A stretch of 64,000 nucleotides of DNA from Streptosporangiales bacterium (GTDB lineage Bacteria; Actinomycetota; Actinomycetes; Streptosporangiales; WHST01), in contig WHTA01000024.1 of NCBI GenBank assembly GCA_009379825.1, forward strand, positions 1-64,000. Reading direction: 5' to 3'. Positions 1-64,000 of this stretch are shown here, piece by piece (position 1 is the stretch's first letter; each line of letters begins with the position of its first letter). Both the position numbers and the translations under genes were made by a program. Under the pieces are notes generated by a model, which worked only from the letters and a program-made list of their open reading frames with translations, did not search any database and had not been told where the DNA came from.

Positions 1-2
1 AC

Positions 3-182
3 ACCCCCAGAGGTCGCAAGACCTACAAGAAGAGAGCCGCCAGCATCGAGCCCGTATTCGCCCAGATCAAGCACAACCGCAGGATCCGAAGTCTCTTCCG
101 TCGAGGGCTCGCAGCGGCGGACAGCGAATGGAAGCTCATCTACGCCACCCACAACCTGCTGAAGACCTACCGGACGGCCTGA
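3..182 (+). mobile_element. IS1182-like transposase, C-terminal remnant (partial at window edge)
   Basis: The first 59 readable codons end at TGA 180-182 and read as the C-terminus of a DDE transposase of the IS1182 type. The diagnostic pieces are YKKRAASIEPVFAQIKHN, then a basic RRIRSLFRRGL stretch, then EWKLIYATHNLLKTYR. In this family the glutamate of the IEPVFAQIK block lies in the last part of the catalytic core. The rest of the element lies left of the window, so it cannot be judged whether the element is intact. No terminal inverted repeat can be paired because the other end is absent. Its right edge runs into a VOC gene that has lost its 5' end, so this is probably an insertion junction. 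Confidence 0.8.
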
Positions 183-246
183 CAGCCCCACCGCTCGCCC
201 GAATCGCGGACCGACCTCGACCGGCCAGCCAGCAGGCACAACATTC

Positions 247-843
247 GTGCGACAGCCTCGCGGCAGCGGTTTCCTGCAACGGTTCCTCGACCGGCACGGC
301 GAGGGAGTGCACCACCTCACCTTCGTCGTGCCCGACGTCGAGCAGGCGATCAGGCAGGTGACGGAGCTCGGACTCACGCTGGTGAGCACCGACCTCGCCC
401 ACCCGCCGTGGCGGGAGACGTTCATCTTCCCCGACGCCGTGCACGGCGTGGTGATCCAGCTCGCCGACTCCTCGGTGGGTTACCCGCCGGTCGAGGAGCT
501 GCTCGCCACCCGCGACCGCGACCCGTCGTGGGTGCCGAACAACAGGGAGGGCACCGACCCCACCTGGTGGGACTTCATGTGGGACGTCGAGCCTGGCCCG
601 ACCGCCACCTTGCGGTCGACGACGCTGCGTTCCACGGACCCCGAGCTGTCGCGCCGGCTCTTCCATGACGTGCTCGGCGCGGACGTAAGGCAGGGCGACC
701 ACGGGACGGAGTACCTGTGGCACGGCAGGGTGCTCGAAGTGCTGCCGGCCGACGTGGCGGGCATCGACCGTCTCACCGTGGCCGGCAGCCCCGTATCCAC
801 CGTTCGGATCGGCAACGCCACACTCGTCCGGGAGGACGCATGA
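247..843 (+). CDS. VOC (glyoxalase-type) family protein, 5'-truncated
   Basis: The product has vicinal-oxygen-chelate features. The first recognisable piece is FLDRHGEGVHHLTFVVPD, which normally sits in the middle of a betaalphabetabetabeta module carrying a metal-binding histidine. A second module begins near residue 110 (WWDFMWDVEPG) and runs through RLFHDVLGADV to the end. The front part of module one is missing, and the sequence just upstream is the transposase tail. The reading frame stays open upstream with no clear ribosome site; GTG 247 is only the first plausible start. The stop overlaps the next gene as ATGA, so it belongs to that operon. The substrate is unknown; such proteins next to CoA genes include methylmalonyl-CoA epimerase-like members. 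It is likely non-functional if the missing half is not supplied. Confidence 0.7.
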   Translation: MRQPRGSGFLQRFLDRHGEGVHHLTFVVPDVEQAIRQVTELGLTLVSTDLAHPPWRETFIFPDAVHGVVIQLADSSVGYPPVEELLATRDRDPSWVPNNREGTDPTWWDFMWDVEPGPTATLRSTTLRSTDPELSRRLFHDVLGADVRQGDHGTEYLWHGRVLEVLPADVAGIDRLTVAGSPVSTVRIGNATLVREDA

Positions 844-1609
844 CAGAACCACTGGTCCGTCGCGAGCGGCCGGCCGACGGCGTGCTGGTCGTCACCATCG
901 ACCGCGCGAAGGCCCGCAACTCGATCAACGACGCCGTCGCCGACCAGCTCGCCGACGCGTTCGGCCAGCTGGACGAGGACGAGTCGCTGCGGGCGGCGGT
1001 ACTCACCGGAGCCGGCGGCGGCTTCTGCGCCGGCCTCGACCTGAAGGCGTTCCTCGCCGGTGAGACCGGCGAGCACCAGGAGCGCGGGTTCGCCGGGCTC
1101 GTCCGGCAGCCGCCGCGCAAGCCGCTCCTCGCGGCGATCGAGGGGTTCGCGCTCGCCGGCGGCTTGGAGGTGGCGCTCGCCTGCGACCTCGTCGTCGCCG
1201 CAAGCGACGCACGGTGGGTATCCCCGAGGTCAAGCGCGGACTGGTGGCCGACGGCGGCGCACTGCTGCGGCTACCGGAGCGACTACCGCGCAACGTCGCG
1301 ATGGAGATGGCACTGACCGGCAACGAGGTGCCGGTGCCGCGGCTGCACGACCTCGGCCTGGTGAACGTCGTCGCCGAGCCCGGTGAGGCGTTGGCTGCGG
1401 CGCTGGATCTCGCCGCGACGATCGTCGCCAACGCACCGTTGGGCGTCGTCGCGAGCAAGGACGTACTCACCCGTGCGGGCAGCTGGCCGGCGGACGAGAA
1501 GTGGGCCAGGCAGGCGTGGCTCGTCGAGCACATATGGACCTCGGCGGACGCACAGGAGGGCGCGACCGCGTTCGCGGAACGCCGGCCGCCGAAGTTCACC
1601 GGTCGCTGA
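840..1609 (+). pseudogene. Enoyl-CoA hydratase/isomerase with a frameshift
   Basis: This is a crotonase-fold protein of about 256 residues when the frame is repaired. The N-terminal part has the oxyanion-hole segments GGGFCAGLDLKAF and IEGFALAGGLEVALACD. Homology then jumps by one base around 1212-1218: the first frame reads ASDARW and goes off-family, while the frame starting at GTG 1214 continues as GIPEVKRGLVADGGALLRLP to the normal C-terminus ending at 1609. A one-base deletion explains the shift. It would hydrate 2-enoyl-CoA esters in the pathway served by the neighbouring CoA-ligase and transporter. The start ATG 840 overlaps the upstream stop. Its 3' end overlaps the convergent acyl-CoA synthetase by 14 bases. 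A sequencing error is a real alternative to a true pseudogene. Confidence 0.8.
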
Positions 1610-3149
1610 CGCCCGCTGCCCCGGCCTCCGCGTCGCGGAGTGCACGGCGGTTGGTCTTGCCGTTCGGCGTCTTGGGCAGGTCGGTGACGAACTCGACCTG
1701 TCTGGGGTACTCGTGCGGGCTCAGCTCGGTCTTCACCAGGTGCTGCAGAGCCGTGACGAGCTGCTCGTCCGCCGTACCCGACGCGACCACGAACGCCTTG
1801 ACGATGTGACCCCTGGTCTCGTCGGGTACGCCGACGACCGCCACCTCGGTCACCTGCGGATGGGTGAGGAGCACCCGCTCGACCTCCAACGGGCTGATCG
1901 TCCAGCCGGAAGAGATGATGACGTCGTCGGCCCGGCCGGCGTAGTGCAGGTAACCGTCGGCGTCGATCGACCCCAGGTCCTTGGCCCGTAGCCAGCCGCC
2001 GCGGCGGAAGACGCTGATCTCCCCCGTGACGCCGACCGCAGCAGGTGTGTCGTCGTCGCCGAGTACGGTGACCCGGCAGCCCGGCATCGGCTTGCCAAGC
2101 GCACCTGGCCGTGGCTCGTGGTCGGGGAAGCCGGGGAAGTTCACCACGATCACCCCGGTCTCCGTCGTGCCGTAGATCCCGCACGGCGCCACCCCGGTCG
2201 CATCCGTGAAAGCCAGCTGCGCCGCCGCATCGAGCTCCTCGCCGGTGTACGACGCTTTCACCAGGTGACGCAGCTCACCTGCGCGCCCGGACCGCAGGAT
2301 CATCCGGTAGATCGTGCTCGCCGCCGCCAAGTTCGTGATCCTGAAGTGCACGAGCGCGTCGATCAGGCGGTCGGGCGCGAACCGGCCCGACCAGGCGCCC
2401 ACGGCCACACCGAGCGACCACGGCGCGATCGTGCCGTGCCACAGCCCGTGTCCCCACGCCGGTGACGACGGGCAGAAGAACCTGTCCCCAGGCACGATGC
2501 CCGACCCGAACAGCGCGGCACGCATCAGCGTCACGACCGAACGGTGCTCGTGCCGTACGGCCTCGGGCAGCTGCCTGGTCGTACCGGACGTGTACTGCAG
2601 GACGGCCGTGTCGTCCGGCTTCGTGGTCGTGCGGTACTCGCTCGGGTGGGTGTCCAGTTCGCCGGTCAGGGCGTCGTCGAAGACGACGTACTGCCAGTCC
2701 AGGTGCTCGACCGCCGTCTTCGTGGTGGCGTCCACGATCACGCAGCTCGCGTGGCAGTCGTCCAGCCGGTCGCGCAGTGCCTCAGGGCCGAAGAGGGTGT
2801 ACAGCGGCACCGCGACCGCACCTCGCTTGATCACCCCGAACAGTGCCGCGTAGAACTCCCGCGACGGCTCCATCATCACGCCGACCCGGTCGCCTTCCCC
2901 GATCCCACGGGCCGCCAGGTAGTGCGCGAACTGCGCCGACCGCCTGCTGAGATCACCGAACGTGGGCTCGTCGTACCTGCCGCCGGCGAATGCGATCCGC
3001 GCCGCCGTCTCGCCGGCCGGATGGCGGTCCAAGCACTCGTGCGCGATGTTCAGCCAGGTCTGGTTCCCATCGAACGCCGCCCACAACCGGTCCCAGGAGA
3101 ACTCCGTCACCGCCTCAGCAGCGGTGGCGTAACGCGGCCAGCTATCCAT
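1596..3149 (-). CDS. AMP-dependent acyl-CoA synthetase
   Basis: A 517-residue member of the ANL adenylating superfamily that would activate a carboxylic acid to its CoA thioester through an acyl-adenylate. Visible motifs are the P-loop-like YTSGTT near residue 188, GIYGTTETG (A5-type motif) near residue 330, GRADDVIISSGW near residue 410 and the C-terminal catalytic-lysine segment LPKTPNGKTNRR near residue 492. The phosphate loop continues as RQLPEAV instead of the usual GxPKGV, so the loop lysine is absent. The neighbouring CPSSPAWGHGLWHG stretch is reminiscent of a subfamily near medium-chain or alicyclic acid ligases. It diverges from the MaoC gene across a 200-base regulatory gap and probably supplies the CoA ester for the CoA-transferase and hydratase genes nearby. 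Confidence 0.87.
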   Translation of the reverse strand: MDSWPRYATAAEAVTEFSWDRLWAAFDGNQTWLNIAHECLDRHPAGETAARIAFAGGRYDEPTFGDLSRRSAQFAHYLAARGIGEGDRVGVMMEPSREFYAALFGVIKRGAVAVPLYTLFGPEALRDRLDDCHASCVIVDATTKTAVEHLDWQYVVFDDALTGELDTHPSEYRTTTKPDDTAVLQYTSGTTRQLPEAVRHEHRSVVTLMRAALFGSGIVPGDRFFCPSSPAWGHGLWHGTIAPWSLGVAVGAWSGRFAPDRLIDALVHFRITNLAAASTIYRMILRSGRAGELRHLVKASYTGEELDAAAQLAFTDATGVAPCGIYGTTETGVIVVNFPGFPDHEPRPGALGKPMPGCRVTVLGDDDTPAAVGVTGEISVFRRGGWLRAKDLGSIDADGYLHYAGRADDVIISSGWTISPLEVERVLLTHPQVTEVAVVGVPDETRGHIVKAFVVASGTADEQLVTALQHLVKTELSPHEYPRQVEFVTDLPKTPNGKTNRRALRDAEAGAAGVSDR

Positions 3150-3168
3150 CCGTCACACCCGTTCGAGG

Positions 3169-3191
3169 TTCGTATATACGAAGTATCGTAT
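3169..3191. promoter_or_regulatory. Overlapping palindromes in a divergent promoter
   Basis: The 200-base gap between the acyl-CoA synthetase and the MaoC gene holds a perfect 14-base palindrome, TTCGTATATACGAA at 3169-3182. It overlaps a second inverted repeat, ATACGA-AGTA-TCGTAT at 3176-3191. The AT-rich spot stands out in a GC-rich region, as expected for a regulator binding site. A further palindrome, CTTATATAAG at 3328-3337, lies just before the MaoC ribosome site (GGACGGAG) and may contain its -10 box. The binding protein is not identified; the IclR gene at 12.1 kb is one candidate. Confidence 0.45.
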
Positions 3192-3349
3192 GTATTCGAG
3201 AACGAGTGTTGTTGGGCGTGCGCATGGTCGTCAAGAGCAAGCACACAGCAGCTAGCAACTCGAAGACCTTGACGCCCACCACGCCGCGCCTTACCGTCAG
3301 AGAACTTCTTCATGCAGAACTCGGGTTCTTATATAAGGACGGAGCGTAG

Positions 3350-4483
3350 ATGTCGGAGACGATGGAGCTCGCGACTACGTTTGGCCGGATCACCGACGAG
3401 GCGCTCGACCAACTACGCCAATCGATCGGCCGGCAGGTGCGTCGCGGACAGCCGTACATCGAGGAGCTCAACGCGGACGCCATCAGGCACTTCGCGTACG
3501 GCATCGGCGACTGCAACCCGCTGTGGATCGACCGCGACTACGCAGCCGCCACACCGCACGGCATGCTCGCTCCGCCCACCGCCCTGTTCGCCATGGACAA
3601 GATCCTCAGCGGCTACGTCAGCGGCCTCCCCGGCGTGCATGCCATGTTCGCCGGCACCACGTTCCGCTGGCTGCGCCGGCTACGCGCCGGTGACCGGCTG
3701 CGAGGCACGGCGAAACTCAAGGACCTGATCGAACGGCCGAGCAAGTTCGCGGGCAGGTCCGTACAGCAGGTCTACGAGATCACGTTCACCGACCAGGACG
3801 GCGAGACCGTCGCCGTCACCGAGTCGTACTGCTTCCGCACCGAACGCGACGCGGCACGTGAACGCGGGAAGTACTCCGGCGCGTCGGCCGAGGCCGCCAG
3901 CTGGAACGCCGACCAGCTCGCCGAGATCGGCGCCGCCTACCGCAAGCAGGAGGAAGTGCGACGCGGCGCCCGCCCCCGCTACATCGACGAGGTGACCGTA
4001 GGCGAGGAGCTGCCTCCGTTGCTCAAGGGGCCGTACACCGCGACCACCGCGGTGTCGTACCTGCTCGGCTGGGGCGGGCTCTACGTACGCAGTCACGGGC
4101 ACGCCTTCCAGCTCTACGAGGACCACCCGGCGCTGGCCATCCCGAACGAGTGGGGTGTGCCTGAACCACCGGAACGGGTGCACTGGGACCAGGACCTCGC
4201 CCAACGGGTCGGCGTTCCCGGAGCGTACGACTACGGCCCCGAGCGCGTCGCGTGGATGGGGCACGTCGTCACGGACTGGATGGGCGACGACGGGTTCCTC
4301 GCCGAGCTCGACGTGCAGGTGCGCAAGCACAACCTGATCGGCGACCTGGTCACGGCGAGCGGGACAGTGGCCGAGGTCGACACCGAGACCCGGCGGGTGC
4401 GCCTGGAGCTGCACGCCAGCGACCACCGCGGCGACGAGTCGGCGCGCGGCAGCGCCGTGGTCGTCCTACCGGAGCGTCCGTAG
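3350..4483 (+). CDS. MaoC-type double hotdog dehydratase family protein
   Basis: A 377-residue protein with two hotdog folds. The N-terminal half (residues about 10-165) matches the FAS1/MaoC N-terminal dehydratase type: HFAYGIGDCNPLWIDRDYA followed by a central-helix segment TALFAMDKIL. The second half (about 205-375) has its own hotdog-like segment, including YVRSHGHAFQLYEDH and a VRKHNLIGDLV strand. Family members hydrate or dehydrate acyl-CoA or acyl-thioester substrates, so it may do the hydration that the broken enoyl-CoA hydratase cannot. ATG 3350 follows GGACGGAG. The Liv-type importer begins 27 bases downstream on the same strand, which suggests co-transcription. The natural substrate is not evident. 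Confidence 0.8.
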   Translation: MSETMELATTFGRITDEALDQLRQSIGRQVRRGQPYIEELNADAIRHFAYGIGDCNPLWIDRDYAAATPHGMLAPPTALFAMDKILSGYVSGLPGVHAMFAGTTFRWLRRLRAGDRLRGTAKLKDLIERPSKFAGRSVQQVYEITFTDQDGETVAVTESYCFRTERDAARERGKYSGASAEAASWNADQLAEIGAAYRKQEEVRRGARPRYIDEVTVGEELPPLLKGPYTATTAVSYLLGWGGLYVRSHGHAFQLYEDHPALAIPNEWGVPEPPERVHWDQDLAQRVGVPGAYDYGPERVAWMGHVVTDWMGDDGFLAELDVQVRKHNLIGDLVTASGTVAEVDTETRRVRLELHASDHRGDESARGSAVVVLPERP

Positions 4484-4510
4484 CGGACCCACTGACGAGG
4501 GATGCGCGCC

Positions 4511-5377
4511 ATGACTGCAGCGCTGCAGTTGCTCGTGAACGGGGTCGCACTCGGCTCGCTGCTCGCCGTCGTCGCGTTCGGGCTGGCCTTGGTGTTCGGC
4601 GTGATGGGCGTCGTGAACTTCCTGCACGCCGAGTTCCTCACCCTCGGCGGCTACGTCACCTACTTCCTCGTCACCGGCACGGGTGCGTCCCCGCTGCTCG
4701 GCGTCGTCGCGGCGACAGCGGTCGGCCTGGTCCTCGGCTACGGCGTCCAGCGCACGGTCATCGCGCGGGTCAGCAACAGGCCACCACTGGAAGGACTGCT
4801 GCTCACCTACGGGTTGTCCGTGGTCGGGCTCGGCCTGATCACGTACTTCTTCACCGGTGACTTCCGCAGCTACCCGGCACAGTTCCAGGGCGCCCTGAGC
4901 ATCGGCGGTGTGAGCGTCGCCTTCCGCGACCTCGTCGTGCTGATCCTCGGCGCGGTCATCCTGTTCGGTGCCGGCGCCCTGTTGCGGTGGACGCGCACCG
5001 GCGGCGCCATGCGTGCCGTGGCGCAACACCGGGACGCTGCCGCCGCGTGCGGCATCAACCTGGTGAAGATCGACGCACTGGCGTTCGCGCTGGGTGGCGG
5101 CCTGGGTGCCGCCGCCGGCGCCATGCTGAGCACCAGCTTCGTCACCACCCCTGAACTCGGCCAGCGCTGGCTGCTCATCGGGTTCGTGGTCGTCGTCCTC
5201 GGTGGTCTCGGCAGTCTCACCGGCGTGGTGTACGCAGGGCTCGGCATCGGCGTGCTCCAAGTCGTGCTCGGCTACGTGCTCGACGACACCTGGGCCCAAC
5301 TGCTGATCTACCTGCTGCTGTTCGTACTGCTCCTCCTCCGACCGGGCGGGCTCGCCAAGAAGCTGGAGCCGGCATGA
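4511..5377 (+). CDS. Branched-chain amino acid-type ABC transporter permease (LivH family)
   Basis: An integral membrane permease of about 288 residues with repeated hydrophobic segments, starting with LLVNGVALGSLLAVVAFGLAL, and the family hallmark GVMGVVNFLHAEFLTLGGY near residue 32. The segment GGAMRAVAQHRDAAAACGIN near residue 160 corresponds to the cytoplasmic loop that contacts the ATPase in this family. ATG 4511 was chosen because GAGGG at 4497-4501 lies 9 bases ahead; an earlier in-frame ATG at 4502 has no room for a ribosome site. It pairs with the next permease (4-base ATGA overlap), two ATPases and a lipoprotein to form a complete importer. The substrate is probably an organic acid rather than an amino acid, given the surrounding CoA-ester genes; that is inference. 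Confidence 0.92.
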   Translation: MTAALQLLVNGVALGSLLAVVAFGLALVFGVMGVVNFLHAEFLTLGGYVTYFLVTGTGASPLLGVVAATAVGLVLGYGVQRTVIARVSNRPPLEGLLLTYGLSVVGLGLITYFFTGDFRSYPAQFQGALSIGGVSVAFRDLVVLILGAVILFGAGALLRWTRTGGAMRAVAQHRDAAAACGINLVKIDALAFALGGGLGAAAGAMLSTSFVTTPELGQRWLLIGFVVVVLGGLGSLTGVVYAGLGIGVLQVVLGYVLDDTWAQLLIYLLLFVLLLLRPGGLAKKLEPA

Positions 5378-6381
5378 CGTCAGTGAGCAAGACCGACAGC
5401 GCCACCGCGCAGGAGCCACCGCGGTCGTCGGGCGGCACGCGCTCCCGCAGGCGCGGTTACGGCGCGGTGGTCCTGCTGCTCGCGACCGCCGTGGCCGGGT
5501 CGCTGCCGTGGTGGGGAGTGGACACCCACGTACTGTCGGTCGGCTACACAGTGGCGTTCTACGCCGCCGTCGCGCAGTCGTGGAACCTGATGTCCGGGTT
5601 CACCGGCTACATCTCGTTCGCACACGGCGCGCTCGTCGGCATCGGCACCTACGCCGGCATCCTCGCGATGAACGCGGGCGGGAACCTGCTCACGGCGGTG
5701 CTCGCCGGCGCACTGGCCGCGGTTGCCGCCTCGGTGCTGATCGGCCTGCCCAGCCTGCGACTGCGGGGCATCGCGTTCGCGTTCGCCACCATCTTCTTCC
5801 AGGCCGCCATGCTGCTCGTCGTACAGAAGGCGGGGCCCATCACCGGCGGGTCAGAAGGGCTCGCCGCACGCGCCATCGTGTCGCTGGAGGACCTCTTCGT
5901 CACCATGGTCGCGATAGCCGGCATCGCCTCGGTGCTGGTCTACGCACTGCGCCGGGCACGTCTCGGCCTGCGGCTGTTGACCATAAGGGAGGACGAGACG
6001 GCGGCCAGGACGATCGACGTCAAGACCGTCCAGCTGAAGCTCGGCGCGTTCGCGACCAGCGCACTGTTCGCCGGCGCAGCCGGTGCAGTGCACGGCTTCT
6101 TCCTTGCCACCGTGTTCCCGCAGAACGTCTTCCACCTGCGCACCTCGCTCGAACCACTGGTGCTGGCCCTCATCGGCGGCGCGGCGAGCACCGTCGGCCC
6201 GCTGGTTATGGCCGCCGTGTACGGCATCTCGCAGGACGCGCTGCAGAGCCTGGGGTCCGAGCTGCACCTGGCCATGCTCGGCGTCATCCTCGTCGTCGCG
6301 GTGCTCTTCGCCCGCAACGGGCTCGCCGATCTCGCGACCCGGTTGTGGCGGCGGCTGCGGGAGAGGGGGAACCGTGACTGA
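5374..6381 (+). CDS. Branched-chain amino acid-type ABC transporter permease (LivM family)
   Basis: The second permease subunit, 335 residues, with a short charged N-terminus (to about residue 28) followed by multiple membrane spans. The LivM hallmark WNLMSGFTGYISFAHGALVG lies near residue 69 and the coupling-loop segment RLLTIREDETAARTIDV near residue 203. Its ATG overlaps the LivH stop (ATGA), and its own 3' end overlaps the LivG start by 8 bases, so translation of the whole transporter is likely coupled. It forms the heterodimeric membrane channel with the preceding permease. The long basic tail RLWRRLRERGNRD is cytoplasmic by the positive-inside rule. Confidence 0.92.
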   Translation: MTSVSKTDSATAQEPPRSSGGTRSRRRGYGAVVLLLATAVAGSLPWWGVDTHVLSVGYTVAFYAAVAQSWNLMSGFTGYISFAHGALVGIGTYAGILAMNAGGNLLTAVLAGALAAVAASVLIGLPSLRLRGIAFAFATIFFQAAMLLVVQKAGPITGGSEGLAARAIVSLEDLFVTMVAIAGIASVLVYALRRARLGLRLLTIREDETAARTIDVKTVQLKLGAFATSALFAGAAGAVHGFFLATVFPQNVFHLRTSLEPLVLALIGGAASTVGPLVMAAVYGISQDALQSLGSELHLAMLGVILVVAVLFARNGLADLATRLWRRLRERGNRD

Positions 6382-7087
6382 GACGCTGCTCGACGTCCGC
6401 GACGTCAGCCTGCGCTTCGGTGGCGTGCGCGCACTCGACGAGCTGAGCCTGTCCGTCACCGACGACCACCACCTGTGGGGGCTCATCGGCCCGAACGGTT
6501 CGGGTAAGACGACGCTCTTCAACACGGTCAGCGGGCTCTACCAGCCGCAGGCGGGCGCCATCACAGGTTCCGCCGTACGACGCCGCCGCGGCACCGTTCC
6601 CGACCTGGGCCGCACGTTCCAGCACCCACGGGTGTTCGGCCAGCTCGACGTGATCGAGAACCTGCTCGCAGCCAGTGCCGCTCTGCGCAAACGGACCGCC
6701 GAGGAACGCGCAGAGGAACTGCTCGAGCTGCTCACCCTGACGCACGTGGCCAACCGGAGAGCCGGCGAGCTCTCCATCGGTCAGCAGAAGCTGGTCGAGC
6801 TGGCACGCACCCTCATGCGGGACCCGAAGCTCGTACTCCTCGACGAGGTGGCCGCCGGGATCCACCCGCGGCTGCGCCGCGAGATCGCCGACCACCTGAG
6901 GAAGCTCGCCGCGCAGGGCACGCACTTCCTCATCATCGAACACGACATGCGGTTCCTCATGGAGCTGTGCACCCGCGTCTTCTGCATGGCCCACGGCAAG
7001 GTCATCGCGGTCGGCTCACCCGTCGAGATCCGTGCCGACCAGCGCGTCGCCGACGAGTACCTGGGCAGGGGACATGAGCGAAGCTGA
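6374..7087 (+). CDS. ABC transporter ATP-binding protein (LivG family)
   Basis: A 237-residue ATPase of the importer. Walker A is GPNGSGKTT near residue 40, the Q-loop lies in LGRTFQHPRVF, the ABC signature is the LivG variant LSIGQQKLVELARTL, Walker B is LVLLDEVAAG, and the switch histidine is in IIEHDMRFL. It begins at GTG 6374, inside the last codons of LivM, and overlaps LivF by 14 bases. The region between Walker A and the Q-loop is short, with a compact GSAVRRRRGTVPD insert, so the protein is slightly smaller than the usual 250 residues. It powers uptake together with LivF. Confidence 0.92.
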   Translation: MTETLLDVRDVSLRFGGVRALDELSLSVTDDHHLWGLIGPNGSGKTTLFNTVSGLYQPQAGAITGSAVRRRRGTVPDLGRTFQHPRVFGQLDVIENLLAASAALRKRTAEERAEELLELLTLTHVANRRAGELSIGQQKLVELARTLMRDPKLVLLDEVAAGIHPRLRREIADHLRKLAAQGTHFLIIEHDMRFLMELCTRVFCMAHGKVIAVGSPVEIRADQRVADEYLGRGHERS

Positions 7088-7859
7088 CCGCGACCCCGTA
7101 CTCCGCCTCGACGGCATCGAGGCGGGCTACGGCGCCTTCACCGTGCTGCACGGCGTGGACATGGCCGTCCACGCCGGCGAGACCGTCGTGCTCATCGGCG
7201 CGAACGGCGCAGGCAAGTCGACCGTGTTGCGCGTCGTCGGCGGATTCCTCGCACCGACGAAGGGCTCGGTTCGTCTCAGCGGCGACGACGTGACGAAGCT
7301 GCGACCACACCAGATGCTCGCGCGTGGTTGCGCCTACGTCGCCCAGGGGCAGGACCTCTTCCCCGAGATGACCGTCATGAAGAACGTCGAGATGGGCGGC
7401 TACCTGCTTCGTGACCGGGCGTTGCTGCGGGAGCGGCTGGCCTTCTGCACGGAGCTCTTCCCCATGCTCGGCGAGAAGGCGAACATCAAGGCCGGCGGCC
7501 TCTCCGGCGGAGAACGCCAACAGCTGAAGATCGCGCGAGCACTGGTGACACGGCCACACCTGCTGCTGCTCGACGAACCCACCGCGGGACTCTCCCCGCT
7601 GCTCGTCGACCAGATCTTCGACGACCTAGCCACGATTCGCGAGCAGACCGACATCGCGATCCTGCTCGTCGAGCAGAACGTGGCCAAAGGTCTCGAGTAC
7701 GCCGATCGCGCCTGCATCATCGACCTCGGCGCGATCACCGTGGACACGGAAGCGGAACAACTACTGCACAACTCGCTATTGCACGACCTCTATCTCGGCG
7801 GCGAGCAAGGCTCTGCCGCACAACTCCCGTTGCCGGAACAGCCACCGGAACGCGGATAG
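7074..7859 (+). CDS. ABC transporter ATP-binding protein (LivF family)
   Basis: A 261-residue ATPase, partner of LivG. Walker A is GANGAGKST near residue 41, the Q-loop lies in VAQGQDLFPEMTV, the signature is LSGGERQQLKIARAL, Walker B is LLLLDEPTAGLSP, and the H-loop position is occupied by Q in LLVEQNV, as is usual for LivF. ATG 7074 lies inside the LivG 3' end. The last 20 residues are a proline/glutamine-rich tail (PLPEQPPERG) not needed for the fold. The gene ends 14 bases before the binding-protein gene. Confidence 0.92.
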   Translation: MSEADRDPVLRLDGIEAGYGAFTVLHGVDMAVHAGETVVLIGANGAGKSTVLRVVGGFLAPTKGSVRLSGDDVTKLRPHQMLARGCAYVAQGQDLFPEMTVMKNVEMGGYLLRDRALLRERLAFCTELFPMLGEKANIKAGGLSGGERQQLKIARALVTRPHLLLLDEPTAGLSPLLVDQIFDDLATIREQTDIAILLVEQNVAKGLEYADRACIIDLGAITVDTEAEQLLHNSLLHDLYLGGEQGSAAQLPLPEQPPERG

Positions 7860-7873
7860 GAAGGGAGCGTCAG

Positions 7874-9055
7874 ATGAAGCAACGTCGCTTTGCCGTGACA
7901 GCTATCGCAATGGCGGCCCTGGTGGCCGCGAGCGGCTGCCAGGGCGCTGCCCAGGAAGACACCATGCGGATCGGTGCAGTGCTCTCGCTGACGGGCAAGT
8001 TCGCGCCGTCGGCGAAGTACGTGGAGGAGGGCTACAAGTACTGGGCCAGCCAGGTGAACAAGAGCGGTGGCGTGGACGGCAAGAAGGTCAAGCTCGTCAT
8101 CCGCGACGACAAGAGCGACCCTGCGACGTCGGCGAACCTCGCCCGCAAGCTCGTCGAGCAGGAAGACGTCTCGTTCATCCTCGGTCCGTACGGCTCGGGT
8201 TCCACCGACACCATGGCGGCCGTCGTCGAGTCGCTGCAGGTACCCATGCTCGGCACGATCGCATCGGAGGCCGCGGTGTGGGAGAAGCGCCGGTTGAAGT
8301 GGACCTTCCAGGCGTTCCCCAGCTCCACGTACGACCACGAAGCGTTCCTCGCCGTGGCGGAAGAGGAAGGCTACGAGCGCATCACCATCATCAACGAGGA
8401 GATCGGTTTCTCCGTCGCCGCAGCGAAGTGGGCGAAGAAGGAGGCCGCGAAGCACGGGATGAAGGTGCAGTCGCTGAGCTACCCGTCCGACGTGCAGAGC
8501 TTCAGCTCGATCGTCGCGAAGATGAAGAGCTTCAAACCCGACGCGATCTCGATGGGTGGCTACTACGAACCGAGCATCACGCTGACCAAGGAGATGGTCA
8601 GCAAGAAGCTCAACGTGTCCGCCTATCACTTCATCCAGTCCTCCGACGGCGTCACTGCCGAGGCGCTCGGCGATAACACCGAGGGCGTGCTCGGCCGGTC
8701 TTCGTGGGAGCCGCAGCTGCCGACCAAGGGCAACAAGAAGTTCGTCGACGGCTACCAGGCGATGTTCGACCGCGAGCCCAGCTACCACTCGGCCGCCGCG
8801 TACGGCGCGGGTGAACTGGCGCAGAAGTCGCTCGAGGCCGGCGGCGACGACGCGGACAAGGTGCGCGAGTACCTGGCCACCAAGGAGGTCGACACCGTCG
8901 CCGGCACGTACAAGGTGAACGCGAAGGGCCAGCAGACAGGCCTGCGCTACGTCGGCACGCAGTGGCAGGACGGCAAGAAGGAGATCATCTGGCCCGAGGA
9001 GGACGTCACCGGGGACGTCATCGCTCCCAAGCCGAAGTGGTCCGCGGCAACGTAG
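7874..9055 (+). CDS. ABC transporter substrate-binding lipoprotein (LivJ/Peripla_BP_6 family)
   Basis: A 393-residue extracytoplasmic receptor for the adjacent importer. The N-terminus MKQRRFAVTAIAMAAL is a lipoprotein signal ending in the lipobox AASGC, so the mature protein is anchored by Cys-23 or a near position. The type I periplasmic-binding fold follows: MRIGAVLSLTGKFAPSAK starts lobe one, with GPYGSGSTDTMAAV and SFKPDAISMGGYY further along. The start ATG 7874 is preceded by GGAAGGGAGCG. It lies last among the transporter genes and just before the CoA-transferases, so its ligand is probably the acid that those enzymes activate. The ligand cannot be named from sequence. Confidence 0.9.
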   Translation: MKQRRFAVTAIAMAALVAASGCQGAAQEDTMRIGAVLSLTGKFAPSAKYVEEGYKYWASQVNKSGGVDGKKVKLVIRDDKSDPATSANLARKLVEQEDVSFILGPYGSGSTDTMAAVVESLQVPMLGTIASEAAVWEKRRLKWTFQAFPSSTYDHEAFLAVAEEEGYERITIINEEIGFSVAAAKWAKKEAAKHGMKVQSLSYPSDVQSFSSIVAKMKSFKPDAISMGGYYEPSITLTKEMVSKKLNVSAYHFIQSSDGVTAEALGDNTEGVLGRSSWEPQLPTKGNKKFVDGYQAMFDREPSYHSAAAYGAGELAQKSLEAGGDDADKVREYLATKEVDTVAGTYKVNAKGQQTGLRYVGTQWQDGKKEIIWPEEDVTGDVIAPKPKWSAAT

Positions 9056-9097
9056 ACCGCATACGAACACCACCACCGACCTACAGGAGGACGCACC

Positions 9098-10183
9098 ATG
9101 CAGGAGCCGGGCATGCTGGCCGGCGTATTGGTCGTCGACGCGTCACAGCTGTTGCCCGGCCCCTGGGCCGCGCAGGTACTCGGCGACATGGGCGCCGAGG
9201 TGGTCAAGGTGGAACCACCTGGCGGGGACGGCGCGCGCAGCATCCGCGGTGACCTGTTCGCCGCTACCAACAGGAACAAGCGCAGCGTCGTCATCGACCT
9301 GAAGTCGGACGAGGGGCGCACGGAGTTCCTCGACCTGGTGCGCGGTGCCGACGTGGTGATCGAGGGCTACCGGCCCGGCGTGGTGGAGCGGCTCGGCATC
9401 GGCTACGACGATGTGCGCGGGGTGAACCCGGGCATCGTGTACTGCTCGGTCTCCGGCTACGGCAGGGACCGACCGGACAGCCTGGTGCCGGGCCACGACG
9501 TCAACTACCTCGCCAAGTCGGGCATGCTCTCGTTCAGCGGTCACTGGGGCGAGGAACCGCGGCGACCCGGGTCACCCATGGCCGACCTGGGCTCCGCGAG
9601 CTACGCGGCGGTCTCGATCGTCGCTGCGCTCTTCGACCGCACCCGCAGCGGCGAGGGGTGCCATCTCGACGTCAGCATGACCGACGTGATGGCCTCCTGG
9701 GCCGCCGCACGCGGCGGACGCCGGCTGGAACGTACGGCGGACGACCGCAGCCACCTCTACCCCACCAACGACACCTTCGCCACGAGCGACGGCCGGTGGA
9801 TCGCGTTGGGTGCCGTCGAAGAACGCTTCTGGGAGGCGACCCGCCACGTGCTCGCCACCGTGGAGCCGGACCTCGCCTCGGACCGGTTCTCCGGCCTCGA
9901 GGCACGGTTGCAGCACGGTGACGAGCTGCACGAGCTGGTCCACCGCGCGTTCGCCCAGCACGACCTGGACACCTGGCTGGAGCTCTTCGCGGACACGGAT
10001 GCGCCCGTCAGCCCGGTGCTGTCACTGGCCGAGGCCGCCGAGCGTGAGCTGGCCACCGACAGCGGTCTCGTGCAGTGTCTCGACGACGAACGGCACGTGG
10101 TGTTCCCCGTGCGGCGCAACGGAACGGTCATCGGACAGCTGCGTTCGGCCTCCCCCGCACTCGAGGACACGGCGCGTGGCTGA
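9098..10183 (+). CDS. CaiB/BaiF (family III) CoA-transferase
   Basis: A 361-residue class III CoA-transferase that moves CoA between carboxylic acids. Recognisable pieces are LLPGPWAAQVLGDMGAEVVK near residue 14, NRNKRSVVIDLKSDEGR near residue 60, ADVVIEGYRPGVVERLGIGY near residue 84, and HLDVSMTDVMASW near residue 189, where the catalytic aspartate of this family is expected. A strong AGGAGG lies 9 bases before ATG 9098. The gene overlaps the next CoA-transferase by 8 bases and follows the importer, so it probably activates the imported acid using an acyl-CoA donor. It is somewhat shorter than the usual 390-420 residues because the C-terminal domain is compact. Confidence 0.87.
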   Translation: MQEPGMLAGVLVVDASQLLPGPWAAQVLGDMGAEVVKVEPPGGDGARSIRGDLFAATNRNKRSVVIDLKSDEGRTEFLDLVRGADVVIEGYRPGVVERLGIGYDDVRGVNPGIVYCSVSGYGRDRPDSLVPGHDVNYLAKSGMLSFSGHWGEEPRRPGSPMADLGSASYAAVSIVAALFDRTRSGEGCHLDVSMTDVMASWAAARGGRRLERTADDRSHLYPTNDTFATSDGRWIALGAVEERFWEATRHVLATVEPDLASDRFSGLEARLQHGDELHELVHRAFAQHDLDTWLELFADTDAPVSPVLSLAEAAERELATDSGLVQCLDDERHVVFPVRRNGTVIGQLRSASPALEDTARG

Positions 10184-12095
10184 GCTGCTCGACGGCCTTC
10201 GGGTCGCGGTCACCGGCCGTTCGCTGCCACTGCTCGTGGCAGCCTCGTGGTTCACCACGCTCGGCGCCACCGTCCAGGTGCGCAGCACGGCGGACCAGGA
10301 CGAGGACGTACGGCTGTGGCTCGGCGACTTCGACCGACTCGCCGACCAGGCGACGGCGGACGTCCTCATCGCGGAGCACGGCGCAGACACCGGCGGCGTG
10401 CAGGCACCTGTCACCGTGCGCTACGCGGGGAGCAGCAGTACAGCATCCGAGCCGCGCGCCGAGCTGGACGGGCGCGCACTCGCCGCCCGTGGCGGCGCGG
10501 CGATCGCGATCGGCAGTCCGGACCGCCAGCCCCTGCCGGTGCCGGCGGGCTGCCTGGAGCACATGGTCGGCAGCCACCTCGCCGGCGCCGCGCTCTCGGC
10601 GCTGCTGGACGGCACGTCCGAGGTCGAGGTCGCCGGCGTCGACGTCGTGGCCTGGAGCGTGGCCACGAACACGAACCTGTACCTGCCCTACGAGTCGCAG
10701 TGGCACCGGGCCGGGCGGCGGGCCAACGGCAGCGGCGGCGGCTACCCGTACTCGATCTTCGACGTCGCCGACGGGCAGTTCTGCCTCATCGGGCGTACCC
10801 CGCGGGACTGGGCCGCCCTCATGACCGCCGTCGGCTCACCGGCATGGGCGGACGAGCCGCGGTACCAGGACCTCCGCGCCATGGGCCGCGACTACCCGGC
10901 CGAGGTGGACGACCTGCTCGCGCCGTCGCTGCGCGAGCTCACCCGCGCCGACCTGGTCGCGCTGGCCGCGCAGCACGGGTTCCCCGGCGGTCCGGTACGG
11001 CGACCTGACGAGGTGCTGCACGACCCTGCGGTGCGGCACCGTACCCGCACTGCGGTCGACGGCACGACGGTCCGCACACCGGCCGCACCGTTCGACGTGG
11101 GTCAGGCGACAGGCACCCGCGAGCTGCCGCCGTTCGCTGACCTCCTGGTGCTCGACCTGTCCTGGGTGTGGTCCGGCCCGGCGGTCGGGGTCGCGCTCGC
11201 CGACCTGGGCGCGAACGTCGTCAAGGTGGAGAGCTCGACCCGCCCGGACAACAGCCGGCTGCGGGGCAGGCCTTCGCACCTGACGCTCCCCGACGAGGCG
11301 CCCGCGCTCGAGGTGACGCCTTACTTCCACGCGGCGAACCGCGGCAAGCGCAGCGTCGGGCTCAACCTGCGCACCGACGCCGGCCGCGGGCTGCTCGCCG
11401 AGCTCGCTGCGCGCGCTGACGTGATCATCGAGAACCTCAGCCCGGGTGTGATGGAACGGCTCGGCGTCGCCGCACACCAGGTGCACGAACGCAATCCGGA
11501 GTGCGTGTACCTCTCCATGCGCGGCTACCGCGAGCATCCGAGCACCGCCGGCCTGCGTGCGTACGCGCCGGTGCTCTCCGGTGGCGCCGGCATCGAGGCC
11601 CTGGTCGCGTACGACGGCGAGCCGGCGATCGGCATGATGACGTACGGCCTCTCCGACGCGAACGCGGCGAGCCAGGGGCTGCTGCTGGCACTCGCCGGCC
11701 TGTACGCGCGGCGCACGCGCGCGGTCGGCACGGCGGTGACGCTGTCACAGCTCGAAGCGGCGGTGTGCGCCAACGGCCTGAACCTCGTACGAGAGCAGCG
11801 CGGCCGGCGTACGGCATTGCGGGAACTGGCTCAGGACGAGCCGGTGGTCGGCTTCGCCGACCTCCCGACGGCACCGTGGACCAGTCATGACCTCGTCACG
11901 ACCGTCAGCGCACCGTGGCTGGGGCAGCTGCAGGTCTCCCGGCTACCGTGGCGCAGGGACGGCGACCTCCCCGCGGCCGACGCGCCTGGCCCCGTCCTCG
12001 GCGCCCACACCAGGGCCGAGCTCGCCCGGCGCCTGGCTCTCGACACCGACCACATCGACGACCTGGCAGAAACCGGCGCTGTGGAGTGCGCCTGA
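10176..12095 (+). CDS. Fused two-domain CoA-transferase (family III)
   Basis: About 639 residues, roughly one and a half to two family III modules. Residues about 4-310 form a degenerate first module: LLDGLRVAVTGRSLPLLVAA replaces the usual nucleotide-binding start, but a later YPYSIFDVADGQFCLIGRTP segment is family-like. A complete second module begins near residue 322 (LLVLDLSWVWSGPAVGVALADLG) and continues through NRGKRSVGLNLRTDAGR and IIENLSPGVMERLGV. In the second module the stretch AVTLSQLEAAV aligns near the expected catalytic region. Single-chain fusions with one decayed half occur among CoA-transferases acting on bulky acids. GTG 10176 overlaps the upstream gene. It ends 6 bases before the convergent IclR gene. 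Confidence 0.78.
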   Translation: MAELLDGLRVAVTGRSLPLLVAASWFTTLGATVQVRSTADQDEDVRLWLGDFDRLADQATADVLIAEHGADTGGVQAPVTVRYAGSSSTASEPRAELDGRALAARGGAAIAIGSPDRQPLPVPAGCLEHMVGSHLAGAALSALLDGTSEVEVAGVDVVAWSVATNTNLYLPYESQWHRAGRRANGSGGGYPYSIFDVADGQFCLIGRTPRDWAALMTAVGSPAWADEPRYQDLRAMGRDYPAEVDDLLAPSLRELTRADLVALAAQHGFPGGPVRRPDEVLHDPAVRHRTRTAVDGTTVRTPAAPFDVGQATGTRELPPFADLLVLDLSWVWSGPAVGVALADLGANVVKVESSTRPDNSRLRGRPSHLTLPDEAPALEVTPYFHAANRGKRSVGLNLRTDAGRGLLAELAARADVIIENLSPGVMERLGVAAHQVHERNPECVYLSMRGYREHPSTAGLRAYAPVLSGGAGIEALVAYDGEPAIGMMTYGLSDANAASQGLLLALAGLYARRTRAVGTAVTLSQLEAAVCANGLNLVREQRGRRTALRELAQDEPVVGFADLPTAPWTSHDLVTTVSAPWLGQLQVSRLPWRRDGDLPAADAPGPVLGAHTRAELARRLALDTDHIDDLAETGAVECA

Positions 12096-12101
12096 CGCCG
12101 G

Positions 12102-12848
12102 TCAGGGCAACTGCGCGCTCACCCGGCTCGCGGCCGCCTTCACGGCCTTCGACAGGCGCGGGAGCAACGGGACCAGTCGGTCGCTGGGACCCGATACGGA
12201 CAGGCAGGCGATCAGTTCGTCGCGTTCTCTGATGGCGGCGCCGACGCCGCTGAGACCGGGTTCGGTCTCGTTGCGGTTGACCGCGATCCCCGTCCTCGCG
12301 ACCTCGTCCAGCTGGGTGAGCAACGCCTTGCGGCGGCGCTGGTTCGTGACCCGCTTTGCTACGTACGCCTCCCGGTCGACGCGGTCGAGCTCGGCCAGGT
12401 AGATCTTGCCCATGCTGGTGAACAGCACCGGCCGCCTGGTGTTGATCCGCGGCACGTACTTGATCAACTGCCGCGACTCCTCGGCGGCGAGGTAGACGAT
12501 CGAGTCGCCCATCCGGTGGCCGAGGAGCACCGTCTCGTCGAACTCGTCGCGCAGCTTGCGCATGGTGCCGGCGGCGACTTCCTCGAGCAGCGGTCGCTCG
12601 GTGGCGCCGAGCAACGCGTGGAGTGCCGGCCCCAACGTGTACGCGCCGTCGACCTCCGTCAAGTACCCTACGGATACCAGGCCCTTGAGCAGTCCATGAA
12701 CAGAGGACTTCGGCGCGTCGAGCAGTTCGGCGAGCGTGCTCAGCCGCACACCCGCGTCGTCGATCGCCGCCGCTTCCAAGATCGCGGCGACCCGCCCGAC
12801 CGTACGGTGCCTCCGGGTCAGCAGGGCAGGGTCACGTCGTTGAACCAT
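12102..12848 (-). CDS. IclR-family transcriptional regulator
   Basis: A regulator of about 248 residues. The N-terminal winged helix-turn-helix covers residues about 15-80 (LSTLAELLDAPKSSVHGLLKGLVSVGYL), followed by an IclR effector domain with RPLLEEVAAGTMRKL and the C-terminal GLSGVGAAIRER segment. ATG 12848 was preferred because GAGG lies 6 bases upstream; ATGs at 12854 and further out leave no spacing. It is convergent with the CoA-transferase operon and divergent from the membrane-aminopropyltransferase gene. IclR proteins usually control the adjacent catabolic or transport genes and bind an acid from the pathway; that assignment here rests on position. Confidence 0.87.
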   Translation of the reverse strand: MVQRRDPALLTRRHRTVGRVAAILEAAAIDDAGVRLSTLAELLDAPKSSVHGLLKGLVSVGYLTEVDGAYTLGPALHALLGATERPLLEEVAAGTMRKLRDEFDETVLLGHRMGDSIVYLAAEESRQLIKYVPRINTRRPVLFTSMGKIYLAELDRVDREAYVAKRVTNQRRRKALLTQLDEVARTGIAVNRNETEPGLSGVGAAIRERDELIACLSVSGPSDRLVPLLPRLSKAVKAAASRVSAQLP

Positions 12849-12891
12849 GCTCATCCTCAGCTCGCTGAGTGCGGTCAGGATTAGCATATAG

Positions 12892-12903
12892 GAACATGTG
12901 TTC
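12892..12903. promoter_or_regulatory. Candidate IclR operator, GAACA-TG-TGTTC
   Basis: A short inverted repeat, GAACA-TG-TGTTC, lies 44 bases upstream of the IclR start and 65 bases before the divergent gene at 12968. It is embedded in an AT-rich stretch (TATA before, TTATA after) that could be a promoter core. The position fits autoregulation. The arms are only 5 bases long, so the call is tentative. Confidence 0.35.
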
Positions 12904-12967
12904 TGTTATACGTACGCTACTCTCGGTGGGCGGCCACCGTCCCCGGGCGCGCCCCGGATAGGCGAGG

Positions 12968-14563
12968 ATGGCTGTCGTGCCGGATGATCAGCAGCAGGAG
13001 CCCCCGCCAGCCGACGCGGAGAGCGCCGCGGGCGTTGCGGACCCCGACACCGGCGCGGCCACGCAGCCACCGGACACCACGCCAGGGCGATGGCTGAACC
13101 AGCCGGAAGCCATCGCTGCCGCGGTGCTGTCGTCGGCGGCGGTGCTGGTCGCGGAGCTCACCTCCGTACGGTTGGCGGCACCCTACGTCGGCATGACGTT
13201 CGAGACCTACACCTCGTCGATCGGCGTCGCGCTGGCGGCGATCGCGCTCGGGGCCAACCGTGGCGGCCGCGCCGCCGACACCCACCGGCCCGTACGGTTG
13301 ATCGGACCGCTGCTGCTCGTCGGCGGCGTGCTCATGCTGGTGGCGCGGCCGATCGTGTTGGCGCTCGGTCCTCAGGTACGCGGCACCGGTCCACTCGGTG
13401 GCGTGACCTTGATCGTGGCGGCCGCGGCCGTGCCGATCGCCGTGCTCGCGGCGATCCCGCCGATCGCCGTCAAGACCCAGCTGCGGCGGCTGGACCGCAG
13501 CGGCAGCATCGTCGGCAGGTTCAGTGCCCTCGGCACGATCGGCGGGCTCGTCGGTACGTTCCTGACCGGGTTCGTGCTCCTCGCCACGCTGCCGGTGTCG
13601 TGGGTGCTCGGCGCCACCGGCATCGCGTTGCTGCTCGCCGGCCTGTGGTACACGGTGCGGCTGGCCAGCCTGGCCCGGTGGGCCGGCATCGGCGTCGTGC
13701 TCACGCTCGTGGCCGGCGGTGGTCTCGTGCTGCTGCCAGGCACCTGCGACCACGAGACCGCGTACTACTGCGCGCGCGTCGAGCCGGATCCTGGCCGCGA
13801 CGGCGGGCGGGTGCTGTATCTCGACGACCTGACGCATTCCTACGTGGATCTCGACGACCCGAAGTTCCTCGCGTTCGCCTACACCCAGTGGTTTGCCGCG
13901 GCCATCGACGCGCACCAGCCCACCGGGCCGGTGCGGGCGCTGCACATCGGCGGCGGCGGCTTCACCATGCCGCGCTGGCTCGCCGCGACCCACCCGGGCT
14001 CGTACAGCAAGGTCTTCGAGGTCGATCCCGTCGTGCTCGAACTGGGTCGCGAGCAGCTCGGGCTGCGTACCGGCCCTCGCCTGCAGGTGCGTACCGACGA
14101 CGCCCGGACGTCCATCATGCGGGAGCGGACCGGCTCGTACGACATCGTGGTCGGTGACGCGTTCGGCGACGTCAGCGTGCCGTGGCACCTGACCACGCGC
14201 GAGTTCGCCACGGACGTCGAACGGGTACTCGGCCCGGACGGTCTGTACATGGTCAACGTGATCGACAACCCGCCGCTGGATTTCCTGGCCGCCGAGATCG
14301 CCACGTTGCGCGCGGTCTTCCCTTCGGTCACGGTGATCAGCACCGGGCGAGGCGTCAACGGCGCCGAGGGCGGGAACTTCGTCATCCTGGCCGGCGACCG
14401 GGTGCCGACCGCCGATGCCATCGAGCGGGCCGCCGACCGACACGAGTACCCGCTCACCGTGGCCACCCAGCCACAGGTCGGCTCGCTCGCCCGCAACGCC
14501 CGGATGCTGACGGACGACTACGCGCCCGTGGATCAACTGCTCACGCCGTACCGCTACGCGTAG
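12968..14563 (+). CDS. Membrane protein fused to a spermidine-synthase-like domain
   Basis: A 531-residue fusion. Residues 1-45 are an acidic, proline-rich cytoplasmic lead. Residues about 48-260 contain six to seven hydrophobic spans, beginning AAAVLSSAAVLVAELTSVRL. A soluble domain then resembles polyamine aminopropyltransferases: LYLDDLTHSYVDLDDPKF matches the substrate-pocket start, LHIGGGGFTMPRWLA is the nucleotide-binding glycine motif, FEVDPVVLELGREQLG follows, and VVGDAFGDVSVPWHLTTREF carries the catalytic-loop aspartate. Such fusions are common in Actinobacteria, but the acceptor is not established. A GTG at 12977 has better spacing to GAGG (9 bases) than ATG 12968, so the true start may be three codons in. 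It stands alone between IclR and the mycofactocin operon. Confidence 0.8.
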   Translation: MAVVPDDQQQEPPPADAESAAGVADPDTGAATQPPDTTPGRWLNQPEAIAAAVLSSAAVLVAELTSVRLAAPYVGMTFETYTSSIGVALAAIALGANRGGRAADTHRPVRLIGPLLLVGGVLMLVARPIVLALGPQVRGTGPLGGVTLIVAAAAVPIAVLAAIPPIAVKTQLRRLDRSGSIVGRFSALGTIGGLVGTFLTGFVLLATLPVSWVLGATGIALLLAGLWYTVRLASLARWAGIGVVLTLVAGGGLVLLPGTCDHETAYYCARVEPDPGRDGGRVLYLDDLTHSYVDLDDPKFLAFAYTQWFAAAIDAHQPTGPVRALHIGGGGFTMPRWLAATHPGSYSKVFEVDPVVLELGREQLGLRTGPRLQVRTDDARTSIMRERTGSYDIVVGDAFGDVSVPWHLTTREFATDVERVLGPDGLYMVNVIDNPPLDFLAAEIATLRAVFPSVTVISTGRGVNGAEGGNFVILAGDRVPTADAIERAADRHEYPLTVATQPQVGSLARNARMLTDDYAPVDQLLTPYRYA

Positions 14564-14635
14564 CATGGCCACAGCGGGAAGGTGGTCGCCTGGTGCTGGG
14601 TGTTCATGACCGCCACGCCTATCAGATGTGGCAGG

Positions 14636-15994
14636 TCACGGCGTCGCGCCGGGGTGTCCCCGCGTCACCAGCGGCCGCACCGGGGCAAAGGTGTGTTCCC
14701 GTGCACAGCCGCGCCAGACGCCCAATCCGTACGCGAGGCGGTCGGTCGCTTCGCGCGGCGGGACGCTGCCGGCGAGCAGCAGGCCGAGAGCCGCCGCCCG
14801 TTGCTGTCGTCGCGGGAGTGTCGCCAGCGCCAGCAACAGCGGCAGGTACAGCTGCACACCCGCGCGGGCGGTGCCGAGGAACGACTGCTGGACGGCCCTC
14901 CCGCCGACCCGGAGCCCGAAGCGCCACGGCACTCCGTGTTTGCTGAGTCTGGCGGCCACCCAGCCGGTCGTCACCGCCCCGGCCAGCGTGGCGGCGGCCG
15001 GCCGGCCGAGCAGCGCGAGTCCCACGGCGACGGCGGTGGCCGGATGCAACACGAGCGGCGCCAACCGTCCCGGGTGCCGGCGGCTCAACGGCGCCGCCGA
15101 GGTGCCGTAACGGAACCGCCGCACCAGTGCCGTCCGGCGACTTTCCGGCTCGGCATGCCTTACCCGCACCGTCGGGTCGTAGAGCACCCGGCCGCCGGCA
15201 TCGATCAGCCGCCAGACCAGGTCGACGTCCTCGCCGTAGCGCAGCTGTTCGTCGAAGCCGCCGCCGAGCGCGGCACGACGCACCAACAGTGCCGCGGTCG
15301 GCAGGTAGCTGACCCGCCCCATCGGTGCGACGACGGCGGCGTGCGGACCCATGTCGAGCGGGGACGGCACTAAGTCTCCGTCGACGTCGTGCCGCGAGCA
15401 GCCGACGACCCGCGGCGCGCACGCCGTGACCATGTGGTCGGCGAAGTGCCCGGCGAGCTCGGCCAACCAGGTCGGCGCGACGATGCAGTCGCTGTCCACG
15501 AACGCGACCAGCTCGGTGTCGACGCCGGGCAGCGCCGTGTTCCGCGCCGCGGCTGGACCCCCAGGCACGGCGCGGCGCACGACGCGTGCTCCGAACCGCG
15601 CGCAGGCCGAAGCGATCGGCGCCGGGTCGGGTGACGCGTCGTCGACGACGATCACCGGGTGCGCGGTGCCGACACTGGCGAGACAGCGCGCCAGGTCGTC
15701 GTGCTGTTCGCGCACGGGTATCACTACGGTCACAGAAGGCCGCGCCGCCGGCGGCCGCGGATGCGCGAGCCCCGCGTCCACCAGCCGGCGCGCGAGCAGG
15801 CCGGTCGCCCGGTCGGTGACCGTGCCACGGGTCAACGCGGTGAGTGCGCGCCGGCCGGCGGTCGTCAGCTTCAGCACCCGCGACGGGTGCCCGCCCCACA
15901 ACACGGTGCCGCCGTGGAAGAACCGCACCCCCGGGTCGAAGGTGACCCCGAACCCGACGGGCAACGGTACGTGGCTCGGTTCTGCCGCACTCAC
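14636..15994 (-). CDS. mftF: Mycofactocin glycosyltransferase MftF
   Basis: About 452 residues. The N-terminus (VPLPVGFGVTFDPGVRFF, then LWGGHPSRVLKLT) is typical of the mycofactocin-associated GT2 proteins. The catalytic domain follows with VTVVIPVREQHDDLARCL near residue 90, VVDDASPDPAPI, and the metal-binding VDSDCIV (DxD). A later YGEDVDLVWRLIDAGG is the acceptor-side motif, and a hydrophobic C-terminal part may associate with the membrane. MftF adds beta-1,4-glucose units to premycofactocin to give the oligoglucosylated cofactor. GTG 15994 overlaps the SDR stop (GTGA), which fixes the start. It is the last gene of the minus-strand mycofactocin operon, more than 13 kb from mftC, whereas the canonical clusters keep mftA-F together. 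Confidence 0.88.
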   Translation of the reverse strand: MSAAEPSHVPLPVGFGVTFDPGVRFFHGGTVLWGGHPSRVLKLTTAGRRALTALTRGTVTDRATGLLARRLVDAGLAHPRPPAARPSVTVVIPVREQHDDLARCLASVGTAHPVIVVDDASPDPAPIASACARFGARVVRRAVPGGPAAARNTALPGVDTELVAFVDSDCIVAPTWLAELAGHFADHMVTACAPRVVGCSRHDVDGDLVPSPLDMGPHAAVVAPMGRVSYLPTAALLVRRAALGGGFDEQLRYGEDVDLVWRLIDAGGRVLYDPTVRVRHAEPESRRTALVRRFRYGTSAAPLSRRHPGRLAPLVLHPATAVAVGLALLGRPAAATLAGAVTTGWVAARLSKHGVPWRFGLRVGGRAVQQSFLGTARAGVQLYLPLLLALATLPRRQQRAAALGLLLAGSVPPREATDRLAYGLGVWRGCAREHTFAPVRPLVTRGHPGATP

Positions 15995-16827
15995 AACGCG
16001 AGCCCGCCGTCCACCGGCACGACGGCGCCGGTGACGCCGCTGCTCCGCGCGCTCGCCAACCACGCGACCATGGCGGCGACCTCCGCTGGGTCGAGCAGCC
16101 GCGCCATCGGTTGCTGGCCGGCGAACTCCGCCGCCGAGACCAGGTCGTAGAGACGTGCGCTCTCGTCGAGTATCGGGGTACGGGTGGACCCGGGGCTCAC
16201 CGCGTTCGCCGTCACCCCGGTGTCACCCAGCTCGGCGGCCAGCGCACGCACCAGTCCGGCCACGCCCGCCTTCGCCGCGCAGTACGCGGCGAGCATCGGC
16301 AGTCCGCGGGTCGCCGCGGCCGATGCCACGGCGATGAACCGTCCCCGGCGCGGCGACGGTCGGCGCAGCAGGGCGGGAATCCCCACCCGCGCTAACGCGA
16401 GCACACCACCGAGGTCGACATCGAGCACCGCCTGTTCCTGCGCCCGCGGCATCTCCCACAACGGGACCCCGCCTGCGATCACCCCGGCCGCCGCCACGAC
16501 GGCCTCGACACCGCCGAAGGTGCTCTCCGCGGTGTCGACGGCGGCGGCGAGTGCGTCCAGGTCGCGCACGTCGGCCTGCACTGTGGCCACCCTGGCCGGG
16601 TCGGCACAGTCGCGCACGTCGGCCTGCACTGTGGCCACCCTGGCCGGGTCGGCACAGTCGCGCACGACGGCAGCCATCTCGTCAGGCGTCGCCATCGGGT
16701 ACGGCAGTGCCGGGTCGTCGGCGAGCCGGTCCACCGCCACCACCGACCAGCCGTCGGCCACCAGGGCGTGCACGACGGCCGCCCCGATGCCCCGCGCGGC
16801 GCCGGTCACGACGGCTGTACCGGTCAT
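15991..16827 (-). CDS. Mycofactocin-type SDR oxidoreductase with an internal 16-residue duplication
   Basis: A 278-residue short-chain dehydrogenase. It has the nucleotide motif TGAARGIG at residues 8-15, the extended segment after the second strand (DPALPYPMATPDEMAAVVR) that marks mycofactocin-coupled SDRs, the catalytic serine in VASAAAT and the YCAAK motif. The family is thought to hold NAD tightly and to use mycofactocin as the external electron carrier. Residues about 56-87 contain DCADPARVATVQADVR twice in perfect tandem, encoded by a 48-base DNA repeat. The unit lies beside the third strand of the Rossmann fold, in the cofactor-side insertion. Its ATG overlaps the EtfB stop and its stop overlaps MftF. 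Confidence 0.87.
   Translation of the reverse strand: MTGTAVVTGAARGIGAAVVHALVADGWSVVAVDRLADDPALPYPMATPDEMAAVVRDCADPARVATVQADVRDCADPARVATVQADVRDLDALAAAVDTAESTFGGVEAVVAAAGVIAGGVPLWEMPRAQEQAVLDVDLGGVLALARVGIPALLRRPSPRRGRFIAVASAAATRGLPMLAAYCAAKAGVAGLVRALAAELGDTGVTANAVSPGSTRTPILDESARLYDLVSAAEFAGQQPMARLLDPAEVAAMVAWLASARSSGVTGAVVPVDGGLAL
16562..16657. repeat. Perfect 2 x 48-base tandem repeat inside an SDR gene
   Basis: Copies at 16562-16609 and 16610-16657 are identical base for base, and the first 9 bases of the unit (TCGCGCACG) occur a third time right after. The period is a multiple of three, so the reading frame of the SDR is kept and 16 residues are repeated. Zero divergence at wobble positions points to a recent slippage or an unstable, polymorphic repeat. 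Confidence 0.95.
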
Positions 16828-17711
16828 TCGCGGCTGTCCTCCTGCGGTAGGTAACCGCCACGATCGAGGAATTCGAGGAACGCGTCAACGGCCGTCGCCG
16901 CGTCGGTCGGCCCGACGACGGTCGGCGGCTCGTGCGTGGCGAGCGCACCGGTGAGGTGCAGCACCCGGGCGCGCGGCGAGTCGCCCGCCGGCGGTCGCGC
17001 CACCTGCGTGCGCGGCCGCAGCGGGCGCGGCCGGCCGAGCCGCAGCCTCTCGTCTGGGGCCTCGCCGGAGGTTGCGCGGTACACCGGCACGGTCGCGTCC
17101 GCGGCGGCCAAGATGGCCGCCAGCGATGCGCGTCGCAGGCGTTCGCCGCCCTCGACGGAACACACCGCAGGGCGGGGAATCCGCACGATCTCACGACGCC
17201 CGCCGTCGAGCCTGCGCTCGCCCTGCAACCGGTCACCGTCGACCGCCAGCCGCACGAGTCCGAGCGCCTGCGCAGCGTCCAGCTCGTGCGCCAGGAACGC
17301 GGGCAGCGCACCGGTGCCGCGATCATCGGAACGGTCGCCGCACACCACCAACGCCGGCTGACCGACCGTGCCCACGCCGGCGACGATCGCCTGCGCGAGC
17401 GCACGCTCGTCGCCGGCGATGTCGCGTACGTAGCTGCCAGAGGTCTCCACCCGCAGGACCTCGGCGCCGACGGCCGCGGCCTGCCGCAGTGTGTCTTCCG
17501 CCGCGGGCGTGCCGGCAGCGACCGCGAGCACCCGGCCGGACCACGCCGCAGCGATCCGCAGCGCGTGCTCGAGCGCGCCCCAGTCCGCGGCCGACGCGGT
17601 GGCAGTGCGCGGCGCACGCGTCACCGCCGCCGTCAGCGGATCCACCTCGGGACGCTGGTCGGCGTGCCGCAGGCACGCCACCACGAGCGGCGTCAGCGGA
17701 GCATCAGCCAC
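16824..17711 (-). CDS. Electron transfer flavoprotein beta subunit (mycofactocin-associated type)
   Basis: About 295 residues of the ETF beta (FixA) family. Visible features are LTPLVVACLRHADQRPEVDP at the start, WGALEHALRIAAAW near residue 50, VVCGDRSDDRGTGALPAFLA near residue 125, which is the adenine-nucleotide loop region, and RREIVRIPRPAVCSVEGGE near residue 170. With EtfA it would bind FAD and carry single electrons. GTG 17711 overlaps the ferredoxin stop by 8 bases; longer versions of the frame read off-family. It is separated from etfA by fixX and fixC, all in one coupled string. The 30-40 extra residues over a standard beta subunit fall in the proline/arginine-rich stretch near residue 230. 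Confidence 0.85.
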   Translation of the reverse strand: MADAPLTPLVVACLRHADQRPEVDPLTAAVTRAPRTATASAADWGALEHALRIAAAWSGRVLAVAAGTPAAEDTLRQAAAVGAEVLRVETSGSYVRDIAGDERALAQAIVAGVGTVGQPALVVCGDRSDDRGTGALPAFLAHELDAAQALGLVRLAVDGDRLQGERRLDGGRREIVRIPRPAVCSVEGGERLRRASLAAILAAADATVPVYRATSGEAPDERLRLGRPRPLRPRTQVARPPAGDSPRARVLHLTGALATHEPPTVVGPTDAATAVDAFLEFLDRGGYLPQEDSRE

Positions 17712-18000
17712 GTCGGAACACCACGCCCTGGCCACCGTCGGGATACGTCCACGTGATCGCCCCCTCGCTGTTGCACACCTGGTAGCAGGTCCCGCACTCG
17801 AAGCACTCCTCGTAGTTGAACAGGATGCCACCGTCGGCCGTGGGTGCGAACAGGTTCGCGGGACACGCCACCACGCAGTCCTTCGTGGTGCACGACCGGC
17901 AGATGTCGGAGTCGACGGTGATGTGGGCGCGCTCGCCGACCCGGAACTCCACCGTCGCCATCCGGTCCTCGAACGACAGCTGCGACCAGCGCTCGTTCAT
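17704..18000 (-). CDS. FixX-like ferredoxin
   Basis: A 98-residue iron-sulfur protein with CRSCTTKDCVVACP near residue 34 and CFECGTCYQVC near residue 66, the FixX arrangement. FixX corresponds to the C-terminal iron-sulfur domain of eukaryotic ETF:ubiquinone oxidoreductase and works with FixC. ATG 18000 overlaps the FixC stop (ATGA), and the stop region overlaps etfB by 8 bases. It probably relays electrons from the ETF flavin to FixC and the quinone pool. Confidence 0.9.
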   Translation of the reverse strand: MNERWSQLSFEDRMATVEFRVGERAHITVDSDICRSCTTKDCVVACPANLFAPTADGGILFNYEECFECGTCYQVCNSEGAITWTYPDGGQGVVFRRG

Positions 18001-19304
18001 CGGAACACCCTCGCCGCGCGCAGCGCGTCCGCGGCCAGCTCGCGCATGGTGACACCGTGCTTCTTCGCCGCCCGGCGCAACAGCCTGAGCATCCCCGGCT
18101 TCGGGGTCGGGTTCGTCACGGTGAACATCCCCTCCACCAGGTCGCCGACGAGTCCCGGATAGCGCTGCTGCATCCGCCGCGACAACACGAGGCGCGGCGC
18201 ACCGCGCAGCCGCTTGTGATCGACCAGCACGAAGGTGCCCTTCAGCTGCCTGGTGTACGCGGACAACGCACGGCTCGACACGTCGCCGGACGCCACGGCC
18301 TGCGCGGCGGTACGCCCGGCGGCGAGCCCGGAGCCGATCGCGAAGTTCACGCCCTCCAGCCACAGCCCGGCGGCGAGCGTCATGCCCGCGGCGTCGCCGG
18401 CCACAAGCAGACCGTCGTGCTGCAACCGCGGCATCGCGTCGTAGCCGCCCTCGGGGATCAGGTGCGCGCTGTACTCCTTGACCGTCGCGCCCCGCAGGTA
18501 CGGCGCAACGGACGGGTGCGCCTTGAGGTCGGCGAGGATCGCCTCCGGCCGGGTGCGCGCCTGCACCAGGCCGTCGAGCGAGAGCACGAGGCCGATGCTC
18601 ACCGTGTCGCTGTTGGTGTAGAGGAAACCGCCGCCTGGCACGCCGTTGGTGCACCCGAGCATCTCGATGTCCAGCCCCTCGTGCCGCTGCAGCCCGAACC
18701 GCTCGTCGATGCGTTCAGGCGGCAGCCCGAGCACCTCCTTGACGCCGAGGGTGTGCGTGGACGAGTCGGCCGGCGGCAACAGCCCGGCCTCCTTGGCGAG
18801 GAACGAGTTCACGCCGTCGCAGGCGATCACCACCCTCGCCCTGAGGTCGCCGTCCGGGCGGTCGGTCCGCACACCGACCACGCGCCCCGTCTCGTCGCGC
18901 AGCAGGCCGGTGGCCACCGTCGAGGTGACCAGCCGGGCACCCGCCTCGACGGCCTTCTCCGCGAGCCAGGCGTCGAAGTTCGCGCGGTACGTGGTCATGC
19001 CGTTGTACGGCGCAGCGCCCCACGCCTCGCTGCGGAAGTCCACGGCCATCGACTGCGTGGGCGTGAGCACCATGGTGGAGCGGCGCACGACCCAGCGCTC
19101 CACCGGCGCTTCCTCCCACCACCGCGGGATCACGTCGTCGAGCACCCGGGCGTACACCACGCCGCCGTAGACGTTCTTCGACCCGGGGAACGGCCCGCGT
19201 TCCAGCAACACGACGCTGCGCCCGGCGCGGGCCAGTTGCAGTGCTGCCGCCGAACCGGCGGGGCCGGCGCCGACGACGACGGCATCGACCGTTTCGTCAA
19301 CCAT
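17997..19304 (-). CDS. FixC-like ETF:quinone oxidoreductase flavoprotein
   Basis: A 435-residue FAD protein. It has VVVGAGPAGSAAALQLARAG at residue 9 (GxGxxG), FPGSKNVYGGVVYARVL near residue 40, which is typical of the FixC/ETF-QO family, and a second FAD-contact motif LLVAGDAAGMTLAAGLWLEG near residue 316. The length fits FixC, whose iron-sulfur domain is the separate FixX encoded next. Family members take electrons from reduced ETF and pass them to a membrane quinone. It overlaps etfA by 8 bases. Inference: it connects mycofactocin-dependent oxidations to respiration in place of the GMC-type MftG, which is not present in this window. Confidence 0.88.
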   Translation of the reverse strand: MVDETVDAVVVGAGPAGSAAALQLARAGRSVVLLERGPFPGSKNVYGGVVYARVLDDVIPRWWEEAPVERWVVRRSTMVLTPTQSMAVDFRSEAWGAAPYNGMTTYRANFDAWLAEKAVEAGARLVTSTVATGLLRDETGRVVGVRTDRPDGDLRARVVIACDGVNSFLAKEAGLLPPADSSTHTLGVKEVLGLPPERIDERFGLQRHEGLDIEMLGCTNGVPGGGFLYTNSDTVSIGLVLSLDGLVQARTRPEAILADLKAHPSVAPYLRGATVKEYSAHLIPEGGYDAMPRLQHDGLLVAGDAAGMTLAAGLWLEGVNFAIGSGLAAGRTAAQAVASGDVSSRALSAYTRQLKGTFVLVDHKRLRGAPRLVLSRRMQQRYPGLVGDLVEGMFTVTNPTPKPGMLRLLRRAAKKHGVTMRELAADALRAARVFR

Positions 19305-20304
19305 GCTCCACCTCCGCAGGCACCGCGACGCCGAGCCGGCGGGCCAGCTCCACCAGGAACGCCCTGGCATCGGTGACCAGACCCAGGTCGGCCATCGCGG
19401 TCATCGGACACGAGGGGTCGGTGTTCACGCTCACCACGCGCTGCGGCTCCACGATCCCGCCGACGTGCTGGCTGGCGCCGGAGATGCCCAGCGCCACGTA
19501 CAGGTCAGGGTGCACGGTCACGCCGGTGGTGCCGATCTGCCTGGCGTAGTCCATCCACCCGGCGTCAGTGACCACCCGGGTGGCACCCGCCGACGCGCCG
19601 AGCGCCGCCGCGACCTCGGCAAGCAGCCGGTACGCCGCACGGGCCGCCTCGTCGCTGCTGCCGGCCGCGGTCAGCCCGGCACCCGCGGCGAGCACCCGGG
19701 TCGCGTCACCGAGGTCCATCGTCGCCGGGTCGGGGTCGACCACACGGACGACCTCGACGTCGCCGTCATCCGCCGGCGCCGCCGTGTCGAGCGGCACGGG
19801 TGCGGGCGCGTCGCCGGTCTCCTCCACTGCACGCACGCCAGGTACGAGGGTTGCCACCGCGGCGCCGGCAACCGCTGCCGGCACCTGCCACCGGTCGTCC
19901 AGCCGGGACAGCTGCGCGCGCACCGTATGTGTCGCGGCGTCGTAGTCGACCTGCACGGCGTTGGCGAGCAACGGGCGGTCCAACCACGCCGCCAGCCGCG
20001 GCGCGAGGTCCCTGCCGTCAGGCGACGCGGGGAACACCACCAGCGGCACGTCCCTTACGGCGTCGGCGAGCGACGCGGCCACCGCCCGCACCCGCAGCCC
20101 GGATCCGGTCTCCCGCCACCACACCTGGCGCGCGGTACGCAGTTGCTTGGCCGCGTCCGCGGCGCCGTCGCCGACCACGACGGCGGCACCACCGGCCTCC
20201 GCGACCGCCTCGTCCGCGCCGACCGGAGGTGAACCGTCGCGAGCGTACACGACGGCTACCGCGCCGCCTGGCGCGGTCACCGTCGGCCGGTCGGCAGCTG
20301 TCAC
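19297..20304 (-). CDS. Electron transfer flavoprotein alpha subunit (mycofactocin-associated type)
   Basis: About 335 residues. The C-terminal FAD-binding domain is clear: LYVALGISGASQHVGGI near residue 277, then VVSVNTDPSCPMTAMADLG, matching the alpha-subunit signature that holds the flavin. Before it, TRVLAAGAGLTA near residue 208 aligns with the first loop of that domain, although the usual GGRG sequence has changed. The N-terminal domain (residues 1-190) is more divergent. GTG 20304 overlaps the upstream OYE-type gene (GTGA). It should pair with the beta subunit at 16.8-17.7 kb. Together with fixC and fixX this makes a complete FixABCX-like set. Confidence 0.87.
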   Translation of the reverse strand: MTAADRPTVTAPGGAVAVVYARDGSPPVGADEAVAEAGGAAVVVGDGAADAAKQLRTARQVWWRETGSGLRVRAVAASLADAVRDVPLVVFPASPDGRDLAPRLAAWLDRPLLANAVQVDYDAATHTVRAQLSRLDDRWQVPAAVAGAAVATLVPGVRAVEETGDAPAPVPLDTAAPADDGDVEVVRVVDPDPATMDLGDATRVLAAGAGLTAAGSSDEAARAAYRLLAEVAAALGASAGATRVVTDAGWMDYARQIGTTGVTVHPDLYVALGISGASQHVGGIVEPQRVVSVNTDPSCPMTAMADLGLVTDARAFLVELARRLGVAVPAEVEHG

Positions 20305-22265
20305 AGCCGTACCGCCACCCGTTGACCTTCGACGACGGCCGCGTGCGCGCGCCGCGGCGTCAGGCAGTCGCCGACGCGGTGCACGGGGAAGTCCGCGTCG
20401 CGCATTGCCTGCCACAGCTCGTCCGCCGGCTGCTGGTGCCCGGCGACCACCACCCAGTCGCAGTCGCGTGTGCGGTCGGTGCCCGTCGGGTGGTGCTGCA
20501 GTGTCAGCGTCACACCGCCGTCGGCGTGCGCTGCGACGCCCATCGGCACCAGGTCGGTGGCCTGCCGGATGCCGAGCCGGTGCGCCTTCATGTTCCAGGT
20601 CTCGAGGTCCAAGGTGATGCCGAGGTCCTGGCCGACCACCATGCCGCTGGTGACGACCTCCACCCGGCAGCCGCGGTCGGCGAGCAGCTCGGCCACCGAG
20701 GTCGCCTGGTGGAAGCCGAGCTCGTCGATCACCACGACCGTGCCCTGCGGCGCCTGCCGGCCCTCCAGCACGTCGCGTACGTCCACGACGCGTTCGTTGC
20801 CCTGCGCCCACCACGGTTCGGCGGGACGCGCACCGGTTGCAAGCACCAGTGCATCCGGGCGTTCGGCGCGCAGGAAGTCGGCGTCCACCTCGTGGGTGGT
20901 CTGCACGTCCACACGCACTTCCCGGGCCGCGGCGATCAGGTTGCGCACGATGTCGAGGAACTCGGCGCGGCTCGGCACGCTCGCCGCCACCTGCACCTGC
21001 CCGCCGAGCCGATCGTGCCGTTCGAACAGCGTGACGTGGTGGCCGCGCTCGGCGGCCGTGACCGCTGCCTGCAGGCCGCCAGGGCCGCCGCCGACCACGT
21101 ACACTCGCAGTCCGCGGCGCCGCGGCGCCGGCAGTGGTACGGCTTCCCTTCCGGTACGCGGGTTCTCGATACAGCCGAGCCAGCGGTTCAGCCCCATCCG
21201 GCCTACGCACTCCTGGTTGCACGACAGGCAGGTGCGGATCTGCGTCGCGTGGCCGGACCGTGCCTTCGCGGCGAACTCGGCGTCGGCGATCTGCCCGCGC
21301 ACCACACCGACCAGGTCGCACTCCCCTGCGGCAAGCGCGCGTTCGGCCTGCAACGGGTCCTTGAACCGGCCGACGCCGACGACCGGCAGGTCGACGGCCG
21401 CGCGGATGGCGCTCGGGATGTACATCGCGTACCCCGGCGGCACCTGCATGCTCGCCTCGATCATGTAGAGCGTGGCCGTCGCGACGCCGATCGAGGTGTT
21501 GATGTAGTCGACCGCTCCTGTCGCCTCGACCATCCGCGCGACCTGGACGGCCTCGTCGATCGTGGTGCCGCCGTCGATCAGCTCGTCACCGCACAACCGC
21601 ACGCCGAGCGCGCGGTCGCTGCCGATCGCCTCGCGTACCGCCTCGACGAGCTGCAGCAGCAAGCGCGCGCGGTTCGGCAGCGAACCGCCGTAGTGGTCGG
21701 TGCGCTCGTTGGTCGCAGGCGAGAGGAAACCGCGCACGATGGAGGAATGCGAGCACTGCAGCTCGACGCCGTCGAAACCCCCGGCGATGCAGTGCCCGGC
21801 CACCCGCGCGTAGCCGGCGACGATCTCCGCGATCTCGTGTTCTTCCACGGCCTTCGGCACTTCACGGAACAGCGGGTCGGGCACCGGGCTCGGCGCCCAC
21901 ACCGGCAGCCGGGAGTACATGCTGGACGCCTGGCCGCCGTTGTGGTTGAGCTGCGCGAGGATGGGCACGCCGTGCGCGTGCACGGCGCCGGTGATCCGTC
22001 GGTAGCCGGGCACAACCGCGGGATCGAAGCCGTGGATGAGCTTCTCGTACGGCCAGTCTGTGGGGTGCGTCGAGTGCTCCTCGGTGACGATCAAGCCGGC
22101 ACCGCCGGCGGCGCGCGCGGCGTAGTAGGCCGCGTGCTGCTCGCTCGGTCGCCCCTCCGTCGCGTAGTTCGTCAGGTGCGCGGAGAACACGACCCGGTTC
22201 TGCACCGTCAGCGGACCGATCCGCAGCGGCGAGAACAGATGTCGGTACCTGCCGGTCGCACTCAT
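20301..22265 (-). CDS. Mycofactocin-system FadH/OYE-family flavoprotein oxidoreductase (second copy)
   Basis: A 654-residue enzyme of the 2,4-dienoyl-CoA reductase / trimethylamine dehydrogenase type. An N-terminal FMN TIM barrel (residues about 1-340) contains LFSPLRIGPLTVQNRVV, ILAQLNHNGGQAS and FLSPATNERTDHYGGSLPNR. A 4Fe-4S motif CLSCNQECVGRMGLNRWLGC lies near residue 345. A Rossmann domain follows, with VVGGGPGGLQAAVTAAERG near residue 390. Electrons would move between FMN, the cluster and a FAD/NAD domain. It overlaps both the small monooxygenase-fold gene upstream and etfA downstream by 4 bases. The reaction in mycofactocin systems is not known; a role as an electron entry or exit point to the ETF set is possible. 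Confidence 0.87.
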   Translation of the reverse strand: MSATGRYRHLFSPLRIGPLTVQNRVVFSAHLTNYATEGRPSEQHAAYYAARAAGGAGLIVTEEHSTHPTDWPYEKLIHGFDPAVVPGYRRITGAVHAHGVPILAQLNHNGGQASSMYSRLPVWAPSPVPDPLFREVPKAVEEHEIAEIVAGYARVAGHCIAGGFDGVELQCSHSSIVRGFLSPATNERTDHYGGSLPNRARLLLQLVEAVREAIGSDRALGVRLCGDELIDGGTTIDEAVQVARMVEATGAVDYINTSIGVATATLYMIEASMQVPPGYAMYIPSAIRAAVDLPVVGVGRFKDPLQAERALAAGECDLVGVVRGQIADAEFAAKARSGHATQIRTCLSCNQECVGRMGLNRWLGCIENPRTGREAVPLPAPRRRGLRVYVVGGGPGGLQAAVTAAERGHHVTLFERHDRLGGQVQVAASVPSRAEFLDIVRNLIAAAREVRVDVQTTHEVDADFLRAERPDALVLATGARPAEPWWAQGNERVVDVRDVLEGRQAPQGTVVVIDELGFHQATSVAELLADRGCRVEVVTSGMVVGQDLGITLDLETWNMKAHRLGIRQATDLVPMGVAAHADGGVTLTLQHHPTGTDRTRDCDWVVVAGHQQPADELWQAMRDADFPVHRVGDCLTPRRAHAAVVEGQRVAVRL

Positions 22266-22573
22266 CCGACCACGACGCCCTTGCCTGGGTCGCCGAGCGG
22301 CACCGGCGACATGATCACCACGTCCGCCTGCCGCTCGGTCCTGCCGTTCAGCCCCGCGTTCAGCTCAACGATGGTGGGACCGTCCAGGTGCGCCTGCAAC
22401 GCGTCGCCTGACGTCCACTGCTCCACCAACACCAGCCGGTCGTCGGCCTCGTGCAACGCGTACAGCTCGCAGCCGTCCTCCTCGTGCACCTTCGGTACGA
22501 CGGCACGGAACACGTCGACGACCGCCTGCCGGTGCTCCGCCTTCGGCCAGATCGTCGCCACTACGGTCGGCAT
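22262..22573 (-). CDS. Antibiotic biosynthesis monooxygenase (ABM) fold protein
   Basis: A 103-residue dimeric alpha+beta-barrel type protein: MPTVVATIWPKAEHRQAVVD forms the first strand and helix, DGCELYALHEADDRLVLVEQW the middle strands, and LQAHLDGPTIVELN the second helix. ABM proteins are small, cofactor-free or heme-binding oxygenases and isomerases. ATG 22573 has GGAGG 8 bases upstream. It sits between the VWA gene and the second OYE enzyme in the mycofactocin operon, with a 4-base overlap to the latter. Its role there is unknown. Confidence 0.75.
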   Translation of the reverse strand: MPTVVATIWPKAEHRQAVVDVFRAVVPKVHEEDGCELYALHEADDRLVLVEQWTSGDALQAHLDGPTIVELNAGLNGRTERQADVVIMSPVPLGDPGKGVVVG

Positions 22574-22591
22574 CTCCGCCACCTCCACTCG

Positions 22592-23473
22592 TCAGTCACC
22601 GAACATCTCGCCCAACGCCGGCGCGACGTCGCGGTGGGTGCGTACCCGGAACACACGGCCGCGGCCGGCAGCCGCCAGCTCCCTGCCGAGCTCGACGTCG
22701 TGCTCCCCCGCGACGTCGAGCAGCACGTCCAACCGCGGCACCCGGCCGGCGAGCGGCCGCGGGTCAGGCCCGGCGTTGTGCACGCAGTCGGACAGCAGCA
22801 CCACCCGTGCGTCCCTCGCCGGTACCCGCGCGAGCTGCCTGGCCGCCGTCTGCAACGGGAACGCGACGTTGGTCAACCCCTTCGCCGGTATCCGCAACAG
22901 TGCGTCGAGCAGAGCGAGCGGCTCGAACCGGTGGCCGAGCTCCAACAGCACGGCGGCGTCGGACCAGAACGCGATCACCGCGACGTCGTCCCTGCGCAGG
23001 TCCGCGCTCAACGCGCCGACCGTCGCCGCGGCCGTACGCACCCGCTCGCCGCGCATCGAGCCGGAGACGTCTACGGCGAGCACCACACTGCGCCTGGTAC
23101 GGCCCCGCTCGCGCACCACGATGTCCTCGTCGTCGGGCACCGGCCGCTTGGTGAGCACCTCGAGCGTACGGTCCAGGTCCACGTCGTCCGACCCACCGCG
23201 GTACCTGACGCTCGCCAGCTCACCGCTGCCGCGGCGCGCGCCCGGATCGCGGCGCGGCCGACGTACGGCGAGACGGGCGGCGATCTGCCGCGCGCGTGCC
23301 CGCACCGCGGGGTCGGGCCCCTGCCCCTCCGCGGGCAACGGGACCAGCTCCGCGCTCTCCTCGGTGAAACCGGCCGCCGTGCCGCCGCCGTCGCGCGGCT
23401 GCCTGGCGGACCGGTCACCTTTGCCGGTCAGCACCAGGCCACCACGGCCGGTCCTGGCCTGCTGGAAGAGCAT
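22592..23473 (-). CDS. VWA-domain protein, CoxE/NorD-like partner of MoxR
   Basis: About 293 residues. The VWA domain begins near residue 135 with VVLAVDVSGSMRGERV, an intact MIDAS (DxSxS), followed by VAVIAFWSDAAVLLELG and VVLLSDCVHNAGPDPRP. Before it, a basic region (VRARARQIAARLAVRRPRRD) is typical of the CoxE/VWA-containing partners of MoxR ATPases. ATG 23473 was chosen because GGAGGAA lies just upstream; the frame stays open to the MoxR stop, but the first residues of that longer form are low in family character. MoxR-VWA pairs insert metals or remodel redox enzymes in other systems (CoxD/CoxE, NorQ/NorD). Its client here is unknown. Confidence 0.78.
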   Translation of the reverse strand: MLFQQARTGRGGLVLTGKGDRSARQPRDGGGTAAGFTEESAELVPLPAEGQGPDPAVRARARQIAARLAVRRPRRDPGARRGSGELASVRYRGGSDDVDLDRTLEVLTKRPVPDDEDIVVRERGRTRRSVVLAVDVSGSMRGERVRTAAATVGALSADLRRDDVAVIAFWSDAAVLLELGHRFEPLALLDALLRIPAKGLTNVAFPLQTAARQLARVPARDARVVLLSDCVHNAGPDPRPLAGRVPRLDVLLDVAGEHDVELGRELAAAGRGRVFRVRTHRDVAPALGEMFGD

Positions 23474-23578
23474 CGGTTCCTCCGTCAGCTGTTTCGGTTT
23501 CCTGCGCAACGGCCGCGCTGCGTGCGCCTGCCGGGGCGGCCCCTGCCGCTGCACCGGCGAATCGGCGGCGACGGCTCT

Positions 23579-24526
23579 TCACCCCGGCGCCGCCATCGCC
23601 GGCCGCAGCACGAACTGGTCCTCCCAGATCTGCCGCAGCACCTGTTCCGGTGTCACCTCCGCCGCCTCGTCCAGGTGGATACGACCGCTCAACGCGACCA
23701 CCATGGCATCGAAGACCAGCTCCGGGTAGCGCTCGTCGTCGCACCCGGCGAGGCCGGCGAGTCCAGCGAGCTGCTGCGCGACGAGCACCAGGTCGATCGC
23801 CCCGCGCACGCTGCTGCCCTGCCGTACGTCCTCGTGGGTACGCGTCGCCCTGGTGACCGCGACCGCGTCGGCCACCAGCCGGTCGCCGAGCGGATGCGGT
23901 CCCGCCCCGCCGTCGACCGCGCGCAGCGTGACGATGCCGCGTTCTGCCTCGTCGTCCTGGTAGTCCACGGACAGCCGGCACAGCCGGTCGTGCACGCTCG
24001 TGGACAGCCGCGTGGTGCCGATGTTGTCGTACGGGTTCATCGACGCGATCACCCGGAACGTCGGCGCCGCAGCGATCGCGCCGACCCGCGGCACCACGAT
24101 CTCTCGGTCGGCCATCGCCGTGAGCAACGTGTTCACGGTGTCTTCCGGCGCACGGTTGAACTCCTCGATGTAGAGGAAGCCGCCCTGCCGCATGGCCGCG
24201 ACCAGTGGCCCCTCGACGAAGTTCTCCGCACTGTAGTCCTCGCGCAGAACCCGCGCGGGGTTGTGGTGGCCGACGAGCTTGGCGGGGGTGAGGTCGGCGT
24301 TGCCCTCCACGAACATCAGTGGGATGCCCCAGTCGGACGTGATCGCCTTGAGCATGGTGGTCTTGCTGGTGCCGGGCGGTCCCTCCAACACGATGTCGCG
24401 CCCGGCCGCAACCGCGGCGAGCACCAGATCCAGCTCACGCCGCCTGCCGACCAACTGCCTGCCCACCCGCTCGCGTACCTCCGCGAGCGAACCTGCCCGC
24501 ACGAGCCCGTCAGCCCCTTCGCGCAT
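23579..24526 (-). CDS. MoxR-family AAA+ ATPase
   Basis: A 315-residue AAA+ protein. Walker A is LEGPPGTSKTT near residue 47, Walker B is GGFLYIEEFNRAPEDTVNTL near residue 112, and sensor-1 lies in FRVIASMNPYDNIGTTRLS. An arginine-finger candidate is in VHDRLCRLSVDY. ATG 24526 follows a perfect GGAGG at 4-5 bases. It is 16 bases from the last of the tandem SDR genes and is followed by the VWA gene after 105 bases. MoxR ATPases act as chaperones maturing metal or cofactor enzymes. In this operon it may mature an OYE, ETF/Fix or SDR component; that is inference. Confidence 0.87.
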   Translation of the reverse strand: MREGADGLVRAGSLAEVRERVGRQLVGRRRELDLVLAAVAAGRDIVLEGPPGTSKTTMLKAITSDWGIPLMFVEGNADLTPAKLVGHHNPARVLREDYSAENFVEGPLVAAMRQGGFLYIEEFNRAPEDTVNTLLTAMADREIVVPRVGAIAAAPTFRVIASMNPYDNIGTTRLSTSVHDRLCRLSVDYQDDEAERGIVTLRAVDGGAGPHPLGDRLVADAVAVTRATRTHEDVRQGSSVRGAIDLVLVAQQLAGLAGLAGCDDERYPELVFDAMVVALSGRIHLDEAAEVTPEQVLRQIWEDQFVLRPAMAAPG

Positions 24527-24542
24527 GGCGCCTCCTACTTGA

Positions 24543-25358
24543 TCACTTCTTGTTCGTGAAGCCGGCGTCGACCGGGACCGTGATGCCGGTGACGTACCTG
24601 GCGTCGTTGGAGACCAGCCAGACGATCGCGTTGGAGATGTCGACCGGCTCCACCATGTCGACCGGCAACGCGTTCGCCATCGCCTTCGACAGCGCAGGGT
24701 CGGACTCGATGAACGCACCGATCGCGTCGTTGAGCACCATCGGCGTACTCACACCGGTCGGGTGCACGGTGTTCACTCTTATGCTGTACTGCGCGAGGTA
24801 GTTCGCGTACGACCGCATGAGTCCCACCACGCCGTGCTTCGCGGCCGTGTAGCCGAGGCCGCCGGGTGTGTTCCCGCCGATGCCGTTGAGTCCCGCGGTC
24901 GAGCTGGTCAGCACGATCGCACCACCGGCACCGCGCTCGATCATCGACGGGACAGCCACCTGCACCGTTTGGTACACGCCGGTGAGGTTGACGTCCACGA
25001 CGTCCTGCCACTCCGCTTCCTGCGGATCGAGCGACAACGGCGCGATGCCCGCGTTGGCCAGCACGATGTCGACCGGACCGAGCTCCGCGACACCGGCGTC
25101 GAACACGGCCTGCAACGCGCCACGGTCGCGTACGTCGGCTTCGCGGGCGACGATCCGCCGGTCCAGTGCCTCGACCTGTTTCGCCGTGTCCGCCAGGTCG
25201 TCCGGCGTGGACATCGGATACGGCACGGTGTCGATCTGCCCGCAAATGTCGACACCGATGATGTCCGCGCCCTCTTCCGCCAGCCGCACCGCATGACTGC
25301 GGCCCTGCCCCCGCGCCGCCCCCGTGATGAAAGCAACCTTGCCGTCAAGCTTGCCCAT
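24543..25358 (-). CDS. Mycofactocin-coupled SDR oxidoreductase (array copy 1)
   Basis: A 271-residue SDR with TGAARGQG at residues 13-20, the mycofactocin-type insertion [20 protein letters not shown] after strand two, LANAGIAP, catalytic serine in LTSSTAG and YTAAK as the YxxxK motif. This group is described as nicotinoprotein dehydrogenases that hold NAD and pass electrons to mycofactocin; many oxidise alcohols, including terpenoid alcohols of the carveol type. It is the fourth and last of a tandem array transcribed from 27.9 kb. An 84-base patch at its 5' end is nearly identical to copy 2 although the rest of the genes differ. The C-terminus ends AGFTNKK. Confidence 0.9.
25257..25340. repeat. 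84-base patch shared with the neighbouring SDR gene (82/84 identical)
   Basis: This segment of SDR copy 1 matches 26100-26183 of SDR copy 2 with only two mismatches, whereas flanking bases diverge on both sides. The segment encodes the Gly-rich NAD motif region. The pattern suggests recent gene conversion or a fresh duplication limited to this region. Confidence 0.85.
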
Positions 25359-25370
25359 GGTGGTGCCTCC

Positions 25371-26201
25371 TCACTTGATCACGCAGCCGGCGTCGACGGG
25401 CAGCGCCACTCCGGTGATGTAGCGCGCCTCGTCGGATGCCAGGAACAGCAACGCGTTGCTGATGTCGCGGGCCTCGACCCACTTGACCGGCAGCGCGTTG
25501 AGCGTCATGAACGCCTCGACGGCGTCGTCGACCGTCGGCGACTCCAGGTCGGGCCGGAAGAGCCGGTAGGTGGGCTCGTTCAGGATCATCTCGGTGCCCA
25601 CCGTCGTCGGGCAGATCGCGTTCACCCGGATCGACTTGGGCGCGAGTTCCAGCGCGAGTGTCTTCATCAGGCCGATCAGGCCATGCTTGGCGGACGTGTA
25701 GTGCGCGACGTTCGGGTGCGCCATCAGGCCCGCCGCCGAACTCGTGATGACGATCGAACCGCCGTTGTCGCCTGCGACCAGGTGCGGCGTCGCAGCCTTG
25801 CAGGCGTGCCACACCCCGGTCAGGTTGATGTCGATCATGTCCTGCCAGGTCTGCTCGGCGAGCTCGTCGGCCGGCCCCAGCGAGTTGATCCCGGCGTTCG
25901 CGGACACGATGTCCAACCGGCCGAGCTGCGCTACGCCGTCGTCGACGGCGGCCTGCAGCGCCCCGAAGTCGCGTACGTCGGCCTGGGTGGCGATGATGCG
26001 CCGGTCGAGCGCCTCGACCTCTTTCACCGTCTGTGCCAGGTCGTCTGGCGTGGACATCGCGTACGGCACCGAGTCGACCTGCGCACAGATGTCGACCGCG
26101 ATGATGTCCGCGCCCTCTTCCGCCAGCCGCACCGCATGACTACGGCCCTGCCCCCGCGCCGCCCCCGTGATGAACGCAACCTTTCCTTCTACACGCCCCA
26201 T
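25371..26201 (-). CDS. Mycofactocin-coupled SDR oxidoreductase (array copy 2)
   Basis: A 276-residue SDR. It carries TGAARGQG, the extended [21 protein letters not shown] insertion, VSANAGINSLG, serine in ITSSAAG and YTSAK. The region around residues 195-235 (TVGTEMILNEPTYRLFRPDL) differs from the paralogs, so the substrate pocket is probably different. ATG 26201 has a GAGGAGC ribosome site. It lies 12 bases from copy 1 and 26 bases from copy 3. It is presumed mycofactocin-dependent from the insertion and its operon. Confidence 0.9.
   Translation of the reverse strand: MGRVEGKVAFITGAARGQGRSHAVRLAEEGADIIAVDICAQVDSVPYAMSTPDDLAQTVKEVEALDRRIIATQADVRDFGALQAAVDDGVAQLGRLDIVSANAGINSLGPADELAEQTWQDMIDINLTGVWHACKAATPHLVAGDNGGSIVITSSAAGLMAHPNVAHYTSAKHGLIGLMKTLALELAPKSIRVNAICPTTVGTEMILNEPTYRLFRPDLESPTVDDAVEAFMTLNALPVKWVEARDISNALLFLASDEARYITGVALPVDAGCVIK
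26100..26183. repeat. 84-base patch shared with the neighbouring SDR gene (second copy)
   Basis: Counterpart of 25257-25340, offset by 843 bases. The two mismatches are a G/A within the GACTGCGG/GACTACGG step and an A/C within GAAAGC/GAACGC. The equivalent segment of copy 3 (around 26943-27016) is visibly more diverged. Confidence 0.85.
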
Positions 26202-26227
26202 TGCGTGCTCCTCTCGATGTAGTCGGG

Positions 26228-27034
26228 TCAGCGGATGGTGTTGCCGGCGTCGACGGGATGCATCACGCCGGTAACGTAGCGCGCCTCGTCGGAGGCGAGG
26301 TGCAGCACGGCGTTGCTGATGTCCCTGGGGTCGACCATCTCCACCGGGTAGGTGTTCATGAAGACCGGGCCGAGCGTCGGGCTCGACTCGATCAACGGGT
26401 TGAGGCCGCCGAGACCCTCGGCCATCGGCGTGTCCACACCCGTGGGGTGCACGGTGTTCACCCTGATGTGGTGCTCCGCGAGCTCGTTCGCCAACGACCG
26501 CGCGATGCCCACCACGCCGTGCTTCGCCGCGACGTACGGTGCGAGGAACGGCAGTCCCTTGATGCCCGCTGTCGAGCTGGTGATCACGATCGAGCCGCCG
26601 CCGGCGTCGATCAGGTGCGGGATCGCCGCGACACAGGTGTGCCAGACCCCGGTGAGGTTGATGTCCAGCGTGGACTGCCACGCCTGCGGTGTCACGGCGT
26701 CCCAGGTCTGGATGGTGCAGATCCCGGCGTTGGCCGCGACGATGTCGAGCCGGCCGAGCTGGGCGACGCCGTCGGCGACCGCCGCCTGCAACGCGTCGAG
26801 GTCCCGTACGTCTGCCTCGCTGGCGACGATCCTGCGGTCGAGCGCCTCCACATCCTTCACGGTCTCCGCCAGGTCTTCGGCCGTCGCGGTCGCGTACTTC
26901 AGTCCTGGCACCGGTTCCGAGATGTCCACTGCGATGATGTCCGCGCCTTCCTCGGCCAACCGCACCGCATGACTGCGACCCTGGCCACGGGCGGCGCCGG
27001 TCACGAATGCGACCTTGCCTTCCACACGCCCCAT
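26228..27034 (-). CDS. Mycofactocin-coupled SDR oxidoreductase (array copy 3)
   Basis: A 268-residue SDR with TGAARGQG, a slightly shorter insertion (DISEPVPGLKYATATAEDLAET), AANAGICTIQTW, ITSSTAG and YVAAK. The HPTGVDTPMAEGL segment after the catalytic lysine shows the substrate loop. The start ATG 27034 shares a 20-base leader with copy 2 (the GAGCACGCAATG context), which again suggests duplication. It is 26 bases from copy 2 and 35 bases from copy 4. A mycofactocin-dependent alcohol dehydrogenase role is inferred. Confidence 0.9.
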   Translation of the reverse strand: MGRVEGKVAFVTGAARGQGRSHAVRLAEEGADIIAVDISEPVPGLKYATATAEDLAETVKDVEALDRRIVASEADVRDLDALQAAVADGVAQLGRLDIVAANAGICTIQTWDAVTPQAWQSTLDINLTGVWHTCVAAIPHLIDAGGGSIVITSSTAGIKGLPFLAPYVAAKHGVVGIARSLANELAEHHIRVNTVHPTGVDTPMAEGLGGLNPLIESSPTLGPVFMNTYPVEMVDPRDISNAVLHLASDEARYVTGVMHPVDAGNTIR

Positions 27035-27069
27035 TGCGTGCTCCCTTCCGTCCCCCGGCTCTGGTGTGG

Positions 27070-27924
27070 TTACTCGACTGGTGCGTGGTTGAAGCCGGGC
27101 AGGACGGTGTGTCCGGCGTCGACGGGTACGGCGATGCCGGTCACCGCGGAGGCCTCGTCCGAGACCAACCACAGCGCGGCGTTGGCGATGACCTCGGGCG
27201 GCATGAAGCCGTGCCCCTTCAGGGCGTGGAAGTGCCGGCCGCCGCGTTCCAGGTCGGCACGGGTGCCGCCGGGATGGCCGGCCATCATGTCGTACGCGCC
27301 CTGCCAGTTGGTCATGCCGGTGTCGATCGCGCCAGGGCACACGGCGTTGCACCGTACGCCGTGCGGCGCGAGCTCGAGTGCGCACGTGCCCATCAGGCCG
27401 ATCACGCCGTGCTTCGCCGAGACGTAGTGCGCGTAGTTCGCGCCAGGCTCGAGGCCGTTGACCGACGACGTCATGACGATCGCACCCTTGCCGCGCTCGA
27501 TCATGTGCGGTGCCACGGCCTTCGCCGACTTCCACACACCGGTGAGGTTGACGGCGAGCATGTCGTCCCACATCTGCTCGGACATCTCCCAGAACGGTGC
27601 GAGATTGTGGATGCCGGCGTTCGCGATGAGGACGTCGATCTGCCCGAGCTCGGCGATACCTCGCGCCACCGCCTCGTCGAGCTGCTTCTGCTCCCTTACG
27701 TCGGCCTGGATGCCGAGCACGCGCCGGTCCAGCTCCTCGACCTTGGCGACCGTCTCGGCGAGGTCGTCCGGGGTGGACATCGGGTACTCCACCGTCGCGA
27801 TCTGGTCCGCGATGTCGGTGGCCACGATGTCGGCGCCCTCGCGGGCGAGCGTGAGCGCGTGCGCTCGTCCCTGTCCCCGTGCGGCCCCGGTGACCAGTGC
27901 CACCTTGCCGTCCAACCTGCCCAT
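27070..27924 (-). CDS. Mycofactocin-coupled SDR oxidoreductase (array copy 4, first in the array)
   Basis: A 284-residue SDR, the most divergent of the four. TGAARGQG is followed by GRAHALTLAREGADIVATD, the insertion [36 protein letters not shown] and YVSAK. An insertion after residue 205 (GAYDMMAGHPGGTRADLERG) makes a larger lid than in the paralogs. The C-terminus is extended (GHTVLPGFNHAPVE). ATG 27924 follows a strong GGAGG. It lies 23 bases after the first OYE gene. Confidence 0.9.
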   Translation of the reverse strand: MGRLDGKVALVTGAARGQGRAHALTLAREGADIVATDIADQIATVEYPMSTPDDLAETVAKVEELDRRVLGIQADVREQKQLDEAVARGIAELGQIDVLIANAGIHNLAPFWEMSEQMWDDMLAVNLTGVWKSAKAVAPHMIERGKGAIVMTSSVNGLEPGANYAHYVSAKHGVIGLMGTCALELAPHGVRCNAVCPGAIDTGMTNWQGAYDMMAGHPGGTRADLERGGRHFHALKGHGFMPPEVIANAALWLVSDEASAVTGIAVPVDAGHTVLPGFNHAPVE

Positions 27925-27947
27925 CGCGTACCTCCTCGTATCGCGTG

Positions 27948-29870
27948 CTAGTGGATTCCCCCTACGAGCTCGCGCTCGTCGCTGATTCGTGCTGCGCACC
28001 TGCGGCCTTCGAGTACGGCCTCGAGCGCGGTGCGTGGCGCCACACAGTCGCCGGCCCGCGTCGTGCCTGGACGGGCGAGGTAGAGCGTCTCCTCGGGCAG
28101 CCGCGGCCCGCAGTCGACGAACACCGCGCCGGGCACCGTACGCCGTTCCCCGGTCCAGACGTCCTCGACGACCACACCATCGACGACGCGCTCCACCACC
28201 CGCGCGCGCAGCTCGCGCCGCACCCCCGCGCGCTGCAGCCGGGTGTTCGCGTCGGGCAGGTCGCCGGTCAGCGACAGCAGCGTGCCGACTACCGGGTCGC
28301 CGGTGACGATGGCGACCTCCCTGCCCGCTTCTGCGAGCCACTCGGCGACACCGACACCCACAGGTCCGCCGACCGGGTCGTGCACGACGACCGGCCCGTC
28401 GGGCAGGGTCTCCGCGCCCCGTTCGAGCACGCCGAGCGCGTCGGTGCCGTCGGACACGCGTGGCCGCGACCCGGTGGCGAGCACCACGGCAGTGCCGGAC
28501 GCCGCTGCCTCGTCGAGGGTCTCGGCCGTCGCCTCGGTGTCGAGCCGGACGCCCACGCCGAGCCGCCGGCACTCCGCGGCCAGCCAGTCGGTCAGGAGCG
28601 CCAGCCTCGTACGCCCTGGACCGACCGCGGCCGCACGCAACGCGCCGCCCAGCCGCGGCGCGCGTTCGACCAGCCGCACCCGGTGCCCGGAGGACGCCGC
28701 CACGCGGGCACATTCAAGGCCCGCGGGCCCGCCGCCGACCACCAGCACGTCCCGGGCAGCGGCGTCGATGGCCCGCTCTTCTGTCTCGTGTCCGCTGCCC
28801 GGTTCCCCGATGCAGCTGACGATCGGGTTGCGCGCGTCGCGCACCTGGCACGCCTGGTTGCACAGCACGCACGGCCGCGCCTGTGCACCGCGTCCGTCGC
28901 GCAGCAACGCCACCAGCCGCGGTTCGGCGATCTGTGCCCGGGTCATCTCCACCAGGTCGGCGACGCCGTCGACGACCGCCGCCTCCGCGTCCGCGGCGTC
29001 GACCACGCTGCCCTGCAGCACCACCTGCGTACGCCCGTCCGCTGTCGCGCGCAGCTGCCGGCACAGCTCACGGTTGAACGCGGGCAGGGTGTGCGCGTCC
29101 GGGCGGTACGCCGAGGTCGAGTACGGCCCGCCACGCACGACCACGAGCAGGTCGACCAGGTCGGCGAGCGCGTCGACGTGCTCGGCCGCGTGGTCCGGTG
29201 TGATGCCCGCCCACGGCGCGAGCTCGTCGCAGCACATCCGCAGCGTGAGCACGTGCTCCGCGCCCAGCCGTTCACGTACCGCGGCGATCACCTCCCGGGT
29301 GAAGCGCAGCTTGTCCGTGCCGTACTCGTCGCCGCGCAGGTTGCTCAGCCCCGACTGGAACTGGCGCAGCAGCGAGAACGCACCGGCGTCGAGCTCGACG
29401 CCTGCGAGCCCCGCGCGCACGGCGGCCGCCGCGGCGTCGGCGAACCCGGCCACCACCTCGTCGATCTGCGGCTGCTCCATCTCCGCCGGCAGCTCACGGG
29501 TGTTGGCGTCGGGGAACCGCGACGGCGCCCACAGCACCGACTGCGAGTACGCGCTCGAACCCTGCCCACCGGCGTGCCCGAGGCCGGCGAGCACCACCGT
29601 GCCGTACGGCTCACACGCCGCGGCGATCTCGCGCCAGCCGGGCTCGCACTCGGCCGCAAGTGGCGCCCGTTCGTACGGCCAGTCGTCGGCGTGCACCGAC
29701 GCCGTCTCCGTGACGAGTACGCCGGCGCCGCCGGCCGCCCGCCGCTCGTAGTACGCCGTGTGCCGGCGCGAGAACGCCCGCCCGCTGCCCAGGTTGGTCA
29801 CGTGCGGACCGAAGACCACCCGAGACGGCGCTCGCCTACCCCCTGTCGCCACCGTCTCGGTCAGCCGCAT
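27948..29870 (-). CDS. Mycofactocin-system FadH/OYE-family flavoprotein oxidoreductase (first copy)
   Basis: A 640-residue paralog of the enzyme at 20.3-22.3 kb. The FMN barrel has RVVFGPHVTNLGSGRAFS near residue 17 and VVLAGLGHAGGQGSS, the iron-sulfur motif CVLCNQACQVRDARNPIVSC lies near residue 335, and the FAD domain has VVGGGPAGLECARVAASSG. The barrel loop that in relatives reads FLSPxxNxRTDEYGGS is altered to FQSGLSNLRGDEYGTDKLR, losing one glycine of the usual pair, so catalysis may differ. It lies 9 bases behind mftC and directly before the SDR array. Its biochemical role in mycofactocin metabolism is unknown. Confidence 0.86.
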   Translation of the reverse strand: MRLTETVATGGRRAPSRVVFGPHVTNLGSGRAFSRRHTAYYERRAAGGAGVLVTETASVHADDWPYERAPLAAECEPGWREIAAACEPYGTVVLAGLGHAGGQGSSAYSQSVLWAPSRFPDANTRELPAEMEQPQIDEVVAGFADAAAAAVRAGLAGVELDAGAFSLLRQFQSGLSNLRGDEYGTDKLRFTREVIAAVRERLGAEHVLTLRMCCDELAPWAGITPDHAAEHVDALADLVDLLVVVRGGPYSTSAYRPDAHTLPAFNRELCRQLRATADGRTQVVLQGSVVDAADAEAAVVDGVADLVEMTRAQIAEPRLVALLRDGRGAQARPCVLCNQACQVRDARNPIVSCIGEPGSGHETEERAIDAAARDVLVVGGGPAGLECARVAASSGHRVRLVERAPRLGGALRAAAVGPGRTRLALLTDWLAAECRRLGVGVRLDTEATAETLDEAAASGTAVVLATGSRPRVSDGTDALGVLERGAETLPDGPVVVHDPVGGPVGVGVAEWLAEAGREVAIVTGDPVVGTLLSLTGDLPDANTRLQRAGVRRELRARVVERVVDGVVVEDVWTGERRTVPGAVFVDCGPRLPEETLYLARPGTTRAGDCVAPRTALEAVLEGRRCAARISDERELVGGIH

Positions 29871-29879
29871 GATCGGTCC

Positions 29880-31070
29880 TCAGCGCTGCACGCCGGCCAG
29901 CGGGCTCTCGTCACAGGCCCGGTCCGGCCGCCGGCCGATCACCACGGGTACCGGCCCGGTCGGTTGCCCGCGCACCGGACCGGTGTGCGAGTGGTCGCCG
30001 GACGGCCGCGGCACGCCGGCCGGGTCGCGTGCGGACAGCGCGGACTCGCCGAAACCCTTGACGCACTCCGGGTCCGGGCCGTCGAGCGGCAGCCCGGTGA
30101 AGAACTTCGCCGCCATGCAGCCACCGCGGCAGGCGTCGTACGCCGAGCACTTGGTGCACGCGCCACCGGTCTGCGGACTGCGCAGCTCGGTGAAGAGCTC
30201 GGACTCACGCCACACGGTGGCGAAGCCGCCCTCGTCGCGCACGTTGCCGGCGAGGAACGCGTCGTGGATAGCGAACGGGCACGCGTACACGTCGCCGACC
30301 GGGTCGATCAGGCACACCACCCGGCCCGCACCGCACAGGTTGAGCCCGGGCAGTGCGTCGCCGTAACCGGCGAGGTGGAAGAACGAGTCGCCGGTGAGCA
30401 CCTGCTCGCCGTGGTCGAGCAGCCAGTCGTAGAGCTGGCGCTGCTGCTCCGCCGTCGGGTGCATGTCGTCCCAGACGTCGGCACCGCGCCCGGACGGGCG
30501 CAGCCTGGTCAGCCGCAGCTGCGCGCCGTAGCTGTCGGCGAGGGCCTTGAACTCGTCCAGCTGGCCGGCGTTCTGGCGGGTCACCACCACGGAGATCTTG
30601 AACCCGCGGAACCCGGCGGTCGCAAGGTTGTCCATCGCACGCAGCACGGTCTCGTACGAGCCGCCGCCGCGGACGGCGTCGTTCACCTCGGCGGTCGCGC
30701 CGTCCAGGCTGAGCTGCACGTCCACGTAGTCGCTGCCGGCCAGCCAGCGTGCGACGTCCGGGGTGATCTTGACGCCGTTGGTGGAGAACTTCACGCCGAC
30801 GTGGTGCGTCGTGGCGTACTCCACCAGGTGCCAGAAGTCCGGTCGCACGGTCGGCTCGCCGCCGCCGATGTTCACGTAGAACACCTGCATGCGTTCGAGC
30901 TCGTCGATCACCCGCTCGCACTCCGCGGTGGACAGCTCGCGCGGGTCGCGCCTGCCGGAGCTCGACAGGCAGTGCACGCACGCCAGGTTGCAGGCGTACG
31001 TCAGCTCCCAGGTGAGGCAGATCGGCGCGTCCAGCCCGTACTGGAACTCGTCCACCAGCCGGCCGGTCAC
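29880..31070 (-). CDS. mftC: Mycofactocin radical SAM maturase MftC
   Basis: About 396 residues. The radical SAM cluster motif is CNLACVHC near residue 23, followed by IGGGEPTVRPDFW and the C-terminal SPASM cysteines (CGAGRVVC, YACPF, CTKCSAYDACRGGC, and a final C in PECVKGFG). MftC oxidatively decarboxylates the C-terminal tyrosine of MftA and then crosslinks it to the preceding valine. GTG 31070 overlaps the MftB stop (GTGA). The proline/arginine-rich tail after residue 345 is longer than the core needs. It is the clearest marker that this locus is a mycofactocin cluster. Confidence 0.95.
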   Translation of the reverse strand: MTGRLVDEFQYGLDAPICLTWELTYACNLACVHCLSSSGRRDPRELSTAECERVIDELERMQVFYVNIGGGEPTVRPDFWHLVEYATTHHVGVKFSTNGVKITPDVARWLAGSDYVDVQLSLDGATAEVNDAVRGGGSYETVLRAMDNLATAGFRGFKISVVVTRQNAGQLDEFKALADSYGAQLRLTRLRPSGRGADVWDDMHPTAEQQRQLYDWLLDHGEQVLTGDSFFHLAGYGDALPGLNLCGAGRVVCLIDPVGDVYACPFAIHDAFLAGNVRDEGGFATVWRESELFTELRSPQTGGACTKCSAYDACRGGCMAAKFFTGLPLDGPDPECVKGFGESALSARDPAGVPRPSGDHSHTGPVRGQPTGPVPVVIGRRPDRACDESPLAGVQR

Positions 31071-31357
31071 GACTCGCTCCTCGGCTCGATCATCGTCGAC
31101 GCCGCCAGACTGGCCAGCGCCCGCTCGTACGCGGGCAGCTCCGCGGCCGGCACCCCCGCCGCGGTGCACGCGGCGCGGCCGGACGGGTGCTCGTCGAGCG
31201 CACGCACGACTCCGAGCAGCGTGCTGCTCTTCAGGAACGACAGCCGGCGGGTGCCGAAGTGGTAGAGCAGCGCGCCGAACCGTTCCGGGCGTACCGAGAC
31301 GCTGGGGTGCAGCTGGTACGGCTGGTCGAGGTCGAAGTCGGCGGTTACGGCGGCCAT
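31067..31357 (-). CDS. mftB: Mycofactocin peptide chaperone MftB
   Basis: A 96-residue RiPP-recognition (PqqD-like) protein. YQLHPSVSVRPERFGALLYHF is the typical N-terminal beta region, and LSFLKSSTLLGVVRAL the central helix. MftB binds the MftA leader and presents it to MftC. Its ATG shares one base with the mftA stop (TGATG) and its stop overlaps mftC, so the three biosynthetic genes are tightly coupled. Longer forms of this frame run into mftA and are not used. Confidence 0.93.
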   Translation of the reverse strand: MAAVTADFDLDQPYQLHPSVSVRPERFGALLYHFGTRRLSFLKSSTLLGVVRALDEHPSGRAACTAAGVPAAELPAYERALASLAASTMIEPRSES

Positions 31358-31479
31358 CAGTAGACGCCGCACATCCCGTCGATCGAGACCTCCTCGACCA
31401 ACTGATCGTCGGCGACGAGGTCCTCGTCGACTTCCAGGGCGGGCGTGCTGGGCGTAGTGAGGGTATCTTGCACGGTCAC
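31357..31479 (-). CDS. mftA: Mycofactocin precursor peptide MftA
   Basis: A 40-residue peptide starting at GTG 31479 (ribosome site GGAGG 6 bases upstream). It starts VTVQDTLTTPSTPALEVD, continues with an acidic leader, and ends IDGMCGVY, the invariant mycofactocin core: the terminal valine and tyrosine become the cofactor. TGA at 31357-31359 overlaps the mftB ATG by one base. It is small enough to be missed by length-filtered gene callers. It is the first gene of the operon, opposite mftR. Confidence 0.95.
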   Translation of the reverse strand: MTVQDTLTTPSTPALEVDEDLVADDQLVEEVSIDGMCGVY

Positions 31480-31539
31480 GGCGCACCTCCTGACGGCGAC
31501 ACACGAGCCGGCCCAGGGACGTCACCGGCCCGTGGGACT

Positions 31540-31568
31540 AAGTTATGGCACTCAGTGCCTAATGGGAA
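31540..31568 (-). promoter_or_regulatory. Candidate mftA promoter with an embedded operator
   Basis: Read on the minus strand, TTCCCA (31563-31568) and TAACTT (31540-31545) sit 17 bases apart, a plausible -35/-10 pair for mftA. The spacer contains the perfect inverted repeat GGCACT-C-AGTGCC (31547-31559 on the plus strand). A repressor on this site would block the mftA promoter and lies 70 bases before mftR, so MftR autoregulation is likely. MftR in mycobacteria responds to long-chain acyl-CoA; whether this homolog does is not shown here. Confidence 0.5.
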
Positions 31569-31628
31569 GAGATCAGGGTGGAACGATGTGGGTAGGACGG
31601 GGTCCGCAACGCCGGCGAGGAGGAGCGC

Positions 31629-32240
31629 ATGATCGAGCGCAGTGAGCCACGTGCTGCCGGCGTGCGCAGCGGCCGACCCGCGGTGACCTCGCACGCGGAG
31701 CTGGCACACGTCGCGCTCGAGCTGTTCAGCTCACGCGGCTTCGACGCGACCACGGTCGACGACATCGCCGCGGCGGCAGGCATCGGCCGCCGTACGTTCT
31801 TCCGCTACTACTCGTCGAAGAACGACGTGGTGTGGGGCGACTTCGACGCCGAGCTCGACCGGATGCGCCGCTACCTGAACGAGCGCCCGGCCGACCAGCC
31901 GCTGCTCACCGCCCTGCACGACGCGGTGCTCGACTTCAACCGGTTCCCCGACGTCGAGGCACCCTGGCACCGGCGGCGGATGCGCCTGATCCTGGAAGTA
32001 CCGACACTGCAGGCGCACTCGACGCTGCGCTACGCCGCCTGGCGCGAGGTGGTCGCGGAGTTCGTCGCACGGCGTCTCGACATCGCGAAGGACAGCATGC
32101 AGCCGCAGGCCATCGCCTACGCGTTCCTCGGTGTCTGCATCGCCGCGTACGAGCAGTGGCTCAAGGACGACGGCACGAAGCTGGAGGAACCGCTCGACAC
32201 CGCACTCACCCTGCTGGTGAGCGGCCTCAGCTGCGACTGA
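31629..32240 (+). CDS. mftR: Mycofactocin-system TetR regulator MftR
   Basis: A 203-residue TetR-family protein. The helix-turn-helix is in DATTVDDIAAAAGIGRRTFFRYY near residues 38-61, followed by SSKNDVVWGDFDAELDRMR. The family context and position, divergent from mftA with a palindrome between, identify it as MftR. The effector domain from residue 75 includes LILEVPTLQAHSTLRYAAWR. It overlaps the convergent DDAH gene by 14 bases. Confidence 0.87.
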   Translation: MIERSEPRAAGVRSGRPAVTSHAELAHVALELFSSRGFDATTVDDIAAAAGIGRRTFFRYYSSKNDVVWGDFDAELDRMRRYLNERPADQPLLTALHDAVLDFNRFPDVEAPWHRRRMRLILEVPTLQAHSTLRYAAWREVVAEFVARRLDIAKDSMQPQAIAYAFLGVCIAAYEQWLKDDGTKLEEPLDTALTLLVSGLSCD

Positions 32241-33012
32241 CCGACGGCACCAGCACCGAGAGGCAGGTAACGCAGCCTTCGAGCTTCTCGAACTCGCTGA
32301 TGTCGACAGCCACCACGTCGAACCCGAGGTCGCTGAACCACGCGGCGGAGCGCGGCGCGGACGCGGCCATCAGCAGGGCGCCGTCGCCGAGCGGCACCAC
32401 GTGACAGCCGGCCGGCTCCTCGACGTCGCGCCAGGAAGGGAACAGCCGCTGGTCGACCAGGTCCGCCAGCCCGACGACGGAGTCGTCGGGTAGCGCGGTG
32501 ACCGCGGACTTCAGGTGCAGCACCTGGCCGAGCGGCACCGGCACCACCCGCCGACCGAGTGGCGCGACGATCGCACGCAGCTGCGCGATCCCGGCACCGT
32601 TCGTACGACCGCCGCGACCGACGTAACAGGTGTCGCCGATCTGCAACACGTCACCGCCGTCGAGGGTCCCAGGCGCCTCGATCCGATGCACCTCGAGCGG
32701 CAACCCAGCCACCACGTCGGCCACCGCGGCCAGCTCGCCGCGGCGTTCCTCCGCCCCCGGCCGCGTCAGCACAGCAACGTCCCCGACGACGACCACGGCG
32801 TCCTCGACGAAGACCGAGTCGGGACACGCGGGCGCCTGCTCCACCTCACGCACCGACCAGCCAGCGCCGCCGAGCGCGGCGACGTACTCCTTGTGCTGCC
32901 GACCGGCCAACTCGACATCCACCGGCTGCCGTTCGATGTGCGTCACGATGCCGTCGGCCAAAGACCCGGCCGGCGGCCGGACCAGAGCCACCCCACGAGC
33001 GCTGTTCGTCAT
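32227..33012 (-). CDS. Dimethylarginine dimethylaminohydrolase (DDAH)-like protein
   Basis: About 261 residues of the guanidino-group-modifying superfamily. PDSVFVEDAVVV near residue 65 carries the substrate-binding acidic residues. The GTLDGGDVLQIGD stretch near residue 115 and the final EKLEGCVTCLSVLVP, with the nucleophilic cysteine, are family features; a catalytic histidine is likely in VLHLKSAVTAL. The family hydrolyses methylarginines to citrulline and methylamines. ATG 33012 was preferred to GTG 33021 since AAGG is 8 bases upstream. It lies 13 bases behind the TetR gene and is probably co-transcribed with it. Confidence 0.85.
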   Translation of the reverse strand: MTNSARGVALVRPPAGSLADGIVTHIERQPVDVELAGRQHKEYVAALGGAGWSVREVEQAPACPDSVFVEDAVVVVGDVAVLTRPGAEERRGELAAVADVVAGLPLEVHRIEAPGTLDGGDVLQIGDTCYVGRGGRTNGAGIAQLRAIVAPLGRRVVPVPLGQVLHLKSAVTALPDDSVVGLADLVDQRLFPSWRDVEEPAGCHVVPLGDGALLMAASAPRSAAWFSDLGFDVVAVDISEFEKLEGCVTCLSVLVPSVSRS

Positions 33013-33025
33013 GCCTGTCACCTTC

Positions 33026-33643
33026 TCACCCCGCGCCGACGCCCGCGCGTCGTGGCCGCCGCTTGAAGGCGAATGCGGCTATGGACGAGGTGACCAGCTC
33101 GGCGGCGTCTGGTGAACTCATGCCTAGCTGGCGCACCAATGCGACCCAGCACTGGTAGCTCGTTTGTACGTACGCCATCGCGACGGCGTCGTCCAGCGGT
33201 ACTCGGAGCTGGCCGCGTTCCTCGGCCAGGGCGAGCACGGGGCGTACCCGTTGGATCCTGAGCTCGCGGGCGGTGGCGAGCGCCTCGTCCAGCTCCGCCG
33301 AGTCGCGGATGGTGATCAACGCGCTGAGCCTGCTGTCCTGCTTGGTGAGCTCGTCGAACCACTGTGCGACCAGCTCGCGCAGCACCCGTTCCGGCGAGAC
33401 CTCCACCGTGTCGACCGGGGCCGGCGCGAGTGCGGAGAACTCCTCGTTGATCGTCGCCATCACCGCGGCGAGCAGGGCGTCGACCGAAGCGAAGTGGTTG
33501 TACGCCGTGCGCGGTGCGACGTTCGCCAGCTCGGCGACGGCGAGCATGGTGATGTTCGCAGTGCCCTTGTCCATCATGAGCTGAGTGGCCGCGGCCAGCA
33601 GGCTCTGCCGCGTGGAGTCACGCGCTTCGGCACGCTTCGCCAT
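33026..33643 (-). CDS. TetR-family regulator
   Basis: About 205 residues. The start ATG 33643 (MAKRAEARDSTRQ) was taken since the upstream in-frame residues have no family character. The helix-turn-helix is ITMLAVAELANVAPRTAYNHF at about residues 31-51, then SVDALLAAVMATINEEF. It diverges from the MHS-type transporter across a clear inverted repeat, so it probably represses that transporter and itself. The effector may be the transported solute. Confidence 0.85.
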   Translation of the reverse strand: MAKRAEARDSTRQSLLAAATQLMMDKGTANITMLAVAELANVAPRTAYNHFASVDALLAAVMATINEEFSALAPAPVDTVEVSPERVLRELVAQWFDELTKQDSRLSALITIRDSAELDEALATARELRIQRVRPVLALAEERGQLRVPLDDAVAMAYVQTSYQCWVALVRQLGMSSPDAAELVTSSIAAFAFKRRPRRAGVGAG

Positions 33644-33711
33644 CGAATACCTACGCGCCAACGTCTCCTCCAGTCTCGTTACGTCCACGTATCGAGTATT
33701 TCGGAACGAAC

Positions 33712-33743
33712 AATTGACTTCACAGTAGTGTGCAGTCAATTAT
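33712..33743 (+). promoter_or_regulatory. Promoter and operator of the MHS-type transporter
   Basis: An 8-base perfect inverted repeat, AATTGACT-N14-AGTCAATT (33712-33719 and 33734-33741), lies between the divergent TetR and transporter genes. It overlaps a good promoter: TTGACT (33714-33719) as -35 and AATTAT (33738-33743) as -10 with 18-base spacing. TetR binding there would exclude RNA polymerase. The transporter ATG is 33 bases after the -10. Confidence 0.6.
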
Positions 33744-33775
33744 TGGGCCACGCGTTCCGACAGGAGGCTATGCGG

Positions 33776-35128
33776 ATGAGCATGGCGACGCCACCACCCC
33801 AGGACCGCCGGATGGCGAGGAAAGCCCTCGTCGCGGCGTCCATCGGCAACTTCGTCGAGTGGTACGACTTCGCGGTGTACGGGTACAGCGCCGCGGTCAT
33901 CGCGACGACGTTCTTCCCTGCCGGCAACGCAACTGTCGGCCTGCTCGGCACGTTGGCGATCTTCGGCGTGACCTTCTTCCTCCGCCCACTCGGCGGCATC
34001 CTGCTCGGCCGGCTGGGTGACCGCGTCGGCCGCCGGCCGGTGCTATCGCTCACCGTGCTGCTGATGGGCATCGCCACAGCGCTGATGGGGCTGCTGCCCA
34101 CGTACGCGTCGATCGGCATCGCCGCACCGCTGCTGCTCCTTGTGCTACGGCTGGCGCAAGGGTTCTTCGGTGGCGGTGAGTTCAGCGGAGCGTCCACGTA
34201 CCTGGTCGAGTACGCGCCACCACACCGGCGCGGGCTGTGGGCGACGCTGTCCATGGCGACCGGTGTGTTCCCGTTCGCCATCTGCGGACTCGTCGTCTTC
34301 GGGGTGTCGGCGAGCATGTCGGAACAGGCGTACGGCGCGTACGGCTGGCGGCTGCCGTTCCTGTTCGCGCTGCCGCTGGCCCTCGTCGGTCTCTACCTGC
34401 GGATGAAGATCGAGGAGACCCCGGAGTTCCGCGCCGTCAAGGAAGCGGGCACGGTGGAGCGCTCACCCATGCGGACACTGCTGACGCACCACAGGCGCGC
34501 GGTGCTGCTGGTGTTGGCCATCGCGTCGCTGAACGCGGTCGGCTCGTACACCGTCACCAGCTACATGCCCACCTTCCTCACCTCGCATGCCCATCTTTCG
34601 CAGGCCACGGCGCTGATCGCGAGCAGCGCTGCCGTCGCCATCCTCGCCTGCCTGCTCCCGATCGCCGGCAGCATCGGCGACCGGGTCGGACGCCGACCGG
34701 TGATCGTGGTCGGCACGATCGGCATCGTGCTGCTCGCCGTCCCCGGCTACCTGCTCGCCGGCCAGGGCGGCATGCTCAGCGCGTTGATCGGCCAGCTGCT
34801 GATGATCGTGCCGCTCGCCGGGATCTCGGCCGTGCTCGGCCCGAGCATGTGCGAGCTTTTCCCCACGCACGTGCGCTACTCCGGCTCCGCGCTCGGCTAC
34901 AACGTCGCGTACGCGCTGTTCGGCGGCACCGCACCGTTCGTGGCGCAGTCGCTGATCAGCCGTACGGAGACGCCCATCGCGCCCGCGTTCTACCTGGTCG
35001 TGTTCGGCCTGGTGTGCCTGGTGGCGGTGCTGAAGCTGCCGGAGACCTCACGCTTCTCGCTCGCGACCGCGGCGGTCGGCGACGAGGAACCACCCCACGT
35101 ACCGATCAGTCAGGAGAATGCCCGATGA
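33776..35128 (+). CDS. MFS transporter, metabolite:H+ symporter (MHS) type
   Basis: About 450 residues with 12 predicted membrane spans. MHS hallmarks are ASIGNFVEWYDFAVYGYSA near residue 22, the loop motif GRLGDRVGRRPVL near residue 78, GGEFSGASTYLVEYAPPHRRG near residue 138 and a second GDRVGRRPVIV near residue 300. Members import organic acids, betaines or proline with protons. ATG 33776 lies 8 bases after AGGAGG; ATGs at 33770 and 33782 have poor spacing. It is coupled by ATGA to the amidohydrolase pseudogene, whose substrate it may have carried. Confidence 0.9.
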   Translation: MSMATPPPQDRRMARKALVAASIGNFVEWYDFAVYGYSAAVIATTFFPAGNATVGLLGTLAIFGVTFFLRPLGGILLGRLGDRVGRRPVLSLTVLLMGIATALMGLLPTYASIGIAAPLLLLVLRLAQGFFGGGEFSGASTYLVEYAPPHRRGLWATLSMATGVFPFAICGLVVFGVSASMSEQAYGAYGWRLPFLFALPLALVGLYLRMKIEETPEFRAVKEAGTVERSPMRTLLTHHRRAVLLVLAIASLNAVGSYTVTSYMPTFLTSHAHLSQATALIASSAAVAILACLLPIAGSIGDRVGRRPVIVVGTIGIVLLAVPGYLLAGQGGMLSALIGQLLMIVPLAGISAVLGPSMCELFPTHVRYSGSALGYNVAYALFGGTAPFVAQSLISRTETPIAPAFYLVVFGLVCLVAVLKLPETSRFSLATAAVGDEEPPHVPISQENAR

Positions 35129-36314
35129 GTCGACTGGTGATCAGCGCGCGCTGGCTGCACGACGGGGGTAGGTGCCTCCCCGGTGCAGGACGCCGTACTC
35201 ATCGTCGAAGACGGCGTGGTCACCGAGGTGGCCAGCCGAGCCGGTGAGCTGCCGGCCGACGCGGTCCGGCTGGACGACGCGACCGTGCTGCCCGGCCTGG
35301 TCGACTGCCACGTCCATCTACCGTTCGACGCGTCCGCCGATCCGGTCGCGGCGATCCTCGCCATGCCCGTGCCCGCGGCGACGTTGCAGGGCGTCAGGAA
35401 TGCGCAGACGATCCTGCGGCACGGCGTCACCACCGTGCGCGACGTCTCGTCGCCGCACGGCATCTCGCTGGCGATCCGCGATGCGGTGGCGCAGGAGTGG
35501 GTCGACGGTCCGGACGTGCGGCCGTGCGGCACGCACCTGACGATCACCGGCGGGCACGGCTGCGCGTTCGGCATCGAGGTGGACAGCATCGACCAGATCC
35601 GTACGGCGGTGCGGTCGCAGATCAAGGCAGGCGCCGACCACCTCAAGGTGATGGCCACCGGCGGCGTCTACTCGCTCAGGCAGACGCCTGAGGACGTCCA
35701 GTTCAGGCGTCCCTGAGCTGCGGGCTGCCATCGATACCGCCCACGAGCGCGGCCTCACCGTCGCAGCGCACGCCGAGGGCGAGGACGGCATCAGGGCCGT
35801 GCTCGACGCCGGTATCGACACCGTCGAGCACGGCAACCAGCTGACCCCGGAGCTGGCCAAGCAGATGCGCGAGCAGGGCACCTTCCTTGTCCCCACGATC
35901 GGCGCGTTCACCTCGGTGGCCGCGGCCGAGGACCTGCCGGCGCCGTTCCTGAAGAAGGGCCGCGAACTGGTACAGGCGAGCGAACGCGTGATCAGGTACG
36001 CCCGCGAGTACGACGTGAAGGTGGCGATCGGCACCGACATCGGCACCGCCATGCACCTGGCGTGGGCGGAACACCCCGCGGCGAAGGAGACCGCGTACCT
36101 CGTCGAGATGGGCGGCTACTCGCCGGTGGAGGCGCTGCGCGCCGCGACGCTGCACGGCGCGCAGGCACTGGGCGTCGCGGACCGCAAGGGCAGCCTGGAA
36201 CCCGGCAAGGACGCCGACGTGCTCGTGGTGGCAGGCAACGCCACCACGGACATCACCGCCCTGGCCAACCCGGTGCTGGTAATGAAGGGCGGCCGCGTCG
36301 CGCACCGGGCCTGA
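35125..36314 (+). pseudogene. Metal-dependent amidohydrolase with two frameshifts
   Basis: An imidazolonepropionase-like amidohydrolase of about 395 residues when repaired. Segment one (35125 to about 35165) reads MSRLVISARWLHDG. Segment two continues in the next frame with VQDAVLIVEDG and VLPGLVDCHVHLPF, the metal-binding HxH, up to QTPEDVQF. Segment three resumes a third frame with VPELRAAIDTAHERGLTVAAHAEG (catalytic histidine), DTVEHGNQL and ends at 36314 with NPVLVMKGGRVAHRA. Each shift fits one extra G: in the GGGGG run at 35164-35168 and at the AGGCGT near 35707. Two independent insertions suggest decay, or assembly errors at G runs. Its ATG overlaps the transporter stop. Confidence 0.85.
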
Positions 36315-36392
36315 CGGATCGCCGTCCGTGCCGGCCCGGCGTTACGCTGGGTTGCGGTCCTACGCGCAGCCAACCGGTTCGGGAGCCAGCGG

Positions 36393-37175
36393 ATGACACA
36401 GCAGCCGTACACAGTCGTCGACGCGTTCACCGAGCGGCCGTTTGCGGGGAATCCCGCTGCGGTACTCGTTCTCGACGCGCCAGGAGACGAGGAATGGATG
36501 CAGCTGTTGGCGCGTGAGTTCAACCTGTCGGAGACGGCGTTCACTTTCCCCGAAGGCGACGGCTGGCGGTTGCGGTGGTTCACGCCGACCGTGGAGGTCG
36601 ACGCGTGCGGCCACGCAACGCTCGCCGCGGCACACACGCTGTTCGAGCGCGGTCTCGCGGAACTGACGGTCAACTTCGACACCCGTAGTGGCCGGCTGGT
36701 CTGCCGGCGCGACGGCGAACAGGTCGTCATGGACTGGCCGACCGACCCGTGTGACCAGCCCGCCGACGAGACGGCCATCGCTCAGGCGATCGGCGTGCCG
36801 GTGCAGGCCGCGGGCGAGGGACGCCACTACCTGCTCGCGGAGGTCGCGGACGCGGCCACGGTGCGGAAGGTCGAGCCCGACCTCGCCGCGGTCTCGGCCC
36901 TCGGCTCGACGGGGCTGATCGTGACGGCCGCCGGCGACGGAACGGCGGACGTGGTCTCGCGGATGTTCGCACCGCAGTCCGGGATCCCGGAGGACCCGGT
37001 CACCGGGTCGGCGCACTGCTGCCTGGTCACCTGGTGGGCACCCCGCGTCGGCGACGAGCTCACCGCGGAACAGCTCTCCGCCCGCGGCGGCCGGGTGCAC
37101 GTACGCCTCAACGGCGACCGGGTCGAGCTACGCGGCCACGCCGTCACCGTCGCCCGCGGCCAGCTCGTCGCGTAA
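36393..37175 (+). CDS. PhzF-family isomerase/epimerase-like protein
   Basis: A 260-residue protein of the PhzF/diaminopimelate epimerase fold. VVDAFTERPFAGNPAAVLVLD near residue 7 and REFNLSETAFTFP near residue 41 hold the family glutamate (E after LS). Further motifs are RWFTPTVEVDACGHATLAAAH near residue 60 and the C-terminal GIPEDPVTGSAHCCL. Family members isomerise small hydrophobic or phenazine-pathway substrates; the substrate here is unknown. It stands alone and is convergent with the M20 gene (3 bases apart). Confidence 0.88.
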   Translation: MTQQPYTVVDAFTERPFAGNPAAVLVLDAPGDEEWMQLLAREFNLSETAFTFPEGDGWRLRWFTPTVEVDACGHATLAAAHTLFERGLAELTVNFDTRSGRLVCRRDGEQVVMDWPTDPCDQPADETAIAQAIGVPVQAAGEGRHYLLAEVADAATVRKVEPDLAAVSALGSTGLIVTAAGDGTADVVSRMFAPQSGIPEDPVTGSAHCCLVTWWAPRVGDELTAEQLSARGGRVHVRLNGDRVELRGHAVTVARGQLVA

Positions 37176-37178
37176 CCC

Positions 37179-38411
37179 TCAGTACGCCAGGTCGCGCAGG
37201 GTGCTCGCGAGGACCGACGCACCGACCGCGCAGTCCTCCGGCGAGGTGTACTCGGCGGCACAGTGCGAACGGCCGTCCACGCTTGGCACGAAGATCATCG
37301 CCGTCGGCAGCCGGCGGGCCCACAGCTGGCTGTCGTGGCCGGCGCCGCTGGGGATCGCGCGGTGCCGCAGGCCGTGCTCCACGGCCGCCGCCTCGATCCG
37401 GTTGCGGATGTGCTCGTCCAGCGGGGCAGGTGCGACGTTCTTCGCGTCCTTGACCACCAGGTCGAGACCGCGACGGTCGGCGATGGTCGCGCACAGCTCG
37501 CCGATCTGCGCCGCCAGCCGTTGCAGCGTACGCGCGTCCGGGTGCCGCAGGTCGACGGAGAAGTTCACCTGCTCGGGCACGATGTTCGTGCCGCCCGGCA
37601 GCACCTGCCAGGCGCCGCAGGTGGCCACGGCCGGCGCGCCCGCGGACTCCACGTGCGCGGTGAGCGCCTGGGTCATCTCCGCGGCGCCCTGCATCGCGTC
37701 GCAGCGCAACGCCATCGGCGTGGTGCCGGCGTGGTCGGCCCGGCCGGTGACCGTGATGTCGAGCCACCGCAGCCCGGTGATCGCCGTGACCACCCCGATA
37801 CGGACCCCTTCGTCGTAGAGCACCCGGCCCTGTTCGATGTGCAGCTCCACGAACGCCTCGACGTCGTCGCGCTGCGCGTCGCCGATCGCCTGCGGGTCGA
37901 GACCCACCTCCACCATCGCGCTGGCCAGTGTCGTGCCTTCGGCGTCCACGGTGCCGATTGGCTCGTCGTCGCCGACCATGCCGAGCATCGCACGGGAACC
38001 GAAGAAGTTGGCCGCGAACCGGCTGCTCTCCTCCTCGCACAGCCCGACGACCTCGAGCGACCGCCGCGGCCGACCGAGGCTCTTGCGGAGCGCTTCGAGC
38101 GCGGCGATCCCGGTGAGCACGCCCAGCGCTCCGTCGTACTTACCGCCCAGCCGCACGGTGTCGAAGTGCGAGCCGGTCAGCACCGTGGCGTCGCTCTCTG
38201 TGCCCTCCAGCCGGCCGAACACGTTGCCGACGGCGTCGGTACGTACCTGCAGGCCGGCCTCGGCCATCCGGCGGCCGAGCAGCTCGGCCGCCTGCTGCCA
38301 GGCGCCGTCGTACATGAACCTGACGAGACCACCCTCGGGCTGCTCCCCCACTCGCCCCAGATCGGTCACCAACTCCTGCATCCGGGCTGCGGACACCTGT
38401 GGAACGGACAC
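37179..38411 (-). CDS. M20-family Zn-dependent amidohydrolase (N-carbamoyl-L-amino acid/allantoate amidohydrolase type)
   Basis: About 410 residues. Metal-binding motifs are visible: GSHFDTVRLGGKYDGALGV near residue 82 (H and bridging D), CEEESSRF near residue 127 (E-E pair), ELHIEQGRVL near residue 190 and the C-terminal SGAGHDSQLWARRLP and GRSHCAAEY histidines. The family hydrolyses N-carbamoyl amino acids, ureidoglycine or allantoate. GTG 38411 was chosen because GGAGGG precedes it by 7 bases; the longer frame reads into the HD gene. It ends the five-gene minus-strand run that starts with the Tm-1-like gene. Confidence 0.87.
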   Translation of the reverse strand: MSVPQVSAARMQELVTDLGRVGEQPEGGLVRFMYDGAWQQAAELLGRRMAEAGLQVRTDAVGNVFGRLEGTESDATVLTGSHFDTVRLGGKYDGALGVLTGIAALEALRKSLGRPRRSLEVVGLCEEESSRFAANFFGSRAMLGMVGDDEPIGTVDAEGTTLASAMVEVGLDPQAIGDAQRDDVEAFVELHIEQGRVLYDEGVRIGVVTAITGLRWLDITVTGRADHAGTTPMALRCDAMQGAAEMTQALTAHVESAGAPAVATCGAWQVLPGGTNIVPEQVNFSVDLRHPDARTLQRLAAQIGELCATIADRRGLDLVVKDAKNVAPAPLDEHIRNRIEAAAVEHGLRHRAIPSGAGHDSQLWARRLPTAMIFVPSVDGRSHCAAEYTSPEDCAVGASVLASTLRDLAY

Positions 38412-38431
38412 TGCGGCACCCTCCCTGGTGG

Positions 38432-38995
38432 TTACTGCGGCGAGCGGGTCCGGCTCGGCGCAAGCACTCTCCTGACCATCGGCTCGAAGAACCCGAGCGA
38501 CTCGGACTGGTAGGCCGGATCGAAGCAGTTCTGGTCGTAGTTCTCGCAGAAGTCCACGGTCGCCTGGTACAGCGGGTGGTCGCGGTGCTTGTCCCTCGCG
38601 TTCGGGTCGAGCCCGACGTGATGGAAGTAGTAGAACCCCTGGAAAAGGCCGTGGTGCTTGATGATCCAATAGTTCCGCTCGTTGATGTACGGCCGCAGCA
38701 CCGCCGCTGCCGCTTCGGAGTGGTTGGCCGGCGCGATGACGTCCCCGATGTCGTGCAGCAGCGCGCAGACGACGAACTCCTCGTCCGCACCCGCCCGGTG
38801 CGCCCTGGTGGCCGACTGCAGGCTGTGCTCCAGCCGGGTCACCAGGTAACCGGTCGGCTCGTCCATCGCCCGCAACCAGCCGAGCACGCGATCGGGGAAC
38901 CGTTCCAGCTCAGCGGACTCGAACTGCTCGAGAAACGCGTAGTCCTCCGCGGTTCCGTCGGCCATCGCGGTGAACTGGACGGTCCGGTTGCTCAT
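38432..38995 (-). CDS. HD-domain protein resembling diiron oxygenases (MIOX/PhnZ-like)
   Basis: A 187-residue HD-superfamily protein. Metal-ligand candidates in order are LEHSLQSA near residue 57, ALLHDIGDVIA (HD pair) near residue 79, the histidine in PANHSE, KHHGLFQGFYYFHH near residue 113, and a late aspartate in ENYDQNCFDP near residue 150. The segment from KHHGLF to the YDQNCFDP aspartate resembles the YHSFYPWH to NPYDLY layout of myo-inositol oxygenase, rather than a plain phosphohydrolase. GGAGG lies 10 bases before ATG 38995. The substrate and true activity are not known. Confidence 0.7.
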   Translation of the reverse strand: MSNRTVQFTAMADGTAEDYAFLEQFESAELERFPDRVLGWLRAMDEPTGYLVTRLEHSLQSATRAHRAGADEEFVVCALLHDIGDVIAPANHSEAAAAVLRPYINERNYWIIKHHGLFQGFYYFHHVGLDPNARDKHRDHPLYQATVDFCENYDQNCFDPAYQSESLGFFEPMVRRVLAPSRTRSPQ

Positions 38996-39086
38996 CGTGC
39001 GGGTACCTCCATGACGTCGACAGCGTGGCATCGCAGGCCACCTGGCGATCGTCCCACGCCGGGCACGACAGGGCCAGCACCCGAGG

Positions 39087-39524
39087 TCAACGCTCGAAAC
39101 GCGACTGCAGCGCACCGATTCCCGTCGCGTAGACGCCGTTCGCGTACTGCTTGGCCAGGCTGGGCTCGTCCGCAGCCTCGGCGTCGAACCAGCAGCTCCA
39201 CTCCACGAAGGCTGCCCCCGCGTCGGTCACCGGCGCGACCCGGATCGTGGACCGGTAGGTACGTACGGGGAACGGCCCTGGATCGGTGAACTCGTAGGTG
39301 TAGGTGCGGTCGGTGTCGTCGACCGCGAGCAGCCGCTCACTCACCGACCCACCGCCGGCGAGTGCCAGCGTCCGTACGGCACCGACGATGTCGTTCGTGC
39401 CCTCGGTGATCTCGCTTCCTTCGATCGCCGGGTGCCAGCCGGACAGGCCGTTGAAGTCGCGGATCACCGACCACACCTCGTCGGCGGACGCGTTCACCAC
39501 GCCACTCGCATATGCTCTTGCCAC
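39087..39524 (-). CDS. SRPBCC (polyketide cyclase/START-like) family protein
   Basis: A 145-residue helix-grip protein. ASADEVWSVIRDFNGLSGWHP is the typical start, then RTLALAGGGSVSERLLAVDD and RTYTYEFTDPGPFPV, with a late helix EPSLAKQYANGVYATGIGAL. Such proteins bind hydrophobic ligands and sometimes act as cyclases. GTG 39524 has GGAGG 9-10 bases upstream. It lies between the PEP-hydrolase-like gene (27 bases) and the HD gene (91 bases) and is probably in their operon. Confidence 0.82.
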   Translation of the reverse strand: MARAYASGVVNASADEVWSVIRDFNGLSGWHPAIEGSEITEGTNDIVGAVRTLALAGGGSVSERLLAVDDTDRTYTYEFTDPGPFPVRTYRSTIRVAPVTDAGAAFVEWSCWFDAEAADEPSLAKQYANGVYATGIGALQSRFER

Positions 39525-39551
39525 GGTCGTCTCCCTCCTTGGCCGCCCCGG

Positions 39552-40394
39552 TCACTGCCCGGTGCGGACGTCGATCTGCTTGAACATACGCGTCTGCTCG
39601 GTGAGTGCTCGTTCTGTCGGCAGGCGCTCCATGCTGCTGGCGCCGTAGAAGCCGTGACAGTACGACGTGCGCGACAGCACGTACGCCGCGTCGTCCGGCG
39701 ACGACACCGGGCCGCCGTGCACCAGCACCAGCACGTCGTCGCGTACGGCACGCGCGGCCGACGACCACTCGTCCACCAGCCGCACGCAGTCGTCGAGGCT
39801 CTTCGCGGTCTCCGCACCGATGGCACCGCCTGTGGTGAGCCCCATGTGGCAGACGATGATGTCGGCGCCCGCAGCGGTCATCGCCTCGGCGTCGGCCGCC
39901 GAGAAGACGTACGGGGTGGTGAGCAGGTCGGCGGCGGCTGCCGCCGCGACCATCTCGACCTCGAGAACGTAGCCCATCCCGGTCTCCTCCAGGTTGGCAC
40001 GGAACACGCCGTCGATCAGGCCCACGGTGGGGAAGTTCTGCACACCGGCGAAGCCGAGACCGGCCAGCTCGCCGAGGAACCTGTCGGTGATCATGAACGG
40101 GTCGGTGCCGTTCACCCCGGCAAGCACGGGCGTGTGATCCACGACCGGGAGCACCTCGCGCGCCATGTCCACCACGATGTCGTTGGCGTTGCCGTACGCG
40201 AGCAGGCCGGCGAGCGAGCCGCGGCCGGCCATCCGGTACCTGCCGGAGTTGTAGATCACGATGAGGTCGATGCCGCCGGCTTCCTCGCACTTCGCGGAGA
40301 GTCCCGTGCCGGCACCGCCGCCGACGATCGGTTCACCGCGGGCGGCCATGTCCTGGTAGCGCGCCACCAACTCGGACCTGTCGAACCTCGGCAT
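39552..40394 (-). CDS. PEP-hydrolase-like TIM-barrel protein (Tm-1 C-terminal domain type)
   Basis: A 280-residue protein of the phosphoenolpyruvate hydrolase family. It shows [19 protein letters not shown] near residue 21, [22 protein letters not shown] near residue 44, GVNGTDPFM near residue 94, and [14 protein letters not shown] near residue 181. In the plant protein Tm-1 and its fungal relatives this barrel is fused behind an ATP-binding domain; here that domain is the next gene upstream. The gap is 25 bases. The reaction of bacterial members is not firmly known. Confidence 0.85.
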
Positions 40395-40419
40395 CGATGC
40401 CCCACCGTCTCTCTCGCAG

Positions 40420-41616
40420 TCAGACCGTGACGACTTCCCTGAACGCCGTCACCAGCTCGTCGACGAACTCCGTGTCGTTGACGTTGTGCGGAACCCGCAC
40501 CAGCCGGCGCCGCTCGGTCTGCTCGACCAGCCGTTCCAACGTGTCGAAGAGCACCTGGTCGGCTTCTTGGTCGTGGAAGGGTTGCCCCGGCGCGTCCAGC
40601 ATCGAGACGCCGCCCTCTGGCAGCAGGAACCGCACCTGGCCCTGGCAGGCGTTGAGCTTCGCCGCGATGAACTCGGCGATCTGCTCGCACTCCCTCGGTG
40701 TCGTGCGCATCAACGTGACCTGTGGGTTGTGGACGTACAGGTTCCGATCCCTGTACCGCTCGGGGACGGTGTCACGCGCACCGAAGTTCACCATGTCGAG
40801 AGCACCGCACGACCCGACGTACGGCACCTCCGTACGAGTGATCGCGCCCATGCGGTCCTCGCCTGCGCTCAACACACCACCGGCAATGTGGTCGCACACC
40901 TCGGTGGTCGTCACGTCGAGCACGGCCGAGACCAAGCCGTCGTCGACCAGCTTCTCCATCGCGTTGCCGCCGGTGCCTGTGGCGTGGAAGATCAGGCAGT
41001 CGTAGTCGGCCTGCAGCCGGTCCACGGTGGCCGTCACGCACGGCGTGGTGACGCCGAACATGGAAAGCGCGATCGCCGGTTTGTCGGTACCGGTCGGCGG
41101 TCTGTGTGCCAGCATGCCGGCGAGTGCGTGCGCCGCGTTGCCGAGCACCACTCGGGAGATCCGGTTCAGGCCCGCGACGTCGGTCACCGAGTGCAGCATG
41201 ACGATGTCGCTCGCACCGACGTACGGCGCGACGTTGCCGCTGGCGAGCGTGCTCACCATCACCTTCGGCACGCCGACGGGGAGCTCCCGCATCGCCGGCG
41301 TCACCAACGCGGTGTTCCCCGAGCCGCCGATGCCGAGCACACCGCCGACGTCGTTGCGCGCGGCGAGGAACCGACGGAACGCCTCCGTCATCGCGGTGAC
41401 CGACTCACCGCGATCGCCGGTGAACACCGCGTCCGCGCCACCCGGGTGGCATTCGGCGACCTCGCGCGCGGGAACGTCCACGGCGCCCGCCGTGTCGGTC
41501 GTGGTGCTGACGTCGACGGTGGTCACCGGCACGCTCGCCGCGCGGATCAGGTCGGCCACGTAGCCGAGCTCCGTGCCCTTGGTGTCGAAGGTGCCCACGA
41601 CGTATGCCCGAGCCAC
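40420..41616 (-). CDS. Tm-1-like ATP-binding domain protein (UPF0261)
   Basis: A 398-residue protein. It begins [20 protein letters not shown], the UPF0261 hallmark, followed by [36 protein letters not shown], and [20 protein letters not shown] near residue 212. The C-terminal part has [21 protein letters not shown]. The domain binds ATP in tomato Tm-1, an inhibitor of tobamovirus RNA replication; bacterial homologs are thought to be metabolic. GTG 41616 is the first in-frame start. It is the first gene of the five-gene run to the M20 hydrolase. Confidence 0.86.
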
Positions 41617-41683
41617 CCGTCACCCCCAACCAGCGACGCTGCTGTTGCCCCCCAGAGTCTAGGTCGGGTGGCGGCCGCCAGCC

Positions 41684-41702
41684 AGCCCCTGCGCGCCGGG
41701 CT
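41684..41702 (-). terminator. Weak hairpin at the end of the TTT-led operon
   Basis: AGCCC (41684-41688) and GGGCT (41698-41702) can pair around an 8-9-base loop at the acyl-CoA dehydrogenase stop, next to a TGGCGGCCGCCA palindrome upstream. There is no T-run, so if it ends transcription it is of a GC-rich, non-classical kind. Confidence 0.22.
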
Positions 41703-42948
41703 AGGTCGGCACCCCGTCGCGCAGCAGGCGGCGGGCGATGGTGACGCGGTGGATCTCCGACGCACCCTCGACGATCCGCCAGATACGCACCAGCCGGTAG
41801 TAGTACTCGATCGGCAGGTCCTTGCCCAGCCCCATCGCGCCGTGCGCCTGCAGGCACCAGTCGGCGACGTCGTCGAGCAGCTCGGTGCCCATCACCTTGG
41901 CGATCGACGCCTCGTACCTGATGTCCGTGACCCCCGCGTCGAGCTTGCGCGCCGCGTCGTAGTTCACCAAGCGGCAGGCGTGCAGCCGCATCGCGGCGTC
42001 GGCGATCCAGTTCTGGACGGTCTGCCGCTTGGCCAGCGGCTCACCGAACGTCACCCGCTGCTCGGCGTGCTTGAGCAGCAGGTCGAGCAACCGTTCGGTG
42101 GCGCCGACGCAGCGCGCGGCGATCTCCAGCCGACGGACGGAGAGCCTGTTCTGCATGGGGATGAACGCGTTGCCGACCTCACCGAGCACCTGGCCGCCGT
42201 CCAGGGTGACTTCGTCGAAGCGCACCTCACAGGGCCGGTAGTTCGAGATGGTCGGCAACCGCCGTTCCACGGTCACGCCCGGGGTGCCACGGTCGACGAG
42301 GAACGCGGTCATGCCGCCGCGCGAACCCTTGTCCGGGTCGGTGACCGCGACCACGATGAGGAAGTCTGCCCAGTCCGCCTTCCCGATCCACTTCTTCTTG
42401 CCGTTCAGCACCCATCGGTCGCCGTCGCGGTGTGCCCGGGTGGAGATGCCGGACACGTCCGAACCGGCCCCCGGTTCCGTGATCGCCACGCCGGAGGTGA
42501 TCTCGCCGCGGCCGTAAGGCTCCAGGTACCGCACGCGCTGTTCGTCCGACGCGGCCGCGAGCAGCCAGTGCAGGTTCGGCGAGTCCGGCGGCAGCACGAA
42601 CGGGACCACGGTCTTCGCCATCTCCTCGATGACCACGTTCTTGGCCAGCACACCGTGGCCCTTGCCGCCGAACTCCGGCGGCACGTCGAGACCCCACAGG
42701 TCCCGTTCCCTGGCCGCGCCGAGCAGCCGCTCACAGGTCTCGGGCGGGATGTCGCCGATCGGGTCGTAGAGGTACGAGACGCCGGGCTCGGCCTGGAACG
42801 GCTCCTCGCGCGCGGACGCGTGCAGCTCGTTCCTTATGATCTCCGGCTCGAGCGGCAGCAGCTCGTCGTCGACGAAGTCGCGAACCCGGGCACGCAGCTG
42901 CGTGGTTTCCTCGGGGACACCGGCTCCGGACATGTGATCGCTCCTCAT
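41701..42948 (-). CDS. Acyl-CoA dehydrogenase
   Basis: About 415 residues. ACAD motifs are VAITEPGAGSDVSGISTRA near residue 157, FAD/substrate contacts NGKKKWIGKADWADF, RRLEIAARCVGATERLLDL near residue 273 and the C-terminal QAHGAMGLGKDLPIEYYYR with a family-typical IVEGASEIHR. The catalytic glutamate of the medium-chain type is expected in the last of these. The enzyme oxidises an acyl-CoA to a 2-enoyl-CoA and passes electrons to ETF. ATG 42948 is coupled to the MmgE stop (ATGA); an ATG at 42933 also has a ribosome site. It is the last gene of the operon. Confidence 0.89.
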   Translation of the reverse strand: MRSDHMSGAGVPEETTQLRARVRDFVDDELLPLEPEIIRNELHASAREEPFQAEPGVSYLYDPIGDIPPETCERLLGAARERDLWGLDVPPEFGGKGHGVLAKNVVIEEMAKTVVPFVLPPDSPNLHWLLAAASDEQRVRYLEPYGRGEITSGVAITEPGAGSDVSGISTRAHRDGDRWVLNGKKKWIGKADWADFLIVVAVTDPDKGSRGGMTAFLVDRGTPGVTVERRLPTISNYRPCEVRFDEVTLDGGQVLGEVGNAFIPMQNRLSVRRLEIAARCVGATERLLDLLLKHAEQRVTFGEPLAKRQTVQNWIADAAMRLHACRLVNYDAARKLDAGVTDIRYEASIAKVMGTELLDDVADWCLQAHGAMGLGKDLPIEYYYRLVRIWRIVEGASEIHRVTIARRLLRDGVPT

Positions 42949-44312
42949 CGCGTTGCCTCCACAAGATCGCCGAGCAACTCGCCGACACGGCGGTCGCCCC
43001 AGCCGAACACGAGCTCGCCGACCCGTTCTGCGGCGGTGGCAGAACGGCCGTACCGCAGGCAGTCGTCGACCTTCGTCAGCAGCTCCCCGTCGGTCAGCGG
43101 ACTCTCCGCGCTCCCGCGCAGCTGCGTCGCACTGCGTTGCACGGTGTGGCCGCCGGCCAGCTCGACGCAGACCTCCGTGAGCCGCGGCCACTGCGGGCCG
43201 GCGTCGTCGGTGGCGGTCACCTTCGGCAGGAACTCCTGCAGCTCGGTACGGCGGACGTTCTCGTCGCGGAAGGTCGCGAGCCTGGGCAGCCCGTCGTGCA
43301 GCGCCGTCGCGACGGCGAACTCCATGCTGAACTTCGCCTCCAGCCCGGTCTGCGGGCGATGGTGCACGAGTGGCGCGATACCGCCCTCGTTCGTACGCAC
43401 TACGACGCGTTCGACGTCGGCGGGTGGCAGCCGGTGTTCACTGCGGAGGTCGAGGATGATGTCGAGCGCACGGTGCGTCGCGTAGCAGCAGGGGTACTTC
43501 TTCACGTCGAGCCCGCTGGACGCCAGCTCGCCCGAGCCGGCGCCGAGACCGGCCAGCTCGGTTGCCAGCGCTTCCACGTGGCCGGCGCCGCCGTAGAGCG
43601 GGGCGAAGCCGCCGACCGACCCCTCGAGTGCCTGCTCGGCGGCCGTCAGACCGGCCTGCGCCAACCGCATCGAACGCACGGCCTCCGCCGCGGCGGCACC
43701 GACCTGGAACGACTTCGTCATCGTGCCGAAGCTCGCCTTCGTCCCCGCAGCCCGCGCCGCCGCGACGCCTACCGCATGGGTGGTCTCCGCAGCCGTCAGG
43801 GCGGCCAGGTGGCTCGCACCTGCGGCCGCGCCGATGGCGCCCATGGTCGCCGTGGAGTGCCAGCCCGCCGCGTAGTGCTCGACCGCGAACGCCTTGGCGA
43901 GCTTGCAGATCACCTCGAAGCCGACCGCGTACGACGCGGCGAGCTGCCGGCCGTCGGCGCCCTCTTCCTCCGCGACGGCGACGAGCGCGGGCAGCAGCAC
44001 GACCGTCGGGTGCCCACGCAGTGGGCTGGTCACGTCGTCGTAGTCGAGTACATGGGCCATCGAGGCGTTGACCATGGCGGCCGCCTCTGCGGTGTGCCTG
44101 CGGCCGGACGACCAGTCCGTCGCCGGCCCTTCGCCACCTGGCGCGTACCGTTCGAGTACGTCGCGGAGCGGGTGCCCGTTCGCCGCGAGCCGCACGGCGT
44201 ACGTGTCGAGGAAAGCGCGCGCCACCAGATGCACCAAGGCGTCGTCCGACGCACGCTGTGGTACGGACGCGGCCCATGCCGCGATCCTGGTGCTCGCCGT
44301 GGTCCCCGTCAT
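42945..44312 (-). CDS. MmgE/PrpD-family protein
   Basis: A 455-residue protein of the 2-methylcitrate dehydratase-like family. VNASMAHVLDYDDVT near residue 80 is the family start of the active-site region, followed by GFEVICKLAKAF, HYAAGWHSTATMGAIGAAA near residue 166, KSFQVGAAAAEAV and the conserved KKYPCCYATHRALD near residue 275. Members dehydrate or isomerise hydroxy- or tricarboxylic acids. Overlaps of 4 bases link it to the CoA-transferase before and the acyl-CoA dehydrogenase after. This fits an operon led by a tricarboxylate-type transporter. Confidence 0.88.
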   Translation of the reverse strand: MTGTTASTRIAAWAASVPQRASDDALVHLVARAFLDTYAVRLAANGHPLRDVLERYAPGGEGPATDWSSGRRHTAEAAAMVNASMAHVLDYDDVTSPLRGHPTVVLLPALVAVAEEEGADGRQLAASYAVGFEVICKLAKAFAVEHYAAGWHSTATMGAIGAAAGASHLAALTAAETTHAVGVAAARAAGTKASFGTMTKSFQVGAAAAEAVRSMRLAQAGLTAAEQALEGSVGGFAPLYGGAGHVEALATELAGLGAGSGELASSGLDVKKYPCCYATHRALDIILDLRSEHRLPPADVERVVVRTNEGGIAPLVHHRPQTGLEAKFSMEFAVATALHDGLPRLATFRDENVRRTELQEFLPKVTATDDAGPQWPRLTEVCVELAGGHTVQRSATQLRGSAESPLTDGELLTKVDDCLRYGRSATAAERVGELVFGWGDRRVGELLGDLVEATR

Positions 44313-45529
44313 GTGAGTACACCCGCTTCGGTCAGCCGGTCGATCTCGGCATCGGCTAGCCCGAGCACGTCACGGCAGATCTCCCTGGTGTGCTGACCGA
44401 GCAACGGCGCCGGCCGCTCGAACCTGGTCGGAGTGCCGGAGAACCGGAAAGGCGGCGCGTTGTAGAGCGTCTCGCCCATTTCCGGATGGTCCAGGCGTAC
44501 CCAGTGCTCACGCCAGCGCAGCTGCGGGTCGTCGTCAACCAGGTCGGCAACGGACTGCACGACGCCGGCGGCGACCCCCGCTCGCAGCAGGTGGTCGGCG
44601 GTCTCCGCCGCGTCCCTGTCGGCCAGCAGCCGCGCGAGCAGGTCGTCCAAAGTGTCCCTGTCGCGCCATCGCGCTGCCGCGTCCGCCCAGTCGGAAACGC
44701 ACTGCGCGTCGTCGATGCCGAGCACCGTACGCAGCTTCTGCCACGCATCGTCGTCCGTCACGGAGATGGCGAGCCAGCTGTCCTCCCCGCTGCACCGGTA
44801 CACGCCGTGCGGTGCATAAGACCGGTGCTGGTTCCCGAGCGGACCGGGATCGTGGCCGTTGACGGTGTGTTCGAGAAGTGAAGGCGCCAGCATGGCGATC
44901 GTGGGCTCGGTCTGCGCGATGTCGACGAACTGCCCGCGACCCGTACGCCGCTTGTGCCGCAACGCCGCCAGTACGGCGAACGCCGCATGGCACGGGTTCG
45001 GTACGTGGTCCGGGTAGTTGGTTCCCGTGCCCGCAGGCGGATGCCCGGGGAGCCCGGTCAGGTGATGCAGGCCAACCAGCGCGCCGATCGTCTGCCCGTA
45101 GCCGAGGTAGTCACGCTCCGGTCCCGCCGCCCCCTGCATGGACATGGCCAGGTAGACCACGCCGGGGTTGATCTCGCGCACCTGCTCGTAGCCGAGCCCG
45201 AAGCGCTCCATCACGCCCGGCGTGAAGTTGTTCGATACGACGTCACAACTCGCGACCAACCGGCGGGCGAGCTGCTGCCCCTCGTCGGTCTTCATGTTCA
45301 GCGTCAGGCTGCGCTTGTTCGTGTTGCGGTCGGCGAAGTAGCCGCTCCTGTTGACGTCCTTCCTGCCGTCCTTGAACGGCGGGCTCAACCGGATGCCGTC
45401 GATCTTGCTGTTGCTCTCGATCTTTATGACGTCGGCGCCGTGGTCGGCGAGGATCTTCGTCGCGAACGAGCCCGCACCCACCCAGCAGAAGTCGACCACC
45501 CTGATGCCGCTCAGCGGTAGCGCTGTCAT
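44309..45529 (-). CDS. CaiB/BaiF CoA-transferase (second of the pair)
   Basis: A 406-residue family III CoA-transferase: FCWVGAGSFATKILADHGADVIKIE near residue 14 in spread form, NTNKRSLTLNMKTDEGQQL near residue 70, SNNFTPGVMERFGLGYEQV and RTGRGQFVDIAQTEPTIAML near residue 197, with the expected catalytic aspartate in VDIAQTE. It is paired with the following CoA-transferase. Two family III genes in one operon may act on two acids or form a heteromer. ATG 45529 overlaps the upstream gene by 4 bases. Confidence 0.89.
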   Translation of the reverse strand: MTALPLSGIRVVDFCWVGAGSFATKILADHGADVIKIESNSKIDGIRLSPPFKDGRKDVNRSGYFADRNTNKRSLTLNMKTDEGQQLARRLVASCDVVSNNFTPGVMERFGLGYEQVREINPGVVYLAMSMQGAAGPERDYLGYGQTIGALVGLHHLTGLPGHPPAGTGTNYPDHVPNPCHAAFAVLAALRHKRRTGRGQFVDIAQTEPTIAMLAPSLLEHTVNGHDPGPLGNQHRSYAPHGVYRCSGEDSWLAISVTDDDAWQKLRTVLGIDDAQCVSDWADAAARWRDRDTLDDLLARLLADRDAAETADHLLRAGVAAGVVQSVADLVDDDPQLRWREHWVRLDHPEMGETLYNAPPFRFSGTPTRFERPAPLLGQHTREICRDVLGLADAEIDRLTEAGVLT

Positions 45530-46767
45530 TCGATCACTCCCTCGACCCGCAGCGCCGACAGCTCGTCCGCGTAACCCGCCGCGCTCAACACCTCGTCGGT
45601 GTGCTGCCCGAGCGACGGCGCCAGACCACGCAGCCGCCAAGGCGTCTCCGACAGGACGTACGGAGCGCCAGGCACCTGCACACCCGAACGGCCGAACGCG
45701 GGGATGGAAACGAAGAACTCGCGGTACGCGAGCTGCCGGTTCCGCACCACCTCGGCCGGGCTGCTCACCGGGCACAGCGGAACCCGCCACCGCTGCGCTT
45801 CCTCGTACAGGTGCGCCTTCGTGCGCGCACGAGCGTACGGCTCGAACACCGCGGCGAACGTCGACTTCGCCGCCTCGGACTCGACGAACTCCCTGGCGTC
45901 CCACTCGTCGCCACCGAGCTGCTCGACGCCGTCGACCTGCTCGGCGGTCAACCACGCCACCAGGTTGCGCCAGAACCTGTTGCCGCCGATACCGGCGCCG
46001 ATCAGGTAGATGTAGCCGTCGGCGCAAGGGAAGACGCCGTAGCCGGCGCTGCGCTGCTGCCCCGCATGCCGCCGGCGGACCACACCTTCGAGGTCGTAGA
46101 ACTGCACGGCGTTCTCCAGCGCCATCGTCACGCACTCCTGCACGGAGACATCGACGTGCTGGCCCCTGCCGGTCAGCTCCGCACCCGTCACCGCGAGCAT
46201 CGAAGAGACGGCGGCGAACAGGTTCGCGACCGCGTACGCCTGGTCGTCCGCCGGACGTACCGGCGGGCCGTCGGCATACCCGGCCAGCTGCAGCAGCCCG
46301 CCCATGGCCAGACAGGTCAGGTCGTCGGCGGGATAGTCGGCGTACGGACCGGTCTGCCCGAAAGCGGTGATGCTCGTCGTCACCAGGGCGGGGTTCTTCG
46401 CGCCGAGCGAGGCGTGGTCGAGGCCGCGCTCGCGCATCGTCCCAGGCGACTCGGTCTCGATCACCAGGTCGGCGTCGGCTGCCAGCTCGCGCAGGATCTC
46501 CTGCCCGCGCGCGGTGTCCAGGTTCAGCTGGACGCCGCGCTTGCTCGTGTTGTGGGCGAAGAACGTCAGGCTGTTCTCGACGCCGGGCTCGTCGCCGGCG
46601 AACGGCGGCAGCCGACGTGAAGGCGAGCCGTCGAGCGGCTCCACGAGTACGACGTCTGCGCCCAGTTCGGCGAAGAGCTTGCCGCAGTAGTTGCCCATCT
46701 GCCCGGCCAGGTCGAGCACCCGCAGACCTTCGAGTGCGCCGACCTCGACCGAGCCAGGCTCAGGCAC
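45526..46767 (-). CDS. CaiB/BaiF CoA-transferase (first of the pair)
   Basis: A 413-residue family III CoA-transferase with LRVLDLAGQMGNYCGKLFAELGADVVL near its start, NTSKRGVQLNLDTARGQEIL, ETESPGTMRERGLDHASLG, and TGRGQHVDVSVQECVTMALE near residue 198 with the likely catalytic aspartate. Its ATG at 46767 overlaps the DUF35 gene by 8 bases. With the transporter, acyl-CoA dehydrogenase and hydratase-aldolase genes it would activate an imported carboxylic acid. Confidence 0.89.
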   Translation of the reverse strand: MPEPGSVEVGALEGLRVLDLAGQMGNYCGKLFAELGADVVLVEPLDGSPSRRLPPFAGDEPGVENSLTFFAHNTSKRGVQLNLDTARGQEILRELAADADLVIETESPGTMRERGLDHASLGAKNPALVTTSITAFGQTGPYADYPADDLTCLAMGGLLQLAGYADGPPVRPADDQAYAVANLFAAVSSMLAVTGAELTGRGQHVDVSVQECVTMALENAVQFYDLEGVVRRRHAGQQRSAGYGVFPCADGYIYLIGAGIGGNRFWRNLVAWLTAEQVDGVEQLGGDEWDAREFVESEAAKSTFAAVFEPYARARTKAHLYEEAQRWRVPLCPVSSPAEVVRNRQLAYREFFVSIPAFGRSGVQVPGAPYVLSETPWRLRGLAPSLGQHTDEVLSAAGYADELSALRVEGVIE

Positions 46768-47182
46768 CGGCAGCCGCCGTGAGCCGGAAGCGAGGCAGGG
46801 TCACCTCGTCGGTGACCTCGTCGAAGGTGATGCTGACCGGATCACCCACCCGTGGCTGGTCGTTCGGCACGCCGACGATGTTGCTGAACATCCGTGGCCC
46901 CTCACACATCTGCACGAGAGCGACGTTGTACGGCACGTCGTCGGCGAACGCCTCGTTGTAGACCTGGTGGAAGACGATGTACGAGTAGATCTCCCCGTCA
47001 CCGCTGAGCTCTGCCCAGTCGAACCCGCCGCTGAGGCACTGCGCGCAGTACGGGCTGATCGGGTAGCGGATGTGCGCACACTCGCTACACCGCTGCATCA
47101 CCAGCCGATGCTCGCGAAGAGCACTCCAGAACGGTTCATTCGCCTCACTGATCTCCGGCAACGGCTTGTCGTAACCCGCCAT
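46760..47182 (-). CDS. DUF35 OB-fold protein with a zinc ribbon (thiolase partner)
   Basis: A 140-residue protein. A rubredoxin-like zinc ribbon, CSECAHIRYPISPYCAQC, lies at about residues 32-49, followed by the OB fold (GEIYSYIVFHQVYNEAF, then PYNVALVQMCEG). DUF35 proteins bind thiolase-like partners and are needed for the retro-aldolase activity of Ltp-type enzymes in steroid side-chain degradation. It lies 2 bases from the thiolase-like gene, which supports such a pair. A GTG two codons upstream overlaps the thiolase stop and is an alternative start. Confidence 0.88.
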   Translation of the reverse strand: MAGYDKPLPEISEANEPFWSALREHRLVMQRCSECAHIRYPISPYCAQCLSGGFDWAELSGDGEIYSYIVFHQVYNEAFADDVPYNVALVQMCEGPRMFSNIVGVPNDQPRVGDPVSITFDEVTDEVTLPRFRLTAAAGA

Positions 47183-47184
47183 CG

Positions 47185-48336
47185 TCACAGCCCACCTTTG
47201 CTGAGAATCATCGCGGTCGAGCAGTTCAACGTCATACCGCGGCCGGTGACCAGGCACACCTCGGCCGAAGGCACCTGCCGCTCCCCGCAGCCGCCGCGCA
47301 TCTGACGCACACCCTCGACGATGTGCAGCCAACCCTCCATGTACGACTCGGAGAGGTTCCCGCCCGCCGTGTTCACCGGCAGCTCGCCACCCAGCTGGAT
47401 GCGGCCACCTTCCACGAACGAGCCACCCTCACCGACGTCGCAAAAGCCGCCGTGTTCCAGCCACAGCGGGACGCTGATGGTGAAGTTGTCGTAGAGCTGC
47501 GCAACATCGACGTCGCGCGGCCCGACCCCGGCCATGGCGTACGCCCGGTCGAGAGCGGACTTCTGGTGCGGGACGTACCACCAGTCCGGCTTCTCCAGCG
47601 TCTGCGCCGTATAGGCCTGGGCGACACCGGACAGGTACACCGGCGGCTGTTTGTAGTGCTTCGCGCGGTCCGCCGACGAGACGATGATGCAGACACCGCC
47701 GTCGCTGATCAGACAGCAGTCCAGCAACCGCAACGGTTCCACGATGTACCGCGACGCCTGGTGGTCGGCCACGGTGATCGGCTTGCGCATAACGGCGTTC
47801 GGGTTGAGCGACGCGTGGTACCGGCACGCGACCGCCACCTCGGCGAGCTGTTCGCTCGTGGTGCCGTAGAGGGCCATGTGCCTGCTCGCCGCGACGGCAC
47901 TGTTCGCGGCGGCGCCCATCATGCCCCAGATCCCCCACGAGTCGCTCCAGCCGGAGGCACGGCTGAACCGCGAACCGCCTGTCTTCGCCGCATCGCCGAA
48001 GACGCACGCCACGTTCGTCGCCGCGCCCGTAGCCACCGCCATCGCCGCCGTGTGCACGAGCGCACCGGCGGTGCCGCCACCCATGGACATGCTGCCGGTG
48101 ACCACCGGGTCGATGCCGAGTGTCTCACCGAGCCGCAGGTAGTTCAGCGGCCCTTCCGGCGCCGTGGTGCCGGGAAAGGTGAGCAACCCGTCGATCTCGT
48201 CCTTGGCCAGGCCGGCGTCGTCCATTGCCGCCTTGAACGCGTCCACGGCCAGGTTCAGCTGTGTGCTGCCAGGTAGCTTCCCCTGTGGAGTCGCACCGAC
48301 CCCGACGATGGCTGTCCGATCCTTCAACGATTCCAC
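47185..48336 (-). CDS. Thiolase-like protein (Ltp-type, probable retro-aldolase subunit)
   Basis: About 383 residues of the lipid-transfer/thiolase superfamily. At the place of the usual nucleophilic cysteine the sequence reads VVTGSMSMGGGTAGALVH near residue 82, without cysteine, so ordinary thiolysis is unlikely. The C-terminal half keeps QLYDNFTISV and NTAGGNLSESYMEG, with tyrosines that serve in Ltp-type aldolases. Those enzymes cleave beta-hydroxyacyl-CoA by retro-aldol reaction together with a DUF35 partner, here the next gene. GTG 48336 follows AGAGGAG; the GTG at 48351 has no spacing. Confidence 0.86.
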   Translation of the reverse strand: MESLKDRTAIVGVGATPQGKLPGSTQLNLAVDAFKAAMDDAGLAKDEIDGLLTFPGTTAPEGPLNYLRLGETLGIDPVVTGSMSMGGGTAGALVHTAAMAVATGAATNVACVFGDAAKTGGSRFSRASGWSDSWGIWGMMGAAANSAVAASRHMALYGTTSEQLAEVAVACRYHASLNPNAVMRKPITVADHQASRYIVEPLRLLDCCLISDGGVCIIVSSADRAKHYKQPPVYLSGVAQAYTAQTLEKPDWWYVPHQKSALDRAYAMAGVGPRDVDVAQLYDNFTISVPLWLEHGGFCDVGEGGSFVEGGRIQLGGELPVNTAGGNLSESYMEGWLHIVEGVRQMRGGCGERQVPSAEVCLVTGRGMTLNCSTAMILSKGGL

Positions 48337-48361
48337 CAACGCTCCTCTCACCTCCCGTACA

Positions 48362-49141
48362 TCAGCTGCCCTTGTAGACGGGACGCCGCTTCTCCTGGAA
48401 GGCCTTCCTGCCCTCGATGCGGTCCTCGGTGTCCCGCAGCAGTCCCCAGACGTAGCTCTCCATCTCGATCGCCTCAGGCAGCGGCATGTCGCGGCCGCGC
48501 CGCACGAGGTGCTTGACGGCGTTCACCGCAAGCGGAGCGTTCGCCGTGATGCGCTCGGCGAGCTCGCGTGCCCGCGGCAGCAGACCGTCCGTGGTGTGCA
48601 CCTCGCTGACCAGTCCGACCTCGAGCGCGCGCGTCGCGTCGATGCGCTCGCCGGTGAGCAACATCTGCATCGCCATCGACTCGCCGATGATCCGCGGCAG
48701 CCGCTGGGTGCCGCCGGCTCCCGGGATGCTGCCGACCCGCACCTCGGCGAGGCCGAACTGCGCGTTGTCGGACGCGATCCTGATGTCACAGGCGAGTGCA
48801 AGCTCCAGACCGCCACCGACGGCGAACCCGTTGACCGCACAGATCAACGGCTTGTCGGTGTCCAGCCCGGCGAGCAGGTGCGTCGACTCCCCGGAGCCGA
48901 ACGTCAGCTCCGCGTACGACTGCGGCGGCGGTGGCGTCCGCTTCAGATCGGAGCCGGTGCAGAACGCGCGGTCCCCCGCCCCGGTGAGGATGGCTACGGC
49001 GATGTCCGGATCTTCGTCCAGCTGCCGCCACACCTCACGCAGCCGGGCACGCATCTGCGGGTCGATGGCGTTCATCGCATCGGGGCGGTTCAGGGTGATC
49101 TCCGCGATCCCGCTCGCCATGGTCACGTCGACCGACATCAT
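48362..49141 (-). CDS. Enoyl-CoA hydratase/isomerase
   Basis: A 259-residue crotonase-fold enzyme, intact in contrast to the copy near 1 kb. The oxyanion segments are GDRAFCTGSDLKR near residue 57 and NGFAVGGGLELALACD near residue 104, followed by FGLAEVRVGSIPGAGGTQRLPR. The EVRVGS region holds the first of the usual catalytic glutamate positions, and the second would be near the GGTQ stretch. It hydrates the enoyl-CoA made by the acyl-CoA dehydrogenase and so gives the beta-hydroxyacyl-CoA for the aldolase pair that follows 25 bases on. Confidence 0.89.
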   Translation of the reverse strand: MMSVDVTMASGIAEITLNRPDAMNAIDPQMRARLREVWRQLDEDPDIAVAILTGAGDRAFCTGSDLKRTPPPPQSYAELTFGSGESTHLLAGLDTDKPLICAVNGFAVGGGLELALACDIRIASDNAQFGLAEVRVGSIPGAGGTQRLPRIIGESMAMQMLLTGERIDATRALEVGLVSEVHTTDGLLPRARELAERITANAPLAVNAVKHLVRRGRDMPLPEAIEMESYVWGLLRDTEDRIEGRKAFQEKRRPVYKGS

Positions 49142-49950
49142 GGCACCAACTCTCTGATCGCACTGAGGTTGTCTTCGGTGTGCTCAGCGGTACGCAGCAC
49201 CACGTCATCGAAGCCCACGTCGCTCAACCACGCCAGTCGCTCGCGCACCTGGTTCGGGCTGCACACCAACGAGAACGGCTCACCGCCGGCAAGGGGGACG
49301 TCGGGACCGGTGAGGTCGACGGTGATGTTGGTGGCCATCGCCCTGCGACCACCAGCGTCTTTGTAACGCGCAGCACCTTCGGCGAGCCGGCCGCCCCTGA
49401 CCGCGGAACCGATCCAGCCCTCGAACTCCGTCGCCGCGCGGTCGATCCACCGGCCGTTGCCCCACGCCCCGATGAGCAGCGGCGGGCCACCGAGCGTCGG
49501 CTCCCACGGGGTTAGGTCGACGGGCCCGATCGCCCTGCCCGCACACAGCTCGCGCAGCGTCGTCAGGCTGTGTTCGAACCTGGCGAAGCGTTCCTCGTAC
49601 GGCGTGCCGAACGCCTCGAAGTCCGACCGCGTGGATCCCGCGCCCACGCCGAGGGTGAACCGGTCACCGCACACCAGGTGCGTGGTGATGACGCGGTGTG
49701 CGGTCTCCACCGGGTTCCGCAGCCCCAGCTGGAGCACACACGTACCCACCTCCACGGATCTCGTCGCCGTGGCCGCGACCGCGACGGCGATGAGCGGGTC
49801 GGGCAGCGTGAACCCACGGTTCAGGGCGTCGAAGGCCCACACACCGTCGTACCCGCACGCCTCGATACGGCGGGCTCCCTCGGCGAGGGTCTCCGTGCGC
49901 ATGGCCGAGCCGTCGTCCGCCGTCCTTGGCATGATCATGCCGACGCGCAT
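49138..49950 (-). CDS. LLM-class flavin-dependent oxidoreductase
   Basis: A 270-residue luciferase-like monooxygenase. Features include MRVGMIMPRT, ARRIEACGYDGVWAFDALN near residue 31, RSVEVGTCVLQLGLRNPVETAH near residue 67, GDRFTLGVGAGSTRSDFEAFG near residue 95 and a C-terminal SDVGFDDVVLR. Actinobacterial members often use F420. It overlaps TctA by 16 bases and the hydratase by 4. It could oxidise or reduce the imported substrate or an intermediate, but the reaction is not evident. Confidence 0.86.
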   Translation of the reverse strand: MRVGMIMPRTADDGSAMRTETLAEGARRIEACGYDGVWAFDALNRGFTLPDPLIAVAVAATATRSVEVGTCVLQLGLRNPVETAHRVITTHLVCGDRFTLGVGAGSTRSDFEAFGTPYEERFARFEHSLTTLRELCAGRAIGPVDLTPWEPTLGGPPLLIGAWGNGRWIDRAATEFEGWIGSAVRGGRLAEGAARYKDAGGRRAMATNITVDLTGPDVPLAGGEPFSLVCSPNQVRERLAWLSDVGFDDVVLRTAEHTEDNLSAIRELVP

Positions 49951-51464
49951 GTGTCTCCCTCGTCGTCCCGTACCGCGCGCCTGCGTCGCACCAGACGCCA
50001 CGCCGTACCGCCCACGAGCACCACGAGCACGATCGCCCACAGCGTCGGCGCGATCGTGCCGCTGAGGAAGTAGCCGACGTCGCCGCGGCTGAGGAACAGA
50101 CCTTCGCGCAGGTGCTTCTCGACGAAGCCACCGAGCACCAGGCCGATCACCAGCGAGGTCAGGTTGAAGTCAAGCTTGTGCAGGAAGTACCCGATGACGC
50201 CCATCGCCAGCAGCACCACGAGGTCGAGCATGTTCTCGCGCGCGCTGTACGCGCCGACGACCGCGATGACGAAGATCGCCGGCAGCAGGATGCCCTGCGG
50301 AATCCGCAGCAGGCTCACCCACACACCGACGAGCGGGAGGTTGAGCAGCAGCAGCATGATGTTGGCTAGGTACATGGCCGCAATGAGGCTCCAGAACACG
50401 TCCGGGTGGTCGCTGATCAACAGCGGGCCCGGCTGGATGCCCTGCACGATCATCGCGGAGATCATCAGCGCGAACGTGGCGGAGAACGGCAGGCCGAGGG
50501 ATAATACCGGAACCAGGCCGCCCATGGCCGCCGAGTTGTTCGCTGCCTCCGGCCCTGCCACGCCCTCGACCGCGCCGTCGCCGATCTCCTTGCGGTGCTT
50601 GGAGACCGCCTTCTCCACCCGGTACGAGGCGAAGCTCGACAGCGTCGCCGACGGCCCTGGCAGCAGCCCGAACAGGAAGCCGATGACCGATCCGCGCCCC
50701 CAGGGCGCGATCGCGCGCTTCCACTCGGCACGTGTCGGCACCAGCTCGCGCAGCCGGATCTTCGCCGGCCGCGGCACCGTGCCCTGGTCGCCGGCGATCA
50801 GCCGGAACATCTCCGCGATGCCGAACAGACCGATCGCGACCGGCACCAGGTCGATGCCGAGGCTCAGGTCGTCCATGCCGAACACGTACCGGTAGGCGTT
50901 GGTAACCTTCTCCTGCCCGACCGTGGCGAGCGCGAGACCGAGCACCATCGGGAAGAAGCCGCTCATCGCACTGCCACCGGAGATGCGCGCGAGCAGCAGC
51001 AGGCCGCCCACCGTAAGCGCGAGGTACTCCCGCGGACCGAACGCGATCCCCACGTCCGCCAACACCGGGGAGAACAACATGACGAGCAGGATCGCGATGG
51101 TGCCGGCGATGAACGACCCCACGGCCATCACGCTCAACGCAACGCCACCACGGCCCCGCTGGGTCATCTTGTACCCGTCGATGGTGGTGACCACCGACGC
51201 CGCCTCACCCGGCATGTTCAGCAGCACGGCCGTGGTGGAACCGCCGTACATCGACCCGGCGTAGATGCCGGCGATCATGATCAGCGCCGCGGCCGGTTCG
51301 AGCGTAAACGTCAACGGCAGGACGAGCGCGGCGCCGGCCACCGGGCCGAGGCCGGGCAGCACGCCGATCACCGTGCCGGCCAGCGCGCCGATCAGCGCAG
51401 CGAGCAGCAGCTCGGGCGACAGCAGCAACTGCAGCCCGTAGAGCAGACCCTCGAATGCACCCAC
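49935..51464 (-). CDS. Tripartite tricarboxylate transporter large permease TctA
   Basis: A 509-residue membrane protein with about 12 spans. Diagnostic segments are GVLPGLGPVAGAALVLPLTF near residue 34, MYGGSTTAVLLNMPGEAASV near residue 73, and a second GLLPGPSATLSSFASYRVEKA near residue 268 with GPEAANNSAAMGGLVPVLSLG after it. TctA is the large channel subunit of TTT importers for citrate-like acids and many other carboxylates. It lies 9 bases behind TctB and overlaps the LLM gene. Confidence 0.92.
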   Translation of the reverse strand: MGAFEGLLYGLQLLLSPELLLAALIGALAGTVIGVLPGLGPVAGAALVLPLTFTLEPAAALIMIAGIYAGSMYGGSTTAVLLNMPGEAASVVTTIDGYKMTQRGRGGVALSVMAVGSFIAGTIAILLVMLFSPVLADVGIAFGPREYLALTVGGLLLLARISGGSAMSGFFPMVLGLALATVGQEKVTNAYRYVFGMDDLSLGIDLVPVAIGLFGIAEMFRLIAGDQGTVPRPAKIRLRELVPTRAEWKRAIAPWGRGSVIGFLFGLLPGPSATLSSFASYRVEKAVSKHRKEIGDGAVEGVAGPEAANNSAAMGGLVPVLSLGLPFSATFALMISAMIVQGIQPGPLLISDHPDVFWSLIAAMYLANIMLLLLNLPLVGVWVSLLRIPQGILLPAIFVIAVVGAYSARENMLDLVVLLAMGVIGYFLHKLDFNLTSLVIGLVLGGFVEKHLREGLFLSRGDVGYFLSGTIAPTLWAIVLVVLVGGTAWRLVRRRRAVRDDEGDTCASA

Positions 51465-51473
51465 GTCGGCGGC

Positions 51474-51968
51474 CTACCCGAACAACAGACCGGTCGGTGG
51501 CCGAACGGCGAGCACTTCGAGGAAGAACGCCGAGATCGCGACACCCAGCACCACGCCGCCGATCGCCGCCTTGAGCCAGGACATCTTGCCCAGCAGGCGG
51601 AGCATGCCGACGAAGAACGCCGAGCTGACGATGTACTGCCCCAACACCGGCAGCAGCACGACGTACAACACCATGCTGCCGAGCACGATCAGCACCTTGC
51701 GCCGCGCCGAACCCGTCGGCAGCATCAGCGACCCGCTGACGCTCCTGGTGAGCAGCGCCTCCAGGCACGTAAGCAGGGACACCGCGAGCAGACCGATGCC
51801 CACCACCCGGGGATAGAACCCAGGACCTGGTTGGCCCATGGTGCCGAACGACAGCCGGAACGCCTCGATCGTGTACGCGACCGCGCTGACGAACGTGACG
51901 GCGCCGACCACGAACCGGCCGCGGCGCTTGCCGTCCAGCCGCCGGTCGCTACTCGTCGAGGTGCTCAT
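51474..51968 (-). CDS. Tripartite tricarboxylate transporter small permease TctB
   Basis: A 164-residue membrane protein with four hydrophobic segments: VVGAVTFVSAVAYTIEAF near residue 20, VVGIGLLAVSLLTCLEALL near 55, VLIVLGSMVLYVVLLPVLG near 91 and a final WLKAAIGGVVLGVAISAFF. The TGMTxGPGFYPR-like GTMGQPGPGFYPRVVG motif is typical of TctB. It overlaps TctC by 20 bases and works with TctA. Confidence 0.88.
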   Translation of the reverse strand: MSTSTSSDRRLDGKRRGRFVVGAVTFVSAVAYTIEAFRLSFGTMGQPGPGFYPRVVGIGLLAVSLLTCLEALLTRSVSGSLMLPTGSARRKVLIVLGSMVLYVVLLPVLGQYIVSSAFFVGMLRLLGKMSWLKAAIGGVVLGVAISAFFLEVLAVRPPTGLLFG

Positions 51969-52926
51969 TGAGCTCCTCGAAGCTCTTGCGGTAGTCGGCC
52001 AGCTCCTTGTCGACCGCCTTCTCCGTCTGCACGTCGAGCAGGTAGCCGTTGTCCTCGATGAACTGCTCGAACTTGGGGTCCTTGACGAGCTCGCGTGACG
52101 TGGAAACCAGTGTCTTCCGCACGTTCGCCGGCATGCCCTTCGGCGCGATCACGTAGTAGGCCGCGGGGAACTGGACGTCGTAGCCGGCCTGCACGATGGA
52201 GTCGGCTTCGGGGAACATCTTGTAGGTCTTGGGCCAGAACGTCCCGATGACGCGCAGCTTCCCTGCGTCGACCTGAGACTTCAATGAGGGCCCGTAGCCG
52301 GAGACGGCGTCCACCCTGCCACCGAGCAGCGCGGTGAGCGCCTCGCCGCCACCGCCGGTGAACGGCACGGGGGTGAAGTCGACGTCCGCCTTCCGGTTGA
52401 GCTCGCGGATCGTCAGGTCGGGCGCGGTCTTCTCGCCGGACGTGCCGACGCGGACCTTGCCCGGGTTCTTCTTCGCATGGTCGAGGAGGTCGTCGAACGA
52501 CTTCCACGGCGAGTCCGCCTGCACAGCGATGACGTTGGGCAGGTCGACGAGCTTCACGATCGGCTGGTAGTCGTCCGGGCTGTCGTAGGGCAGGTTGTCG
52601 TTGATCGTCGGCTGGTACGAGAGGGCCGAGTTCGACGACAGCCCGATGGTGTAGCCGTCCGCCTTCGCCTTCACGACCTCGCCAGTGCCGATCGTCGCCG
52701 AACCGCCGTCCTTGTTCTGCACTACGACTTTGGTGTCCAGCTCACGCCCCAACAGCTCGGAATACTGCCGCGACAGCGGATCCGTCGAGCCGCCTGTCGC
52801 GTACGGAACGATGAACGTGATGTCGCGGTCCGGGTAGGAAGCTTCTTCTCCGCTGCCACAACCGGCTGCGAATAGCGCAGCCACAGTAGCGAGAGCAAGG
52901 CCCCCGCGGGTCAAGGCGTTCTTCAT
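51949..52926 (-). CDS. Tripartite tricarboxylate transporter substrate-binding lipoprotein TctC
   Basis: A 325-residue extracytoplasmic binding protein. The signal MKNALTRGGLALATVAALFAAGC ends in a lipobox with Cys-23. The Bug-type fold starts YPDRDITFIVPYATGGSTDPLSRQ and later has ADGYTIGLSSNSALSYQP and VRVGTSGEKTAPDLTIREL. The binding pocket of the family generally holds a carboxylate through two water molecules. ATG 52926 is 8 bases after GGAGG. It is the first gene of the 11-gene operon and is preceded by a strong inverted repeat. Confidence 0.92.
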   Translation of the reverse strand: MKNALTRGGLALATVAALFAAGCGSGEEASYPDRDITFIVPYATGGSTDPLSRQYSELLGRELDTKVVVQNKDGGSATIGTGEVVKAKADGYTIGLSSNSALSYQPTINDNLPYDSPDDYQPIVKLVDLPNVIAVQADSPWKSFDDLLDHAKKNPGKVRVGTSGEKTAPDLTIRELNRKADVDFTPVPFTGGGGEALTALLGGRVDAVSGYGPSLKSQVDAGKLRVIGTFWPKTYKMFPEADSIVQAGYDVQFPAAYYVIAPKGMPANVRKTLVSTSRELVKDPKFEQFIEDNGYLLDVQTEKAVDKELADYRKSFEELNEHLDE

Positions 52927-52961
52927 TGCACTGCCTCCGTCTGATTCCGTCCCCCAAACGT

Positions 52962-52980
52962 TTGTACGGGATGCGTACAA
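52962..52980. promoter_or_regulatory. Inverted repeat upstream of the TTT-led operon
   Basis: TTGTACG-GGATG-CGTACAA: perfect 7-base arms with a 5-base spacer, 36 bases upstream of the TctC start. The IclR gene at 53.1-53.9 kb reads toward the operon, so this is the probable binding site for that regulator, although it may also serve a promoter element. The remaining gap up to 53135 shows nothing else clear. Confidence 0.5.
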
Positions 52981-53135
52981 CTGACCGTAGAGCGTGCAGT
53001 AAAGTTAGCCCCGTGTTACGTACGTGTCAACGCCAGGGCAGGCACTGCCGCGGGCAGGTGCTGCCTGCGACACGTTCGGTCGCTGGTGACTTGCTACGGC
53101 CGCGACGGCCGGGTGTGCCGGTCGCGCAAGGCGTC

Positions 53136-53939
53136 TCAGTACTCGCTCACCGGCCGGTTGGCGTCGAAGACGAGCCGTGCGCCGAAGAGGATGCTCACCT
53201 GGCTCGCGCACTCCTGCAGAGCGGGCAGCACCTCTTGCTCTGCCCGCTTCCTGCTGAGCCGGTTGCCGTGCACCGAGATGTTCAACGACGCAACGACCCG
53301 CTCACCCGTGCCGAAGACGGGTACCGCTACGGAGGTCAGCCCTTCCTCGAGCTCGTTCTCGACGATCGACCAACCCTGCTTGCGTACCTTCGCGAGCTCA
53401 CGGCGCAGCGCCACTTCCTCGGTGACCGTATGGCGGGTGACCGGCTTCAGCTCCGCGTTGGCGAAGTAGTCGTCGAGCTCGGCCGGTTCCAGGTAGGCGA
53501 GGATCGCGCGACCGAGCGAGGTGGCGAACGCAGGTATCCGGCCGCCGATGTAGACGGCGACGGTGACCATCCGCTTGGTGGTGCGCGCGACACACACGAC
53601 GTCGGTGCCGTCGAAGACGCCGGCGAGGCAGTTCTCGCCGAGGTTGCCGCTCATCTCGTCCATGATCGGGAACGCGGCGTCCCACAGGTGTACCGACGAC
53701 AGGTACGCGTAGCCAAGCTCGAGCACCCGTGGGCTCAGCGAGTAGGCGCGACCGTCGTAGCGCGCATAACCCATGTCTTCCAGCGTGATCAGGACCCGCC
53801 GCACGGTGGGCCTGGTCAAGCCGGTGCGTTCGGCTACCTGGCTGACGGTCATGTTCGCATGCTTGGGCGTGAACGCCTTGATGACGGCAAGTCCTCGCTG
53901 CAGGGACTGCACCACATCCGCGCGTCGCTCCTCGGGCAT
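53136..53939 (-). CDS. IclR-family transcriptional regulator (PcaR/PobR-like)
   Basis: A 267-residue regulator. The helix-turn-helix is MTVSQVAERTGLTRPTVRRVLITL near residue 30, after SLQRGLAVIKAF. The effector domain has NLGENCLAGVFDGTDVVCVAR near residue 98, a GRAILAYLEPAELDDYF stretch, and the C-terminal GLTSVAVPVFG. IclR proteins of this type respond to aromatic or small acids. It lies upstream of, and on the same strand as, the TTT operon with 209 bases between, and is divergent from the LLM gene at 54 kb. Confidence 0.89.
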   Translation of the reverse strand: MPEERRADVVQSLQRGLAVIKAFTPKHANMTVSQVAERTGLTRPTVRRVLITLEDMGYARYDGRAYSLSPRVLELGYAYLSSVHLWDAAFPIMDEMSGNLGENCLAGVFDGTDVVCVARTTKRMVTVAVYIGGRIPAFATSLGRAILAYLEPAELDDYFANAELKPVTRHTVTEEVALRRELAKVRKQGWSIVENELEEGLTSVAVPVFGTGERVVASLNISVHGNRLSRKRAEQEVLPALQECASQVSILFGARLVFDANRPVSEY

Positions 53940-54015
53940 CCACGCAGTCTATGCAAAGACGTCCCCGGAGCTGACAACCAACACCGGGAGCTCACCCAAC
54001 CGATCAGGAAAGGCG

Positions 54016-55068
54016 ATGCCGATGCAGGTGGAATCCAGTCTGCGTTCGATCCCGCTCGACGAGGTCGAGACGACCTCCGCCGAGCTGGAACGTGCCGGCG
54101 TGGACAGAATCTGTGACTCCGAGATCCGTCGCGACCCGTTGCTCTCCATGACGCTCGCGGCCGCGAAGACGAGCCGGCCGACGCTCGCGACGGCGGTCAC
54201 CATCGCGTTCGCCAGGAGTCCGATGGTGGTCGCGTACTCGGCGCGGAACCTGGACGACTACTCGCGCGGGCGCTTCCGGCTCGGTATCGGCACGCAGGTG
54301 CGGCGGCACGTCGAGGAGCGCTTCGCCAGCGACTGGGCGGCTCCTGGCCCGAAGCTGCGCGACTACCTCCTTGCCCTGCAGGCGATCTGGCGCACCTGGC
54401 AGGACGGCGAGCCACTGAGCTACGAGGGCCGGCACTACTCGCTGAGCCTCATGACGCCCGAGTTCGACCTCGGCCCGTCCGAGCACGGCAAGGTCAGGCT
54501 CGACATCTCGGCGGTCAACCCGTACAACCTGGAACTCGCCGCCGAGCTGTGCGACGGCGTGCGGCTGCACTCGTTCGTCACCGCCGAGTACATCCGCGAC
54601 ATGGTCTGGCCGCGGCTGACGGCGGGTGCCGCCAAGGCGGGCCGGGACCTCGGCGACTTCACGGTGCTCGGCGGCGGCTTCATCGCCACCGGCGCGACCG
54701 AGGAGGACGTCGTGCAGGCACGAGAGTGGGCGCGGTCGCGCGTCGCGTTCTACGGCTCCACGCGCGCGTACCGCCCCGTCCTCGAGCACCACGGCTGGGG
54801 CGAGTTGCAGAGCGAGCTGCGCGCGCTGGTGAAGCAACAGCAGTGGGACCAGCTGGCGAGCCGGGTGCCTGACGAGGTGCTCGACGCGTTCTGTACGGCG
54901 GCACCGCACCACCAGCTCGCCGCCAAGGTCGCGGAGCGGCTCGGCGGCCTCGTCGACGTCATCCAGATCCCGAGCGTGCGGGTGCACGACGACGGCTGGG
55001 AGTCGTTCGCGTCCGCGGTCGGCGACCTCGCCGCCGTGCCGTCCGCCGCGCCCGGCCCGGCGCGCTAG
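54016..55068 (+). CDS. LLM-class F420-type oxidoreductase
   Basis: About 350 residues. Residues about 10-120 form the first half of the luciferase-like barrel (RICDSEIRRDPLLSMTLAAA, then FARSPMVVAYSARNLDDYSRGRF), followed by GIGTQVRRHVEERF and LEHHGWGELQSELRALV in the C-terminal half. This pattern is that of the F420-dependent LLM subfamily found in Actinobacteria. ATG 54016 lies 6 bases after AGGA; ATG 54022 is an alternative. It is a single gene, divergent from IclR, and its substrate is unknown. Confidence 0.84.
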   Translation: MPMQVESSLRSIPLDEVETTSAELERAGVDRICDSEIRRDPLLSMTLAAAKTSRPTLATAVTIAFARSPMVVAYSARNLDDYSRGRFRLGIGTQVRRHVEERFASDWAAPGPKLRDYLLALQAIWRTWQDGEPLSYEGRHYSLSLMTPEFDLGPSEHGKVRLDISAVNPYNLELAAELCDGVRLHSFVTAEYIRDMVWPRLTAGAAKAGRDLGDFTVLGGGFIATGATEEDVVQAREWARSRVAFYGSTRAYRPVLEHHGWGELQSELRALVKQQQWDQLASRVPDEVLDAFCTAAPHHQLAAKVAERLGGLVDVIQIPSVRVHDDGWESFASAVGDLAAVPSAAPGPAR

Positions 55069-55075
55069 CAACCAC

Positions 55076-55103
55076 ACCGGCCAGCGAGCTATCCTCGGCC
55101 GGT
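55076..55103 (+). terminator. Candidate hairpin after the LLM gene
   Basis: ACCGGCC (55076-55082) and GGCCGGT (55097-55103) are perfect complementary arms with a 14-base loop between the LLM stop and the next gene. There is no T-tract, so the function could be termination or an mRNA structure. Confidence 0.3.
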
Positions 55104-55131
55104 CGTACAGGGCGTGCGTGAGGAGTAGCGG

Positions 55132-56130
55132 ATGCCGACACGGACCGACGCGCTGCGGATCGGTGTCCTCGGTGCGGCGCGGATCACACCCGCCGCGCTC
55201 CTCCGCCCTGCCCACGACAACCACGACGTCACCGTCGCCGCGATCGCCGCACGCGACCGCGACCGGGCCCACCGGTACGCGCACAGGCACGACATCCCGA
55301 CGGTGCACGACGACTACCAGGCGCTCCTGGACGACCCGCGGATCGACGCGATCTACAACCCACTGCCCAACGGGCTGCACGGGCGGTGGACGCTCGCCGC
55401 GCTCGATGCGGGAAAGCACGTGCTCTGCGAGAAACCGTTCACTGCCAACGCGGACGAGGCACGTACGGTCGCGGCGGCCGCGGAGAATTCGGGCCTGGTG
55501 GTGATGGAGGCGTTCCACTACCGGTACCACCCGTTCGCCCGGCGGGCGCAGGAGGTGGTCGACTCGGGCGAGCTCGGGGCGCTGCGCCGGGTCTCGGCCA
55601 GCTTGTGCTTCCCGTTGCCGCGGTTCGGCGACATCCGCTACGACTACAGTCTCGCCGGCGGCGCGATGATGGACGTCGGTTGCTACGTCCTGCACCTGCT
55701 CCGGCTGCTCGGCGGTGGCGAGCCCACCGTCGTCTCTGCGACGCCGAAGCTGCGCACGCCTGAGGTCGACCGCGCCATGCGGTTCGAGCTGAGCTTCCCC
55801 GCCGGGCACTCGGGCACGGGGCTGTGCTCGATGTGGTCCAAGGACCTGTTCCGCGCCTCCGCGCGCGCCGTCGGCGACGAGGGCGAGCTACGGATCTTCA
55901 ACCCGTTCGGTCCGCAGATGTGGCACCGCTTCGTCGTCCGCACCAGGACGGGACGCCGGGTCGAGCAGTTCCCCGGCCGGCCCACGTACGCCTACCAGCT
56001 GGACGCGTTCGTCCACGCGATCGCCACGGGCACACCTGTCCTCACCCCGCCGGCGGACGCGATCACCAACATGACGGCGCTCGACGCCGTGTACGAGGCA
56101 GCAGGGATGCCGCTGCGGCAGCCGGGCTGA
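55132..56130 (+). CDS. Gfo/Idh/MocA-family oxidoreductase
   Basis: A 332-residue NAD(P)-dependent dehydrogenase. The Rossmann start is RIGVLGAARITPAALLRPA, with AAIAARDRDRAHRYAHRH, then the EKP motif (HVLCEKPFTANADEA) near residue 97 and FHYRYHPFARRAQEVV. The C-terminal half has YDYSLAGGAMMDVGCYVLHLL with the family catalytic histidine/aspartate positions. The substrate is probably a sugar or inositol derivative or a biliverdin-like dihydrodiol type. The gene is monocistronic, with GAGGAG before ATG 55132. Confidence 0.88.
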   Translation: MPTRTDALRIGVLGAARITPAALLRPAHDNHDVTVAAIAARDRDRAHRYAHRHDIPTVHDDYQALLDDPRIDAIYNPLPNGLHGRWTLAALDAGKHVLCEKPFTANADEARTVAAAAENSGLVVMEAFHYRYHPFARRAQEVVDSGELGALRRVSASLCFPLPRFGDIRYDYSLAGGAMMDVGCYVLHLLRLLGGGEPTVVSATPKLRTPEVDRAMRFELSFPAGHSGTGLCSMWSKDLFRASARAVGDEGELRIFNPFGPQMWHRFVVRTRTGRRVEQFPGRPTYAYQLDAFVHAIATGTPVLTPPADAITNMTALDAVYEAAGMPLRQPG

Positions 56131-56135
56131 GGTAC

Positions 56136-56570
56136 CTACGCCCGCGCGAGCAGGTCGGCCTCGACCTCCGCCACCGCGCGCGCCGGGTCGACCACCTTGG
56201 TGAGCACCTTGCCGTCCACCACCACGGCGCATGCCGCGGTCGCGGCGTTCAGCTGGCGCAGGGTCGCCGTGACCGACATGCCACGGCGCCTCGCGTCGCG
56301 CCAGATGGCGGGCAACAGCGCGACGGTGTTCCGCGGGTCGACGACGGTCACCTCGAGCTCGTCCTCGTCGAACCTGTCGCGTAGCGCGCGGTACACCTCA
56401 CCGACCCGCTCCATGTCACCGCGGACGCACGCGTACGGATCCTCGCCGTCACCGTCGATCACGCTCGTGACCTCGCTGCCGAGCCGCCCGCAGCAGCCGG
56501 AGCCGGACAGCTGTTCGTCCCACTCCCGCACCAGGAGCACCCTGTGCTGTCGTCGCGACATGTCCCTCAC
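56136..56570 (-). CDS. Unknown small protein with a cysteine pair
   Basis: A 144-residue protein of no family I recognise. It has an N-terminal LLVREWDEQLSGSGCCGRLG with adjacent cysteines near residue 23-27, an acidic middle, then LEVTVVDPRNTVALLPAIWR and a final hydrophobic strand AACAVVVDGKVLTKVVDPA. The alternation of strands and helices and the Cys-Cys pair could fit a thioredoxin-like fold. GTG 56570 follows GGAGG by 10 bases; ATG 56561 is the alternative. It is divergent from the ArsR gene. Confidence 0.62.
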   Translation of the reverse strand: MRDMSRRQHRVLLVREWDEQLSGSGCCGRLGSEVTSVIDGDGEDPYACVRGDMERVGEVYRALRDRFDEDELEVTVVDPRNTVALLPAIWRDARRRGMSVTATLRQLNAATAACAVVVDGKVLTKVVDPARAVAEVEADLLARA

Positions 56571-56615
56571 CGCACTCTCGCCTCCTCCAGGATACGCCGG
56601 GCGAGTTGCTTGCGC

Positions 56616-56642
56616 TTGACCTATATAAGCCGAGCCTAATAT
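56616..56642 (+). promoter_or_regulatory. Promoter for a probably leaderless ArsR-type mRNA
   Basis: TTGACC (56616-56621) and TAATAT (56637-56642) lie 15 bases apart, slightly tight but close to consensus. The ATG at 56652 is only 10 bases from the -10 box, and no ribosome site lies between, so the mRNA would start at or near the codon. An AT-rich TATATAAGCC segment inside the spacer could bind the regulator. Confidence 0.45.
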
Positions 56643-56651
56643 TGTGTCGCC

Positions 56652-57011
56652 ATGCACGCGCTCGACGTCCTCGGTGACCCGGTGCGGCGCCGCATCCTCG
56701 AGCTGCTCGCCGAGGGTGAGCAGTCCTCCGGCGCGGTGACGACCGTCATCCGGGCGGAGTTCGGGATCTCGCAGCCGGCCGTGTCGCAGCACCTCAGGGT
56801 CCTCAGGGACAACGGGTTCGCCACGGTGCGGGCCGAGGGGACCCGAAGGCTCTACGCGGTGGACGCCGAACCACTGCAGGAGGTGGACGTGTGGCTGGAG
56901 CGCTTCCGCAGGTTCTGGGACCAGCGCCTGGACGCCCTGGGCACCGAGCTGGCCCGGGGGAAACGCGAGCGCCGCAAGACAACCGAGACCGACGAGGGGG
57001 ACCAGACGTGA
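56652..57011 (+). CDS. ArsR-family winged-helix regulator
   Basis: A 119-residue regulator: LGDPVRRRILELLAEGEQSS, then the recognition region FGISQPAVSQHLRVLRDNGF and the wing VRAEGTRRLYAVDAEPL. It lacks a metal-binding CxC, so it is of the non-metal type that often precedes an AHSA1-like protein. That arrangement exists here: the next gene follows 6 bases later. The charged tail (RKTTETDEGDQT) is not part of the domain. Confidence 0.88.
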   Translation: MHALDVLGDPVRRRILELLAEGEQSSGAVTTVIRAEFGISQPAVSQHLRVLRDNGFATVRAEGTRRLYAVDAEPLQEVDVWLERFRRFWDQRLDALGTELARGKRERRKTTETDEGDQT

Positions 57012-57017
57012 CCTACA

Positions 57018-57641
57018 ATGCTCGACCAACTCAACCGGGCGCACCGCGAGCTCGGCAGCCGCGACGCCGGCGAGGACGCCGGGCGCGCGGTGCTCATGAA
57101 GCGCACCTACGACGCCGTCATCGACGACGTGTGGGACGCCTGCACCAACCCGGACCGCATCGCCCGCTGGCTCGCCCCGGTCAGCGGCGACCTGCAGCTC
57201 GGCGGCACGTACCAGCTGGAGGGCAACGCCGGCGGGGAGATCAAGCGCTGCGAACCGCCGAAGCTGTTGCGGGTGAGCTGGATCTTCGGCGACAACCCGG
57301 CCTCGGCGGTGGAGGTGCGGCTGGCCGAGGTGAGCAGCGAGGAGACCGCCTTCGAGCTGGAGCACATGGTCGTCGACGCCGACCCGGACTTCTGGCAGCA
57401 GTTCGGCCCGGGGGCCGTCGGCGTCGGCTGGGATCTCGCCCTGCTCGGCCTGGCCGCGCACCTGCAGGGCGAGGACTACACCCAGGATCCTGCCGAGCTG
57501 CTGCAGACGCCCGAGGCGAAGGAGTTCATGACGGCCAGCAGCCAGGCCTGGGGAGCCGCGCACGAGGCGTCCGGGGTCAGCGCGGAGGAGGCCAAGGGCG
57601 CGACCGACCGCACCATCGCCGCGTACACCGCGGACGCATGA
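57018..57641 (+). CDS. SRPBCC/AHSA1-type protein
   Basis: A 207-residue helix-grip-type protein: VIDDVWDACTNPDRIARWLAPVSGD is the standard opening, followed by LGGTYQLEGNAGGEIKRCEPPK, then RVSWIFGDNPASAVEVRL and the last helix region DFWQQFGPGAVGVGWD. It is the usual partner of the preceding ArsR gene. Members may bind hydrophobic ligands or act with Hsp90-like chaperones; here the role is not known. The ribosome site before ATG 57018 is weak, which fits translational coupling. Confidence 0.84.
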   Translation: MLDQLNRAHRELGSRDAGEDAGRAVLMKRTYDAVIDDVWDACTNPDRIARWLAPVSGDLQLGGTYQLEGNAGGEIKRCEPPKLLRVSWIFGDNPASAVEVRLAEVSSEETAFELEHMVVDADPDFWQQFGPGAVGVGWDLALLGLAAHLQGEDYTQDPAELLQTPEAKEFMTASSQAWGAAHEASGVSAEEAKGATDRTIAAYTADA

Positions 57642-57789
57642 CCCTGTGGGTAGCGGCCGGTTGCGGGAATACGGCAGCCCGGTAGCCAGGCGGTGAACAC
57701 TCGCTCCCGCGCATGACCCTGGCTTTACGGTGCGGCATGCTGACCGTGCGACTCTTCGTCGACCCGAACCCGTACCCCCGAGGGACGAG

Positions 57790-58899
57790 ATGGCTGAGCG
57801 CGTCTTCCTGCACGTCGGTGCGCCGAAGACGGGAACCACGTACTTGCAACAGATGCTGTGGGGAAACCGCAGTGCGTTGAAGAACGAAGGCATCCTGTTG
57901 CCGGCCACCCGCAAGGCCCACTACCAAGCGATGGGCGACCTGCGCCGCGGCGTCTGGCACGACCCGGACGCCTGGTGGACGTGGGACCGGCTCGCCGCCA
58001 AGGCACGGGCGTGGAGCGGCACCGTCGTCATCAGCGAGGAGATGCTCGGCGCCGCCACGCCCAGCCAGGCGAAGCAGGCGATCGAGAGCCTGCAGTCCGC
58101 CGAGGTGCACGTCGTGGTCGCCGGCCGCGACCTCGGCCGGACGATCCCGTCGAGCTGGCAGCAGGGCGTGCGGGCCCGTAACCTCGGCCGGTACCGCGAC
58201 TACGTCAACGCACTGCAGACCGGCAAGTACCCGGAGTTCTGGGCGCACCAGACCCCGCTGCCGATCCTGCGCAGGTGGTCGGACAGCCTGCCCGCCGCGC
58301 AGCGACACCTGGTGACCGTACCGCCGGACGGCGCCGACCCGCTCCTGCTGTGGCAACGGTTCGCCGGCGTGATCGGGATCCCGGAGGGCCTGTGCGAGCA
58401 GCGGTCCAGCCACAAGAACACGTCCCTCGGGGTCGTGGAGACGGAGCTGCTGCGCCGGGTGAACAACGCGCTCGGCGACTCCTACCCGCTGCGCGCGCCG
58501 TACCTGAAGGTCGTGCACGGGCACCTGGTGAACCCGATCCTCAAGCGGCGCAAGGGCGGTGAGCGGTTCGGCGCGCCACTCGAGCTGGCCGACTGGATCC
58601 GCGACACCGCCGAGCAGATGGCCGACGACGTACGGCAGTACAAGTGTGACGTCGCCGGCGACCCTGCCGACCTGGTTCCCGCGGAGCTGCGCGAGGGCAC
58701 CGCGCCGGACGAGGTCAGCGAAGAGGTCCTGCTCCAGACCGCAGTCGAGACCATCGTCGGCATGCTCAAGCACACCGACAGGACCACTCGCCGGATGCGT
58801 CCCGCCGAGGCCGACATGAGTCGACGGGTGCGCCGGTTCACCGTGCGCGCGAAGCGTCGGCTCGGCAGCGCGGCCGACCGGCTGCGCCGCTTCGGCTGA
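57790..58899 (+). CDS. Sulfotransferase-like protein
   Basis: A 369-residue protein. The 5' phosphosulfate-binding loop GAPKTGTTYLQQML is near residue 10 and a likely 3'-phosphate segment GRDLGRTIPSSWQQGVR near residue 115. The central LWQRFAGVIGIP is reminiscent of the family. It would transfer sulfate from PAPS to an acceptor. The C-terminal 40 residues are strongly basic (RRVRRFTVRAKRRLG). ATG 57790 is preceded by GAGGG with 5-base spacing; the upstream in-frame ATG has no site. The acceptor cannot be deduced. Confidence 0.82.
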   Translation: MAERVFLHVGAPKTGTTYLQQMLWGNRSALKNEGILLPATRKAHYQAMGDLRRGVWHDPDAWWTWDRLAAKARAWSGTVVISEEMLGAATPSQAKQAIESLQSAEVHVVVAGRDLGRTIPSSWQQGVRARNLGRYRDYVNALQTGKYPEFWAHQTPLPILRRWSDSLPAAQRHLVTVPPDGADPLLLWQRFAGVIGIPEGLCEQRSSHKNTSLGVVETELLRRVNNALGDSYPLRAPYLKVVHGHLVNPILKRRKGGERFGAPLELADWIRDTAEQMADDVRQYKCDVAGDPADLVPAELREGTAPDEVSEEVLLQTAVETIVGMLKHTDRTTRRMRPAEADMSRRVRRFTVRAKRRLGSAADRLRRFG

Positions 58900-58943
58900 C
58901 GCCGGTCGGGCAGAATGCGCACCACGGCAGCTACGGAGGTGCG

Positions 58944-59624
58944 ATGCAGAGCAGGGACCCGGACGAGCATTCCAGGATGCTCGCGGCGAAAGCGGTGAGC
59001 GACGGCGACCCCACCGGTTGGTTCGAGCAGTTGTACGTGGACGCCGCCGCCGGCGTCACCGGCGTGCCCTGGGACAGGGAGTACCCCGGTGCCCTGTTGG
59101 CGAAGTGGGTGCAGGCGAACGCCCCGACGGGTGACGGCAGGCGCGCTCTCGTCGTCGGCGCCGGACTCGGCAGGGACGCCGAGTTCCTCGCCCGCCTCGG
59201 CTACGACACCGTCGCGTTCGACATCTCCGCCACTGCCGTGGCGGCCACGCGCAGCCGCTACCCCGACTCCCCCGTGCAGTACGTCACCGCGGACCTGCTC
59301 GACCCGCCGGTGCAGTGGCGGCGCGGTTTCGACCTGGTGGCGGAGAGCCTGACCATCCAGTCCCTGCCCGCAGCCGTCCGCGCCCCTGCCCTCGCGAACC
59401 TCGCGCCGCTTGTGGCACCGGGCGGCACTCTCGTCGTGGTGAGCGTCGCGGCGGGCGACGACGAGCACGAGGGCGGACCGCCGTGGCCGCTGCACCGTAG
59501 CGAGATCGACGCATTCGCGACCGACGGCGTAGAGACCGTTCGGGTGGACGACGTCACGATGCCGGACGCGCCCGGCGTGCACTGGTGGGTGGCCGAGCTC
59601 AGGCGCCCGGCAGGCGTGTCATAG
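58944..59624 (+). CDS. Class I SAM-dependent methyltransferase
   Basis: A 226-residue protein. Motif I (ALVVGAGLGRDAEFLARLG) lies near residue 66, the acidic end of strand two at VAFDISATAVAATRSRYPD, and motif II/III at FDLVAESLTIQSLP and LVAPGGTLVVVSV. It follows the thiopurine-methyltransferase-like layout with a compact start (GWFEQLYVDAAAG and DREYPGALLAKWV). GGAGG lies 6-7 bases before the ATG. The substrate is unknown. Confidence 0.85.
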   Translation: MQSRDPDEHSRMLAAKAVSDGDPTGWFEQLYVDAAAGVTGVPWDREYPGALLAKWVQANAPTGDGRRALVVGAGLGRDAEFLARLGYDTVAFDISATAVAATRSRYPDSPVQYVTADLLDPPVQWRRGFDLVAESLTIQSLPAAVRAPALANLAPLVAPGGTLVVVSVAAGDDEHEGGPPWPLHRSEIDAFATDGVETVRVDDVTMPDAPGVHWWVAELRRPAGVS

Positions 59625-60866
59625 CAACACGCTGACGGTGTGGATCGCCAACCCGGCGAGCGCACCGACGACGGTGCCGTTGATCCTGATGAACTGCAGG
59701 TCGCGGCCGACGTGCAGCTCGATCTTGCGTGCCGTCTCCTTGCCGTCCCACCGGTTCACGGTGTCCGAGATGACCGTCGCCACCTCTGCTCCGAAGCTGG
59801 TGACCAGGTACTCGGCGGCGTCGCTGGCGTGGCCGTCCAGCCGCCCACAGAGCGCGTCGTCGCGCAGCAGCCGCTCGCCGAAGGCGCGCAGCGCGTCGAC
59901 GCCGCGCTGCCGCAGCAGCCCGTCGGGTTCCTCCACCGCCTCGATCAGGCCGCGGCGCAGCGCGTTCCACAGCGCCGTCGCGGTGGGCGCGGTCTGCGGG
60001 TGCTCGAGCAGCCGCACCTTCAGCCGCTCCACCCGCTGCCGCATCTCCGTGTCGTGCTGCATCTCGTCGGCCAGCCGGGACAGCAGGTCGTCGAGCGCCT
60101 TGCGCGCGGGGTGGTCCCGCTGCTCGCGTACCTCCGTGACCCAGGTGACGAGCTCGCGGTGCACCCGGCGACCCACCCTGGTGTCCAGCCAGTGCGGCGA
60201 CCAGCGCGGCGCACGGGTGCCTACGACCTCGGCGACCAGGGCCTCGTTGTCGAGCAGCCAGGTGTGCGCCTCGGTGAGCACCACCTCGACGACGCCGTGG
60301 TGCGCGTCCTCCGCGACGACGTCGGCGAGCAGCCGGCCGGCGAGCGGGCTGACCGGTTCGTCCCGCAGCCGCGGCACCAGCACCTGCTGGACGAACGCCG
60401 TCACGTCGTCGTCGCGCAGCACGTTCAACCCGCCGCGCACCAGCCGGGCCGCCTCCCCGACCACGCGCTCTGCGTGCTCCGGCTTCGCCAGCCACGCGCC
60501 GACGCGGCGGCTGAGCTCCGCCGAGGCGACCTTCTCCCGTACCACGGGCGCGGAGAGGAAGTTCGCGGCGACGAACTCCTCCAGGCTGCGGCCGAGCGCC
60601 TCCTTGCGGGTGGGGATGATCGCCGTGTGCGGGATCGGCAGCCCCAGCGGCCGGCGGAACAGGGCGGTGACCGCGAACCAGTCCGCCAGCGCGCCGACCA
60701 TCGCCGCCTCCGCCGCCGCGTTGAGGAACTCCCAGCCCGCCGGACGGTCGAGGGTGAGCAGGTAGGTCACGGCCGCGAGCAGCAGCAGCGCAAGCGCGAG
60801 CAGCCGCATCCGGCGCAGACCGGACAGCCGCGCGACATCGGGATCGATCGCCATGGTGGTCGCCAT
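59619..60866 (-). CDS. DUF445-family membrane protein
   Basis: About 415 residues. An N-terminal span LLALALLLLAAVTYLLTL is followed by the DUF445 signature AAEAAMVGALADWFAVTALF, then IPHTAIIPTRKEALGRSLEEFV, long helical repeats and a C-terminal span GTVVGALAGLAIHTVSVLL. The function is unknown. ATG 60866 was taken because AGGA lies 8 bases upstream; longer starts run into the divergent 2TM gene. It ends convergent with the methyltransferase (6-base overlap). Confidence 0.84.
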   Translation of the reverse strand: MATTMAIDPDVARLSGLRRMRLLALALLLLAAVTYLLTLDRPAGWEFLNAAAEAAMVGALADWFAVTALFRRPLGLPIPHTAIIPTRKEALGRSLEEFVAANFLSAPVVREKVASAELSRRVGAWLAKPEHAERVVGEAARLVRGGLNVLRDDDVTAFVQQVLVPRLRDEPVSPLAGRLLADVVAEDAHHGVVEVVLTEAHTWLLDNEALVAEVVGTRAPRWSPHWLDTRVGRRVHRELVTWVTEVREQRDHPARKALDDLLSRLADEMQHDTEMRQRVERLKVRLLEHPQTAPTATALWNALRRGLIEAVEEPDGLLRQRGVDALRAFGERLLRDDALCGRLDGHASDAAEYLVTSFGAEVATVISDTVNRWDGKETARKIELHVGRDLQFIRINGTVVGALAGLAIHTVSVLL

Positions 60867-61233
60867 ACGATTCATCCTGCTGCACCGCGCCCCCCGGTTG
60901 ACGGACGACGCCCCGATCCCCACGACGACAGGACCTTCGCCGGCGGCCGGTAACCCTTCGCCCCTGCACCTCCCGACCGAACGGGAACTGAACCTCAACG
61001 ACGGACGCCGGGAATGGCGAATCCACGCCGCCGTCTACGCGGTCGTGATGACGGGGCTGATCGGCCTCAACGTCGCTCTCCTCGCGGCAACGTCGGCGAG
61101 CTTCTTCTGGTTCCCGTTCCCGTTGATCGGGTGGGGTATCGGACTCACCGCGCACTACCTGCACGCAGTGCGCTGGGCGGAGCACGACATCCGGACACGC
61201 CAGCAGAAGATCGAACAACTGGCCGCGCGCTGA
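60853..61233 (+). CDS. 2TM-domain small membrane protein
   Basis: At most 126 residues with two membrane segments: YAVVMTGLIGLNVALLAAT near residue 63 and FFWFPFPLIGWGIGLTAHYL near residue 83, followed by HDIRTRQQKIEQL. The pattern with W-G-I-G-L before HYL matches the 2TM domain (PF13239-like). The ATG at 60853 overlaps the divergent DUF445 start, so a later start, for example TTG near 60898, is likely. The first 40 residues are low complexity and may not be translated. Confidence 0.6.
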   Translation: MVVAIRFILLHRAPRLTDDAPIPTTTGPSPAAGNPSPLHLPTERELNLNDGRREWRIHAAVYAVVMTGLIGLNVALLAATSASFFWFPFPLIGWGIGLTAHYLHAVRWAEHDIRTRQQKIEQLAAR

Positions 61234-61243
61234 GCGGCGGCTG

Positions 61244-62593
61244 CTACAGCGCGCCGTACTGGGTGGGGTGCTGGCGGGTCGCAGGGGCGATGCGGGTGGC
61301 CAGCTCCTCGTAGCCGTCGGCGATGGTGGCGCAGGTCAGGCGGATGTGGCCGGCCGGTAGCGGCGCCGCGAGGAACGGGGAGCCAGGGGCCGCGGTGATC
61401 TGGTCGACGGCCAGGCGGACCAGGGCGGACTTCTCGTCGTGTACGTCGACCCACATGTTGATGCCGTCGCAGCCGGACACCCGCACCCCCTGGGCCGCCA
61501 GCGCCTCGGTGAGGCCCCGGCGCCGGTGCGCGTACGCCTCGCGCGCCCGCCGCACCGCGTCGGTGGCCGCCGGGTCGGCGAGCAGGTGGCAGAGCACCAG
61601 CTGCAGCAGCCGGCTCGACCAGGCCGGGCCGAGCAGCCGGCGCCGCACGACCTGGTCGACGACCACCGCGGCGCCGCCCAGCGCGGCCAACCGCAGGTCG
61701 GGGCCGTGCGACTTCGAGTAGCCACGGATGTGGACGGTACGGTCCGGCAGCCAGCTGCCCAGGCTCACCAGCGGCGACGTGGACAACGCACCCGCGTGGT
61801 CGTCCTCGATCACCAGCGTCCCCGTGTCGCTGAGGACTCCGGCCAGCTCGCCGGCCCGCTCAGCGGTCATCGCGTGCCCGTGCGGGTTGTGCGCACGCGG
61901 CTGCACGACCAGCGCCGCGGCCGGGCCGGCGGCCAGCGCCTCGGTGAGCGCCGCGACGGACACCCCGCTGTCGTCCACCGGCAGCCCCACCACCTCGACG
62001 CCCTGCTGCTCGAGCAGGTCGAGGATCGGCGGGAACGTCGGGTTCTCCACCAGCACCCGGTGGCCGATCCGCAGGGTGGCCCCGAACACCCGGTCCATCG
62101 CGTCGAGCGCACCGTCCACGACGGTCATCAGCTCGGGTTCGAACGGCCAGTCCGCACGCAGCAGCTCCTCCAGCTCCGGCAGCACCGGGTGCTCGAAGTA
62201 CGAGCTGGTCTCCGGCTGCCGGCCCATCTTGCGCAGCGCCGGCCGCAGGTCGGGTAACAGCGCAGGATCGGGGATCCCGGCGGAGAGGTCGAGCGCCTTG
62301 CCCGCAGTGTCCTGGTGCAGCCGGGAGAACCTGGCCGGCGCCGCCGGCCCCGGCATGCCCCGTACGGTCGAGCCGCGCCTGCCGCCGGTCTCGATCACGC
62401 CGTGCCGCTGCAGCTGCCGCCACGCCGCCGACACCGTCGTCGGGCTAACCCCGAGCACGCGCCCCAGCTCCCGCACGGTCGGCAGCTGGGTGCCCACCGC
62501 CAACCCGCCGTCGGACACCAGTCGCGCGACGTCCCGCGCGATCCCCTCCGCGCTGCGCGCGGTCAACCGCAGCGCCAGGTCGTCTGCACTCAT
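61244..62593 (-). CDS. MocR/GntR-type regulator with an aminotransferase domain
   Basis: About 449 residues. A winged helix (LPTVRELGRVLGVSPTTVSAAWRQL near residue 38, then the wing GRRGSTVRG) is fused to a PLP fold-type-I domain: LSAGIPDPALLPDL near residue 103, NPTFPPILDLLEQQG near residue 186, QPRAHNPHGHAMT, VIEDDHAG and the PLP lysine in RGYSKSHGPDLRLA near residue 290. MocR regulators use PLP to sense amino acids or vitamin B6. It diverges from the dehydrogenase at 62.7 kb with 63 bases between, a layout in which a MocR regulator often controls the neighbour. Confidence 0.88.
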   Translation of the reverse strand: MSADDLALRLTARSAEGIARDVARLVSDGGLAVGTQLPTVRELGRVLGVSPTTVSAAWRQLQRHGVIETGGRRGSTVRGMPGPAAPARFSRLHQDTAGKALDLSAGIPDPALLPDLRPALRKMGRQPETSSYFEHPVLPELEELLRADWPFEPELMTVVDGALDAMDRVFGATLRIGHRVLVENPTFPPILDLLEQQGVEVVGLPVDDSGVSVAALTEALAAGPAAALVVQPRAHNPHGHAMTAERAGELAGVLSDTGTLVIEDDHAGALSTSPLVSLGSWLPDRTVHIRGYSKSHGPDLRLAALGGAAVVVDQVVRRRLLGPAWSSRLLQLVLCHLLADPAATDAVRRAREAYAHRRRGLTEALAAQGVRVSGCDGINMWVDVHDEKSALVRLAVDQITAAPGSPFLAAPLPAGHIRLTCATIADGYEELATRIAPATRQHPTQYGAL

Positions 62594-62656
62594 CACCTTT
62601 GTACAGTAACAACACCGCTATTGTGTAGCGCAAACGGTGATGTTTGAATCGTAGGT

Positions 62657-64000
62657 ATGCAACGGATCTCTCACGTCATCGGCGGTAAGACCACGCCCGG
62701 CACCTCGGGCCGCACCTCGCCGGTGTTCAACCCGGCCACCGGAGAGCAGACGGCCGAGGTCGACCTGGCCGACGTGGCCGAGGTGGACGCCGCCGTCGCG
62801 GCGGCCGCGGCGGCCTTCCCGGCCTGGCAGGCGACGAGCGTCGCCAAGCGCACGGAAATCATGTTCGCGTTCAGGCACCTGCTGCACGAGCACCGCGAGG
62901 ACGTCGCCGCGGCGATCACCGCGGAGCACGGCAAGGTGCTCTCCGACGCCGGCGGCGAGGTCGCCCGCGGGCTGGAGAACGTCGAGTACGCGTGCGGCAT
63001 CTCCGAGCACCTCAAGGGTGGCCACAGCGAGCAGGCCACGAGCGGCACCCGGGTGCACGAGGTGAAGCAGCCGCTCGGCGTGGTCGCGGGCATCACGCCG
63101 TTCAACTTCCCCGCCATGGTCCCGCTGTGGATGCTGGCGAACGCGATCGCGTGCGGCAACACGTTCATACTCAAGCCGAGCGAGAAGGACCCGTCCGCCG
63201 CGCTGCTGATCGCAGACCTGCTCAAGCGTGCCGGCCTGCCCGACGGCGTGTTCAACGTCCTGCACGGCGACAAGGTCGCCGTCGACCGCATCCTCGAGCA
63301 CCCGGAGATCCAGGCGGTGAGCTTCGTCGGCTCGACGCCGATCGCTAGCTACGTCTACGAGAACGGCACCGCCGCCGGCAAGCGGGTGCAGGCGCTCGGC
63401 GGCGCGAAGAACCACATGGTGGTGCTGCCGGACGCGGACGTGGGCATGGCCGCAGACGCCGCCGTCTCCGCCGCGTACGGCTCGGCCGGCGAGCGGTGCA
63501 TGGCGGTCTCCGTACTGGTGCCGGTGGGCGAGGTCGCCGACCCGCTGCTCGAGGCGATCCAGGAGCGCATCGCGAAGCTGCAGATCGGGCCGGGCACCGA
63601 GCCGGCGTCCGAGATGGGCCCACTGGTCACGAAGGAGCACAGGGACAAGGTCGCGTCGTACGTGGACGGCGCCAAGGCCGACGGGGCCACCGTGCTCGTG
63701 GACGGCAGGGAGAAGGAGTTCGCCTCCGACGGCTACTTCCTCGGCGTCTCGCTGGTCGACAACGTCACAGACTCGATGGACGTGTACCGCGACGAGGTAT
63801 TCGGCCCGGTGCTCTCTGTGACCCGCGCCGACTCGTTCGACGACGCGCTCACCCTGGTCAACGCCAACCCGTACGGCAACGGCGCGGCGATCTTCACCCG
63901 CGACGGCGGCGCTGCCGCGCGGTTCGAGCACGAGGTGACCGCCGGCATGGTCGGCGTGAACGTGCCGATCCCGGTGCCGGTGGCGTACTACTCGTTCGGC
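62657..64000 (+). CDS. mmsA: CoA-acylating methylmalonate-semialdehyde dehydrogenase (3'-partial)
   Basis: 448 residues are visible; the gene runs past the window end. It is an aldehyde dehydrogenase of the CoA-acylating type: VAGITPFNFPAMVPLWMLANAI near residue 138, ILKPSEKDPSAALL, VSFVGSTPIASYVY near residue 223, and the catalytic cysteine in SAGERCMAVSVLVPVG near residue 276. The last part has IFTRDGGAAARFEHEV and GMVGVNVPIPVPVAYYSFG, the MMSDH-type C-terminal region. It converts methylmalonate semialdehyde to propionyl-CoA in valine or inositol breakdown; the malonate semialdehyde variant is an alternative. The ribosome site (GTAGGT) is weak. Confidence 0.9.
   Translation, partial: MQRISHVIGGKTTPGTSGRTSPVFNPATGEQTAEVDLADVAEVDAAVAAAAAAFPAWQATSVAKRTEIMFAFRHLLHEHREDVAAAITAEHGKVLSDAGGEVARGLENVEYACGISEHLKGGHSEQATSGTRVHEVKQPLGVVAGITPFNFPAMVPLWMLANAIACGNTFILKPSEKDPSAALLIADLLKRAGLPDGVFNVLHGDKVAVDRILEHPEIQAVSFVGSTPIASYVYENGTAAGKRVQALGGAKNHMVVLPDADVGMAADAAVSAAYGSAGERCMAVSVLVPVGEVADPLLEAIQERIAKLQIGPGTEPASEMGPLVTKEHRDKVASYVDGAKADGATVLVDGREKEFASDGYFLGVSLVDNVTDSMDVYRDEVFGPVLSVTRADSFDDALTLVNANPYGNGAAIFTRDGGAAARFEHEVTAGMVGVNVPIPVPVAYYSFG

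Follow-up and report, generated by a model that had tools for sequence, protein, structure and literature searches.

Introduction

Pairs consisting of a MoxR-type AAA+ ATPase and a VWA protein are already known as helpers of several enzymes. The CbbQ-CbbO pair combines a MoxR motor with a MIDAS-bearing VWA adaptor, both encoded directly downstream of the client, and different rubiscos are served by different specific isoforms, each encoded downstream of its own rubisco (PMC4660213). In NorQ-NorD, whose task is iron insertion into the membrane nitric oxide reductase, a finger of the VWA protein acts inside the pore of the motor (PMC13036017). The client of CoxD-CoxE is a Cu-Mo enzyme. MoxR-VWA helpers are also present in PQQ methanol dehydrogenase operons, where the neighbouring dehydrogenase depends on a cofactor derived from a peptide; the client there differs in being a periplasmic quinoprotein.

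The NDMA-dependent zinc alcohol dehydrogenases of TIGR03989 and the short-chain dehydrogenases (SDRs) of TIGR03971 are exclusive to mycofactocin genomes and form mycofactocin-dependent classes (Haft, PMC3023750). Our literature search found no article linking mycofactocin to MoxR or VWA. In the literature searched, the two terms mycofactocin and MoxR occurred together in just one article, on prophages and antibiotic resistance of Mycobacterium chelonae (with one and two occurrences), and AAA and VWA proteins are unmentioned in the key mycofactocin literature.

The locus described here lies in a 64,000-nucleotide stretch of DNA from a Streptosporangiales bacterium (contig WHTA01000024.1), called the window below. 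Like CbbQ-CbbO, it encodes a MoxR motor and a MIDAS-bearing VWA protein directly downstream of the proposed clients; unlike the described systems, its operon, as annotated, contains no gene for rubisco, nitric oxide reductase or CO dehydrogenase.

Results

Mycofactocin operon of the window

The following features were assigned.

14636..15928, minus strand: MftF glycosyltransferase (TIGR03965, 340 bits)
15991..16827, minus strand: mycofactocin-coupled SDR, subfamily 2 (TIGR04504, 353 bits)
16824..17711, minus strand: mycofactocin-associated ETF beta (TIGR04503, 316 bits)
17997..19304, minus strand: FixC-like ETF-quinone oxidoreductase (FixC-type models, 316-330 bits, under their cut-offs)
19297..20280, minus strand: mycofactocin-associated ETF alpha (NF038209, 406 bits)
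20301..22265, minus strand: FadH/OYE family oxidoreductase 2, OYE2 (TIGR03997, 999.6 bits)
22262..22588, minus strand: small ABM-fold protein after the VWA gene (PF03992, 55.7 bits)
22592..23473, minus strand: VWA protein of 293 aa, MIDAS complete (Pfam VWA_2, VWA_CoxE; GGAGG before ATG 23473)
23579..24526, minus strand: MoxR-type AAA+ ATPase, MoxR1, 315 aa (Pfam AAA_5/AAA_3, motifs, NorQ/CbbQ structural match)
24543..25358, minus strand: mycofactocin-coupled SDR, proposed client (TIGR03971, 385 bits; next gene upstream of MoxR, separated from it by 16 bp)
25371..26201, minus strand: mycofactocin-coupled SDR, proposed client (TIGR03971, 420 bits)
26228..27034, minus strand: mycofactocin-coupled SDR, proposed client (TIGR03971, 380 bits)
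27070..27924, minus strand: mycofactocin-coupled SDR, proposed client (TIGR03971, 365 bits)
27948..29819, minus strand: FadH/OYE family oxidoreductase 1, OYE1 (TIGR03996, 939.7 bits)
29880..31070, minus strand: MftC radical SAM maturase (TIGR03962, 668.6 bits)
31067..31357, minus strand: MftB (gene call; clusters with MftB proteins from other loci)
31357..31479, minus strand: MftA precursor with the C-terminal end IDGMCGVY (ORF listing)
31629..32240, plus strand: MftR regulator, divergent (PF17754 MftR C-terminal, 148 bits)

With mftA, mftB, mftC, mftF, mftR and five SDRs, this is a genuine mycofactocin operon. Reading from the mftA end, the order was mftA, mftB, mftC, OYE1, the four TIGR03971 SDRs, MoxR, VWA and the ABM protein, followed by OYE2, ETF alpha, FixC, ETF beta, the TIGR04504 SDR and mftF, with mftR divergent. 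The position given for the pair in the initial annotation, between the SDR array and the OYE/ETF genes, was confirmed, with SDRs upstream and OYE2 and ETF/FixC downstream. The closest solved structures to the SDR at 24543..25358 were those of the carveol dehydrogenase group (3sx2/3t7c/3uve), whose SDRs hold NAD buried and without exchange (PMC5264612).

In three loci (window 22262-22588, L090 and L094), the gene immediately following VWA encoded a small ABM-fold protein. Elsewhere in the window, a catabolic cluster occupied 39552-46767 on the minus strand, with PEP-hydrolase-like, UPF0261, acyl-CoA dehydrogenase and MmgE/PrpD genes and two family III CoA-transferases.

Domains, motifs and predicted folds of the pair

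The MoxR protein matched Pfam AAA_5 and AAA_3 with 82.8 and 56.8 bits, respectively, and carried Walker A (GPPGTSKT), Walker B (IEEFNR), sensor 1 (SMNP) and an SVRG motif. The Walker A/B, sensor 1 and SVRG columns were invariant or nearly so in an alignment of 32 members. The VWA protein matched VWA_2 (48.3 bits) and narrowly passed the cut-off of VWA_CoxE (27.0 bits vs 26.4), a likeness to CoxD-CoxE. All five MIDAS positions of the DxSxS-T-D pattern (D135-S137-S139, T201, D229) were present and invariant in 28 aligned members. Intact Walker motifs and an intact MIDAS, both noted initially from the sequence of the window, were found to be kept in these aligned members. The likeliest start of the VWA protein was ATG 23473 behind GGAGG (293 aa), with GTG 23554 as a possible alternative (320 aa).

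The AF2 model of MoxR (pLDDT 90.7) gave NorQ and CbbQ as the best Foldseek matches, the top one being NorQ 9qh9 (TM 0.69/0.84), and CbbQ2 was also among the top structural matches. The protein is an AAA+ ATPase of the MoxR kind with a NorQ/CbbQ-like fold. The VWA model (pLDDT 81, core >90) resembled many VWA domains and aligned with the VWA domain of NorD over 255-273 columns, a longer stretch than for other VWA matches. The window protein of ~290 aa differs from CbbO, which has ~770 aa and a large N-terminal region, and from NorD, which has an extra N-terminal domain and a linker. None of the curated NCBIfam models GvpN, MadB, CobS and BchD scored above its cut-off (best GvpN, 73.9/266.8 bits; MadB, 45.2/475), and judging from such profile searches neither protein is covered by a curated family. 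An anti-phage function of the pair was considered and rejected, PADLOC having given just weak P-loop matches.

Conservation and co-occurrence with mftC

A homologue scan with MoxR, using one genome per species, yielded 80 loci at 64-81% identity, in Microbacteriaceae, Micrococcaceae, Geodermatophilaceae, Nocardiaceae, Streptomycetaceae and other families. Genes in these loci were called by a purpose-built codon-usage caller and checked by tblastn. Most loci shared a single order, with divergent mftR, then mftB and mftC, between one and six SDRs, MoxR and VWA, and finally mftD, mftE and mftF. Chance is excluded as the origin of the arrangement because 60-80% identity and a conserved order were seen in scores of species. 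Across Actinobacteria, this comparison shows the MoxR-VWA pair to be a conserved satellite of mycofactocin systems and a regular part of their operons. The pair had at first been described as inserted into the operon, a word that does not fit, as it belongs regularly to such operons and is not special to the window genome.

Tabulation of co-occurrence with mftC, which the initial annotation had proposed, was carried out in Actinomycetota (198 class genomes and 396 phylum genomes, plus plasmids) and was strongly positive. In the class sample, mftC was over cut-off in 59 of 198 genomes, and the MoxR/VWA clade was present in 15 of 198, all 15 within those 59. In the phylum sample, 52 of 396 genomes had mftC and 29 of 396 had the clade, a count that leaves out three distant homologues (42-43% identity); 27 of the 29 possessed mftC, one of them broken, and the other two genomes were 87% and 89% complete. 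The Fisher p values of ~4e-9 (class) and ~3e-25 (phylum) are overstated, related genomes not being independent. In these samples the pair is almost restricted to genomes with mftC. The broken mftC lies in G442 (contig 1, 4043545-4044547), split across frames beside an intact mftD by an assembly error or as a pseudogene; this genome, once counted as lacking mftC, was reassigned on that account.

A further check covered 28 genomes with the pair, most of them selected for a locus without mftC; in 25 of these genomes mftC was over cut-off somewhere. The other three (loci L032, L040 and L078) had lost mftB, mftC and mftE and kept the SDR-MoxR-VWA block, mftD, mftF and mftG; perhaps their hosts use a cofactor that is scavenged or of another kind. 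Partial mft loss of this kind has been reported for a Herbiconiux (PMC11778925). An actinobacterial SDR-MoxR-VWA block on a 3.4-kb contig of a Mucilaginibacter MAG (L047) was probably contamination and was excluded as an instance of spread beyond Actinobacteria.

Mycofactocin SDRs adjoining the pair

In 70 of 81 loci, the gene immediately preceding MoxR, and on its strand, was a mycofactocin SDR; stop and start codons of the two genes overlapped by 4 bp in 18 of them, and all 37 adjacent SDRs sampled matched TIGR03971. The pair was apart from any SDR in ~10 of the 81 loci. The arrangement was also seen in public annotation of a Rhodococcus qingshengii plasmid, where a mycofactocin-coupled SDR, MoxR (4 bp overlap) and VWA form a cassette without biosynthesis genes close by, and on an R. 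ruber plasmid, where mycofactocin-coupled SDRs flank the pair. On the SDR tree, the members adjoining MoxR were dispersed (35 changes, no fewer than 23 of them forced), which rejected a single SDR ortholog as the client and indicated that the pair goes with the SDR family. In L223 and L224, tandem MoxR genes followed the SDRs, the second one fused or adjacent to VWA.

A paralogous pair beside zinc dehydrogenases

A paralogous MoxR-VWA pair, with MoxR ~47% identical, was found in the class sample and was near mft genes in some genomes. Its upstream gene was a TIGR03989 zinc dehydrogenase in seven of eight class cases, an identity foretold from gene length before the profile scan was made. Among the zinc dehydrogenase neighbours scanned, 27 of 28 matched TIGR03989 at E<1e-100. 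In the phylum sample, an SDR or TIGR03989-type gene was immediately upstream of a clade MoxR in all 28 other genomes.

Most TIGR03989 genes were without an adjacent MoxR. Those linked to MoxR clustered on the TIGR03989 tree (5 changes vs 19 in shuffles), so that the pair accompanies only some TIGR03989 proteins. About three quarters of the mftC genomes in the window's own class were also without the pair, and since most of these genomes and most TIGR03989 genes go without it, the pair is not generally required. The third nicotinoprotein class, TIGR04266, was over cut-off in 4 of 42 genomes and by coordinates was never next to MoxR. None of four control MoxR genes checked in the same genome adjoined a mycofactocin dehydrogenase, and none of the three distant phylum homologues had one directly upstream.

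Some other arrangements were observed. L117 (G085 contig 59) has MoxR2-VWA without a neighbouring dehydrogenase, with linalool dehydratase/isomerase-like and SnoaL-like genes upstream. Behind zinc dehydrogenase-MoxR-VWA, L110 (790-8024) and L119 carried genes for a BluB-like nitroreductase, for a small protein and for an acyl-CoA ligase, and then a thiolase/lipid-transfer gene; these clusters lie ~9-15 kb from mft genes and resemble part of a catabolic pathway.

Correspondence between the pair and the dehydrogenase class

On the MoxR tree, the members linked to zinc dehydrogenases and those linked to SDRs separated almost cleanly, with 3 changes between SDR and ADH labels and ~19 for the ADH group when labels were shuffled; this was a quick tree whose deep branches were modestly supported. 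In the VWA protein, the loop that follows the final Asp of the MIDAS read VHNAG in SDR-linked members and, in almost all of the separate ADH-linked members, R(A/S)T; judging from this pattern, the loop could be the site where client choice is set. MoxR and VWA were fused into one protein in several lineages.

OYE genes and MftD

OYE1/OYE2 and MftD were mutually exclusive, as no mftC locus contained both, 50 having MftD only and 8 OYE only. The OYE loci were the window (20301-22265 and 27948-29819), L111, L202, L203, L209, L215, L217 and L221. TIGR03966 (MftD) was over cut-off in none of the 8 OYE genomes, including that of the window, and in 9 of 10 other genomes tested. The OYE proteins may replace MftD. 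In Saccharopolyspora, mftD is missing and TIGR03997 is present (PMC11162802), and S. erythraea makes methylated mycofactocin.

Discussion

The dehydrogenases adjoining the pair are very likely its clients, and comparison of genomes suggests that the pair probably serves as a remodeller, driven by ATP and dedicated to mycofactocin-dependent nicotinoprotein dehydrogenases; in the window these would be the tandem TIGR03971 SDRs. Adjacency of genes is an association and does not of itself identify what is remodelled, and the argument is a comparative one. SDRs and zinc dehydrogenases are different families, of which one contains a metal, but both are nicotinoproteins that retain NAD and hand electrons on to mycofactocin. 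A helper common to the two is best explained by the cofactor trapped in both. We infer, by elimination, that the task is the loading or renewal of NAD(H), a reading that falls a little short of an even chance and is the likeliest task because one class of clients is the metal-free SDRs. The MIDAS of the VWA protein would bind the dehydrogenase, which the MoxR hexamer, driven by ATP, would then briefly open by twisting or pulling through the VWA protein. This opening would load, renew or free the buried, non-exchanging NAD(H), and the enzyme would thereby be put into, or returned to, a form that mycofactocin can reoxidise; release of a dead-end form would resemble the freeing of rubisco by CbbQ-CbbO.

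The initial annotation had instead named the Fix complex or the iron-sulfur OYE proteins as candidate clients. Their genes directly follow the pair in the window, but among the 71 mftC-bearing loci examined OYE genes were present in 8 and ETF/FixC in 3, the pair being linked to dehydrogenases where both were absent. These neighbourhood counts, set against the dehydrogenase that adjoins the pair in most loci, led to the rejection of such clients, and maturation of these proteins is accordingly very improbable. Maturation of a mycofactocin biosynthesis enzyme (MftC, MftD, MftE or MftF) would suit the many Microbacteriaceae in which the pair lies between the SDRs and mftD-mftE-mftF. It is nevertheless improbable in view of cassettes away from the mft biosynthesis genes, with a dehydrogenase as sole neighbour, of the loci that lack mftB, mftC and mftE and still hold the pair, and of the class mftC genomes, most of which do without it.

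Insertion of a metal, as by NorQ/NorD (iron) or CoxD/CoxE (copper-molybdenum), would here mean zinc in the dehydrogenase; the TIGR03989 clients are zinc enzymes, but the SDR family, the other client class, needs no catalytic metal, and we regard this task as hardly probable. It is the best-studied task of MoxR-VWA pairs (PMC13036017). The same evidence on clients that speaks for NAD(H) loading is shared by a reading in which the pair opens or assembles the dehydrogenase for oligomer assembly, or for access of mycofactocin to the buried nicotinamide. This is a possibility of some weight, yet an unlikely one, as SDRs and MDR dehydrogenases do not normally need a helper for their assembly. Mycofactocin is a large, oligoglycosylated molecule (PMC7491314), which favours the access variant; most mftC genomes, however, lack the pair and yet presumably use mycofactocin.

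As to the preferred reading, a nicotinoprotein remodeller, the analogy with CoxD/CoxE, NorQ/NorD and CbbQ/CbbO drawn initially held for the parts and for the fold, with NorQ and CbbQ as top matches, and did not extend to the clients then proposed. The resemblance to CbbQ-CbbO includes isoform pairs matched to structurally different clients, the difference being that the client there is rubisco. While MoxR-VWA pairs as such were known, the nicotinoprotein class of client is new. Tentatively, the pair can be considered a nicotinoprotein activase, which would be the first AAA+ machine that opens NAD-trapping dehydrogenases to load or swap buried NAD(H). On this same tentative reading, its paralogous pairs would have come to match two unrelated dehydrogenase folds, which would have nothing in common but the trapped cofactor and the use of mycofactocin to accept electrons.

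Mycofactocin has been dissected for more than 10 years with regard to its precursor, maturases, glycosylation, MftG and regulators, and the literature searched contained no energy-consuming helper of its dehydrogenases. With a pair found behind two unrelated classes of nicotinoprotein, it becomes directly testable how nicotinoproteins that do not release NAD acquire it, and likewise what becomes of damaged or trapped NAD. Speculatively, the pair may also help when such dehydrogenases are to be produced as active enzymes in other hosts.
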